NCBI GenBank assembly: GCA_021846285.1
Contig: JAJZCB010000025.1
Coordinates: 1-40,511 of the forward strand
Reading direction: 5' to 3'
DNA length: 40,511 nt
Source: Bacillota bacterium
GTDB lineage: Bacteria > Bacillota > Bacilli > Alicyclobacillales > SLC66
Position numbers and translations under genes: made by a program. Each line of letters opens with the position of its first letter. Position 1 is the stretch's first letter. Shown here piece by piece: positions 1-40,511 of the stretch. The notes below the pieces were generated by a model. That model was not told where the DNA came from and searched no databases. It worked only from the letters and a program-made list of their open reading frames with translations.

Positions 1-404
1 ACCGCATGGCCGTCCCGTTCGATCAAGAACACATTCTCGACGCGATACATCGCCGACCCGATATCGAGTATGCTTGGCGCGTGCTTGACGCCGCTTGTAT
101 AAAGCACCACCGTCCGCACTGACCGCAGAATCTGCTGGTGCAGCCGCGCGTCATACAGCAGGAATCGATGGAGCGTTTTTTCTTCTCTCGATTGAAACTC
201 GAGGTGCAGAATCGTATGGTCGGACATTTCAAGCACAAAGTCCAGAAAATCGGTTCGCAGATCCACGCTGTCCAGTTCCGTGGGAAGCGCCCGTTTCACC
301 TCAGCCTGTCGCGCGACGCCAAACGCAGTGAGCGCATGGTCGCCAAACGCCAGCGCAAGATGTTTGAGTACCAGGTCCTTGCTGTTACGCGGTATGATTG
401 CGAT
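1..404 (-). CDS. Rpn-family PD-(D/E)XK nuclease-like protein, 3' end cut by window
   Basis: The minus-strand translation from about 404 down to the window edge closely matches the N-terminal half of the Rpn-family protein encoded near 31528-32496, with shared stretches such as LHLEFQS, TLHRF, RTVVLY and LDIGSA. The family is a recombination-promoting nuclease/transposase-like group with a PD-(D/E)XK-type core; the D...ExQ signature is visible in LDFVLEMSDHTILHLEFQ. No ATG lies at the position where the homologue starts: the aligned codon is GCA, just after a GGAGGA ribosome site, with ATC codons on either side. Either an ATC start, a GTG start at 431 (which would overlap the promoter), or a lost start is possible. 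The C-terminus is outside the window. Confidence 0.7.
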   Translation of the reverse strand, partial: MAIIPRNSKDLVLKHLALAFGDHALTAFGVARQAEVKRALPTELDSVDLRTDFLDFVLEMSDHTILHLEFQSREEKTLHRFLLYDARLHQQILRSVRTVVLYTSGVKHAPSILDIGSAMYRVENVFLIERDGHA

Positions 405-419
405 TCCTCCGCTTCTCCC

Positions 420-448
420 ATTATACGCCACACCCGTCGCAGCGTACA
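420..448 (-). promoter_or_regulatory. Promoter of the Rpn-family gene
   Basis: On the minus strand a perfect TATAAT (425-420) is preceded by a 17-base spacer and TGTACG (448-443). The same TGTACG-17-TATAAT arrangement, with similar flanking bases, precedes the second Rpn-family gene at 32546-32518, so it is conserved between the two paralogues. The -35 is a poor match to TTGACA. Confidence 0.5.
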
Positions 449-954
449 GCGAGACGCTGGCGAGGCTCCATGACGGACCTATGCAAGCTCCTCTTCACGA
501 CGAGGACGCTCCCGGTCAGAAACGACCATCATGCCAACGTTTATTGTGATCGCAGACTCACTATATTAGGAAACAAACCACGAAACAATCGTATTTTGCA
601 TACATTATAATATTATCAAATATACTACATCGCAGTTTAATGAGTATATACTGTCGCAAACGTCAACGACGGCCATATCCTGGATCGCGGAGCGCATGAA
701 GGCAACTCCTTCTGTCTAATGCGGCACGCGATTTTTCAAGTTACTTTTCTGTTCCTGATCTGATAAAACACTTTGGACATACACGTCATCAATCACATCA
801 CTCTGTTGTGGCGCCGCCGCATATAAAGCCTGGTTGCGTAGAAATCGCAGTTCTTACAGCATCTCATCTTACATTCCTTGGGTTCCACCCACGACCGCGA
901 TCCTCTGTCGGTCTGTGCTAAGGGCTTGTGACAGAGCCCGTTCCTCCCACACTC
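449..954. other. Gene-free AT-rich stretch
   Basis: No convincing coding frame is seen here. Around 580-640 the DNA is very AT-rich. Around 672-702 there is a loose match (about 24 of 31 bases) to the sequence at about 5781-5811, just upstream of the IS66-like remnant, which suggests that both are decayed mobile-element DNA. Confidence 0.35.
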
Positions 955-1065
955 CACACTTTCCTGGTCCTTGCCGAGGAGCGGATCAGACAATTTATTG
1001 ACTATTACAACGAGCACTTGGCCAAGCCTTTCAAGAGGACATACGGCGGTAAATTGCTGAAGATC
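955..1065 (+). pseudogene. IS630-family transposase, C-terminal remnant
   Basis: The plus-strand frame reads ERIRQFIDYYNEHLAKPFKR followed by TYGGKLL. This matches the conserved C-terminal end of IS630-type DDE transposases (a FI-YYN....AKPF-WTY-GK pattern). Only this end is recognisable; the upstream catalytic region is absent or decayed and the frame opens just upstream without a plausible start. It is a non-functional relic marking earlier insertion next to the Rpn-family gene. Confidence 0.55.
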
Positions 1066-1260
1066 TTAGCTGTGATACAGCCTGCAATTACCAAACCGGT
1101 ATTTACAATGTTGCTTTTGACGGCGCATGACAAATTCCTCCGGTGAGTTCGATCATTCTTCCTGTGCAATACATTTCAGGCCAACGAATTGCATTGCATT
1201 TTTCTCGGCGAGCTACATGGCATATCGTTTCAGTCCTACTGTGAAAATTGTTCATCAGGG

Positions 1261-1944
1261 TCACCGTGAGATCAGACCAGTGGGCAGATGAACGTGAATT
1301 ATAGTACGTTCGGATGGAAAAACCGACTCATTGAACAACCCATCGAATCTTGGCAGATCATCAGCGTAATGCAGATAAGCTGTGTGATAGAAATGCCGTA
1401 AAACAAAATCGATGAAGTGTAAAGGCGTTAATGGGGCTGTCACCGGAATACGACAATTCTGGTATTGTCCTAGTGTGAGGTGAGATTTCGGATGGTGAAG
1501 TTCGCAGAAAACCCCTTCTCGACTGTCAAAGTCGAAGCGAAGAGGAAACGGCACAATGTTCCTGGCGACAACCTCCGCGAATATCACGTCTTCCATGTAA
1601 ACTTCCGGGTTGCTCTGAAAATCATCTAAAAAGGGCGATGGAAAAAACGCCAGCCGATGCTGCTCCAACTCAAGCCCTTTAAACAGATAGGTCAACTGAA
1701 GTAATGCCCCATCCGGCATCAACACAGTGAACGCTCTCTCGGCGTACAGATCAGTGTAAATTCTGCTATATTCGCGATCCTTTAAAGCCAAAGATAAATA
1801 GTCGGCGCCAGCGAACGTCACCTCAGAGCGCCCATCTGGCAAGAGTCTGGGATAGCAGAAGTTCTGGTCACTGACCAATCCAATTCCCACAAGATGGGAA
1901 ATAATTGCATTAATCTGTCCTGCTAACTGCTTTGGTGTTGGCAT
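1261..1944 (-). CDS. DUF2290 domain protein, partner of the upstream helicase
   Basis: A 227-residue soluble protein that I recognise as the DUF2290 family from its conserved C-terminal half, which includes PKSHLTLGQYQNCRIPV, TPLHFIDFVLRHFY and a final HVHLP. No signal peptide or membrane segment is seen. The ATG at 1944 lies only 3 bases after the stop of the helicase gene, so the two are co-transcribed and probably translationally coupled. The function of DUF2290 is not known to me. The tight pairing with a UvrD-like helicase, next to nuclease genes and IS remnants, makes a role in DNA processing or phage defence a reasonable inference, but nothing in the protein itself shows catalysis. Confidence 0.75.
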   Translation of the reverse strand: MPTPKQLAGQINAIISHLVGIGLVSDQNFCYPRLLPDGRSEVTFAGADYLSLALKDREYSRIYTDLYAERAFTVLMPDGALLQLTYLFKGLELEQHRLAFFPSPFLDDFQSNPEVYMEDVIFAEVVARNIVPFPLRFDFDSREGVFCELHHPKSHLTLGQYQNCRIPVTAPLTPLHFIDFVLRHFYHTAYLHYADDLPRFDGLFNESVFPSERTIIHVHLPTGLISR

Positions 1945-1947
1945 AGC

Positions 1948-4116
1948 TTATTCCTTCCGTGGCAGGCGTGACTCAAGCTTCTTCACAAGCTCACCGTCCA
2001 AATCCTCAACGTGTAATCGCCCGGCATCAATGTCCGTAAGCAACTGAGCGAGCCCGCGCTGGTGAGTCTCGAGACGCTTCCTCTCTTCGTTGCTGATGTC
2101 GCGATGGACAATCTGCAATTGATCGCGCTGCGACCTCGTTGGGTAGCTGAATCGCAATTCGAAGTTCGCTTGTTTCGTGCTTTCGAATTCCCTGATCAAC
2201 TCCTGCATACCTTCACCCACCCCGACAACGCGTACCCATGCTTTGCTTCTTGTAATGGCCGTGAACAAACGATTACGGATGGTGGCCAGGTTTCTGGCAG
2301 AAGAATGACAATCCTGCGCGTTGATAATGTAAATCATACCGGCCTCATTTCCTTTGGCACGGTAAATTCCGGTGAAGGTAATAGAATCTGATTCTGTATT
2401 GAAAAAAACGTCGGGAGTGGTGTCAACTCCAGCAGTATGTGATTGAATTCCCATTTCTAAAAGCCTCTGACGAATCGGCCCAACTTCGCGTCTCGTCGTT
2501 AGCGGATCGGGATTTATTACCACGATGTCATCGTGCCGAAGTTCATCGTCCTTCAGGTTGTCAGCAATCGAACGAGCTACCCATTCCGCCTGCTGTTCAT
2601 ATGTTTCAAAGCGAACGAATTCCACCAGATCATCGATTGTGGAGTGATCTTCCAAAAAGATTGGACTCGTATCTTCTGTACGCCGTAACCAAACCTCTGC
2701 TCCTTCGCGCAGTTCGCCGCGAATTCGACGATAGCCAACATCCTCCCACAATTGAGGATAATCGAACATTTGCACCAATCCGGTAGCTCCCGGCTTTTGT
2801 GGCGCTCGATAAATACCGAAGCCGAGCGCATGGGCGGTCACCAGAACAGGTCGTGAATTTCGGTAGCACTTATTGAGGATAATGTCTTGTCTTTGACCTA
2901 AATCACCCTCACTGTCGAACTGAACCCTGGGTGCGCCGTCTGACTTCTTGCCAAAAATCTCTTGGACGGAAGGGAGTGATGAACCGGAGAGACTCTGCAA
3001 TTCATCATAAGCATACACAAGTCGCTTGGGTCCGGGTAAAGCCTCATAGCAAAGCCGCAGAAATACCGGGGGAAAGTCTTGCGCCTCATCGACGAGGACC
3101 GCATGGTAAAGCGGCTTTGCTTCGCGTACCTGCGACAGCGCTTTTTCACAAACACCGGAAAACTCTTGTCCGGAGCTAAACAGATTCCTGGCGGTTCGAA
3201 AATCGTAATACTCCACTTCATGGGCGCGACAAAACTCGTGGTAAATACCTTCTTTATCTCCACCCCCAGGCGCGCCCCATGCGTGGACAATCCGCAACAT
3301 ATCCCAATTGGGTTCCTCCCCCGTCTGTTCGACACAGAAGTTGTTAATCAAACGGCGGAATTGCCCTTTCAGAGAGCGAGTATTAAACGTGATTGCGATC
3401 CGCCAATCCGGGTGTTGGGCATGCAGATAAGCTGCTTTCAAAGCCAGTACGATAGTTTTCCCTGATCCGGCCAACCCACGGATACGTTGAACTCCATCAA
3501 CTGTCTCGAGCACTGCTTTACCTTGCATGGTGTCAAGAGTTGCTATTGAATCCTCAAGGCCCTTCAGCTTTGCGCCCCGCGAATTTTCTTTTGTAACGTT
3601 CCGCTTAGCCCGATTCGCACGGATTGTCGAAATGCTCTCTATCGCAGACAATGCCACTTCGAAGACCGTTTCGTCAGAGCCTCCCCAATCAAAGGAATCG
3701 AGCACATCGCCGAGGTTCTGAATGTTAGCAAGAGGATAATCCTCAATGTTGTAGTTGGAAACAGCATGAATTCCGGGAGCAAAACTTACGGATTTAATCG
3801 GAATACGAAGTTGACGCCTGTATGTGAGTTCTCGATAGGTCTTCAGGCGTGCTTCGAGCTTATTGGCGGTGTCATCTTGTCGAATATCGAAGGCGCCGGG
3901 TTCATGTCCCTCAATGAGATCGAAAGCCACAATCCCCTTTTGAGGAGAAACCCAAATTGCATCCACCGCGTAAGCTCCCTCGGGAGAATTGATGAGTGGA
4001 TACCCCAGCAGAAGTTGGCCATCCAGGCCATCTTGATTCGCAAAGAAATCAACCAGGGCCGTACTTGCCACTGGTTTGTTGTTCGTACCCCTGATAATAG
4101 AGACATTCGAGGCCAT
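1948..4116 (-). CDS. UvrD/Rep-like superfamily 1 DNA helicase with degenerate nuclease-like N-terminus
   Basis: About 722 residues. SF1A motifs in order: Walker A GLAGSGKT (near residue 214), Walker B LVDEAQDFPP, motif V TGIYRAKGNEA and motif VI LFTAITRSK. The N-terminal 180 residues include VDAIWVSPQKGIVAFDL, which resembles the core strand pair of NERD/PD-(D/E)XK nuclease domains but has FDL where the E-x-K would be, so catalysis there is doubtful. I chose ATG 4116 because AAGGTGA precedes it at good spacing; GTG 4134 is in frame but has no ribosome site. It is the first gene of an operon with the DUF2290 gene. The family translocates on single-stranded DNA using ATP; a defence or repair role is inferred from context. 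Confidence 0.85.
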   Translation of the reverse strand: MASNVSIIRGTNNKPVASTALVDFFANQDGLDGQLLLGYPLINSPEGAYAVDAIWVSPQKGIVAFDLIEGHEPGAFDIRQDDTANKLEARLKTYRELTYRRQLRIPIKSVSFAPGIHAVSNYNIEDYPLANIQNLGDVLDSFDWGGSDETVFEVALSAIESISTIRANRAKRNVTKENSRGAKLKGLEDSIATLDTMQGKAVLETVDGVQRIRGLAGSGKTIVLALKAAYLHAQHPDWRIAITFNTRSLKGQFRRLINNFCVEQTGEEPNWDMLRIVHAWGAPGGGDKEGIYHEFCRAHEVEYYDFRTARNLFSSGQEFSGVCEKALSQVREAKPLYHAVLVDEAQDFPPVFLRLCYEALPGPKRLVYAYDELQSLSGSSLPSVQEIFGKKSDGAPRVQFDSEGDLGQRQDIILNKCYRNSRPVLVTAHALGFGIYRAPQKPGATGLVQMFDYPQLWEDVGYRRIRGELREGAEVWLRRTEDTSPIFLEDHSTIDDLVEFVRFETYEQQAEWVARSIADNLKDDELRHDDIVVINPDPLTTRREVGPIRQRLLEMGIQSHTAGVDTTPDVFFNTESDSITFTGIYRAKGNEAGMIYIINAQDCHSSARNLATIRNRLFTAITRSKAWVRVVGVGEGMQELIREFESTKQANFELRFSYPTRSQRDQLQIVHRDISNEERKRLETHQRGLAQLLTDIDAGRLHVEDLDGELVKKLESRLPRKE

Positions 4117-4170
4117 AAAATCACCTTTTCTCACCTGATGAACTCCAGTGACGAATCTGAACTCTAATTG

Positions 4171-4199
4171 ATAATAACCCTTCGAACCATGTTTGTGAA
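4171..4199 (-). promoter_or_regulatory. Sigma-A type promoter of helicase-DUF2290 operon
   Basis: On the minus strand TTCACA (4199-4194) and TATTAT (4176-4171) are separated by exactly 17 bases, each matching the consensus at 5 of 6 positions. It lies about 55 bases upstream of the chosen helicase start and points toward it. Confidence 0.55.
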
Positions 4200-4223
4200 T
4201 CGTTCATCGGTCCGATTCACAAA
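4192..4223. promoter_or_regulatory. Inverted-repeat operator overlapping the -35 of the helicase operon
   Basis: TTTGTGAATC (4192-4201) and GATTCACAAA (4214-4223) form a perfect 10-bp inverted repeat with a 12-base spacer. A third half-site GATTCAC follows at 4228-4234. The left arm contains the -35 hexamer of the minus-strand promoter, the classic position for a repressor. No adjacent regulator gene is present, so the cognate factor is unknown. Confidence 0.55.
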
Positions 4224-4294
4224 GTTTGATTCACTTCTCTTATGCAATGCTTGCTCTTTAGCCCTGACCCAACTTTCGATTTTTCAGCACCATG

Positions 4295-5407
4295 TTAGCG
4301 GATAATCAGACTTTTTGACCCCCAAATCCTTGATAAATCAGGGGGTGTAGGTCGGAAATCGCAGATGTAGTGACCTAACCTATTGTCACTACGCAACGCC
4401 TCCTCACCACGAGCACGCTCCAGATCAGAAGCGACCATCATGTCCACCACTTCCGCCAATGAAGTCCTCGCGCTCCATCCCAGCACATTCATGGCCTTTG
4501 TGGGATCCCCGACAGGCAGATCCACTTCAGACGGCAGCAGGAAACGAGAATCAACTCTCACGTATTTCTCCCAGTCAAGTTCCACTCGCTCAAATGCCGC
4601 TTCTACAAACTCCCGTACCGTATGAGCCACACCCGCAGCGATCACATAGTCGTCCGGCTGGTCCTGCTGAAGCATGAGCCACATCCCTTCCACATAGTCA
4701 CGAGTGAATCCCCACTCGCGCCTGGCGTCGAGATTCCCAAGAACCAATTCGGTCTGCAGTCCACGTTTAATCCTTGCGGCGGCGCGAGTAATCTTACGAG
4801 CGACACACAAGTCTCCGCTTCGCGGTGAAACATGATCAAACAGAATGCCAGTTGCGACAAACAGGCCAGAATACTCCCGAGCGTCGACCGCCTGCCGGTG
4901 CGTATAAGCGTTCACAACCGCATAGGGGCTGCGCGGAGGAATGGACGGCGAAACATCTTGAACCGCATCCTTTGCTAGACCAGACATCTCATAAGAACCT
5001 GCTTGATAATACCGAACGTACCGTTCCGTCCTGTTTTGATAGTCATTAACTTCTTCGAGCAGTTTCATGGTGCCAAGCACCACTTCGTCCACGGTGTACT
5101 CCGGTTGAACAAACGCATCCAATCCATCTGAATTTGCAGCCAGATGATAGATCTCGACGGGTTGCACCAGTTCAAGAATCCTCCGAATACTGGAGGATTC
5201 GCATAAGTCTCCATAATGAATCGTCAAGTTCCGTTCGCCACCGTCTACACTCTTATATAAGTGCTCGACACTTTCGATGGTTAATCCAGAGTCTCTGCGA
5301 ATCATCCCGTGTACCGCATACCCTTTATCCAACAATAACTCGGATAGGTACAGGCCGTCTTGACCCGCAATGCCGATAATGAAGGCCGCTTTTTTCAATT
5401 CAATCAC
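4295..5407 (-). CDS. gmd: GDP-mannose 4,6-dehydratase-like protein lacking the catalytic lysine
   Basis: 370 residues with the fold signatures of GDP-mannose 4,6-dehydratase: a nucleotide-binding GIAGQDG near residue 12, HYGDL, EIYHLAA, QPEYT, PRSPYAV, GILFDHVSPR, KITRA, LGNLDARREWG and DYVEGMWLMLQQ. The YxxxK active-site motif reads YAVVN (Tyr162, Asn166), so the lysine is replaced. The S/T-x-E element is SYE (residues 138-140). Neighbouring positions normally invariant are also changed, for example AANSDGLDAF where AAQSHV.VSF is usual. The frame is fully open. It may be a decaying paralogue or a protein with a changed reaction. GTG 5407 or TTG 5398 could be the start; the latter gives the usual MKKA-type beginning. 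It lies apart from the main polysaccharide locus. Confidence 0.8.
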   Translation of the reverse strand: MIELKKAAFIIGIAGQDGLYLSELLLDKGYAVHGMIRRDSGLTIESVEHLYKSVDGGERNLTIHYGDLCESSSIRRILELVQPVEIYHLAANSDGLDAFVQPEYTVDEVVLGTMKLLEEVNDYQNRTERYVRYYQAGSYEMSGLAKDAVQDVSPSIPPRSPYAVVNAYTHRQAVDAREYSGLFVATGILFDHVSPRSGDLCVARKITRAAARIKRGLQTELVLGNLDARREWGFTRDYVEGMWLMLQQDQPDDYVIAAGVAHTVREFVEAAFERVELDWEKYVRVDSRFLLPSEVDLPVGDPTKAMNVLGWSARTSLAEVVDMMVASDLERARGEEALRSDNRLGHYICDFRPTPPDLSRIWGSKSLIIR

Positions 5408-5787
5408 ATCTCCAATTAAGTTTAATAGTATTCTCTAATGTAGAGTATATGAGATATCTAAGTGGCAATCAATCGAAATTTCACCGTATTGTAATTTTAA
5501 TAAATATATTCTATAGTATATTTATGAGTGCACTGTAATATTTTCCGCGAAAAATGGTTAGTCAAGAGTGAAGTTTTGGATCGCTAATCCCCTCCGGAAC
5601 TGACACTCCTATTACGCGGCGACAAACACACCATTCCCCCTTCGTACATCCTGAGCGCGTTTGATACGGCGTCTTGACAACAGTTAGCATGCTGTTGTGT
5701 TGTAAGCGTCAAACTCTAACCACCTCGCGCCTAATCGATCACGCGGTATCCTATCCTCAAGTCAGTCAGAGGAATGAGGCGGCCGTG
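5408..5787. other. AT-rich intergenic region with short inverted repeats
   Basis: No coding frame is convincing. AAATATA/TATATTT arms lie around 5503-5524 upstream of the dehydratase-like gene. ACAACAG (5677-5683) and CTGTTGT (5692-5698) form a 7-bp inverted repeat. The 11-mer CTTGACAACAG at 5673 recurs at 6080. Confidence 0.35.
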
Positions 5788-5925
5788 TCCAGGATCGAAC
5801 TGCGCATGAAGTGGGTGGAACGCATTCGAGAGTTCCAGACCAGCGGCCAGAGTGCGCGGTCTGGTGTGTCGCTCAGCAAGTCAGTGTACCTGCGCTATTG
5901 GATCCTTCGCTTTCACCATCAAATT
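5788..5925 (+). pseudogene. IS66-type accessory protein (TnpA-like) remnant
   Basis: The plus-strand frame reads KWVERIREFQTSGQSAR and then YLRYWILRFH. This is the pattern of the small helix-turn-helix accessory proteins of IS66-type elements (a W..RI..F..SGQS...WC......LRYW motif). The central WC segment is scrambled, apparently by small frame changes, and no IS66 TnpB or TnpC follows. It is a relic only. Confidence 0.4.
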
Positions 5926-6203
5926 CTTCCGTCCGATGTTGGACGGATGCCAATATTATTGGTCAGAACTAAGCCGACTCACGGTCCGGAAATCCCCGAG
6001 AGAAAAGGATCCTCATGTAGGGGTGCCAGACTTGCGTGATATCGTCAATTCCTATTTTATCGAATTATCGAAATGCGCACTTGACAACAGCGATGTGATT
6101 GATTCAGCATAGAATTCAAGGGACGTTGAAGTGTCTGAATTTCATCGATTGGTGTTCCGCCATGTTAAGCACAAGATCATGAGGATTGGTAAAGGGGGTG
6201 AAC

Positions 6204-7007
6204 ATGCCTGTGATCGCTGAGATTTACGGGAAACTCTCTCGGACCGGAAGTAATATGCACGATCGTTTGGAGGATCAGTTGACTGGTGACGTATTTGGCA
6301 GCTTGCGTTACGTACGTAGTCAACTGTGGTTTGAGAAGATCTTCTCCAAGACGAAATTCCTTGATGCTGACTCTCCCCTGCAAAAAAGAGCTCTCGAGAT
6401 CTGGCAACGAGCGATGCAGTCGCCTTTTTCTCTGGACATTAGGTTCTGGGAAAGACTTAGTGATCATGGCGAGATTGACCTGTTGATTGAGGGGCCGAAT
6501 CTTACAATAGGTTGCGAGATAAAGTACATAAGTGGTTTGTCGTCGGATGACAGCGTTGATAACCATATTCCAGATGAGGCTGCCATGGAGAGGGAGAAGC
6601 TAGAGTCGGTGAACCAACTTGCTCGCTATGGGCGATATCTGGGCAAAGATTCGAACAGTGTTCTCATACTCATTGCGCCGGCTGATTTAGGAACAGCAAT
6701 TGTTTTCGACGCACTCCAGCGAGGGATTATGAGGGCGCCACTTGGTTTATTGACTTGGCAAGCAGTCTATAAAGGAATTGTTGAAGTGCAATCAAACATC
6801 TCCAATCCGAATGAGGCAGTTCTGTTTGAAGACTTACGTCTATTATTAAGTCACCGAGGGTTGTCCACGTTCGAAGGATGGCCCATGCAGCACAGAGTGA
6901 GTCTTGATTACTATCAATATCCGCAGAATCTGTGCAATACAACCGTCACATTTCCATGGCCCGAACAAACTGTGTGGGGGAGTACACAATATGAATTCAA
7001 ACACTGA
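6204..7007 (+). CDS. PD-(D/E)XK-superfamily nuclease-like protein
   Basis: A 267-residue soluble protein. The N-terminal MHDRLEDQLTGDVFGSLRY supplies the early glutamate (E23), and GEIDLLIEGPNLTIGCEIKY gives D92...E105-x-K107, the standard PD-(D/E)XK active-site layout. A later glutamine/arginine helix (QLARYGRYL) fits the same fold. The ATG at 6204 is chosen because AAGGGGGTGA lies 2-3 bases ahead of it; in-frame TTG 6186 has no such site. It overlaps the next gene by 17 bases, so the two are translationally coupled. No methyltransferase is nearby, which argues against an ordinary restriction-modification pair. The DNA target and role are unknown; a defence function is inferred from fold and setting. 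Confidence 0.7.
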   Translation: MPVIAEIYGKLSRTGSNMHDRLEDQLTGDVFGSLRYVRSQLWFEKIFSKTKFLDADSPLQKRALEIWQRAMQSPFSLDIRFWERLSDHGEIDLLIEGPNLTIGCEIKYISGLSSDDSVDNHIPDEAAMEREKLESVNQLARYGRYLGKDSNSVLILIAPADLGTAIVFDALQRGIMRAPLGLLTWQAVYKGIVEVQSNISNPNEAVLFEDLRLLLSHRGLSTFEGWPMQHRVSLDYYQYPQNLCNTTVTFPWPEQTVWGSTQYEFKH

Positions 7008-7590
7008 GATTGGACAAAACATCAGTAACGCTTACAAGGTGATGTGTTCAACCTACGAGAGTGTTGACAAGCTACTCGTGGAGATTGATGCCATCGCTAT
7101 CCGGAGGGGGTTCACGCCGCTTACAAAAAGCTCTTTTCTTAGATGGCGTTCTGATAAGGAAGTTACCGGCTGGTTGATTGGGGATTTCATTAAACTATAT
7201 AAGAAACTGGCAAACTTCGATGAAGGTGATCTACTTCATGGTCCAGTTTATAGTATAGGCGTATCGCTGTGGGAAAAAGATGCACCCCCCCAAATTATCG
7301 TCGCGAAATTTCTTTACGACCTTAAAGAAACGCCCAAGAAACGTTCAGACGTAAAATCCCACCAGAGATTTAACTGGCCTGTAAGCAACGAGCAAAACTT
7401 CAAGATAGAAACGTTTAAGGAAAACTGGTTTTGCAGTACCCCTAAATCTGATAAAGTAAGAAAAAGTTTTTGGGGCCTTGATATGGTGCTATTTTCTAAA
7501 ATTCCGTTACTGGATGTCCAGAGTGCGGAGGACGCTGAAACGGTAATCTTTGCTTTACTTGAGGATCTTGTCAATTTGCCAGTCTCGTAG
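6991..7590 (+). CDS. Unrecognised protein paired with the PD-(D/E)XK nuclease
   Basis: A 199-residue soluble, charged protein with no signal peptide, membrane helix or motif that I recognise. The ATG at 6991 follows GGGGGAG with 8 bases between and starts inside the last codons of the nuclease gene. Features visible are an N-terminal helical stretch, a [14 protein letters not shown] segment, a basic middle ([16 protein letters not shown]) and an acidic C-terminal helix ([17 protein letters not shown]). The overlap with the nuclease gene suggests a direct functional partner such as a specificity, inhibitor or adaptor subunit; that is inference. Its base composition is AT-richer than the flanking polysaccharide and housekeeping genes, consistent with acquisition by transfer. 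Confidence 0.65.
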
Positions 7591-7770
7591 TAAAACCTGC
7601 GCGACTGACGACCTGTACTATGTCAACAGAGTAGACACGCGGAATCGAGATTTTTTGGCTGCCGTCTGTGGAATCTGCCCCTTGGATCAGTGTCATCGCC
7701 GCGAGTCGCCTGTCAAGGCAAACAACATACCTTGACAGGCTTGACCTCAGATCGCCTACGGCAGCTCCTG

Positions 7771-8050
7771 CTAAGGATACTGTTTCTCCATCGCGACCGG
7801 TGTTATGTAGCCAATGAGCGAGTGATTCCGTTGCCGATTGCACCAGACCTCGATATGTACCCAAAAATCTCTTTGTACGCCTGCTCGCGCGTCGCGTACT
7901 TTCTTCTGTGGTTGTCAACTCTCGCTTGATCACACTGTGGAAGGATTCGATGCAAGCGTTGTCGTAACAGTTGCCTTTGCGGCTCATGCTCCCCTTCATC
8001 CCGTACGTTTGTAGGCGCTCTGTCGGAACGCAGGTGATTCCTATGCGTCA
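7771..8050 (-). pseudogene. IS3-family (IS150-type) transposase OrfB, frameshifted C-terminal remnant
   Basis: The minus strand encodes, in three successive frames, [20 protein letters not shown] and HSVIKREL, then [15 protein letters not shown], then [20 protein letters not shown] ending in EKQYP and a TAG at 7771. Together they are the C-terminal end of the IS3-type DDE integrase domain, including the last catalytic glutamate region (NACIESFHS). Two frameshifts and loss of the N-terminal part make it non-functional. It lies directly downstream of the nuclease pair. Confidence 0.8.
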
Positions 8051-8188
8051 AATAGCCCCACCTGTCATTCTCGGTGGACGCTTTGACGCATACGCTTATT
8101 GATAACGTAGGCGATCGCGGCCACCTTAACCCATGGAGTCTGTCTGAATGTAGGCGGGCTCCTTTCCCGTCATTTTCGCAAAAATGAG

Positions 8189-8284
8189 TCATGAATTCCA
8201 GGTGACAATGTCAGTGGGAAAAACGCCGACAGACAATGCAAGCAGCAACACCGCCGTGTCTTTTGCTTTTTGATGGTCTTTCAT
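8189..8284 (-). pseudogene. Truncated transposase start following DUF6431 gene
   Basis: A 31-codon frame beginning MKDHQKAKDTAVLLL, with AGGAGGTGG ahead of the ATG at 8284, immediately downstream of the DUF6431 gene. It stops abruptly at 8189. A strong ribosome site before such a short frame suggests the 5' end of a longer gene, plausibly the transposase of the same element, cut by a deletion. The transposase assignment is inferred from position and a vaguely familiar MKD-QKA-start; confidence is low. Confidence 0.3.
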
Positions 8285-8296
8285 GCCATCCACCTC

Positions 8297-8818
8297 CTAT
8301 AGGAGAGAATCTGGCATGAATCTACCGCCGATCTTCGTGGACATCCACGCCGAACGGGTTGTGATATACAAATGAGCGTTGACGATGGGTCGGACCGCTC
8401 TGGCCAGCCATCCGCCAGCACTGCCAAGTGCAGATTGTGCCGGGCAGGACGAAGCCTCGACACACAGGGGGAATCGTTGCCGCAAGGCCTCCAGACATCC
8501 ACAGGCATACGGGGCCCACCACGCAAACCACGAGCGCCAGCGGTTCAGGGTCGACTCGTCGGCCGACACACTGGAGGACTCTCGATTCTTGGTGACCTGC
8601 TCGATGCTTGACGCTTCATGACGTTTATAGGGCACCAGCACATCCGGGAGTTCGTGATGGATCTTGTTACAGTCGACACAATGCAGACGCCGGATGAGCA
8701 ACCACTGCTTCTCGCCCGATTCGAGGATCTGACTACGCCGCCTTCGATCGAACAACTCCAGCACGCCCTGACAACAAGGGCAAGGCAAGCATTCTGCACT
8801 CCTGACCAAAAACCCCAT
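8297..8818 (-). CDS. DUF6431 domain protein, mobile-element associated
   Basis: 173 residues. The N-terminal zinc-binding motif PCPCC with LHCVDCNKIHH, then ELPDVLVPYKRHEASSIEQV, matches what I know as DUF6431, a family often sitting inside or next to insertion elements in Bacillota. Two cysteine pairs (CPCC and CVDC) probably bind zinc. A later WLARAVRPIVNAHLYI segment is also typical. The ATG at 8818 is the first of the open frame. It is followed 12 bases later by the truncated 31-codon frame, suggesting a two-gene element that has lost its transposase. Function unknown; it may be a helper or regulator of transposition. Confidence 0.6.
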   Translation of the reverse strand: MGFLVRSAECLPCPCCQGVLELFDRRRRSQILESGEKQWLLIRRLHCVDCNKIHHELPDVLVPYKRHEASSIEQVTKNRESSSVSADESTLNRWRSWFAWWAPYACGCLEALRQRFPLCVEASSCPAQSALGSAGGWLARAVRPIVNAHLYITTRSAWMSTKIGGRFMPDSLL

Positions 8819-8878
8819 CTATATCCGTTCCAAGTAGCTCATACTGTGTTATAATCACCATACGAGTGTTTGTGTGAG

Positions 8879-8930
8879 AGACCCCTGCGATGACGATGCC
8901 ACGTCATGGCAACAAGGGGTCTTTCTTTAC
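8879..8930 (+). terminator. Rho-independent terminator-like hairpin
   Basis: AGACCCCT (8879-8886) pairs with AGGGGTCT (8915-8922), and an inner ATGACG/CGTCAT stem (8890-8895 with 8902-8907) extends it. A T-rich tract TTCTTT follows. On the plus strand it ends any transcript reading rightward; a TATAAT-like sequence at 8850-8855 lies just upstream, so it may form the end of a short leader within the mobile element. Confidence 0.5.
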
Positions 8931-9069
8931 CTCCGTTAAGGACATTCTATCCGACAACTTCTGGACAGGCAATTCCGTCAGCAGCTGGCCACTGTGCGGC
9001 AGCAGAAAGAGAGGTGGGTCAATTTCGTCCGGCTAAAAGGGTCAGGATGAATCCGGCCTTGAACACCAT

Positions 9070-10692
9070 CTATGTTCGCTTCCGATACGCGCGGACCATG
9101 CGGTGAACAACGCCGCAAAACAGGTCCCGAAGAAAGCGGCTGACCATATTGCCTCTCGCAATAGATACATAGAGCAGCAATGTCGCTGTGCCCAATGTCC
9201 CGCCGTAAAGACCGCGCAGCAGACCCGCGAGTGAGCTCATCGCGTATCCATGCTCCGGCGCGGTTAGGGCCGCGAGAGCGGCGCCTACAGCGAATGCCAG
9301 ACCAGGTGCAAGTCCACGCCTGAACACCTCGATCAAAAAGACGCGTGCCGACCAGTGCAGTCGCCTCAACATGATCCGTGTTTGAAGCAGCACATAGACC
9401 GCTTGTGACAGCGCGTTCGCAAGGACGAGCCCCACGATGCCCAGCGGACCAACGAGCGATAGGCTTCCGACGATATTCACGGCAACCGCGAGAAGAGACG
9501 AACGCATTACAAACGCATTTTCCTTCCGCGCGAAAAAGAAGTGCGTGACAAGCGGGGAGGCCAAGTAAAAAACGCCAAACCATCCATAGATGAGCAGTGG
9601 GGACTGAGTGATCCTCACATCAGCAGCGGTAAAGGCACCACGATGATAGAGCGCTGCCACAAGGTCAGGGGCGTAAATGACGAACCCGCTCATGACGATC
9701 AGTCCAACAAAGATAAGCCATCCGAATCCCTCGCTTGTAATGCGCCGAAGCTGCGTCTCATCCTCTTCCAGTGTATGCGTGACAAAGCGCGTGTAAAGAA
9801 CGGTAGCAATCGCGACGCCGATCAAACCATTCGGAAGCATACCAATCTTCGAGGCATAGTTCATATCGCTCAAGTGACCAATGTTCAACCCCGAAGCGAG
9901 GATCCGGTCAACGATCAGGTTGAGAGACCCAACCCCGACGCTCGCGAAGATGGGCCCCATGGAACGCATCATACTTCTCAGGGCAGGATGCCAAAGGCCG
10001 TCCGGAGCACCGAGTCGGTTATGTGCAACGAGCGGAATAAACTGCACCAAGAAACGACCAATCGTTCCCGCCAGAAAACCATAGGCGAGGGCTTCGATGC
10101 CAACCCACGGGTGCAATAGTAGCGCGACGGTCAGGAGCAGGATATTGTAGATGATACCCACCATTGATGGATAATAGAAGTTCTCGTGCGCATTGTGTAT
10201 CCCCCACAGCACACCAGAGAGGCCTGAAAACAGGACGGCAACCATCATTATCCGCAGAAGGCGAACGGCCTCGGCATGCTCGACGAGCGAGAATCGGGGC
10301 GCTAGAAGCGACACAAGGACGCCCTTTGTGAGCAGACCGAGGGCAGTCATGACAGCAAGTGCAAGGGATGTATTCCAGAAGACAGCGCCCACTAGCCGTT
10401 TTGCCGAAATCGGGGAAACATGCAACTCCTCCTTGAGCACTGGTATTAAAGCGTTTGTCAATGAATAAGATATCCATCCTGCGACCATGTCCGGAACGAT
10501 GGCCGCAACATAGAACGCATCCGTATAGCCTGTGGCGCCGTACGCATACGCAATATATGACTCGCGTCCAAATCCTAGAGCAACACTGAACGCCGTCAAC
10601 ATAGCGACAAGTATGGCGGATCTCCGCGATGAACGAGTACCCACACACAACCAACTTTCTGATGGACCGACAAAGTAGGCATGTACTGACAA
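9070..10692 (-). CDS. MOP-superfamily flippase (MurJ/Wzx type) of the polysaccharide locus
   Basis: Up to 540 residues with about 14 hydrophobic segments and a MurJ/MviN-like start of the domain (LGFGRESYIAYAYGATGYTDAFYVA). The family moves lipid-linked sugars across the cytoplasmic membrane. At the end of the exopolysaccharide gene row it is best read as the exporter of the undecaprenyl-linked repeat unit, but a lipid II flippase role cannot be excluded from sequence. The start is uncertain: TTG 10692 has AGGA close by, and an in-frame GTG about 50 bases later also gives a complete first membrane segment. A GT2 remnant lies between this gene and the next glycosyltransferase upstream. Confidence 0.8.
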   Translation of the reverse strand: MSVHAYFVGPSESWLCVGTRSSRRSAILVAMLTAFSVALGFGRESYIAYAYGATGYTDAFYVAAIVPDMVAGWISYSLTNALIPVLKEELHVSPISAKRLVGAVFWNTSLALAVMTALGLLTKGVLVSLLAPRFSLVEHAEAVRLLRIMMVAVLFSGLSGVLWGIHNAHENFYYPSMVGIIYNILLLTVALLLHPWVGIEALAYGFLAGTIGRFLVQFIPLVAHNRLGAPDGLWHPALRSMMRSMGPIFASVGVGSLNLIVDRILASGLNIGHLSDMNYASKIGMLPNGLIGVAIATVLYTRFVTHTLEEDETQLRRITSEGFGWLIFVGLIVMSGFVIYAPDLVAALYHRGAFTAADVRITQSPLLIYGWFGVFYLASPLVTHFFFARKENAFVMRSSLLAVAVNIVGSLSLVGPLGIVGLVLANALSQAVYVLLQTRIMLRRLHWSARVFLIEVFRRGLAPGLAFAVGAALAALTAPEHGYAMSSLAGLLRGLYGGTLGTATLLLYVSIARGNMVSRFLRDLFCGVVHRMVRAYRKRT

Positions 10693-10807
10693 ATCCTATG
10701 ATGTACCCAACGTGGCCGTCAGGTGAGAGTGTCCTGTTTCATCAATCATTTAGAGCTTTCTTGCAGTTGGCGCAGGGTCTTCGCTCGGCACGAGCCTCAT
10801 ACCGTGT

Positions 10808-10970
10808 TCACCCAACCCACTCGCGTGTTCCGTCCGTAGAAGCGTCATCTATCACAATCCACCCAAAATGCTTACAGAAATGGTTAATCATAGAACTCCA
10901 ACACCTCTTCATGGTAGAAGCACTGTTGTAGGTGGGAGTAATGATCGACAATACATTTTTCTTGGTTCAT
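10808..10970 (-). pseudogene. GT2-family glycosyltransferase, N-terminal remnant
   Basis: The minus strand reads VLSIITPTYNSAS, then MKRCWSSMINHF, then IVIDDASTDGTREWVG before a stop at 10808. This is the unmistakable start of a family 2 glycosyltransferase (nucleotide-binding TPTYN and the D-D/AS-DGT motif). The DNA just ahead reads MNQEK in a frame shifted by one base, so the start is also broken, and the rest of the gene is missing. It lies in line between a GT4 gene and the flippase, as an intact glycosyltransferase would. Confidence 0.75.
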
Positions 10971-11076
10971 AGATAACACCATCCAAATCTTAGTCATCCA
11001 CGATTGCACTCACAAGTCAGCAGTAATGACGTTTTGAGGGGTAATAAATTTGTTGGTAAGCCGTGGACTGGCTATG

Positions 11077-12213
11077 TCACATCAATCCGAGAACCTTAAT
11101 CATTTTTTCTACATAGTGCTTGGCACCAAAAAGCTGATTCACGATTCCGTTTATTTCTTCCCTATCGTTAAACTGGTGAGGACTAATTGCAAACTTCTGA
11201 ATCATACTGCCCGCAGACATGTAGTCCCTGTCAGGGAATGAAAATACTAATCCCGGAAGTCTTGCACTAGTCATTTCGAAAATATCCTTGAGTCCCCCAA
11301 CCTCACTGAGCAAAAGTGGACAACCACAACTTAGGGCTTCAATCGCAGAAATCGACGTAGCTTCTTCAACGCCTGCAATGTGAGTAGATGGTACCATACA
11401 AATATCGGCCGCGTTGAGTAGACTAGGTATTTGCTCATGCTTGGCTTCACCAAGAAACATCACTACATCCTGTAGCCCAAGTTCGTTAACAAGCGCAAGC
11501 AACCCACTTCGTAGTGGCCCATTACCGACAACTACCATCTTAAATTGCCCGTTCACGCATGACATGGCCCTAATAGCATATTCGACGCCATTTTTCAGAA
11601 CCAAGCGTCTCGGGACGAGTATGAGTGTCTCTGAATCGACGCCAAGCGCTTCACGCATCCGAGCACGTTCGTTGCTGTTAGGGGAAAATATCTTTGTATT
11701 TACGAAATTGGCCATAACCGTTATTTCGGACCGCTTGCTAATGCTCCGGATATACCCTTCGATCCTCTTATCCACAGAAATAATAGAAAGGGCACCCGCA
11801 TAGGCGGTGATTTCTGCTTTCCTCATGGCACGTTCGTCTCGAGAGTGAGCACGAACCTTCCCGTCAGAAATAGCCTCATCAGTCAGATACCCATGAACTA
11901 CTAAATGATACGGAAGCCCGCATTCTAGACAAGCATTTGCAGAGAGCACATCATTGGCGATTACGACTACGTCTTTAGGTGTTTTTTTCAGTACTCTTTT
12001 AAGAGAGGCAATTCTAGCTTCATAAAACCTACTCGTGTTTCGCACTGAGTACAGTCTCTCTGCATACTTTCGAAGGATGTGAATCTGATCTGAACACACG
12101 ATACTTGCTCCTATGCCTACTTCTCGATTAAGTGCCGACAAGAGACCCATCAGATAAGAACTCACTCCGCCTATAAGACCTACACTTTGCGATGAAACCA
12201 GCAATACCTTCAT
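11077..12213 (-). CDS. GT4-family glycosyltransferase
   Basis: 378 residues from the chosen ATG. The N-terminal domain begins MKVLLVSSQSVGLIGGVSSY (a glycine-rich acceptor-side loop); the C-terminal domain has VPRRLVLKNGVEYAI, VVGNGPLRSGL, VMFLGEAKHEQIPSLLNAAD and the E-x7-E donor motif in GVEEATSISAIEALSCGCPL. This is the GT-B fold of family 4 retaining glycosyltransferases, which act on the cytoplasmic face. ATG 12213 is preferred over the longer frame because GGGGG lies 7 bases ahead and family members start with MKVL. The donor and acceptor sugars cannot be read from the sequence. Its AT content is higher than the kinase genes of the same locus, typical of polysaccharide-specific genes. 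Confidence 0.85.
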   Translation of the reverse strand: MKVLLVSSQSVGLIGGVSSYLMGLLSALNREVGIGASIVCSDQIHILRKYAERLYSVRNTSRFYEARIASLKRVLKKTPKDVVVIANDVLSANACLECGLPYHLVVHGYLTDEAISDGKVRAHSRDERAMRKAEITAYAGALSIISVDKRIEGYIRSISKRSEITVMANFVNTKIFSPNSNERARMREALGVDSETLILVPRRLVLKNGVEYAIRAMSCVNGQFKMVVVGNGPLRSGLLALVNELGLQDVVMFLGEAKHEQIPSLLNAADICMVPSTHIAGVEEATSISAIEALSCGCPLLLSEVGGLKDIFEMTSARLPGLVFSFPDRDYMSAGSMIQKFAISPHQFNDREEINGIVNQLFGAKHYVEKMIKVLGLM

Positions 12214-12453
12214 TTCCATTCCCCCGAATGCGAAAATAGGTGTTAGAACACCTTGTCCAGAAACACGCTTTTCACGGTGTAGAAATCTCACTGGGAGTTC
12301 GTTCGACGAAAGGTCATATTGACTCTGTTAGTTTCCTGGATCAGGAGACTTGACGCTGAGCCCAGATATTTTCCGCGTGAGCTGAGATCATTTCCCCCGA
12401 TTTTCCGCCTCATTTCTCCTCTTTATGCCGCCTTTCTCGGTTTGTGGGCAGAC
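12214..12453. other. Intergenic stretch with possible IS-end sequence
   Basis: Around 12355-12415 two similar segments, each starting TGA and ending ATTTTCCGC, occur near each other. This resembles the multiple short terminal repeats of some insertion sequences, but no transposase is present. No gene is supported. Confidence 0.25.
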
Positions 12454-12636
12454 CTATTCCGTCGACATATTGTGTCGGGTTTGGGATACAGTTCCATTGA
12501 TCTTTGGAGAAAGCACCATAACCCGCTCAGTTGTACCCAATGCCCCGACAACGGAGTTTATCAATTGATCTAAATGTTGACTCATTCCTCGTTGACTTGT
12601 CAAGGATAGCATGTACCCGTCGATGAGAATTAGCAA
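12454..12636 (-). pseudogene. Glycosyltransferase N-terminal remnant (GT4-like)
   Basis: About 60 codons on the minus strand: a short beta strand LLILIDGYML, an SQRGMSQHLDQLINSV helix and RVMVLSP. The order strand, glycine loop, helix, strand is that of the first Rossmann unit of GT4 enzymes whose N-termini read -ILIDG-. The frame ends at 12454 and nothing homologous continues. It lies between two intact GT4 genes, so it is best seen as the stub of a lost glycosyltransferase gene. The assignment rests on a short match. Confidence 0.45.
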
Positions 12637-12745
12637 AGGACTATCCCACCCACCTTAATTGTTATTTTGATAGACTAGCCAACACTGTCATTCTTACCAT
12701 CGTAAAGGATACTCAAACAATTTTTAGGAAACCGCAAAGCCCACT

Positions 12746-13861
12746 CTAAACCCACAGCGCGTCGTAGGTCTGTCGCACTCGTTCCATCACCTGCGTGTAA
12801 TGGTAGAAAGAGTTCGCCCTGCTGCGATTTTCTTTCCCTAAGCGCGTTAAGTCTTCCAAGGTAAGATTTAAAAAGACTTGACCCAGTGCCCCTACATCAC
12901 CTGGGTCAACAAGTACACTCTCGTCGACCATGTTTATTACGGCGCCTACCCTTGAAGCGACCACTGCCATACCCGCAAACATGGCCTCGAGGATGACCAG
13001 AGGCATTCCCTCTGAATAAGAGGGTAAGCAGAGAACGTCGCACTCTGCGAAAAGTTCACGCTTTCTCTCGCCGATGACCGTGCCGCAAAAATGCACTTGG
13101 CTCCTGATCTGTCCAGTCTCGATCAGACGCTCAGCCCTGAAAAATCCATCGTTTAGATCAATGCCCGGAACGGCTATATTCCTCTCAGATACAATCACTT
13201 CTCCGGCACAGTACAGTTCGAAATTGCATATTTCCTTAATGAGCACCAGTGCCTGTATAAGGTCCAGGAACCCTTTGGCAACTGACAGATGTCCAACGAA
13301 GAGAATTTTAAGTGGCTGTGAACAATGCCTCTCTACACCCGCAAACTGACCAATCCACTCGGAACTCACGGTGTTGGGAACGACAAGAATCTTATCAGGG
13401 AACATAAATCCAAACTGGGGTACAATGCGGTCGTCGAGCACAATTAGACGATCGACGCGGCCCAATACCAGCCTTACTATCCACGCAAAACGACATCGCG
13501 AAAGAAATTTGTCAAATTGCCCCCCATGGAAATGTGCAATAACCTTGTAGCGGAGGAGCAGCGCAATGGTCATGAGAACTATGTCTCGAAGCACACCTGT
13601 AGAGTTCTGTGCAAGAGGTATATGTGCAATCTGTGCACAGTGTCTCTTTTTCAAGGCAACGTACGTGAATCTAATGACTTGTACGGTTGCCCTGAGGACA
13701 TTGGCGGCACTCAGAGCACCTTTACTGGCGTTAGACCGGTTGCTTGTGGAAACGTGGAAATATGTTATTCCATAGTCCCTTCCCAGCCTCATGAAATTTT
13801 GGGTTACAACCTCAGGGCCTGAATAGGGAGGTGGAATCGGTCCGACAAGAAGTACCCCCAT
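12746..13861 (-). CDS. GT4-family glycosyltransferase
   Basis: 371 residues from ATG 13861. The N-terminus MGVLLVGPIPPPYSGPEVVTQ is the acceptor-domain start common in bacterial GT4 enzymes. LKILFVGHLSVAKGFLDLIQA opens the donor domain, and EGMPLVILEAMFAGMAVVAS carries the E-x7-E motif. The ATG lies about 20 bases after the stop of the polymerase gene, so the two are in one operon; the frame extends further upstream but would overlap that gene deeply. It should add one sugar to the lipid-linked repeat unit on the cytoplasmic face. The specificity cannot be deduced. Confidence 0.85.
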   Translation of the reverse strand: MGVLLVGPIPPPYSGPEVVTQNFMRLGRDYGITYFHVSTSNRSNASKGALSAANVLRATVQVIRFTYVALKKRHCAQIAHIPLAQNSTGVLRDIVLMTIALLLRYKVIAHFHGGQFDKFLSRCRFAWIVRLVLGRVDRLIVLDDRIVPQFGFMFPDKILVVPNTVSSEWIGQFAGVERHCSQPLKILFVGHLSVAKGFLDLIQALVLIKEICNFELYCAGEVIVSERNIAVPGIDLNDGFFRAERLIETGQIRSQVHFCGTVIGERKRELFAECDVLCLPSYSEGMPLVILEAMFAGMAVVASRVGAVINMVDESVLVDPGDVGALGQVFLNLTLEDLTRLGKENRSRANSFYHYTQVMERVRQTYDALWV

Positions 13862-13880
13862 CTCTGTAGTTCCCACCCGC

Positions 13881-15254
13881 TCATTGTGCACCGTGGCTAC
13901 CACCTTCCAAAACGAACGCCCTGTAAAAGAATGCAAAGCCAAGCATGGACCACATAACGGCAGACATGTATGGCCCCTCCAGAACCACCTCAACACCGAT
14001 TACGACAAACCAGATGGACATGCAGCCAATGAGCACCAAGGATATCGGATCACGGCCCACTCCCGCCAACGATCGTCGCAGGGCCATCCCACCAATGGCC
14101 AAGAAGGGAACGATCGGCCAAATCCCATACCACTGAAGCACCTGCAAGTACGAATTAGAAAGCGCAACGGTATTCAATGCATATCCCTTGGATGCATTCC
14201 ACCCACCGTACCCGAGTTCAATTAACCTCACAGGCAGCCAAGGCTGACCAACTCGAATGTTAAAGGGGGCCTGTACGAACTGACCCCAAGCTGATCCCCA
14301 TATAATGAGGCGCCAGCGATTGTTGGCAACCTGAACGTAACTACCGGCCAGCTTAAACACACTTAAGAAATTCTCGGAAACCTTCGCGAAGAAAGCAGGG
14401 TCCGTCAACATTAACATCCCACACGAGAGAAGGACAAATGCAGTGAGAGTTCCTATACGTCGGCCGACATAATGCGTCTGCCCCCCGCTTACAGCCGCAA
14501 GCGCAATGAAAGCTAGGACTATGCCGATCCACGGACCTCTGGCACCGGGAAGAACAATGGCCACAAGTAGTAGCCCCGTGGTGACAAAATCCACGATATT
14601 CCTTTTTTTCTCCCATTTCCATGCCATTTGAAAGACGAGAAGCATTCCGGCAATCGACTCGGATGCAGCTGGGATTTGTATCGCGCCGGTTAGAATGTAT
14701 GTTATTGGAACAAGGATGCCGAAGACCCTGAGGCCGACTTCCAAATGACGCCTAGTAACGTATTGGCCCATAATTCGAAACACGGAATAGGATACGGGTA
14801 TAAACCAGATATAATAGATCTCGGCCGAGTCTCTGAGCACAGGTAACAAACCGAATTGCGGTGCATTCAGGATTAATCCAAGACCGAGAATGAGGAATAG
14901 GAGGAAGATCCATAAGCCGACTCTCTTCGGCATCACGAACCTTCTTGAGAGTAGTAATAGGACCGTTAGACTAAGCAGGCTAGACTCTGTAACATAAAAT
15001 GGAGGTTTCGGAAGTGCAATATAAGCAAAGCTTCTGGTGAAAAGAATTATCCCGCACATATACGCTAGATAGATGTACATGGTTAATCTCTCAATTGAAT
15101 CGACGCTCACAATAATGAACAAAAGTGCTGCGCAGGCAAGAACCACATAAATCGGCACAAGCGTTCCAGCAACGGACTCCACGCCCAGAAATATACCGAC
15201 GGCGATCGCCAAGGTTGTACGAGTAACCCTTCTCACAGAAACGCTCTCACTCAC
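13881..15254 (-). CDS. Wzy-like polysaccharide polymerase / O-antigen ligase family membrane protein
   Basis: 457 residues with at least ten hydrophobic segments and a central extracytoplasmic loop; LPGARGPWIGIVLAF resembles the conserved arginine-containing segment of Wzy_C/O-antigen ligase proteins. In Wzy-dependent pathways such a protein joins repeat units outside the membrane. It is the only candidate polymerase in the locus, and the CpsC/CpsD pair present would control its chain length. The GTG start at 15254 follows AAGGGGG by about 10 bases. Sequence divergence in this family is high, so the call rests on topology, that motif and context. Confidence 0.75.
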   Translation of the reverse strand: MSESVSVRRVTRTTLAIAVGIFLGVESVAGTLVPIYVVLACAALLFIIVSVDSIERLTMYIYLAYMCGIILFTRSFAYIALPKPPFYVTESSLLSLTVLLLLSRRFVMPKRVGLWIFLLFLILGLGLILNAPQFGLLPVLRDSAEIYYIWFIPVSYSVFRIMGQYVTRRHLEVGLRVFGILVPITYILTGAIQIPAASESIAGMLLVFQMAWKWEKKRNIVDFVTTGLLLVAIVLPGARGPWIGIVLAFIALAAVSGGQTHYVGRRIGTLTAFVLLSCGMLMLTDPAFFAKVSENFLSVFKLAGSYVQVANNRWRLIIWGSAWGQFVQAPFNIRVGQPWLPVRLIELGYGGWNASKGYALNTVALSNSYLQVLQWYGIWPIVPFLAIGGMALRRSLAGVGRDPISLVLIGCMSIWFVVIGVEVVLEGPYMSAVMWSMLGFAFFYRAFVLEGGSHGAQ

Positions 15255-15398
15255 TTAGTCGCAACCCCCTTCAGCGAAAAGTAGTAGAAACCGACTTGCC
15301 TCACGCCTTAAAGTGCAAATGGGTAGCTAAATGAGTGTCCATGCACTAGGCTGGACACTCTCCGTATCCTTTCCTTGCAGACACAAAGAGCCCATACA

Positions 15399-16325
15399 TC
15401 ACAGGACGCTCCTAGTCCAACCTACATAGTCCTCGACGCCTTGCTCTATATTCACAGAAGGCCTAAAATCTAGCAGGTTCCTGGCCTTCGAGATGTCCGC
15501 GCAGCTGTCAAGCACATCTCCGAGCCGCCGACCCGAATAGAGGACGTTCGGCGACTGTCCAGATACTCTCCCGAGAAGTGAGATAAGAGTATTAATTGTG
15601 ACGGTCGCTCCCGATCCAATGTTGAACGCCCCACTTACACCATCTGCTTCTGCCGCCTTCATATTCGCTTGAACCAAATCATCGACGTGAATGAAGTCCC
15701 TTGTCTGTTCGCCGTCGCCGAAGACCTCAAGCGTCTCCCCCCGTAACAGCTTAAAGGTAAATATCGGAATTACGTTCCCATAGGCATCGAACCGCTGATT
15801 TCTCCCATAGACATTGAAATACCTTAGAGCAATCACATCAAAGGGGTACATACGCGCGTACAAAAGCCCTAACTTTTCAGATGCCAACTTCGTAGCCCCA
15901 TAAGGCGAATCAGGCTCTGCCGGGTGCTCTTCATCAATTGGAAGATACTTTAGTTCGCCGAATATGCCCGCCGATGAGGCCATAACAACCTTTCTAACGT
16001 CCCTCTGGCGGCGTGCCTGTTCGAGTACGTTTATTGTGCCAAGCACATTGACCTCCGCGTCACGGATCGGATTGTCTATGGAACGCTTATTGCCGACAGA
16101 TGCCGCCAGATGAAATACCAAGTCGCATGACTGCATCGCCAAAGCGACATCATCCGCGCTACAGATATCCCCCTGCCAAAATCGGACACCCTTGATTTCG
16201 CTAAGGTTCTCAAGGTATCCGGAAGACAGGTTGTCCAACACAGTTACCGAGTGTCCTTTTCTCACTAACTCTCCTACAAGATTCGAACCAATGAATCCTG
16301 CCCCTCCGGTTACAAGCGCGTTCAC
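15399..16325 (-). CDS. NAD-dependent sugar-nucleotide epimerase/dehydratase (GalE-like)
   Basis: 308 residues of the extended short-chain dehydrogenase family. TGGAGFIG (residues 6-13) binds NAD; the catalytic motif is SPYGATK (Tyr142, Lys146) with SSAG upstream; ALRYFNVYG and TRDFIHVDDLV are typical of UDP-glucose/UDP-GlcNAc 4-epimerases. It probably supplies UDP-galactose, UDP-GalNAc or a uronic acid epimer to the polymer. The GTG start follows GAGGGGG, and the gene begins 5 bases after the WecG-type gene. The substrate cannot be fixed from sequence alone. Confidence 0.85.
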   Translation of the reverse strand: MNALVTGGAGFIGSNLVGELVRKGHSVTVLDNLSSGYLENLSEIKGVRFWQGDICSADDVALAMQSCDLVFHLAASVGNKRSIDNPIRDAEVNVLGTINVLEQARRQRDVRKVVMASSAGIFGELKYLPIDEEHPAEPDSPYGATKLASEKLGLLYARMYPFDVIALRYFNVYGRNQRFDAYGNVIPIFTFKLLRGETLEVFGDGEQTRDFIHVDDLVQANMKAAEADGVSGAFNIGSGATVTINTLISLLGRVSGQSPNVLYSGRRLGDVLDSCADISKARNLLDFRPSVNIEQGVEDYVGWTRSVL

Positions 16326-16329
16326 CGCA

Positions 16330-17085
16330 TCAAGCCCCCTCGTTGTTTCGTTTCCACCAAGTCTGCGCGAGCGTCCGTGACAACTCTAGGACAAATGCCG
16401 TATTCGTAACGGCATACCTCGGACCTAGTCTCCTAGGCTCGTTTAATAGCCTATAGATCCATTCGGCAGAGAGACGACGCATCCACTGTGGCGCCCGCTT
16501 CTTTCTACCCTCGAGTATGTCGAAGCCGCCGCCGATGCCTATAGCGAGTGAAGCTTGGCTAAGGGAAAGGTAATCAATACACCATCTCTGCTCTCTAGGT
16601 GTTCCCATTCCAAGCAACAGGACCTGCGCACGGGAAGTAAGAACATCCGCAAGCACCGACGATTCCCTCCCGGCAATGTAACCGTCACTACACCCAACGA
16701 CTCTCACACCAGGGTACCGTGACTCGAGCCCAATCGCAGCTCGTTCGGCTACTCCGGCCAAACCGCCCAAAAGAAATACACGCGGCTGATAGTCCTGCAA
16801 CCTAAGCATGACCCCGTGGAACAAATCCATGGCCGGGATATGATGGACTGGCCGTTTACCCAGTATACGGGATGCCAAGGCAATCGGTTTCCCGTCAGCA
16901 CTGACGAATGGAGCCTTGCGAAAGAACGACAACGTCTCATCAGACTTCCTGCACGCGTACCAGTTTGCCACATTTATGGAGGTGTACCAAGTCGGTGTGC
17001 GGCTTTCGAATGCGCAAACCATGCAATCTATCAACGACGCCATGCTGAGATCATCAATGGGGCACCCCATGACTTCCGTTCGCAT
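16330..17085 (-). CDS. WecG/TagA/CpsF-family glycosyltransferase (GT26)
   Basis: About 251 residues. Family landmarks are SINVANWYAC near the N-terminus, SADGKPIA with the conserved aspartate, VFLLGG, GMGTPREQRW, GIGGGFDILEGRKKRAPQWM and EWIYRLLNEPRR, the C-terminal segment that contacts the membrane-bound acceptor. Members transfer N-acetylmannosamine, ManNAcA or other sugars to the first undecaprenyl-diphospho-sugar. Here it would add the second residue after the phosphoglycosyltransferase product. The ATG at 17085 has AAGGCGGTGA 5 bases ahead; GTG 17094 is in frame but sits on that ribosome site. Confidence 0.88.
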   Translation of the reverse strand: MRTEVMGCPIDDLSMASLIDCMVCAFESRTPTWYTSINVANWYACRKSDETLSFFRKAPFVSADGKPIALASRILGKRPVHHIPAMDLFHGVMLRLQDYQPRVFLLGGLAGVAERAAIGLESRYPGVRVVGCSDGYIAGRESSVLADVLTSRAQVLLLGMGTPREQRWCIDYLSLSQASLAIGIGGGFDILEGRKKRAPQWMRRLSAEWIYRLLNEPRRLGPRYAVTNTAFVLELSRTLAQTWWKRNNEGA

Positions 17086-17191
17086 AGTTCTCACCGCCTT
17101 CTCTCGAGACCCTTACAGTAGCAAAGGAGCACCGCCGCCTAAAAGCGACACAGATTTCCTTGGAATATTTGGCATGGCCCAAATGACGGTA

Positions 17192-18040
17192 TTAGTAGTG
17201 ATACAAATCGCGATGTTCGTACACCCAAATTCGCATATCCTCGACCATCGCACCGTAATTTGGAATCACAAATTGAAAGTCAGAACGCGTATTGACGAGT
17301 GTCTTGTCACTGACAACCCTCTCATAGGGGATTATCTCAACGTCATATTTCTCAAACACCTCCCTGAAGAGATTCAGGAGACTCAACTTGTCAATCCCGC
17401 AGTCGGGCACCAGATGGTACAGTCCTGCGACACCCTGTTCCAGTGCAGCGTCAATAGCTCTGGCAAGCACTATTGTCGTGACCCCATTCCACATAACCTG
17501 TGAATACCCATTTACTTGGCCACTCTGCTTCATGAACCAATTGAAGAGACCGACGCCTGACTCGCTGATATCCGGCCCGATAATCGACATACGAAACGTT
17601 AGATCTTTAGCGTTGGCCAACTCCCCCATCGCCTTAGATCGGTCGTATATCGACAGGCCGTCCGGCAGCGAGGTCTCGCGATACCCGCCTGACGCGCCGG
17701 AAAAAACACAATCGGTACTCAGATGGACTATTCTCGTAGACCGCCCTTGGTAGTGCGTAGCCAACCTGTGGGGCAAGTAAGCATTTAAAAGGACTGCAAT
17801 ATCAGGACGCCGATCCGCCTCGGCGGGAAGTACGCCGATGGCGTTCACAACCGCGTCCGGACCAATGGAGTCTAGCCAAGCAATTACGCCTTCCGAATCC
17901 CTTGCGTCAATAGCAGCATTTCGCGGCGCCTTCTCCACACTCCTCGACATCCTGTAGACCTCATGACCGCGCTCCTGAAGGTGCTGCGCGATAACATGAC
18001 CAGCCATACCTGTGGCCCCGAGAACAGCAATTCGCCTCAT
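17192..18040 (-). CDS. RmlD-like sugar-nucleotide reductase, probably final step of an L-deoxyaminosugar
   Basis: 282 residues. GATGMAG (8-14) is the NAD(P) motif; STDCVFSG and YDRSK (Tyr132, Lys136) are the catalytic elements of the dTDP-4-dehydrorhamnose reductase family. It starts 5 bases after the CapG-type epimerase, behind GGGGGGTG. With the CapE-type dehydratase and CapG-type 2-epimerase it makes a three-gene set like that for UDP-L-FucNAc or UDP-L-QuiNAc. The CapF reductase for FucNAc carries an extra C-terminal cupin domain; this protein is too short to have one, which favours the QuiNAc type. That last point is inference from family knowledge. Confidence 0.82.
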   Translation of the reverse strand: MRRIAVLGATGMAGHVIAQHLQERGHEVYRMSRSVEKAPRNAAIDARDSEGVIAWLDSIGPDAVVNAIGVLPAEADRRPDIAVLLNAYLPHRLATHYQGRSTRIVHLSTDCVFSGASGGYRETSLPDGLSIYDRSKAMGELANAKDLTFRMSIIGPDISESGVGLFNWFMKQSGQVNGYSQVMWNGVTTIVLARAIDAALEQGVAGLYHLVPDCGIDKLSLLNLFREVFEKYDVEIIPYERVVSDKTLVNTRSDFQFVIPNYGAMVEDMRIWVYEHRDLYHY

Positions 18041-18045
18041 CCGGA

Positions 18046-19176
18046 TTATTCACCCCCCTCTTTCCTCCACACGGTTCTGTTGACATAGCCAGTATAACTG
18101 AGGATTATCCTTACGACCTTCTTCGAAAGATGCTCCGCGACGTAGTCCGGAACAGTCCGAAGTGGACTTCGTGCGCCCGATCGCTGTGACATGACCACGC
18201 GGATCGCATTTACCACGTTCTCCGCCTCCAAGCCGGACATAATCAACGTTCCTTCGTCCATCCCCTCCGGACGCTCATGAGCCTGACGAATCGTTATTGC
18301 AGGAAATCCTAGAATCGAGGATTCTTCTGTAATTGTGCCGCTGTCCGAGACGACGCAACCGGCATTTAGCTGCAGGCTGATATAATCGCAAAACCCTAGC
18401 GGCTTAACAAATTCGACTAATGGCGACAGAGTGAAGCTTCCGGATTCCAAAATCTTTCGGGTTCTCGGGTGGGTAGACACGATGATTCTCTTCTCGTACT
18501 TGTCGGCGACGGCATTCAGTGAATCGACAATTTTTTCGAAGTTCCGCTTTGAATCCACGTTTTCCTCTCTATGCAGACTAACAACAAAGTAATCGCCCTT
18601 ATCAAGTGTAAAAGCATCCAGTATCCCGCTGGCCTCAATTCTCTCTCTCTGTTTGCTTAGTACCTCAACCATACTGGATCCGATTTTGATTACCGTTTCT
18701 GGAGATATTCCCTCACCAACGAGATATCTCCTAGCGTGTTCGGTAAGTGTCATGTTGATATCGCTCAAATGATCCACGATCTTACGATTTATCTCCTCTG
18801 GTACCCGCTGGTCAAAACACCGATTGCCTGCCTCCATGTGAAAGACCGGTACCTTGTTTCTTTTGGCTGATATCACAGACAGACAGGAATTAGTATCACC
18901 GTAGACCAAAAACGCGTCCGGTTGGTGCTCCTTCAACACAATGTCACTCTTTATGATGACATTACCGATCGTTTCAGCGGGGGTATTGCCGGCCGCATCA
19001 AGGAAAACATCCGGCTTGCGGATATTCATTCCCTCGAAAAATATCTCATTCAGCTCATAGTCATAGTTTTGCCCGGTGTGTACGAGGGTATGATCCATGT
19101 ACTTGTCCAACTCTTCAATAACACAACTTAGCTTGATGATCTCAGGCCGTGTGCCGACGATAGTCATTACCTTCAT
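18046..19176 (-). CDS. capG: UDP-N-acetyl-hexosamine 2-epimerase (CapG/WbjD/FnlC type)
   Basis: 376 residues with MTIVGTRPEIIK, LVHTGQNYD, YGDTNSCL, FHMEAGNRCFDQRVPEEINR, SDINMTLTEHARRYL, VSLHREENVD and SDSGTITEES, all family landmarks of UDP-GlcNAc 2-epimerases; the GNRCFDQRVPEE version is typical of the subgroup acting on 6-deoxy-talosamine or rhamnosamine intermediates. The ATG is one base after the CapE stop, with GAGAGGG ahead, so the genes are coupled. Together with CapE and the reductase it would yield UDP-L-FucNAc or UDP-L-QuiNAc. Confidence 0.9.
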   Translation of the reverse strand: MKVMTIVGTRPEIIKLSCVIEELDKYMDHTLVHTGQNYDYELNEIFFEGMNIRKPDVFLDAAGNTPAETIGNVIIKSDIVLKEHQPDAFLVYGDTNSCLSVISAKRNKVPVFHMEAGNRCFDQRVPEEINRKIVDHLSDINMTLTEHARRYLVGEGISPETVIKIGSSMVEVLSKQRERIEASGILDAFTLDKGDYFVVSLHREENVDSKRNFEKIVDSLNAVADKYEKRIIVSTHPRTRKILESGSFTLSPLVEFVKPLGFCDYISLQLNAGCVVSDSGTITEESSILGFPAITIRQAHERPEGMDEGTLIMSGLEAENVVNAIRVVMSQRSGARSPLRTVPDYVAEHLSKKVVRIILSYTGYVNRTVWRKEGGE

Positions 19177-19177
19177 A

Positions 19178-20209
19178 TCAAATACCCTCTCCGTAAGATT
19201 GGGTTCTAAGTTCCTTTTGGATATAATCTAAGTTAAAAAGCAGATCTACCAACTCGGGTCTTGTCAGCCTCTCCGTATTGTGAGATGTGTAATCATCAGC
19301 CTCCGTAATGATGGTTTCTCCATCGGTGAAAAATCTTCCATAATTAAGATCACGGTCATCCATCGGAACCATAAAATACTTTCCAAGGTCCTGGGCCTTC
19401 ACCCTTTCTTCGCGCGTCAACAAAGTCTCATAGAGCTTCTCTCCGTGTCGCGTCCCTATGCACTTGACCTCGACATCCGACCGAAACACCTCTTTCATCG
19501 CCGCAGCAAGGTCACCGATCGTGGCTCCGGGAGCCTTCTGAATGAATAATTCACCCCCGCGCGCATGTTGATACGCAAACACGACGAGGTCTATGGCCTC
19601 ATCCAAGGACATCATAAAACGTGTCATATTGGGGTCCGTTACCGTCAATGCGAGACCAGTTTTAATTTGTTTGATGAACAGTGGGATAACAGACCCGCGA
19701 GATGCCATCACATTGCCATAGCGAGTTACGCAGATTATAGTTTCCCGGCTAGTACCCATTCTTGACTTTGAGACCGCCAATTTCTCCATAAGAGCCTTTG
19801 ACATGCCCATAGCGTTTATGGGATAAACGGCCTTGTCGGTAGATAAGCACACTACCTTTTCGACTCTATTTTCAATCGCAGCACGAAGTACATTCTCGGC
19901 ACCAAGCGCATTCGTGCGTACCGCCTCCAGAGGGAAAAACTCACAGGATGGAACCTGCTTGAGGGCTGCGGCGTGAAAGACAAGGTCGACACCCTCCATG
20001 GCAGTGACTAAACTGGAAAAATCGCGTACGTCCCCCACGTAGAACTTTATTTTTGAATTCTTAAATTCATTTCGAAGGTCATCCTGTTTCTTTTCATCGC
20101 GTGAGAATATACGTATCTCGCCGATTTCTCCATCAAGAAATCTGCGAAGTACCGCAGTTCCAAACGAACCCGTTCCACCCGTTATTAATAACACCTTATC
20201 TCTAAAAAT
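19178..20209 (-). CDS. capE: UDP-N-acetylglucosamine 4,6-dehydratase/epimerase (CapE/WbjB/FnlA type)
   Basis: About 343 residues. TGGTGSFG binds NADP; SRDEKKQDDLR, HAAALKQVPSCEFFPLEAV, STDKAVYPINAMGMSK and TRYGNVMASRGSVIPLF match inverting dehydratases in which MxxxK replaces YxxxK, as is normal for this family. It converts UDP-GlcNAc to a 4-keto-6-deoxy-L-sugar. The best start appears to be ATT at 20209 (giving MFRDKVLLITGG as in homologues), because GGAGG lies 8 bases ahead, while the in-frame TTG 20224 has no ribosome site and sits on that site. First of the three sugar genes. Confidence 0.88.
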   Translation of the reverse strand: MFRDKVLLITGGTGSFGTAVLRRFLDGEIGEIRIFSRDEKKQDDLRNEFKNSKIKFYVGDVRDFSSLVTAMEGVDLVFHAAALKQVPSCEFFPLEAVRTNALGAENVLRAAIENRVEKVVCLSTDKAVYPINAMGMSKALMEKLAVSKSRMGTSRETIICVTRYGNVMASRGSVIPLFIKQIKTGLALTVTDPNMTRFMMSLDEAIDLVVFAYQHARGGELFIQKAPGATIGDLAAAMKEVFRSDVEVKCIGTRHGEKLYETLLTREERVKAQDLGKYFMVPMDDRDLNYGRFFTDGETIITEADDYTSHNTERLTRPELVDLLFNLDYIQKELRTQSYGEGI

Positions 20210-20456
20210 GGATCCCGCCTCCAAACTACCAATAACGGACTGAATTTAAATCTGTGAACTGATACATCAGCCGACGGAGTTTCATGCAACGACGTTGATA
20301 ACATCTCACCTTTGTTGATAACATCACCATGCCTAATTGCAAAATCACCATGGATGTTCTCCCCTCGAAAGCGCGCATCCTCTTTGTCTGTGTACACCTT
20401 GGGGCAACCAGCAGGCCGAACGCACCTCGTACCGCCTCCAGCACTACCCAAGGAGA
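20210..20456. other. Leader between cpsD and capE
   Basis: No gene is supported in these 250 bases. On the minus strand GATGTTATCAAC occurs twice in close succession (20292-20325), a direct repeat of unknown role. The fall in GC content from cpsD to capE makes this the boundary between the conserved regulatory genes and the polymer-specific genes. Confidence 0.3.
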
Positions 20457-21146
20457 CTAATATCCGTACCCATAGTAGTAATACTGCTGCTCCGACTTCG
20501 AGAGCCGCTTCTGATTCAGCACAGTGCCGAGGATCTTGGCGCCGCTCATCTCGAGCGATTGCTGCGCCTTGCGCAGCGCTTGCCTCGTCACAAGTCCGGC
20601 GCCAACGACGTACAGAATGCCGTCCACCGATGCCGACAGCAGCTTCACGTCCGCAACGGACAGCACCGGCGGCGAATCGACGACCACGAGATCATAGCGT
20701 TCTGCAAGGGAGTGAATCAGCGACTTCATCGCCCCGGATCCCACAACCTCGGCAGGGTTCGGCGGTATGGGTCCGCTGGTCAGCACATCAAGGTTCTCCA
20801 CCTGGCTTTCTTGGATCGCATCGTCCAGGTTGGCCTGTCGCAACAGCACGTTGGTACAGCCGGTCATGTTGGACAACTGAAAGACGCGATGGATCATTGG
20901 CTTGCGCAGATCCCCATCCACGATGATCGTGCGTTTCCCCGCCTGTGCATTCACGACCGCAAGGTTCGACGCCGTTACCGTCTTGCCCTCGCCCGACACG
21001 GTGCTTGTGACCACCACCGTGTGCAGCGGTGCGTCCAGAGAGGCGAAATCAAGGTTGGTGCGCAGCATCCGGTACATCTCGGATGTTGCCGATTTTGGCG
21101 CCAGGTGCGTCACCAGATTTTGAAAGCGTTCATTGTTGCGCTGCAA
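20457..21146 (-). CDS. cpsD: CpsD/YwqD-type bacterial tyrosine kinase
   Basis: About 229 residues. SGEGKT (Walker A), IIVDGDLRKP (Walker A') and LVVVDSPP (Walker B) are the three BY-kinase ATP motifs; the C-terminus ends QQYYYYGYGY, the autophosphorylated tyrosine cluster. It partners the CpsC membrane adaptor and regulates chain length and export. TTG 21146 is chosen because GAGAGGAG lies ahead of it and the resulting N-terminus (LQRNNERFQNLVTHLAPKS) has the usual length; the open frame extends back to TTG 21242 without a good ribosome site. The CpsB phosphatase encoded divergently would reverse the phosphorylation. Confidence 0.9.
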   Translation of the reverse strand: MQRNNERFQNLVTHLAPKSATSEMYRMLRTNLDFASLDAPLHTVVVTSTVSGEGKTVTASNLAVVNAQAGKRTIIVDGDLRKPMIHRVFQLSNMTGCTNVLLRQANLDDAIQESQVENLDVLTSGPIPPNPAEVVGSGAMKSLIHSLAERYDLVVVDSPPVLSVADVKLLSASVDGILYVVGAGLVTRQALRKAQQSLEMSGAKILGTVLNQKRLSKSEQQYYYYGYGY

Positions 21147-21277
21147 GCCACTCGCTCCTCTCAGTCCTGAAAAACGCAGTAAGCGCTTTTGCATCCCGGT
21201 TGTCAGTGGCGCGTATGCGCCATGGAAGTCTTGTCCGCTCAAATCATGCTATGTTGATGTTCTGCTGCCCGCAACGC

Positions 21278-22006
21278 TTACATCGATACGCTGTCCGAAC
21301 TCGTTTGCGCTGGGGATTGCCCTTTGGGTGACGAGCCGCCCATCATCGGGATAACACCGAGAACGGAAACGCCAAAGATCTGACTGACCTGTTCCTCAGT
21401 GCGCACCGAATCGTCCAGATATTCGATGAGAAACGCGATTCCCACGCTTACCAGGACACCGAGAATGAACGCGATGGCGACGTTCGTCTTTTTATTTGGA
21501 CTGATCGGCACTGGGTTTGTGGGGATGGTCGCCGGGTCCACGATCTGCACGTTTTGCACCTGCATGAGCTGCACAACACGCTGTTCAAAAACTTTTGCGA
21601 GCGTGTTCGCCACACCAGCCGCTTCCTGGATAGACGGCCCCTTCACCGACAGTGAGATCACTTCCGATTGATTGGTTGACGTGACGCTGATCGTGCCCGC
21701 CAGCTTCGTCGGGGTGGTCGGCAAGTGCTCGATGCTGATCACCCGGTCGAGAATGTTGTTGCTCTTGATGATATCGCTGTACGTCTGCACCAGAGCTTCG
21801 TTCGCCGTGATGTTGCTGTACATCGCCGCGACGGCGGCAGCCTGGGAGTTGTAACGCTGATTGACCAGCAGCGTGGTCGTTGCCTGGTAAGTGGGTTTGA
21901 TGACCTTAAAACTCACAAATGCGCTTGTCAGGGTGGCCACCACGGTAATCGTGGCAATCATCCACAGCCACCGCCGGATCACAGCCCAGTATTCTTTTAA
22001 CTCCAT
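21278..22006 (-). CDS. cpsC: CpsC/YveK-type chain-length adaptor (Wzz family)
   Basis: 242 residues: MELKEYWAVIRRWLWMI leads into the first membrane helix (about 15-35), an extracytoplasmic Wzz domain follows, then the PxxPxxP-like segment IPTNPVPISPNKK, the second helix and a short cytoplasmic tail that would contact the kinase. In Bacillota the adaptor and kinase are separate genes, as here. ATG 22006 has AGAGAGGG 6 bases ahead. First gene of the leftward capsule operon, about 240 bases downstream of the putative promoter. Confidence 0.9.
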   Translation of the reverse strand: MELKEYWAVIRRWLWMIATITVVATLTSAFVSFKVIKPTYQATTTLLVNQRYNSQAAAVAAMYSNITANEALVQTYSDIIKSNNILDRVISIEHLPTTPTKLAGTISVTSTNQSEVISLSVKGPSIQEAAGVANTLAKVFEQRVVQLMQVQNVQIVDPATIPTNPVPISPNKKTNVAIAFILGVLVSVGIAFLIEYLDDSVRTEEQVSQIFGVSVLGVIPMMGGSSPKGQSPAQTSSDSVSM

Positions 22007-22370
22007 GAAGAACCCTCTCTCGCTCGTCCGCCCGATGTTCACGCGGCCCAGCACTGTAGATTTTTAAATCCGGCGTTACGCTTACTCGTCGTCATAGACT
22101 CAACACAAGACTCGCACAACCATATATCTATTCTCCATGTAAAACGGTTCTCCTGTATGCATTCACAGAACAAATTGCTAATCTAGTGTCTCCCTTCTAC
22201 ACTTCACATATTTACACTGGTGCCATATAATTAGCTACAGCTAGTATGCAAAGAGATCGGCTCACTGTCAAGGAGACAATTGAGAGAATTGACAGTCAGG
22301 GGACGGTTTGCGGCCTGCGAAACCGTGTCTTTACAGCATCGAGAAACATGCGGCGGAAGGCGAGGCGGCC
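22007..22370. promoter_or_regulatory. Divergent control region of the capsule locus
   Basis: On the minus strand TTGACA (22271-22266) and CATACT (22248-22243) are 17 bases apart, a good promoter for cpsC with a leader of about 230 bases. ACTGTCAA (22264-22271) and TTGACAGT (22289-22296) form an 8-bp inverted repeat around this -35 element, a possible operator. The interval 22075-22260 is AT-rich. The string TTGACAGTGA also occurs at the promoter of the phosphoglycosyltransferase gene (23171). Confidence 0.5.
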
Positions 22371-23102
22371 ATGATGAAACACATAGACATTCACACACAC
22401 ATTCTTCCGTCACTCGACGATGGCCCCACTGCCGTTGCCGATGCGCTGGAACTGGCGCGACAGTTCGTGAGGAACGACTCCGACAGGATATTCGCCACGC
22501 CGCACGGCTTCTCCACTGTCTACCATGCCGATCCGGAAGCCTGCCAGGCGGCGCTCACCCGCTTATCCAAAGAGATCAGGCGAGCGGGGATCGATCTGAC
22601 CGTGCGCCTTGGCATGGAGATACACTACCACCCGCGAGTGGTGCAGACCATCCTGGAAGGCCGAGCGCTCTGCCTGGGATCTGCAGACACGCAGCGCCGC
22701 TATGCGCTCATTGAACTCCCTTCGCGGGAATGGCCCACCGAGTTGCCTGAGGTCATCTACGAACTCGCCCTGCGAGAGATTCAGACGATCATCGCGCATC
22801 CGGAACGAAACCTCGCCGCGCTGGCCAGAGAACAGGTGATCGATGAAGCCCTGGCTGAAGGTGCGTGGCTACAGCTCACAGCAGGAGCTCTCACTGGTCA
22901 GTTTGGCTCCGGGTGCGAACGATTGTCACGCCGCTGGCTGGACGCTGGCAAGGTCCATGTGATTGCCAGTGACGCGCACGACCCGCGAGTCCGCCAGGCT
23001 GGCCTTGCAAGGGCGTTTGCCAGACTCGACGAGTGGGGGTTGTCGTCAGCGGGCGATCAGTGTCTACGTAACGCCGAGACCATCTGGCGCATGACGACGT
23101 AA
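22371..23102 (+). CDS. cpsB: CpsB/YwqE-type PHP-domain tyrosine phosphatase
   Basis: About 243 residues. The PHP metal-binding motifs are HIDIHTHILPSLDDGP at the N-terminus, TPHGF, GMEIHYHP, IIAHPERN and ASDAHDPR near the C-terminus. Such manganese-dependent enzymes dephosphorylate the BY-kinase CpsD. ATG 22371 follows GGAAGGCGAGG; the second ATG at 22374 is equally possible. The frame extends to 22308 without a ribosome site. It is divergent from cpsC/cpsD and precedes the phosphoglycosyltransferase by about 170 bases. Confidence 0.9.
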   Translation: MMKHIDIHTHILPSLDDGPTAVADALELARQFVRNDSDRIFATPHGFSTVYHADPEACQAALTRLSKEIRRAGIDLTVRLGMEIHYHPRVVQTILEGRALCLGSADTQRRYALIELPSREWPTELPEVIYELALREIQTIIAHPERNLAALAREQVIDEALAEGAWLQLTAGALTGQFGSGCERLSRRWLDAGKVHVIASDAHDPRVRQAGLARAFARLDEWGLSSAGDQCLRNAETIWRMTT

Positions 23103-23170
23103 TCATGTCATGTTTGTCTTATGTTGTCGAAATGTTTACCACAGAATCTTCTAATCTTGTGATTTATCTC

Positions 23171-23198
23171 TTGACAGTGACTTTTTCAATTGTATAGT
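23171..23198 (+). promoter_or_regulatory. Promoter before the phosphoglycosyltransferase gene
   Basis: TTGACA (23171-23176) and TATAGT (23193-23198) with a 16-base spacer, in an AT-rich gap after cpsB. The -35 context TTGACAGTGA is identical to that of the leftward cpsC promoter, suggesting shared control. Confidence 0.6.
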
Positions 23199-23271
23199 AG
23201 TTTTAATCAACTGAACCACAGCAGCAAATGATTCATAGAGAGAACGTCGCAAACCGGGGTGCTGGGTCTTT

Positions 23272-24654
23272 ATGGGGGAGAGATTGCGGTTACTCAGGGT
23301 CACACAGTACATATTGCAGATGATCGCGCTCGTCGCGAGCCTGCGCTTGGCTTATGAGTTGTTTTATTTCATCGAAGGCAGGCCGCCGTTCGAACTGACG
23401 TCTGCCGTCGGCTTTATCACGTTTGGCGCGCTCCTGGTGGTATGGGGCGTGGTGTTTACCATCGCCAGGGAGGGACGGCCTGACATCACCAGTCCGCTGC
23501 GCAGCCACATCAAGGACAAAGTGCTGTTGTCCATCCTGGCGATGCTGATGTACAGCGGACTGAGTTTCATGCTCAAATTCACGATGCTAAGCAGGCTGGT
23601 CGCCATCGCTTACGCCGCCGCCGTGTTCATCTGCTTCATCCTGATCGTGGTGATCATCAAAGCGGCGCTTCGCTTCACGCGCATCCGCCACTTGTGCGTG
23701 CTGGTTCTGGCGCGCACCGATCTCACGCAGATCGAACGCATCCACAGAGAAGTGCGGGCGGCGGGCCTGGAGCTTCAGGGACTCATCGCGGACAGTCCGC
23801 ATCCGGGTCTGCTTCCTCATCTGGGCCAGTTAAAGGATCTGCCGTCGTTGCTCGAATCCACCACGATCGACACAGTGCTGTTGCATCCTTTTCTCGAATC
23901 GGGCGACATCGAGCGCTGCGTCGGCGAATGTCAACTGCGCGGCATCCCTGCGGAACTGTTGATTGGCCACCTGTCGCTGCAGGCGGCGACGCGCGAAGTG
24001 GTGCAGATGCCGTACGGCACCGCGATTCGTTTGCTGCCCCATCGCACGACACTCATGGCCCTGTTCCTCAAACGCGTGACCGACATCGCCATCGCGTTCA
24101 TCGCGCTGATCGTTCTGTGCGTTCCCTGTTTGATCATCATGATCCTCATCAAGACGACTTCGGACGGACCCGTGTTTTTTGTCCAGCGACGCGTTGGCCT
24201 GAACGGACGGACATTTCCCTGCCTCAAGTTTCGCACGATGGTGCCAAACGCGGAGGAACTCAGGAACCATCTGCTGCATTTGAACGAGATGTCGGGGCCC
24301 GTCTTCAAGATCACAGCCGATCCGAGGGTGACTTCTATCGGACGCGTATTGCGCCAAACCAGCCTGGACGAGCTTCCGCAACTGCTCAACGTGCTCGTGG
24401 GGCAGATGAGCATCGTGGGACCTCGCCCTCCCCTTCCTGCGGAGGTGGAACAGTACGCATCCTGGCAGCGGCGGCGACTGTCTGTGCGGCCCGGCATCAC
24501 CTGCCTGTGGCAGATCGGCGGGCGCAATGAAGTTGACTTCGACGAGTGGATGCAGCTCGATCTGATGTACATCGACCAGTGGTCGTATCTGCGCGACTGG
24601 TGGATCATGTTCAAGACCGTTCCCGCCGTCCTGTTCCGGCACGGAGCGAGTTGA
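23272..24654 (+). CDS. Polyprenyl-phosphate sugar phosphotransferase (WbaP/WcaJ type)
   Basis: 460 residues. Four hydrophobic segments in the first 130 residues, a CoA-binding-like middle domain, a further membrane segment (DIAIAFIALIVLCVPCLIIM) and the conserved C-terminal catalytic domain: DGPVFFVQRRVGLNGRTFPC, LKFRTM, RVTSIGRVLRQTSLDELPQL, VGPRPPLP and RPGITCLWQI. It transfers a sugar-1-phosphate to undecaprenyl phosphate, the first committed step of the repeat unit. ATG 23272 has only a weak ribosome site, so the exact start is uncertain. The sugar transferred could be glucose, galactose or a deoxyaminosugar. Confidence 0.9.
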   Translation: MGERLRLLRVTQYILQMIALVASLRLAYELFYFIEGRPPFELTSAVGFITFGALLVVWGVVFTIAREGRPDITSPLRSHIKDKVLLSILAMLMYSGLSFMLKFTMLSRLVAIAYAAAVFICFILIVVIIKAALRFTRIRHLCVLVLARTDLTQIERIHREVRAAGLELQGLIADSPHPGLLPHLGQLKDLPSLLESTTIDTVLLHPFLESGDIERCVGECQLRGIPAELLIGHLSLQAATREVVQMPYGTAIRLLPHRTTLMALFLKRVTDIAIAFIALIVLCVPCLIIMILIKTTSDGPVFFVQRRVGLNGRTFPCLKFRTMVPNAEELRNHLLHLNEMSGPVFKITADPRVTSIGRVLRQTSLDELPQLLNVLVGQMSIVGPRPPLPAEVEQYASWQRRRLSVRPGITCLWQIGGRNEVDFDEWMQLDLMYIDQWSYLRDWWIMFKTVPAVLFRHGAS

Positions 24655-24720
24655 CCTGGCCGCACATGGGGGCATTGCGGAAAATAGACGCCATTCGACA
24701 TTTTTACAGACAATTCGCTC

Positions 24721-24749
24721 TTGTGAAAAAGGCTTTCTGGTAGTAGAAT
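24721..24749 (+). promoter_or_regulatory. Promoter of the first zinc-ribbon gene
   Basis: TTGTGA (24721-24726) and TAGAAT (24744-24749), 17 bases apart, about 40 bases before the ATG of the zinc-ribbon gene. Confidence 0.45.
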
Positions 24750-24776
24750 GGAATCTATTGGAACTATGATCCTAGT

Positions 24777-25035
24777 TGGGGGACGAGGACATGGAACAGT
24801 ACGTATACATCTGCAAGAAATGCCACATGCCCAGCCACACGCTGTATCCTTCCCACGCCTGCCGATACTGCCACGGGAAAAATTCGCTGGAACTCGTCGG
24901 CGTGTTTGACGATCAGGATCTCACCAAGAGACTCGACATAGAGCACAGACTGGAGTCCGCCCTGCGCACACACGACGCGCAGGGATGAGCCCTGTGTCAT
25001 CGTGACTGGCGGCGTCGGTCGGCGCGATGGGTGCG
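24777..25035 (+). repeat. 259-bp direct repeat, copy A
   Basis: This segment and 25708-25966 are nearly identical and collinear without indels (constant offset 931). Each contains a complete zinc-ribbon gene. Copy A continues into the right arm of a 13-bp hairpin; copy B does not. Confidence 0.9.
24791..24988 (+). CDS. Small zinc-ribbon protein, copy A
   Basis: 65 residues: CKKCHMPSHTLYPSHACRYC gives two CxxC pairs, a single zinc ribbon, followed by a helical acidic tail with LVGVFDDQDLTKRLDIEHRLES. No signal peptide. The ATG follows GGGGGACGAGGAC. A second copy at 25722-25919 differs at only a few residues (for example Ser to Asp before the second CxxC). Function unknown; such small ribbons can bind RNA, DNA or proteins. 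The tail differences are conservative, so both copies probably remain functional. Confidence 0.75.
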   Translation: MEQYVYICKKCHMPSHTLYPSHACRYCHGKNSLELVGVFDDQDLTKRLDIEHRLESALRTHDAQG

Positions 25036-25049
25036 TCGACCGACGCCGC
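25009..25049 (+). terminator. 13-bp stem hairpin after zinc-ribbon copy A
   Basis: GCGGCGTCGGTCG (25009-25021) pairs perfectly with CGACCGACGCCGC (25037-25049) around a 15-base loop, then TTAAAC. It would end or stabilise the zinc-ribbon transcript, although no clear T-tract follows. The direct repeat ends inside the loop, so copy B has only the left arm. Confidence 0.55.
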
Positions 25050-25135
25050 TTAAACAAGATCAAATTTTCTTTAAGGTCAGTAACCTCCCATTCATAGTAT
25101 AGTCATAGCGACTACTAAACTGAGGAGGGTTTCCT

Positions 25136-25690
25136 ATTCTGAATAATCGCCTGCATCCAACGTACAAAAAGGCATTTGTCGCAGTGTTGTCCATGATCAG
25201 TGTATCCGTCCTGTCAACGGGCGTTGCCTTCGCAGACTCCAGTATGCCTACCTTTCAGGTGGGTCAACAGGTGGATCTCTACACGTTTGACTGGGCTTCT
25301 GCGACATCAGGATTTTCAGTCACGTTCAGTTCTGCGGACGGACAGGCGTCTGCTGCCAATACCATCGTGTCAGCAACTGTAATCAAACAGACGCAGGCTT
25401 CCAGTGGAGGCTATATGGATGAACTGCAGATCACTCTGCCCAATCTGGGAAACAGCAGCGGGGTCATGAACGCCCAGATCTTTATCAATGCGGGTGCGAT
25501 CGTGACAAGATTCCAGCCTGTGCAGCCTCCCATCACAAGCGCATATGGAGCGAGCTTTAACTACGACGCCACGCCCCTGGCGGGACAGCTCCCCGAAGTT
25601 CCACTCGCGGGAGCGTTGCCCGCGGTCATGATTGCTGCGCTGGGCGGTACATGGCTCTTGCGCAAACGACGCCTGTCAGGACAGCAGTAA
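25136..25690 (+). CDS. Secreted protein with C-terminal membrane anchor
   Basis: About 184 residues. The frame upstream of GTG 25184 adds NNRLHPTYKKAF ahead of a hydrophobic core and AFA|DSS, giving a textbook signal peptide, so the true start should be ATT 25136 or CTG 25139; AGGAGGG (25123-25129) lies 6 or 9 bases ahead. No ATG, GTG or TTG exists at that place. The mature part is rich in Ser, Thr, Gln and Ala (beta-rich, cell-surface-like). The C-terminus is LPEVPLAGALP, a hydrophobic stretch and LRKRRLSGQQ, resembling a sorting or anchoring signal but not a canonical LPxTG. Function not recognised. It sits between two copies of the zinc-ribbon gene. Confidence 0.65.
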   Translation: MLNNRLHPTYKKAFVAVLSMISVSVLSTGVAFADSSMPTFQVGQQVDLYTFDWASATSGFSVTFSSADGQASAANTIVSATVIKQTQASSGGYMDELQITLPNLGNSSGVMNAQIFINAGAIVTRFQPVQPPITSAYGASFNYDATPLAGQLPEVPLAGALPAVMIAALGGTWLLRKRRLSGQQ

Positions 25691-25707
25691 GGCACTGACA
25701 ACGCAGC

Positions 25708-25966
25708 TGGGGGACGAGGACATGGAACAGTACGTATACATCTGCAAGAAATGCCACATGCCCAGCCACACGCTGTATCCTTCCGACGCCTGCCGATACT
25801 GTCACGGGAAAAAGGCGCTGGAACTCGTCGGCGTGTTTGACGATCAGGATCTCGCCAAGAGACTCGACGTCGAGCACAGACTGGAGTCCGCCCTGCGCGC
25901 TCACGACGCGCAGGGATGAACCCTGTGTCATCGTGACAGGCGGCGTCGGTCGGCGCGATGGGTGCG
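25708..25966 (+). repeat. 259-bp direct repeat, copy B
   Basis: Second copy of the segment at 24777-25035. It ends in the hairpin loop, and the DNA beyond leads straight into the end of the convergent GGDEF-EAL gene. Confidence 0.9.
25722..25919 (+). CDS. Small zinc-ribbon protein, copy B
   Basis: 65 residues, near-identical to copy A: CKKCHMPSHTLYPSDACRYC with two CxxC pairs and the same acidic helical tail. It lies about 30 bases after the stop of the secreted protein gene, so it may be expressed from that gene's promoter, unlike copy A, which has its own. It lacks the complete downstream hairpin of copy A and is convergent with the cyclic-di-GMP gene that ends at 25980. Confidence 0.75.
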   Translation: MEQYVYICKKCHMPSHTLYPSDACRYCHGKKALELVGVFDDQDLAKRLDVEHRLESALRAHDAQG

Positions 25967-25979
25967 CAGACCATTGCCT

Positions 25980-28064
25980 TTACACCATCTCATTCATGCG
26001 ATCGAGCACCGTCTCTAGCTCCTCGACTTTCAGCGGCCGATGAAAATAGTAGCCTTGCAGTTCACCGCAACCGTGCCGCCGCAGGAACGCCACCTGTTCG
26101 GCAGTCTCAACGCCCTCGGCAATCACTTTCATACCGAGACTCTGACCGAGTCGCAGCATGGCGATGAGAATGCTCTTCGCGCGCCTGCCGCCTTTGAGAT
26201 TGGCGACAAATGACTGGTCGATCTTCAGTGTGTCGATGGGAAACTGATTGAGATAGCTGAAAGAGGAAAAGCCTGTACCGAAATCGTCGATGGAAATGTG
26301 CATGCCCATGTCATGAAGAGCCTGAAGCGACGCCATGGCGACTTCCGTATTTTCCATAAGCAGCGTTTCAGTGATCTCAAACTCGAACCACCGTGGATCG
26401 ATGCCCGCCTCCTGAATAATGCCTGCGACAGTGTCGACAAGATCGCTGTCCTGAAACTGGCGCACGGACAGATTGATACTGATGGGCAGGGGCGCGCGAC
26501 CGATCTCTTCCCAATGCCTGAGTTGAGCGCACACTTGGCGAATCACGTACTGACCGATCGGTCGAATCAGTCCCGTTTGCTCGGCCAGAGGGATGAAATG
26601 GGAAGGCGGTATGTCTCCCATCGCACTGTGCGTCCAGCGCAGCAGCGCCTCCACGCCTGCGATTCGGCCGGTGCGCGTGTTCACTTTAGGTTGATAGACA
26701 AGGTGCAGTTCACCCGCGTCAAGCGCCTTGTGCAGTTCCTGCTCCATGTAGATATGGGAGAGCGGCGCATCTTCGATCTGCATCGTGTCATGATAACACT
26801 GAAATCCATTGCCGCCTTGCGACTTGGCGCGATACATCGCCGTGTCGGCGTACCGCAGCAAGTCGGCGACCGTCTGACAATCTTGCGCAAAGAAGCTGAC
26901 GCCGACACTGGTTGTGACAAACAGTTCGTATCCGTCAATGACAAACGGGCGACTGGAAATCTCCGCAACGATGCGGCGCGCGCAATCGGTCACTTCCTCG
27001 CGATCCTCAACGCCTGGGATCAGCACTGTAAACTCATCGCCGCCGAGCCTGGCCGCCAACGCCTTTTCCGGCACGCACGCCTGCAGTCGTTGCGCCACGT
27101 CTTTGAGCAGCAGATCGCCAAGATCATGACCCAGTGCGTCGTTTAGAATCTTGAACCGATCCAGATCGAGAAACAGCACTGCGAGTTTTCCTTTGGAGTC
27201 GTGGGCGGTTTCGACGGCCTGTTCCAGCCGTTCATGAAACAGCCGTCGGTTGGGCAGTTCCGTGAGGTAATCATAATACGCCATGTGGTGGATGACATGC
27301 TGCACGCGTCGTCGCTCCGTCATATCCCGAATGATGATCAGTTTCGCCGGTCTGCCGCCATACATGACGACCGTTGACTGTACCTCCACGTCAATCAGGG
27401 AACCGTCGAAACGAACCAACGTATACTCGTGAGGCGCCAGCGCGTCGCCGGTCTGCCTCTGTGGCCCGAGGGGCGGTGTCTTCGATTCCTGATAACCGGA
27501 AAGCACGAAGCGATCGAGGGGCTGTCCGATCAGTTGCGCGATGTCGGATGCGCCGATCAGTTCCCGCCCCGCGTGATTGACAAACTCAATCACGCCGTCG
27601 TGCACAACCACCACCATGTCCGGAAGCAGCTCAACCAGCACCCGGTAGCGGGCCTCGCTTTCACGCAGTTCCTCTTCGGCTCTCTTGCGTTCGGATATAT
27701 TGCGTGCGATCGACAGCACTGCTCCCCGCCCGCCGATTTCGATGAATCGGGCGTTAAACTCAAACGGAATCTCCTGGCCCTCGCCTGTTATGTAGCCGCC
27801 CTCAAACGTCACCTGGCCGTCCGCAAGAATCCGCTGCATCACCCGCACAAGGTGATTCAGCCGATGCCTGGGCGTAATATCGGTAGGTTTCAAGGTCAAG
27901 AACTCGTCTCTTGTGTACCCGAGCAGTTGAGCCGCAGCACTGTTGACTCCGATATAATTCTCGGGCAACCCGTCTTCAGTCAAGCCAAAGATGAAAATGG
28001 GATCATTGGCATAGTCCATCCATCTGAGCAAATCCTCTGACCTGGCAGTTAACTGGGCTTCCAT
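25980..28064 (-). CDS. PAS-PAS-GGDEF-EAL cyclic-di-GMP turnover protein
   Basis: 694 residues, no membrane helix, so a cytosolic sensor. Two PAS domains (about 10-130 and 140-255) precede a diguanylate cyclase domain with an intact RLGGDEF (about 341-345) and a phosphodiesterase domain with VEALLRW (EAL about 472). Other EAL catalytic residues are present: NLSVRQF, EITETLL, IDDFGTGFSS, LKIDQSFV and AEGVETAEQ. The inhibitory RxxD site five residues before GGDEF is absent. Both activities therefore look possible. ATG 28064 follows GGGGGA at good spacing. Cyclic-di-GMP commonly controls exopolysaccharide and biofilm formation, fitting the neighbouring locus, but no direct link is seen. Confidence 0.92.
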   Translation of the reverse strand: MEAQLTARSEDLLRWMDYANDPIFIFGLTEDGLPENYIGVNSAAAQLLGYTRDEFLTLKPTDITPRHRLNHLVRVMQRILADGQVTFEGGYITGEGQEIPFEFNARFIEIGGRGAVLSIARNISERKRAEEELRESEARYRVLVELLPDMVVVVHDGVIEFVNHAGRELIGASDIAQLIGQPLDRFVLSGYQESKTPPLGPQRQTGDALAPHEYTLVRFDGSLIDVEVQSTVVMYGGRPAKLIIIRDMTERRRVQHVIHHMAYYDYLTELPNRRLFHERLEQAVETAHDSKGKLAVLFLDLDRFKILNDALGHDLGDLLLKDVAQRLQACVPEKALAARLGGDEFTVLIPGVEDREEVTDCARRIVAEISSRPFVIDGYELFVTTSVGVSFFAQDCQTVADLLRYADTAMYRAKSQGGNGFQCYHDTMQIEDAPLSHIYMEQELHKALDAGELHLVYQPKVNTRTGRIAGVEALLRWTHSAMGDIPPSHFIPLAEQTGLIRPIGQYVIRQVCAQLRHWEEIGRAPLPISINLSVRQFQDSDLVDTVAGIIQEAGIDPRWFEFEITETLLMENTEVAMASLQALHDMGMHISIDDFGTGFSSFSYLNQFPIDTLKIDQSFVANLKGGRRAKSILIAMLRLGQSLGMKVIAEGVETAEQVAFLRRHGCGELQGYYFHRPLKVEELETVLDRMNEMV

Positions 28065-28134
28065 AGATTCCCCCAATCGACACGCTATACATACCTGACG
28101 TGCTCGTATAATGAAGTCATACTATAACCAGTGT

Positions 28135-28190
28135 CATGATACTATGACATTACTTTCATTGCCATGATACTATGATATTACTTTCATTGC
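28135..28190. repeat. Two tandem 28-bp repeats
   Basis: 28135-28162 and 28163-28190 differ at one base (C or T). Each contains CATGATACTATGA. A third, partial match lies around 28118-28129. They sit about 70-125 bases upstream of the GGDEF-EAL gene start and could be binding sites for a regulator. Confidence 0.6.
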
Positions 28191-28208
28191 CATAGCCATT
28201 TTCCAGAG

Positions 28209-28260
28209 GCAGTTTTCAGGAAGCAGTTTTCAGGCAACCGCGTGGCGCCGATGCCACGCG
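28209..28260. repeat. Short direct repeat and hairpin after the HtrA gene
   Basis: GCAGTTTTCAGG occurs at 28209-28220 and 28223-28234. CGCGTGGC (28239-28246) and GCCACGCG (28253-28260) form an 8-bp hairpin without a T-tract. On the minus strand this follows the protease gene and might act as its transcript end. Confidence 0.4.
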
Positions 28261-28306
28261 GCCTCGATGACACTGCCCCCATAACGCCGCCTCGACGACG
28301 TTGCCG

Positions 28307-29584
28307 CTATCCGACGACTTTGCCGCCCGCGTTTGGCGGCAAGTGAATCGACGGTAGATTCGACAGTTGCAGACGGGTCGTCATTTCCTTGATTCCGCGA
28401 TAGAATGTGACGGTGACGGTCTGCCCCGGACGATCTTGCATAAGCAGCGTCTGTAGACCCGAGACACCTGTCACCTTGACGCCGTCGACAGCGACAATCA
28501 CATCGCCGCGTCGGAGACCCGCCGCTTTGGCATTGGCGCTGTCAACCTGATCGATCCACACGCCCGAATGCACGGGAACATTCGGGCGCAGTGCTTTTGG
28601 CAGGGCGGCCAGTGAAGCGCCCGCGATACCGATGGCGGCGTGAAAGGCGTGGCCCGTGGCCACAAGTTCGTCGGCGATGAGCTTCACTTCATTGCTCGGA
28701 ATGGCGAATCCCATGCCCGAAAACCCGGTGGCGACGATCTTGCTGCTATTGATTCCGATGACTTGACCTTGCACGTTGAGGAGCGGTCCTCCGCTGTTGC
28801 CGGGGTTGATGGCGGCGCTTGTCTGAAGTACGGTTTCCTGTCCAAGAGTCTGACCGGTCGCCGCATCCTGCACGGGCATCGTGCGCTCTGTCGCACTGAT
28901 GACGCCGACTGTCACCGAGTCTGCAAAGGCAAATCCGGCAGGATTGCCGATCGCAATCGCTGGCTGTCCCACATGAAGGGCGGATGAGTTTCCAAACTCA
29001 GCTACATTGCCCGGTTTGATATCGGACGCCGGCACCTTCAGGACCGCCAGATCGGTGTACGGATCCGTGCCCATCACCCGCGCGTACACATGCTGGCGCT
29101 GATTGATCACGACCTCCACTTTGTTGGCGCCTTCCACCACGTGATTGTTCGTGACGATGTAGCCAAGCCGACTGAATATCACGCCGGAGCCAACCGCCAC
29201 CTGCTGGAGCTGCGGCCCCGACGCGTTAGCGCCGGGCTGATCCTGCAGATTGATGACGCCAACCACAGACGGCGTCGTCTTCTTGACCGCGCTCACGATC
29301 GGATCATTGACGGAAACTGTCGCGATGGATGTTCCCTTTTTCAAAGTCGCGGACTTGACCGCCCCAGGTAGGTAAGGGGTTGCCCCATGGGCGGCGCTGC
29401 CGAGTGATACGGGCAGATAGCCGCTGTTCACCAGAGCCCCCAGACCGACGAGCGTCAACGCGGAGCCCGCCACGGCGGATACGATGGCCACTGACGCAAG
29501 CGCGCCTAAAGAAGGTCCGACTTGGCGGCGAAGTCGTGTTCTTGACAAAGGCTCTTCCGGCATGCGATCTGACTCGTCCGACAC
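28307..29584 (-). CDS. htrA: HtrA/DegP-family membrane-anchored serine protease
   Basis: 425 residues: cytoplasmic N-terminus, one membrane helix (about 26-52), a trypsin-like domain with His148 (TNNHVV), Asp178 (DPYTDLAVL) and Ser264 (NPGNSGGPLL), and one C-terminal PDZ domain (about 320-410, GVWIDQV...GLRRGDVIVAVDG). This is the usual layout of Bacillota HtrA/YyxA proteases, which degrade misfolded proteins on the outer face of the membrane. GTG 29584 follows GAGGTGGAG. It is a single-gene unit, possibly stress induced, although no CssR-type site is recognised. Confidence 0.93.
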   Translation of the reverse strand: MSDESDRMPEEPLSRTRLRRQVGPSLGALASVAIVSAVAGSALTLVGLGALVNSGYLPVSLGSAAHGATPYLPGAVKSATLKKGTSIATVSVNDPIVSAVKKTTPSVVGVINLQDQPGANASGPQLQQVAVGSGVIFSRLGYIVTNNHVVEGANKVEVVINQRQHVYARVMGTDPYTDLAVLKVPASDIKPGNVAEFGNSSALHVGQPAIAIGNPAGFAFADSVTVGVISATERTMPVQDAATGQTLGQETVLQTSAAINPGNSGGPLLNVQGQVIGINSSKIVATGFSGMGFAIPSNEVKLIADELVATGHAFHAAIGIAGASLAALPKALRPNVPVHSGVWIDQVDSANAKAAGLRRGDVIVAVDGVKVTGVSGLQTLLMQDRPGQTVTVTFYRGIKEMTTRLQLSNLPSIHLPPNAGGKVVG

Positions 29585-29715
29585 AGCGCTCCACCTCTGT
29601 TACACTGATTGTCTCTCCAGTATACACATCCCTGGGATCGAACACACCAAACGGATCAAAGACTCATACTCTTTTCCCACGCGGCCCGCCGCGTTCCCTC
29701 CTCGGATGCTCGCCG

Positions 29716-30387
29716 CTATCGGCGCGCATAGCGGCGATTGAATACAAATCCTCCCGCCATCAGCAGGGCGACCGCCGCGATTCCCGCAAACAGCCAGGGC
29801 TGGGCGCCCCCCATGACGCCCTCATACAACAGCGCCGTCGAAGCATAATAGGGCGCAATCGTCACCACAGCCGTCCACAGATACGCGGCAAACGAGATTC
29901 CAGGAAGGACGCCGATCGCATAGTTCACCAACATGGCGGGCAACGGCAACAACCGCGCGATCAGCAGCCCGGCAGTGCCCTTGCGCAAGACAAAGTCCTC
30001 CACTTGCCGCAGTTTCGAAGAATCGACCAGTGTCTCCAGCAACGGTCTGCCGACATAATGCGCAATGGCGAAGATGGCGACCGCGCTCACGCTGGAGCCG
30101 ATCCACGCATACAGCAAACCCAACCATACGCCATAGACCTTCAGGAGGATCAGCAGCAGTCCTTCGGAAGGCACGGGAGTCATGCAGACAAGTCCCATCA
30201 GGAGAATCGCGGCCATGATGCCAAACGTTCCCCAAGTGTGGATGACGCCCGACAGGTGATTGTTCTGATCCAAATAAAAGAAGGCCGCCGCCGAGAGCAG
30301 CGCAGCCGCGACAAGAATAGCGACACGCTTCTTGCCAATGCGCGCCCTGATCAACCGCCAAGTCTCCAGACCTCTCAGCAAATTCAC
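29716..30387 (-). CDS. TVP38/TMEM64-family membrane protein
   Basis: 223 residues with about six hydrophobic segments. The conserved core is TPVPSEGLLLILLKVYG, GRPLLETLVDSS and ARLLPLPAMLVNYAIGVLPG, the signature of the VTT/DedA-like family (PF09335). Some relatives are lipid scramblases or transporters; the role here is unknown. GTG 30387 has GGAGGG 4-5 bases ahead. The upstream 245 bases to 30632 contain no supported gene. Confidence 0.88.
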   Translation of the reverse strand: MNLLRGLETWRLIRARIGKKRVAILVAAALLSAAAFFYLDQNNHLSGVIHTWGTFGIMAAILLMGLVCMTPVPSEGLLLILLKVYGVWLGLLYAWIGSSVSAVAIFAIAHYVGRPLLETLVDSSKLRQVEDFVLRKGTAGLLIARLLPLPAMLVNYAIGVLPGISFAAYLWTAVVTIAPYYASTALLYEGVMGGAQPWLFAGIAAVALLMAGGFVFNRRYARR

Positions 30388-30632
30388 TGTTCCCTCCGGT
30401 TATTCTGCGCGCCTCCGCACGCCTCTGCACAAGACATCCAACTGCACAAGACATCTCACGCGCATCCTACCCCGATAGACGAAGCATTGTCAGCGCATGT
30501 TCAACCTCCTGGCCAGGTTGGCACGGGAGCGCCTCACGAAACGGAAACAATCGCGCGCTGAGCGTGGGAGAAGGTTTCCGGATTCTGAACTATGATACTC
30601 TGCAAAAGTACATCGTTTCCCACAAAAAACAC
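30388..30632. other. Intergenic, no gene seen
   Basis: No convincing coding frame or RNA. TATGATACTC at about 30590 resembles a -10 element on the plus strand, but no gene follows on that strand. Confidence 0.3.
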
Positions 30633-30947
30633 TCATTGATAGGCAGAATCGTGATCAGTGTGAAGTGACAAAATCCGCATCCAATGTTCCTCCCGATACG
30701 ATAAGCCAACGCCCTGAATCCACGCCCAACTCTTAGACTGTAGAGACGTGCTCCGTGAGGACCCGTTCGCGTTTCTATCGCTTCCCAATTTTAGCCCACC
30801 GTCACGATATACCTGATTCCATGTCATATCGGACAATTTGCGAAGCGTTCCTAAGACCGCGAGTTGCTCCGCCTTTTGCAACTGCAACAGTCCGTGTTGA
30901 AACACGGGATTACTGAGATCAAGACGCACACTCGGATCATCGCCCAT
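30633..30947 (-). pseudogene. RelE-like toxin homologue with a scrambled core
   Basis: 104 codons from ATG 30947, which overlaps the antitoxin stop. The N-terminal half (LDLSNPVFQHGLL, LGTLRKLSDMTWNQVYRDGGLK) and the end (REEHWMRILSLHTDHDSAY) are conserved toxin sequence, but the 30 residues between read nonsense in this frame. The neighbouring frame there reads WEAIETRTGPHGARLYSLRV followed by GRGFRALAYR, the expected RelE-like core. An extra base after the codons for GLK and a second compensating change keep the frame open. The product would lack the basic catalytic strand and is probably inactive. A sequencing error at two sites is the alternative. Confidence 0.65.
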
Positions 30948-31212
30948 CTGTAATTCGCCTTTCGAGATCATCCAAATTGGATTCAGTCGGAGAATTGTTT
31001 TTCGCCCATTCAACTGCTTCTTCGATGTCACGCTTCACGTCCGGATTCATTAACCATCTTTCGCTGTCAGGAACAAACTCTCCCATCTTGATCACCCATA
31101 CGCCGGGCTCAACCTCATCCACAATTACGAGCCGCCCTGCATATTCTTTGCCAAGTGAAATTTGACCGTTGCTGCCAATGGTCTTAACCGATTGCACGAT
31201 TTTCGCCCCCAT
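30937..31212 (-). CDS. AbrB-like antitoxin
   Basis: 91 residues. VKTIGSNGQISLGKEYAGRL and then VIVDEVEPGVWVIK form a swapped-hairpin AbrB-type DNA-binding domain; the C-terminal half (LMNPDVKRDIEEAVEWAKNN...LDDLERRI) is an acidic helical tail that would hold the toxin. The ATG at 31212 is followed by the usual start MGAKIV. The stop overlaps the start of the toxin gene by about 11 bases, the normal layout of toxin-antitoxin pairs, in which the antitoxin also represses its own promoter. The toxin appears broken, so this gene may now be an orphan. Confidence 0.75.
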   Translation of the reverse strand: MGAKIVQSVKTIGSNGQISLGKEYAGRLVIVDEVEPGVWVIKMGEFVPDSERWLMNPDVKRDIEEAVEWAKNNSPTESNLDDLERRITDGR

Positions 31213-31527
31213 GACCCCAACGTGTAGTAGTGCCTTATTATTGCACGAGACGGTCGTCTTTTCATCCACTTTTGCGACGGGATGAACGCACGTTCCATAC
31301 CCCTCACCCCCTTCCGTTTCCGGCTCAGGAGGAAGGCGGAAGTTCCCTTCCGTTCGCAAGTATGCCATCCATTTAAACCGGACTTCGCGATACATCCGGG
31401 CTCTGTTTGGTAGACGACAAAAAACCCGCACCGCTCTGGCCGGGTTTGTGATCGAAGAGACGATGAAGCTCCCTTCGCCTGGCGACGGCACGCGCCTAGG
31501 CGGGGGTTTCTGCCATCGCTGCCGAAT
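31213..31527. other. Gap between antitoxin and Rpn gene, holding a terminator
   Basis: No gene is supported, although the minus-strand frame stays open up to 31491. The terminator hairpin of the Rpn-family gene lies at 31416-31447. Confidence 0.4.
31416..31447 (-). terminator. Rho-independent terminator after Rpn-family gene
   Basis: On the minus strand AAACCCG (31447-31441) pairs with CGGGTTT (31428-31422), followed by a run of T to 31419. It lies about 80 bases after the stop of the Rpn-family gene. Confidence 0.65.
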
Positions 31528-32496
31528 TCAGTTGGACATCTCTTTGTGAAGCCGTTCCACTTCTTCAATGGGCAATCCTGTCACCTCAGACACCAGCGCA
31601 TCGTCCATGCCCTTCGCCAGCATCGCTCTCGCCACGGCTAATGCCTTCTTAGTTTCGCCCTCCTCACGGCCCTCCTCACGGCCCTCCTCACGGCCCTCCT
31701 CACGGCCCTCCTCACGGCCCTCCTCACGGCCCTCCTCACGGCCTTCCTCACGGCCCTCCTCACGGCCCTCCTCACGGCCTTCCTCACGGCCCTCCTCACG
31801 GCCTTTCGCAAACTCTTCCTCTGCGATTTCTCTTACCAAGTCGACCATGTTTTTCAGCCTCACTTTCAACCGTTCTGTTTCATCGGGCGTCAGATACCGT
31901 GCGCTCGTGCTCAAAAACCACGCTGCCGTCTGCGACTGCTCATCACGATCCGCAATTCGCTCAATGAGCGCCATGCAGTGATCGATCACGTTCCTCCGGC
32001 TTCGCCCTTTGTGTCTCATGTGCATCGCGAACGAAAGCTCGATCCGATCCTCTACTTCCCAGCAACTCTTATCCAGGTGCGCCTCCACTCGATCCAAAAC
32101 CGCGTTTCCGTCTCGCTCTGCCAAATAGACGTTCTCCACATGGTAGGACGCGCTGCCGATATCGAGCGTGTCAGGCGCGCTTTGTACGCCGTTTGCATAG
32201 AGTACCACAGTGCGGATGGTCCGCCCGGCCAACTGATGCAGATGTATGTCGTACAGGGCAAAGCGATGGAGTGTACGCTCCTTGGTGGACTGGAACTCCA
32301 GGTGCAAAAGTGTTCCATCGGACTGCTCGAAAACCAGATCAAGCAGATCCTTTCGAATCTCAAGCACCGCCACTTCCGTCGGCCAGAGGTTCACCACGTC
32401 TGCGCCCTGGATTCCAAGCGCCTGCAACGCATTGCCCTTACATGCCGCTACGACATGCTTCGAAATCGTATCCAAACTGTCACGGGCTATATTCAT
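31528..32496 (-). CDS. Rpn-family PD-(D/E)XK nuclease/transposase-like protein with (GREE)12
   Basis: 322 residues. The N-terminal 230 residues carry the family core: LDLVFEQSDGTLLHLEFQST (D...E-x-Q), RTVVLYANG, LDIGSAS and FLSTSARYLTPDE. A run of 12 GREE tetrads follows, then TKKALAVARAMLAKGMDDAL, the usual C-terminal helix of Rpn-type proteins (VSEVTGLPIEEVERLH). ATG 32496 has AGGGAG 4 bases ahead; the longer open frame to 32595 covers the promoter. Rpn proteins promote RecA-independent recombination and some act in phage defence; the role here is unknown. The first part is closely related to the truncated gene at the start of the window. Confidence 0.85.
   Translation of the reverse strand: MNIARDSLDTISKHVVAACKGNALQALGIQGADVVNLWPTEVAVLEIRKDLLDLVFEQSDGTLLHLEFQSTKERTLHRFALYDIHLHQLAGRTIRTVVLYANGVQSAPDTLDIGSASYHVENVYLAERDGNAVLDRVEAHLDKSCWEVEDRIELSFAMHMRHKGRSRRNVIDHCMALIERIADRDEQSQTAAWFLSTSARYLTPDETERLKVRLKNMVDLVREIAEEEFAKGREEGREEGREEGREEGREEGREEGREEGREEGREEGREEGREEGREEGETKKALAVARAMLAKGMDDALVSEVTGLPIEEVERLHKEMSN
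31657..31800. repeat. Twelve tandem 12-bp repeats coding for GREE
   Basis: The unit GCCCTCCTCACG is repeated 12 times, with T replacing C in two units (GCCTTCCTCACG). It keeps frame, so copy-number slippage changes only the length of a charged helix or coil between the nuclease core and the C-terminal helix. Confidence 0.95.
32136..32281. repeat. Duplicated Rpn-gene segment, original copy
   Basis: This internal piece of the Rpn-family gene recurs at about 33699-33844 with a few substitutions. In the second place it is cut out of context and joined after a short linker to the next duplicated block. Confidence 0.9.
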
Positions 32497-32517
32497 GATC
32501 TCCCTGCCTTCTCCACC

Positions 32518-32546
32518 ATTATACGTCACGACCATTGCAGCGTACA
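32518..32546 (-). promoter_or_regulatory. Promoter of the Rpn-family gene
   Basis: TATAAT (32523-32518) with TGTACG (32546-32541) 17 bases ahead, the same arrangement as at 420-448 before the paralogue. Confidence 0.5.
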
Positions 32547-32563
32547 GTGGAACGTCTGCGCGG

Positions 32564-32810
32564 ACCGTTTGTCTATGTTGTGCAGAGGCTGTCAATCCTG
32601 CATCAGTACAGGTCGAACATAGTGATCGCGAGACCCGATTCCTTCAGGTACGTAAACAGTTGTGCACGGTGGTGGAACGCATGGGTCACGATCTCAACGA
32701 GCCACTTCGCCTGCGTGGAGCCGTGCTCCATATAGAACGGCTTGCTCTGCTTATGAAGAAAATCGTGTTCACTCAGCCCACTCATGTAAGCGTTCAGTTC
32801 GTTCAGGCCA
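32564..32810. repeat. Duplicated block with DinB 3' end, copy 1
   Basis: Collinear with 33854-34100 (constant offset 1290), with only scattered substitutions. Identity ends abruptly at 32810. Confidence 0.9.
32603..32810 (-). pseudogene. DinB-family gene, 3' fragment
   Basis: About 68 codons identical or nearly so to the C-terminus of the intact DinB-family protein at 33893-34375, including MSGLSEHDFLHKQSKPFY and EIVTHAFHHRAQLF. The fragment starts where homology breaks at 32810, so it has no start codon of its own. It lies next to the Rpn gene as the intact ancestor presumably did. Confidence 0.8.
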
Positions 32811-32969
32811 CTACTGCTCTATAAGGCAGGTAAATTCCATATCTCGGGAGGGAACATCGCTTGCCATCAATCTATGTTTTCGTCATGGTAAAGATGATGC
32901 TGCTTTTAGAGGCGGTTGGAGTCAGCGGGGTATGATTGAAGAGGGCTTTCGCCTAGCCACCCATATACA

Positions 32970-33227
32970 TTACCGATCTTCAATTGCATGGTGGCCGCAT
33001 GTGATCAGGAAAATCACGTTCCCATCCACGTGGAACAGGATGCGCAAATCTGAAGAAGCGCGCGCTTCCCATATATTTTTCCGTCCTCTCATCTTTTGTA
33101 CTCTCAGACCCGGATGACGTGGGTTGCGTCGGAATCGCTTCAAAGCCGCAATAATAGCCTTCCGTTCAATTCTCGTCAGTTTTCGCGCATTGCGCTTAAA
33201 TTCATCAGAAAAGTGGATTTTAATCAC
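32970..33227 (-). CDS. RelE/ParE-superfamily toxin
   Basis: 85 residues from GTG 33227: a short strand IKIHFSDEFKRNARKL, a helix, then HPGLRVQKMRGRKNIWEARA and SSDLRILFHVDGNVIFLITC ending GHHAIEDR, the usual RelE/mRNA-interferase arrangement with basic residues in the central sheet. The GTG overlaps the antitoxin stop by 8 bases and has GGAGGA ahead, inside the antitoxin gene. Such toxins usually cleave mRNA at the ribosome. Unlike the pair at 30633-31212, both genes here look intact. Confidence 0.82.
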   Translation of the reverse strand: MIKIHFSDEFKRNARKLTRIERKAIIAALKRFRRNPRHPGLRVQKMRGRKNIWEARASSDLRILFHVDGNVIFLITCGHHAIEDR

Positions 33228-33459
33228 CAAAAAGATCCTCCGGAGAATGGTATTCATGCACTCGTCCGGCCCTGATGTCCTCCAAACCCCGTTCGATGCT
33301 TTCCTCCCATTCTGATTCCGTCATATAGTGCTTCCCCGCGATCATCCATTCCCCGCCACGACGAACCCAAGAGATTGAGTCTCCTTCTTTCAGCCCAAGC
33401 GACTCCAAGACTGCCTTTGGCACCGTCGTCTTTCCGTGGACAATCTTCGTTTTCGCCAT
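33220..33459 (-). CDS. AbrB-like antitoxin
   Basis: 79 residues. MAKTKIVHGKTTVPKAVLES and LGLKEGDSISWVRRGGEWMI form an AbrB/MazE-type swapped hairpin, followed by a helical acidic tail (SEWEESIERGLEDIRAG) and EYHSPEDLFGD that would bind the toxin. ATG 33459 is preferred because GGGGGGG lies 8 bases ahead; ATG 33465 is close behind that site. It probably represses its own promoter; TATACT on the minus strand near 33518 is a possible -10. Confidence 0.82.
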   Translation of the reverse strand: MAKTKIVHGKTTVPKAVLESLGLKEGDSISWVRRGGEWMIAGKHYMTESEWEESIERGLEDIRAGRVHEYHSPEDLFGD

Positions 33460-33698
33460 AGTCATCACCCCCCCTTCCCCTGACAACGCACGCATAAGAG
33501 CCTTTATGCATGGAGTATACAACCCCCCTTACCATCCTCGCCAGAAAAATGTGCGCGAAAAGTGTGCGAACCCATCGGGAATTCATGGATTTCAGGCAAA
33601 CGCAAACGAACTCAACAGAAGTCACAAACCGCTCTGTTGTGCGATGTTTCGCGCCCAGCAAAACATCGCGAACACATGTTAATGAGCCTGTGTAGTAT
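33460..33698. other. Gap upstream of the second toxin-antitoxin pair, with hairpin
   Basis: No gene. GCGATGTTT (33641-33649) and AAACATCGC (33662-33670) form a perfect 9-bp hairpin with a 12-base loop, just outside the duplicated Rpn fragment. Confidence 0.5.
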
Positions 33699-33844
33699 CC
33701 ACGTGGTAGGACGCGCTGCCGATATCGAGCGTGTCAGGCGCGCTTTGTACGCCGTTTGCGTAGAGCACCACTGTGCGGATGGTCCGCCCGGCCAACTGAT
33801 GCAGATGTATGTCGTACAGGGCAAAGCGATGGAGTGTACGCTCC
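33699..33844 (-). pseudogene. Rpn-family gene internal fragment
   Basis: A piece of about 48 codons from the middle of the Rpn gene (LHRFALYDIHLHQLAGR, TIRTVVLYANGVQSAPDTL, DIGSASYHV), with no start or end. It is joined through a linker of about 10 bases to the second DinB block. Relative to copy 1 about 280 bases between the two homologous blocks are missing, including the Rpn start and promoter. Confidence 0.85.
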
Positions 33845-33853
33845 TCCTCGAGA

Positions 33854-34100
33854 ACCGTTTGTCTATGTTGTGCAGAGGCTGTCAATCCTGCATCAGTACA
33901 GGTCGAACATCGTGATCGCCAGACCCGATTCCTTCAGGTACGTAAACAGTTGCGCACGGTGGTGGAACGCATGGGTCACGATCTCAACGAGCCACTTCGC
34001 CTGCGTGGAGCCGTGTTCCATATAGAACGGCTTGCTCTGCTTATGAAGAAAATCGTGTTCACTAAGCCCACTCATGTAAGCGCTCAGTTCGTTCAGGCCA
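33854..34100. repeat. Duplicated block with DinB 3' end, copy 2
   Basis: Counterpart of 32564-32810. Here the homology runs on into the intact DinB-family gene. Confidence 0.9.
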
Positions 34101-34375
34101 TTCTCCATGTTGGCGCGCATGTGCGGCGCATCGGACGCAGACAGCGCCTGTTCAAGAGCGTGAACCTCTTCTTGCGAGCGCTCCTGCAGGATGGCGAGGT
34201 CTACCAAAGGGATCTGTGTGAGGTGATTGGCCAGTTCCAACACGGTGCGCATCTCTTCCCTGGGGCGAAAACCCCAAAGCTCAGGCGTTACCTTCTCCAA
34301 CAGCGCGCCTGTCGTGCGCACCGCCAACGCCAATTCCGCCATCAGCAACTCTCGGACAGTCGATGTTTCACTCAT
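33893..34375 (-). CDS. DinB/YfiT-superfamily protein
   Basis: 160 residues forming the four-helix DinB-like bundle. The histidines expected to bind a metal are in LELANHLTQIPL and THAFHHRAQLF. Members include bacillithiol-dependent and mycothiol-dependent transferases and DNA-damage-induced proteins of unknown activity; which applies here is not clear. ATG 34375 follows GGAGCGGGG. The gene is complete, and its 3' end is present a second time at 32603-32810, showing that the toxin-antitoxin pair and an Rpn fragment were inserted between DinB-type and Rpn genes. Confidence 0.8.
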   Translation of the reverse strand: MSETSTVRELLMAELALAVRTTGALLEKVTPELWGFRPREEMRTVLELANHLTQIPLVDLAILQERSQEEVHALEQALSASDAPHMRANMENGLNELSAYMSGLSEHDFLHKQSKPFYMEHGSTQAKWLVEIVTHAFHHRAQLFTYLKESGLAITMFDLY

Positions 34376-34712
34376 GGACCCCGCTCCGTTTCCCGTTTGG
34401 TCGTGTCTTGACACCATGCGCCAATGACCGCAATCAATAGATCGAGTCTGACACCGATGGACATAGACCCAGTGTATGAGAGGACGCCGTTGCCTGTCAA
34501 ACTGTTCCTTTGAGAGGTTGTTCAAAAAGGGTCTCTAATGAAGTGTCTGCGGTGCCCCTGTCCTGATCCCAATCGCAAGCCGGGTGCATCTCAGCACAGA
34601 TTCGTTTGGACTGCCCATCATGCGAGTGGCAAATCAGCGGTGCTTGATAGAGTAGGCCAAGCCCCTCGCCCTCGTTTCAAAGAGACGATAAGACACTTTA
34701 TTCCCTGCTCGC
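34376..34712. other. Intergenic, no gene seen
   Basis: No convincing frame. GAGGTTGTTCAAAAAGG at about 34512 is reminiscent of insertion-sequence ends, but no partner or transposase is visible. Confidence 0.25.
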
Positions 34713-35456
34713 TCACACTTCAGAACTCCAGCGAAAGAAGCGCGCGGCCAGCACACTGCTGACTACGCACAGACCCGCCAGCACCGCGACGTCTGTCATG
34801 TGACTCGTGATTGGCGACACATTCCACGTCTGGCGCAGCAGATCAATGACATAATACAGCGGCAAAGCTCTGGCCACACCCTGAAGGAATTTCGGCATAA
34901 AAGCCAGCGGGAACGTCGCGCCCGACAGAAACAGCATAAGATTCAACACGAGCGAACTCACTGCGGCCGCCGTGCGTGTGTTTCTTGCGAGCGACGTGAG
35001 CAACAGGCCGAACGGAAAGAGCGCGCAGACAGACAGCGCCATGGCCAATATGGTGCTTGTCAGATGCTTGGGCGCATTCAGATGGAAGGCCAATGTTCCA
35101 AATATAAACACGACGGCGGCGCTCATGATAAAGACGATCAGTCCATAGGCGATGTGGGCCACAAGCACCACCCACGGACGCAGCGGCGTCGCCTGAAACC
35201 GCCTGAGCACACCAGATTCGCGATAGCCTGTCAGCGTGGTGCCAAGCGTAAAGAGCGATGTCGTGAGCAACTGGACCGCCACCCAGGACGGAATATACGC
35301 GTCGCTGTAACTGAATCCCTCTATTTTCTGATTCCCGAACATGGCCCCAAACAGCCAGATCATCAGAACGGGAAACAGAAATGTCCAAAACACCGCCTGC
35401 TTTTCCCGAAAGAACAGTTTCGTTTCGACGGACGCCAAGCGCAACAAAGCATTCAT
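34713..35456 (-). CDS. ABC-2 type transporter permease
   Basis: 247 residues with six hydrophobic segments. It begins MNALLRLASVETKLFFREKQ and contains FWTFLFPVLMIWLFG, the amphipathic start and first helix typical of ABC-2 exporters, and SLARNTRTAAAVSSLVLNLM followed by LSGATFPLAFMPKFLQ near the C-terminus. It overlaps the ATPase gene by 4 bases, so they form one transporter that would export a drug, peptide or lipid. The divergent kinase/regulator pair probably controls it. Confidence 0.88.
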   Translation of the reverse strand: MNALLRLASVETKLFFREKQAVFWTFLFPVLMIWLFGAMFGNQKIEGFSYSDAYIPSWVAVQLLTTSLFTLGTTLTGYRESGVLRRFQATPLRPWVVLVAHIAYGLIVFIMSAAVVFIFGTLAFHLNAPKHLTSTILAMALSVCALFPFGLLLTSLARNTRTAAAVSSLVLNLMLFLSGATFPLAFMPKFLQGVARALPLYYVIDLLRQTWNVSPITSHMTDVAVLAGLCVVSSVLAARFFRWSSEV

Positions 35457-36367
35457 GCCGTTTCGCCCTCCTGACTCAGATTGACAAAGAGATCATCCAG
35501 ACTCCCGACTTCAAACCGAAACGCTTCCACCGTCCAATGCCGTTCGTGCGCGACCGCAAACAGGTGACGGCTGATCTCCTGCAAGTCTGGCGCATACACC
35601 CACACCGCGTCACCGTCGCGATGCGCCCGTTCGACCGAGGGCAACGCCGAAATCACACTCAATTCCGCCTCCGCAGACGTAAACGTCAGACACTTGGCGA
35701 CGGCAAACTGACTCACGAGCCTTTTTGGAGTGTCCAGGGCCGCGATCGCGCCTTCGCGAAACATGGCCACCCGATCGCACAGCCGCTCGGCCTCTTCCAT
35801 GTAATGCGTGGTCAAAACGACCGTCATTCCCTGTGCGCGAAACTGTTGAATCAGCGCCCAAATGTCTCGTCTCGCCTGCGGATCAAGGCCTGTGCTCGGT
35901 TCGTCCAGAAAGAGAATGTCGGGCGCGTGCAGAGCGGCCAACGCGAGGGTGAGTCGCTGTTTCCAGCCGCCCGACAGTTTGCTGAACGGGGTGTTCATGT
36001 ACTGTCCAAGGCCCAGAGTCTCAATGAGACCGGCGCGGTCCCCCTTGCGTTCATAAAATGACGCGAACAGGTCGAGCGCCTCGCTTACCTTCAGCCGCTC
36101 CTGAATGGACGTAGACTGAAACTGAATGCCTATGCGCTGTCGCAAAGACCGCCCATCTTTTTTCGGGTCGAAACCCAGCACGCTCACTTCGCCCGCCGAC
36201 CGCTCCCGCAGTCCTTCAAGGATTTCGAGCGTCGTCGTCTTGCCCGCGCCATTGGGTCCGACAATGCCAAATATTTCTCCCCGCGCAACGCTGAAGCTGA
36301 CTCCTTTGACGGCCGCCTTGTCTTTGTACGATTTGCGCAGACCGTTCACCACAATCGCCATGTTCAT
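35453..36367 (-). CDS. ABC transporter ATP-binding protein (export type)
   Basis: 304 residues: Walker A GPNGAGKTTT (37-46), Q-loop QFQS, signature KLSGGWKQRL, Walker B ILFLDEPSTGLD and the switch histidine in LTTHYMEEAE. The C-terminal 80 residues form the extension common in DrrA/CcmA-type drug and antibiotic exporters. The ATG at 36367 has GGAGAACTGAGAG ahead. First gene of the transporter operon, divergent from the histidine kinase with a 14-bp palindrome in the gap. Confidence 0.93.
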   Translation of the reverse strand: MNMAIVVNGLRKSYKDKAAVKGVSFSVARGEIFGIVGPNGAGKTTTLEILEGLRERSAGEVSVLGFDPKKDGRSLRQRIGIQFQSTSIQERLKVSEALDLFASFYERKGDRAGLIETLGLGQYMNTPFSKLSGGWKQRLTLALAALHAPDILFLDEPSTGLDPQARRDIWALIQQFRAQGMTVVLTTHYMEEAERLCDRVAMFREGAIAALDTPKRLVSQFAVAKCLTFTSAEAELSVISALPSVERAHRDGDAVWVYAPDLQEISRHLFAVAHERHWTVEAFRFEVGSLDDLFVNLSQEGETA

Positions 36368-36466
36368 CTCTCAGTTCTCCTCGTGGGGCAGTGTGTATCC
36401 ATAGCCTCAACCTCAGACTATACGGATCCGGGCCGGTTTGGCAGTGTTTTCTATCAGCCGTGGACT

Positions 36467-36480
36467 ATGACACGTGTCAT
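36467..36480. promoter_or_regulatory. 14-bp perfect palindrome between transporter and two-component genes
   Basis: ATGACACGTGTCAT is a perfect palindrome about 100 bases upstream of the ABC gene and 155 bases upstream of the kinase start. It lies in the divergent gap where a NarL-type regulator would bind; a further ATGACA follows at 36490-36495. A possible plus-strand -10 TATACT lies at 36549-36554. Confidence 0.5.
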
Positions 36481-36634
36481 GGAGATCACATGACAGCAAA
36501 AGTGAGAGTAGTAGACCCTGACCCTCTGCGCAAGCCATCTGTGCAGAGTATACTGAGATAGAGCGGTCGCTTTCGGTCGCGGTCATTGACCGTTAGCCTC
36601 TGTCATTCACTGTGTGCGTAGCGAGGTGATAGAC

Positions 36635-38098
36635 TTGTTCCCCAAACACAGCCGAACAAGCCGAACATGGGCCTATTTCTATCTCGCCAACCTGATCATT
36701 CCGGCCACATTCCTGTTTCTGTTGCCAAGAGCCCTGGAACTCTTCGGTGTGGCCTTACTCCTGCTGTTTGCCGTCATATACATCGCCTCCTATCGGTTCG
36801 GTACGCGCTGGCGTCTGTTTTGCGCCGTCTTCGAAACGATCCTCGTCATGGTTATGGCAGGCACCCTGAACGCTGGCTACTATTGGGTTGGGATCTATCC
36901 ATTCGCGTTGCTGCACATCACTCTGACAGGGGGAAAACGGCGACTGGCGCTGAGTCTGGTGGCGTTGGCGTTTCTGATACAGATCCTCGTTCTCCTGCAC
37001 CTTAAACACATCCCAATCGTGACCGCGTTGCCCTACCTCATCCTAGGAATATTTGGACTACTCTCCTTTCTCATCAGCATGCGCTTTCAGGAACGCAATG
37101 TCGCCGCCACAGACGCGCTAAAGGCGGCCAACCAGGAAATCAAACGCCTCACGGAACTCGCCGAACGCGATCGCATCAGCCAGGATCTGCATGATGTCAT
37201 GGGACACGAACTGTCCATGATCACGCTGAAGGCGCAACTCATCGACCGACTCGTGCAGCGCGATCCCGATCGGGCGCGCGTCGAAGTCCGCGATGTCGAA
37301 CAGGCTGCGCGCAAAGCGCTCGCTCGCGTACGCGAGTATATCGCCAACATTCGCAGGGCAAGGCTTGATGAAGAATGGAACGCGGCGCTGCAATTGCTCA
37401 AAACCGCCGGCATTACGTGTGAATCTCCCATGCCGGACTTCACTGCCATAAGCATTGACGAAGCGAGCGAAACACTGGCCATGTGCCTGCGTGAGGGCGT
37501 GACCAATATCACTCGCCACAGCCACGCGACTCGCGCCCTGCTCACTTTGCAACGCAAGGACGACACGCTCTCCGTGGTGGTCGCAGACAACGGACTGGGA
37601 CTGCGCAAAAATGCGCCGGATCGCAGTGTAACCGGGCGCAGTGTCAGTGAGGGCGACCGCGCTCGCCACGGCGTCCTGGACCACGGGGAACGGCTGACAT
37701 GGTCCGATGACGGCGTAGTGGACCACGGGCAACGGCCGACATATTCGGATGACGGCGCAGTGGACCACGGGGAACGGTCGACAGGGTCCGGTGACGGCGT
37801 CCTGGACCACGGGCAACGGGCGACGCTTGCCGACCGCCAGACTGGACTTGCCTCGGCGTTTAGCGCACGGGAGGATCCCGCGACGAGCTGGCCTGTCGGC
37901 AACACGCACGGACTGAGCGGCATGCGCGCGCGCCTCGACGCCGTCGACGGAACCTTAGCCATCTGGTCCAACGGACGTGCGCTGCACGCCGAAGGAACGG
38001 CCTGTCCGCCCTGCATTTCCTGGCGACGTGGGCTTGTATTGCAATTTTCCGTTCCGACCGTGATGAAAGTGACAGTGAACGAGGAGGCGTTGCTTTGA
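36635..38098 (+). CDS. DesK/NarL-type sensor histidine kinase with repeat insertion
   Basis: About 487 residues: five or six membrane helices in the first 150 residues, a linker, then the HisKA_3 phosphoacceptor box DRISQDLHDVMGHELSMITL (His at about residue 186), an N-box-like LREGVTNITRHSHA, a G1 box VVADNGLGL and a G2 region HGLSGMRARLDAVDGTL. Between G1 and G2 is an insert of about 95 residues with four 14-residue repeats (DHGERLTWSDDG and variants). TTG 36635 is preferred for its GAGGTGA ribosome site; GTG 36614 is in frame. It overlaps the response regulator gene by 4 bases. The stimulus is unknown; membrane or cell-envelope stress is common for this type. Confidence 0.88.
   Translation: MFPKHSRTSRTWAYFYLANLIIPATFLFLLPRALELFGVALLLLFAVIYIASYRFGTRWRLFCAVFETILVMVMAGTLNAGYYWVGIYPFALLHITLTGGKRRLALSLVALAFLIQILVLLHLKHIPIVTALPYLILGIFGLLSFLISMRFQERNVAATDALKAANQEIKRLTELAERDRISQDLHDVMGHELSMITLKAQLIDRLVQRDPDRARVEVRDVEQAARKALARVREYIANIRRARLDEEWNAALQLLKTAGITCESPMPDFTAISIDEASETLAMCLREGVTNITRHSHATRALLTLQRKDDTLSVVVADNGLGLRKNAPDRSVTGRSVSEGDRARHGVLDHGERLTWSDDGVVDHGQRPTYSDDGAVDHGERSTGSGDGVLDHGQRATLADRQTGLASAFSAREDPATSWPVGNTHGLSGMRARLDAVDGTLAIWSNGRALHAEGTACPPCISWRRGLVLQFSVPTVMKVTVNEEALL
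37670..37837 (+). repeat. Four tandem 42-bp repeats in the kinase ATP-lid region
   Basis: Units at 37670, 37712, 37754 and 37796, each 14 codons, sharing G-x-x-DHG-E/Q-R near the start and S-D/G-D at the end. GACCACGGG is invariant in all four. The third positions have diverged, so the expansion is not very recent, but the frame is kept. Confidence 0.93.
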
Positions 38099-38700
38099 TT
38101 CGTGTCATGATCGCAGAGGATCAGGCGTTGGTGCGGGGGGCGCTTGCTGCATTACTGACTCTCGAAGACGATATCGAGGTTGTCGCGCAGGCTGGCGACG
38201 GTCGTCAGGCGGTTGAACTCGGCAGCGCCCAGCAGCCGGACATCGCCCTGGTGGATATTGAGATGCCGAGGCTCAGCGGTTTGGAAGTCGTGCGTGAGTT
38301 GGCGACAGTCGCCCCACAGTGCAGAGTTCTGGTCGTGACGACCTTCGCCCGCGCCGGCTATTTGCAGCGAGCGGTACAGTTGGGCGTTTGGGGATATTTG
38401 CTGAAGGATGCGCGCATCGAAGAGTTGACGGCGGCGATTCGCACCGTGCACAGCGGACGTAAAGTGATGGCCCAGGAACTGATGATCGAGGCGGTGACAA
38501 AAGCCAATCCACTCACTGAACGGGAAACGGAAATCCTGGGGCTTGCCAAACGCGGCCTCGCCACGAAGGACATCGCAAAGCGACTCTACCTGTCTGAGGG
38601 TACAGTGAGAAACTATCTGTCAGACGCGATTTCAAAGCTTCAGGTGCAGACACGACAGGATGCGATCCGCATCGCGGATGAAAACGGGTGGCTGTTGTAG
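38095..38700 (+). CDS. NarL/DesR-family response regulator
   Basis: 201 residues. Receiver domain with EDQ (acidic pair near residues 8-9), the phosphorylated aspartate in ALVDIEMP, VTTFA and LLKDA; C-terminal LuxR-type helix-turn-helix PLTERETEILGLAKRGL followed by ATKDIAKRLYLSEGTVRNYL. The TTG start overlaps the kinase stop (TTGA) and has GAGGAGG ahead. It should bind near the 14-bp palindrome and control the divergent ABC exporter and perhaps its own operon. Confidence 0.93.
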   Translation: MIRVMIAEDQALVRGALAALLTLEDDIEVVAQAGDGRQAVELGSAQQPDIALVDIEMPRLSGLEVVRELATVAPQCRVLVVTTFARAGYLQRAVQLGVWGYLLKDARIEELTAAIRTVHSGRKVMAQELMIEAVTKANPLTERETEILGLAKRGLATKDIAKRLYLSEGTVRNYLSDAISKLQVQTRQDAIRIADENGWLL

Positions 38701-38773
38701 CCCTCGCTTCGCGTGAAGCCTTGCACTCTTCTCCTATACATCCGAGACGTTGCACATCGCACTCGAAGCAATG

Positions 38774-38864
38774 AAAAACCCGCTTGGCTGGGATCGTATA
38801 CTGTGCCGAGGCGAGTTCGGCGCAGCCGTGTTTGAGCAGCGGCGCAGTATACGATCCCGGCGGG
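38774..38864 (-). terminator. Very long terminator hairpin after prs
   Basis: GGGATCGTATACTGTGCC (38790-38807) and GGCGCAGTATACGATCCC (38841-38858) are inverted with 17 of 18 pairs; outer CCCGC (38779-38783) and GCGGG (38860-38864) extend the stem, and on the minus strand five T residues follow (38778-38774). It lies about 50 bases after the prs stop. Confidence 0.75.
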
Positions 38865-38913
38865 CAGGGAACCATCTTGTTTTCCGGGGGAGGAAGCGCG
38901 TTCCTCCCCATCG

Positions 38914-39867
38914 CTACATGTTGGACAGCGCGAGATTATAGTGCACTCGCCCGATCGCCGTCGCGAGCATCGGGGCGATGGGCAAAACCTGAATCGCAAG
39001 ATCCTTCATGTGCGCAGGCAATGGCAGCGTATCTGTGACGATCACCTTGCGGATGGCAGGGTGCCTCAACCGTTCATCCGCCGGCGGCGAAAATACACCA
39101 TGCGTCGCGCACAGCACCGCGCTCTGCTTGGCGCCCATCTCCACCAGTATGTCCACGACCTGCGTGATCGTTCCGCCCGTGTCGATCATGTCTTCGATCA
39201 CGATGGGAGTTTTGCCCTTGACATCCCCGATCAGATGGGTGATAACCGCTTCATTGTGTTTAGGGCGCCCCTTGTGCATGATGGCCATGGGCAGATCCAA
39301 AATCGCGGCAAACTTCTCCGCTGTCTTGGCCCGACCGGCGTCGGGCGACACGACGACAGCGTCCGTCAAGTTCATTTTGCGGACTTCGTCACCCAGCACA
39401 TGCAGTGCGGTGAGGTGATCGAGGGGAATGTCGAAAAAGCCCTGAATGGCGGATGAGTGCAAATCCACCGTGATGACGCGATGAGCTCCCACGGAGGTGA
39501 GCACATCCGCGACGACCTTGGCGGATATAGGCTCCCGTGCTTCGCCCTGTTTTTCCTGCCGTCCATACCCAAAATAAGGAATGATGACATTGATCCGACC
39601 CGCCGAACTCCGTTTTAACGCGTCAATCATCAGCAGCAGTTCCACAAAGTTATCATTGATGGGCGGCGAAAATGACTGTAGTAAGTATACATCCACACCT
39701 CTGACACTATCCGGAAACTGTGCATATAATTCGCCGCTGCGAAACTGAGACAGATGGACCTGCCCCAACTCTACACCCAAATACTGCGCCACTTGACCCG
39801 CCAGTTCCTGATGCGAGGACCCTGCGTAAAGGCGAAACGCCCCAGTTCCCAGTCGCCCTTCAACCAT
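38914..39867 (-). CDS. prs: Ribose-phosphate pyrophosphokinase, divergent type
   Basis: 317 residues. Family landmarks: LYAGSSHQELA, DVYLLQSFSPPINDNFVELL, DALKRSSAGRINVIIPYFGY, DLHSSAIQGFFDIPLDH, VVSPDAGRAKTAEK and the PRPP loop VIEDMIDTGGT. It makes phosphoribosyl pyrophosphate from ribose-5-phosphate and ATP. Differences from canonical Prs are GRQEKQ where ARQDRK is usual, E for D at the start of the PRPP loop, and G for A within it, so this may be a second, specialised copy. ATG 39867 is preferred to GTG 39879, which abuts the G-rich ribosome site. No purine or glmU gene is adjacent. Confidence 0.9.
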   Translation of the reverse strand: MVEGRLGTGAFRLYAGSSHQELAGQVAQYLGVELGQVHLSQFRSGELYAQFPDSVRGVDVYLLQSFSPPINDNFVELLLMIDALKRSSAGRINVIIPYFGYGRQEKQGEAREPISAKVVADVLTSVGAHRVITVDLHSSAIQGFFDIPLDHLTALHVLGDEVRKMNLTDAVVVSPDAGRAKTAEKFAAILDLPMAIMHKGRPKHNEAVITHLIGDVKGKTPIVIEDMIDTGGTITQVVDILVEMGAKQSAVLCATHGVFSPPADERLRHPAIRKVIVTDTLPLPAHMKDLAIQVLPIAPMLATAIGRVHYNLALSNM

Positions 39868-39879
39868 GGCAGCGCCCAC

Positions 39880-40111
39880 CCCCTATTTGTACCCACATTG
39901 GAACACGCGAATACAGAATCCGTTTTCACCTGTAACTTTAGCATCTATTCGCGGGATTGTGAATGGCGCTTCGGCCAAAACTTTCGAATCGTTTTCGACG
40001 ATGCAGCGGCTCCTGAGTGCCCTCGGCGGTCCAGAGCCGTGGCCGTGGCTGTGGCGCAGCAGTCCCACGGTCAGCGCTGCTTGCCGTCGCTGTGGCGCAA
40101 CAGTCCGACGG
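39880..40111. other. Intergenic region between prs and the second kinase
   Basis: No gene supported. It holds the tandem 41-bp repeats described below and the prs leader. Confidence 0.4.
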
Positions 40112-40158
40112 TCAGCGCAGCTTGCCGTGGCCGTGGCGCAACAGTCGAACGGTTACCT
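40044..40158. repeat. 41-bp tandem repeats at the 3' end of a kinase gene
   Basis: Two complete units (40044-40084, 40085-40125) and a third partial one (from 40126) that is the coding 3' end of the kinase gene. Each contains GTGGCGCAACAGTC or a close variant. The first two carry duplicated copies of the last codons and stop of the gene. Confidence 0.85.
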
Positions 40159-40511
40159 GGGTTCCCTGCCCGACAGTGCTGGCGATCAACAATTTGCCGT
40201 GCATGCCGTCCACGATCCGCTTCGCAATCGCAAGACCGAGGCCCGTCGATGGGCGTTCTACATCCATCGACTCAACGCCGGAATCTACAGATTCCTCGCT
40301 TACGGTGGTGTCTTCCTCGCCGCGTCGTGTACGCGCAGCCTCGCCCCGCACAAATCGCTCGGTTACTTTAGCCAGTAACGAAGGCTCCATGCCCCGACCC
40401 GTGTCAGCCACTATCAGGTCATAATGCTGCCCTTTTCGTTCGAGGCGCAGGGACAGTGTTCCCCGTTCCGTATATTTGCGCGCATTGTCCAGCAGGATGA
40501 GCATCAACTGT
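40112..40511 (-). CDS. Sensor histidine kinase, C-terminal ATPase domain, 5' end outside window
   Basis: The last 132 residues of an HPK1-type kinase: N-box LILLDNARKYTERGTL, G1 VADTGRGM, F-box RFVRG and G2 STGLGLAIAKRIVDGMHGKL followed by VGQGTQVTVRLLR. Between F-box and G2 an unusually long acidic insert (about 35 residues, with EEDTTVSEESVDSGVESMD) occupies the ATP lid. The frame is open to the window edge. The gene ends in a duplicated 41-bp segment. Confidence 0.9.
   Translation of the reverse strand, partial: QLMLILLDNARKYTERGTLSLRLERKGQHYDLIVADTGRGMEPSLLAKVTERFVRGEAARTRRGEEDTTVSEESVDSGVESMDVERPSTGLGLAIAKRIVDGMHGKLLIASTVGQGTQVTVRLLRHGHGKLR

What the first reader, a model, noticed from the sequence alone, without database searches (positions are those of the whole stretch)
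1261..4234. Candidate two-gene defence-like module: UvrD-like helicase plus DUF2290
The helicase and DUF2290 genes are separated by 3 bases, have their own promoter and lie in a zone of nucleases and IS relics. SF1 helicases paired with small proteins of unknown function are common in phage-defence systems, but I do not know this pair as a described one.
Basis: partly seen in the sequence, partly recalled or inferred. Interest (0 to 1): 0.6.

Follow-up and report, generated by a model that had tools for sequence, protein, structure and literature searches.

The report
Known helicase–DUF2290 phage-defence gene pair
Two adjacent bacterial genes, a helicase and a small protein called DUF2290, form an already described anti-phage defence system; this is a well-preserved new copy of it, and how it stops phages is still unknown.

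Summary
The two genes are real and intact: DUF2290 at 1261-1944(-), and an SF1 helicase at 1948-4134(-), whose likelier start is the ATG at 4116. They lie 3 bases apart. The pair is not new. Both proteins match the system-specific PADLOC profiles strongly (helicase 1029 bits, DUF2290 297 bits). The system is 'Helicase+DUF2290' of Rousset et al. 2022, found in P4-like satellites and inhibiting phage T7. PAO1 PA1372/PA1371, a helicase locus behind a plasmid fitness cost, has been assigned to the same system.

Related loci confirm a mobile defence unit. The helicase lies directly upstream in 73 of 80 genome loci fetched with DUF2290 alone, across about 19 phyla. Of the 7 exceptions, 2 are contig edges, 4 are truncated copies and 1 is intact. 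The two protein families co-evolve (r = 0.85). Type I restriction genes are common neighbours; none showed among 124 control ORFs.

The mechanism is unproven. I favour a helicase sensor with DUF2290 as effector, because six polar residues of DUF2290 are invariant in 78 sequences. A TumE-toxin relationship for DUF2290 is suggestive but not significant. The helicase's closest solved folds are human Schlafens and UvrD. The 'own promoter' is at chance level.

The parts
1948..4134 (-). SF1 helicase of the Helicase-DUF2290 system; likely start ATG at 4116 (722 aa), GTG at 4134 also possible
   Evidence: PADLOC PDLC03002, 1029 bits over 11-724; SF1 motifs invariant in 68 homologues; AF2 model, mean pLDDT 86
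3633..4104 (-). N-terminal domain of the helicase (about residues 11-167): alpha/beta order resembling a restriction-endonuclease fold but without a (D/E)xK motif
   Evidence: secondary structure of the AF2 model; conservation; the fold assignment is an inference
1261..1944 (-). DUF2290 protein, 227 aa, proposed effector; invariant D78, R136, D138, H151, H155, R165
   Evidence: PF10053, 158.7 bits; PADLOC PDLC02999, 297.5 bits; invariance in 78 sequences; AF2 model, pLDDT 88
4122..4127 (-). AGGTGA, Shine-Dalgarno-like sequence just before the ATG at 4116
   Evidence: read directly
4171..4199 (-). sigma-70-like promoter match TTCACA-17-TATTAT, 10 of 12; not above chance

Best explanation
This is a member of the described two-gene Helicase-DUF2290 anti-phage/anti-plasmid system (membership about 0.96). 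Proposed mechanism, inferred (about 0.45): the SF1 ATPase with its N-terminal domain patrols DNA and senses abnormal replication or recombination intermediates made by invading phages or plasmids. It then releases or activates DUF2290, an enzyme (most likely a nuclease), which stops the element or the cell. Shown here: both genes, their coupling, co-evolution, motif conservation and the family's defence neighbourhood. Shown by others: T7 inhibition by a relative, and a plasmid fitness cost that depends on a helicase (PA1372) which others assign to this system. Inferred: the physical complex, what is sensed, that DUF2290 is catalytic, and its substrate.
For: Membership: PADLOC profiles, 1029 and 297 bits. 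The pair in an E. coli P4-like satellite (psu - helicase - DUF2290 - integrase - tRNA-Leu) is 46% and 37% identical to the window's proteins. Order and spacing are conserved in 73/80 genome, 7/7 plasmid and 2/2 viral loci, and in 4/4 genomes found with Pfam alone. Distance matrices of the two proteins correlate at r = 0.85 (largest of 1000 permutations 0.13). Nearest neighbours include HsdS in 8/65 and HsdR in 5/59, with neither among the PADLOC families shown for 124 control ORFs; one plasmid copy sits inside a BREX operon. Mechanism: all SF1 motifs are invariant; six polar residues of DUF2290 are invariant in 78 sequences, as expected of an active site; the helicase's N-terminal domain keeps no (D/E)xK, so the helicase itself is an unlikely nuclease. 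A PAO1 plasmid activates SOS, and loss of PA1372 silences it (PMC4410645); PMC11637435 says prediction tools assign PA1372/PA1371 to this system. Precedent: in Hachiman a DUF protein proved to be the effector nuclease and the helicase the sensor (PMC12278908).
Against: DUF2290 has no known nuclease motif and no significant fold match. Invariant residues could instead bind the helicase or nucleic acid. [quoted passage not shown] No complex was modelled. The copy here has no tested phenotype and lies beside a polysaccharide cluster, not in a clear defence island.
Confidence: 0.55

Rival explanations
1. Same system, but the helicase is the effector: it disrupts phage or plasmid replication complexes directly, and DUF2290 is an accessory recruiter, inhibitor or DNA-binding partner without enzymatic activity.
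For: In PAO1 the compensatory mutations fall in the helicase gene and change the expression of the plasmid rep gene. DUF2290 has no recognised catalytic motif or fold.
Against: Six polar invariant residues (D78, R136, D138, H151, H155, R165) in 78 divergent sequences look more like an active site than a binding surface. DUF2290 is retained with the helicase nearly everywhere.
Confidence: 0.3
2. Toxin-antitoxin-like arrangement: DUF2290 is a translation-inhibiting RNase distantly related to TumE (DUF6516), and the helicase is its DNA-sensing gatekeeper, a split analogue of the human Schlafen plan (ssDNA-binding helicase plus tRNase).
For: The AF2 model of DUF2290 gives two main helices and about seven strands, as described for TumE (PMC10584680), with a similar motif order: DG turn, RxD strand, H..H strand, C-terminal helix. 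hhalign E was 0.043 to 0.072 in that register. By Foldseek E-value the helicase's best solved match is human SLFN11 (4e-17).
Against: The profile similarity is within the tail of column-shuffled controls (score 17.9 against a top of 27.1 in 100), and the register changed with the alignment used. By Z-score UvrD and SLFN11 are near-tied (27.7 and 26.6). The Schlafen core domain is absent.
Confidence: 0.12
3. A DNA-repair or housekeeping pair unrelated to defence.
For: UvrD/Rep-type helicase core.
Against: Rare and patchy: 4 of 299 genomes of the phylum. Scattered over phyla in the tree. Neighbours include restriction-modification, BREX, PARIS, MADS and phage-integrase genes. Published T7 inhibition.
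Confidence: 0.03

Closest known systems
Helicase+DUF2290 (Rst_HelicaseDUF2290 in DefenseFinder; PADLOC DUF2290/Helicase models), Rousset et al. 2022, PMC9122126
   Same: Both proteins, their order, tight coupling, full-length profile matches; 46% and 37% identity to an E. coli P4-satellite copy
   Different: No tested activity here; lies beside a polysaccharide cluster rather than in a phage satellite
PA1372/PA1371 of Pseudomonas aeruginosa PAO1 (PMC4410645, PMC4208098, PMC11637435)
   Same: Helicase with UvrD-like C-terminal domain next to PA1371; prediction tools assign the pair to this system
   Different: Sequences not compared here; known by plasmid cost, not phage defence
Hachiman HamAB (PMC12278908)
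   Same: Two-gene helicase plus former DUF protein; sensor/effector logic as proposed
   Different: HamA carries a D-ExK nuclease motif; HamB belongs to a different helicase family (Ski2-like); no sequence relation found
Gabija GajAB
   Same: UvrD-like helicase in a two-gene system; weak helicase-core similarity (best 20.6 bits)
   Different: No GajA partner here
Human Schlafen SLFN11/SLFN14
   Same: Helicase core among the closest solved folds; SLFN11 binds ssDNA and acts at stalled forks
   Different: No Schlafen core nuclease domain; SLFN11 is a single chain and neither binds nor hydrolyses ATP
TumE (DUF6516) toxins
   Same: Similar order of strands and motifs to DUF2290
   Different: Half the length; sequence similarity not significant

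Membership tests
Helicase-DUF2290 system | helicase matches the system's own helicase profile over its length | tested here: met
   PDLC03002, E = 0, 1029 bits, residues 11-724 on profile 2-704 of 707
Helicase-DUF2290 system | partner is a DUF2290 protein | tested here: met
   PDLC02999, 297.5 bits, 1-221 of 222; PF10053, 158.7 bits
Helicase-DUF2290 system | adjacent, same strand, helicase first | tested here: met
   3-base gap; same arrangement in 73/80 genome loci
Helicase-DUF2290 system | intact SF1 motifs and reading frames | tested here: met
Helicase-DUF2290 system | located in a mobile element or defence island | tested here: inconclusive
   met for the family; in this window only an IS3 fragment and two unproven nuclease-like ORFs
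Helicase-DUF2290 system | protects against phage (T7 in the published case) | not testable with these tools
   needs a phage challenge
Hachiman | HamA/HamB profile matches | tested here: not met
   no HamA or HamB among PADLOC matches at E <= 0.1
Gabija | GajA partner next to GajB | tested here: not met
   GajB models match the helicase only weakly (E 3.6e-5 at best); the partner is DUF2290
Schlafen | Schlafen core (AlbA_2) nuclease domain | tested here: not met
   not among Pfam matches of either protein at E <= 0.1
TumE/DUF6516 toxin superfamily | significant profile-profile similarity of DUF2290 to TumE | tested here: inconclusive
   hhalign E 0.043-0.23; real score inside the tail of shuffled controls
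PD-(D/E)XK nucleases (helicase N-terminal domain) | D plus (D/E)xK catalytic motif | tested here: not met
   D58 is invariant in 68 close relatives, but the third-strand Lys is absent, and D58 and E75 are lost in distant members

The most novel reading that the evidence does not exclude
DUF2290 is a remote member of the TumE-type translation-inhibiting toxin superfamily, held by a Schlafen-like SF1 helicase that senses DNA replication intermediates: a prokaryotic split counterpart of the Schlafen plan, in which DNA sensing triggers an RNase.
Probability: 0.1. Interest if true: 0.65.

Novelty: new member of a known kind. Interest (0 to 1): 0.22.

Why it matters
The system is described but I found no mechanism for it in the papers held. 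This copy adds an intact, divergent member. The family alignment gives a short list of residues whose mutation would test whether DUF2290 is the effector: D78, R136, D138, H151, H155 and R165. The literature also links this phage-defence system to the PA1372 plasmid-cost locus. For this window taken alone the finding is ordinary.

Tried and rejected
TumE homology of DUF2290: profile comparisons with three alignments, plus reversed and column-shuffled controls, gave no significance and an unstable register; kept as a lead only. PDB, PDB/VIA and viral fold searches with the DUF2290 model returned no significant match; the absence proves nothing about novelty of fold. No PDB sequence relative of DUF2290 or of TumE was found. 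Own promoter/terminator: chance level. Repeats around the pair are short and probably chance. Phage records hold no relative of either protein at E 1e-5. Sampled relatives of the host genome gave only short helicase-core matches at 30-47% identity, so the pair itself looks absent there. The first search for related loci attempts failed because the alignment was too divergent. Housekeeping repair was rejected on distribution and neighbours.

Full report
WHAT IS THERE. The two ORFs exist as described. DUF2290 occupies 1261-1944 and the helicase 1948-4134, both on the minus strand, with 3 bases between them. The helicase probably starts at the ATG at 4116, which has AGGTGA just upstream and agrees with the starts of homologues. 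Pfam finds DUF2290 (158.7 bits) and UvrD_C_2 (32.5 bits) above their cut-offs. The 'own promoter' is a 10/12 match that is not above the shuffled expectation.

IDENTITY. PADLOC holds system-specific models for this pair. The helicase scores 1029 bits over its whole length and DUF2290 297 bits. The pair was described by Rousset et al. 2022 (PMC9122126) as an ATP-dependent helicase with a DUF2290 protein, one of two systems from P4-like satellites that specifically inhibit T7; they also report it in prophage hotspots of Vibrionaceae and Bacillus. The Hachiman paper lists it as 'Rst Helicase+DUF2290' among DefenseFinder systems. The E. coli strain VTB97420v carries a copy exactly in a P4-like context (psu, helicase, DUF2290, integrase, tRNA-Leu), 46% and 37% identical to the window's proteins. 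PA1372/PA1371 of PAO1, known because PA1372 mutations relieve the cost of plasmid pNUK73 (PMC4208098, PMC4410645), is assigned to the same system by prediction tools according to PMC11637435; I did not compare those sequences myself.

CO-OCCURRENCE. Loci were fetched with DUF2290 only, so the helicase was not selected for. It lies directly upstream on the same strand in 73 of 80 genome loci; in a few of these (for example L084, L098) its reading frame is broken. Of the seven exceptions, two are at contig edges (L053, L063) and four carry a shortened DUF2290 (L038, L044, L100, L104), two of these (L038, L104) with recombinase- or transposase-like ORFs upstream by eye. One (L083) is an intact DUF2290 beside a Mg-chelatase-like gene, where related cyanobacterial loci (L076, L079, L082) have the full pair. 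All seven plasmid loci and both viral contigs have the pair. An independent Pfam search of 299 genomes of the phylum found DUF2290 in four, each with the helicase upstream. Gaps between the genes are short and are often 4-base overlaps.

CO-EVOLUTION AND MOBILITY. Pairwise distances of the two proteins over 68 loci correlate at 0.85, against a maximum of 0.13 in 1000 permutations. The permutation keeps no shared ancestry, so this shows joint inheritance rather than direct contact. The helicase tree scatters phyla: 29 label changes against a least possible 18. The window's copy groups with Robbsia (Burkholderiaceae), near Actinomycetota and Thermodesulfobacteriota copies. With the rarity, this fits horizontal spread.

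NEIGHBOURHOOD. The nearest upstream ORF is a type I specificity subunit in 8 of 65 loci, and the nearest downstream ORF a type I restriction subunit in 5 of 59, with MADS, BREX PglX, PARIS AriA, pAgo and Hhe matches besides. Among 124 ORFs of 20 arbitrary 12-kb control stretches the PADLOC families shown include neither HsdS nor HsdR models. The control comes from one phylum and only the 25 commonest families are listed, so it is a rough baseline. One plasmid copy lies within a BREX operon and another beside type I RM genes. In the window itself the setting is less clear: polysaccharide genes, an IS3 fragment, and two nuclease-like ORFs recognised by eye.

ANATOMY. In the helicase, the Q motif, Walker A and B, and motifs III to VI are invariant in 68 close and 7 divergent members at nearly every residue checked. 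The AF2 model (pLDDT 86) matches UvrD (Z 27.7, rmsd 3.2, 370 aligned) and SLFN11 (Z 26.6, rmsd 3.1, 324 aligned), which are close to tied by Z; by Foldseek E-value SLFN11 ranks first. The N-terminal ~165 residues show an alpha-beta-beta-beta-alpha-beta order that suggests a restriction-endonuclease-like fold, but no (D/E)xK motif is kept, and D58 and E75 are lost in distant members; this is an inference from secondary structure and conservation. DUF2290 (pLDDT 88) has two main helices and about seven strands, with D78, R136, D138, H151, H155 and R165 invariant in 78 sequences. It has no significant fold match.

MECHANISM. The best reading is a helicase sensor with DUF2290 as effector. The strongest points are the invariant polar residues of DUF2290, the lack of a nuclease motif in the helicase, the replication-linked plasmid phenotype (SOS induction that disappears when PA1372 is lost), and the Hachiman precedent. 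Nothing here shows an interaction, an enzyme activity or a trigger. The main rival is that the helicase does the work and DUF2290 assists.

TUME LEAD. The order of conserved motifs in DUF2290 resembles TumE toxins, whose described fold is also two helices on seven strands (PMC10584680). Profile comparisons gave E 0.043 to 0.23 with changing registers, and column-shuffled controls scored as high. It is not established.

VERDICT. A new, intact member of a described defence system; ordinary as a discovery, with an open mechanism.

Noticed in passing
6186-7007(+) and about 6985-7590(+): A second two-gene unit: a PD-(D/E)XK-like protein (GEIDLLIEG..GCEIKY, read by eye) followed by an unknown protein, with no Pfam, NCBIfam or PADLOC match. 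Both are conserved, in order and overlapping, on a Niallia plasmid (L169; 33% identity, and 27% with E 2e-20) next to HNH and GIY-YIG genes. It may be an undescribed defence pair.
   Followed up: partly
3-431(-): ORF cut by the contig start that reads like an Rpn-family (recombination-promoting) nuclease, with a LHLEFQS motif; recognised by eye, not searched.
   Followed up: no
7571-7999(-): IS3-family transposase fragment.
   Followed up: no
8297-8818(-): DUF6431 protein (103 bits) in the same relic zone.
   Followed up: no
4295-20224(-): Surface polysaccharide cluster: GDP-mannose dehydratase family, MurJ-like flippase, glycosyltransferases, epimerases.
   Followed up: no
L083:7890-8654: Intact DUF2290 without a helicase in Crocosphaera, while related cyanobacterial loci L076, L079 and L082 keep the pair; possibly a natural case of helicase loss.
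   Followed up: partly
G000:C35:12227-12448: The host genome carries one TumE-family (PF20126) gene elsewhere, 35.7 bits.
   Followed up: no
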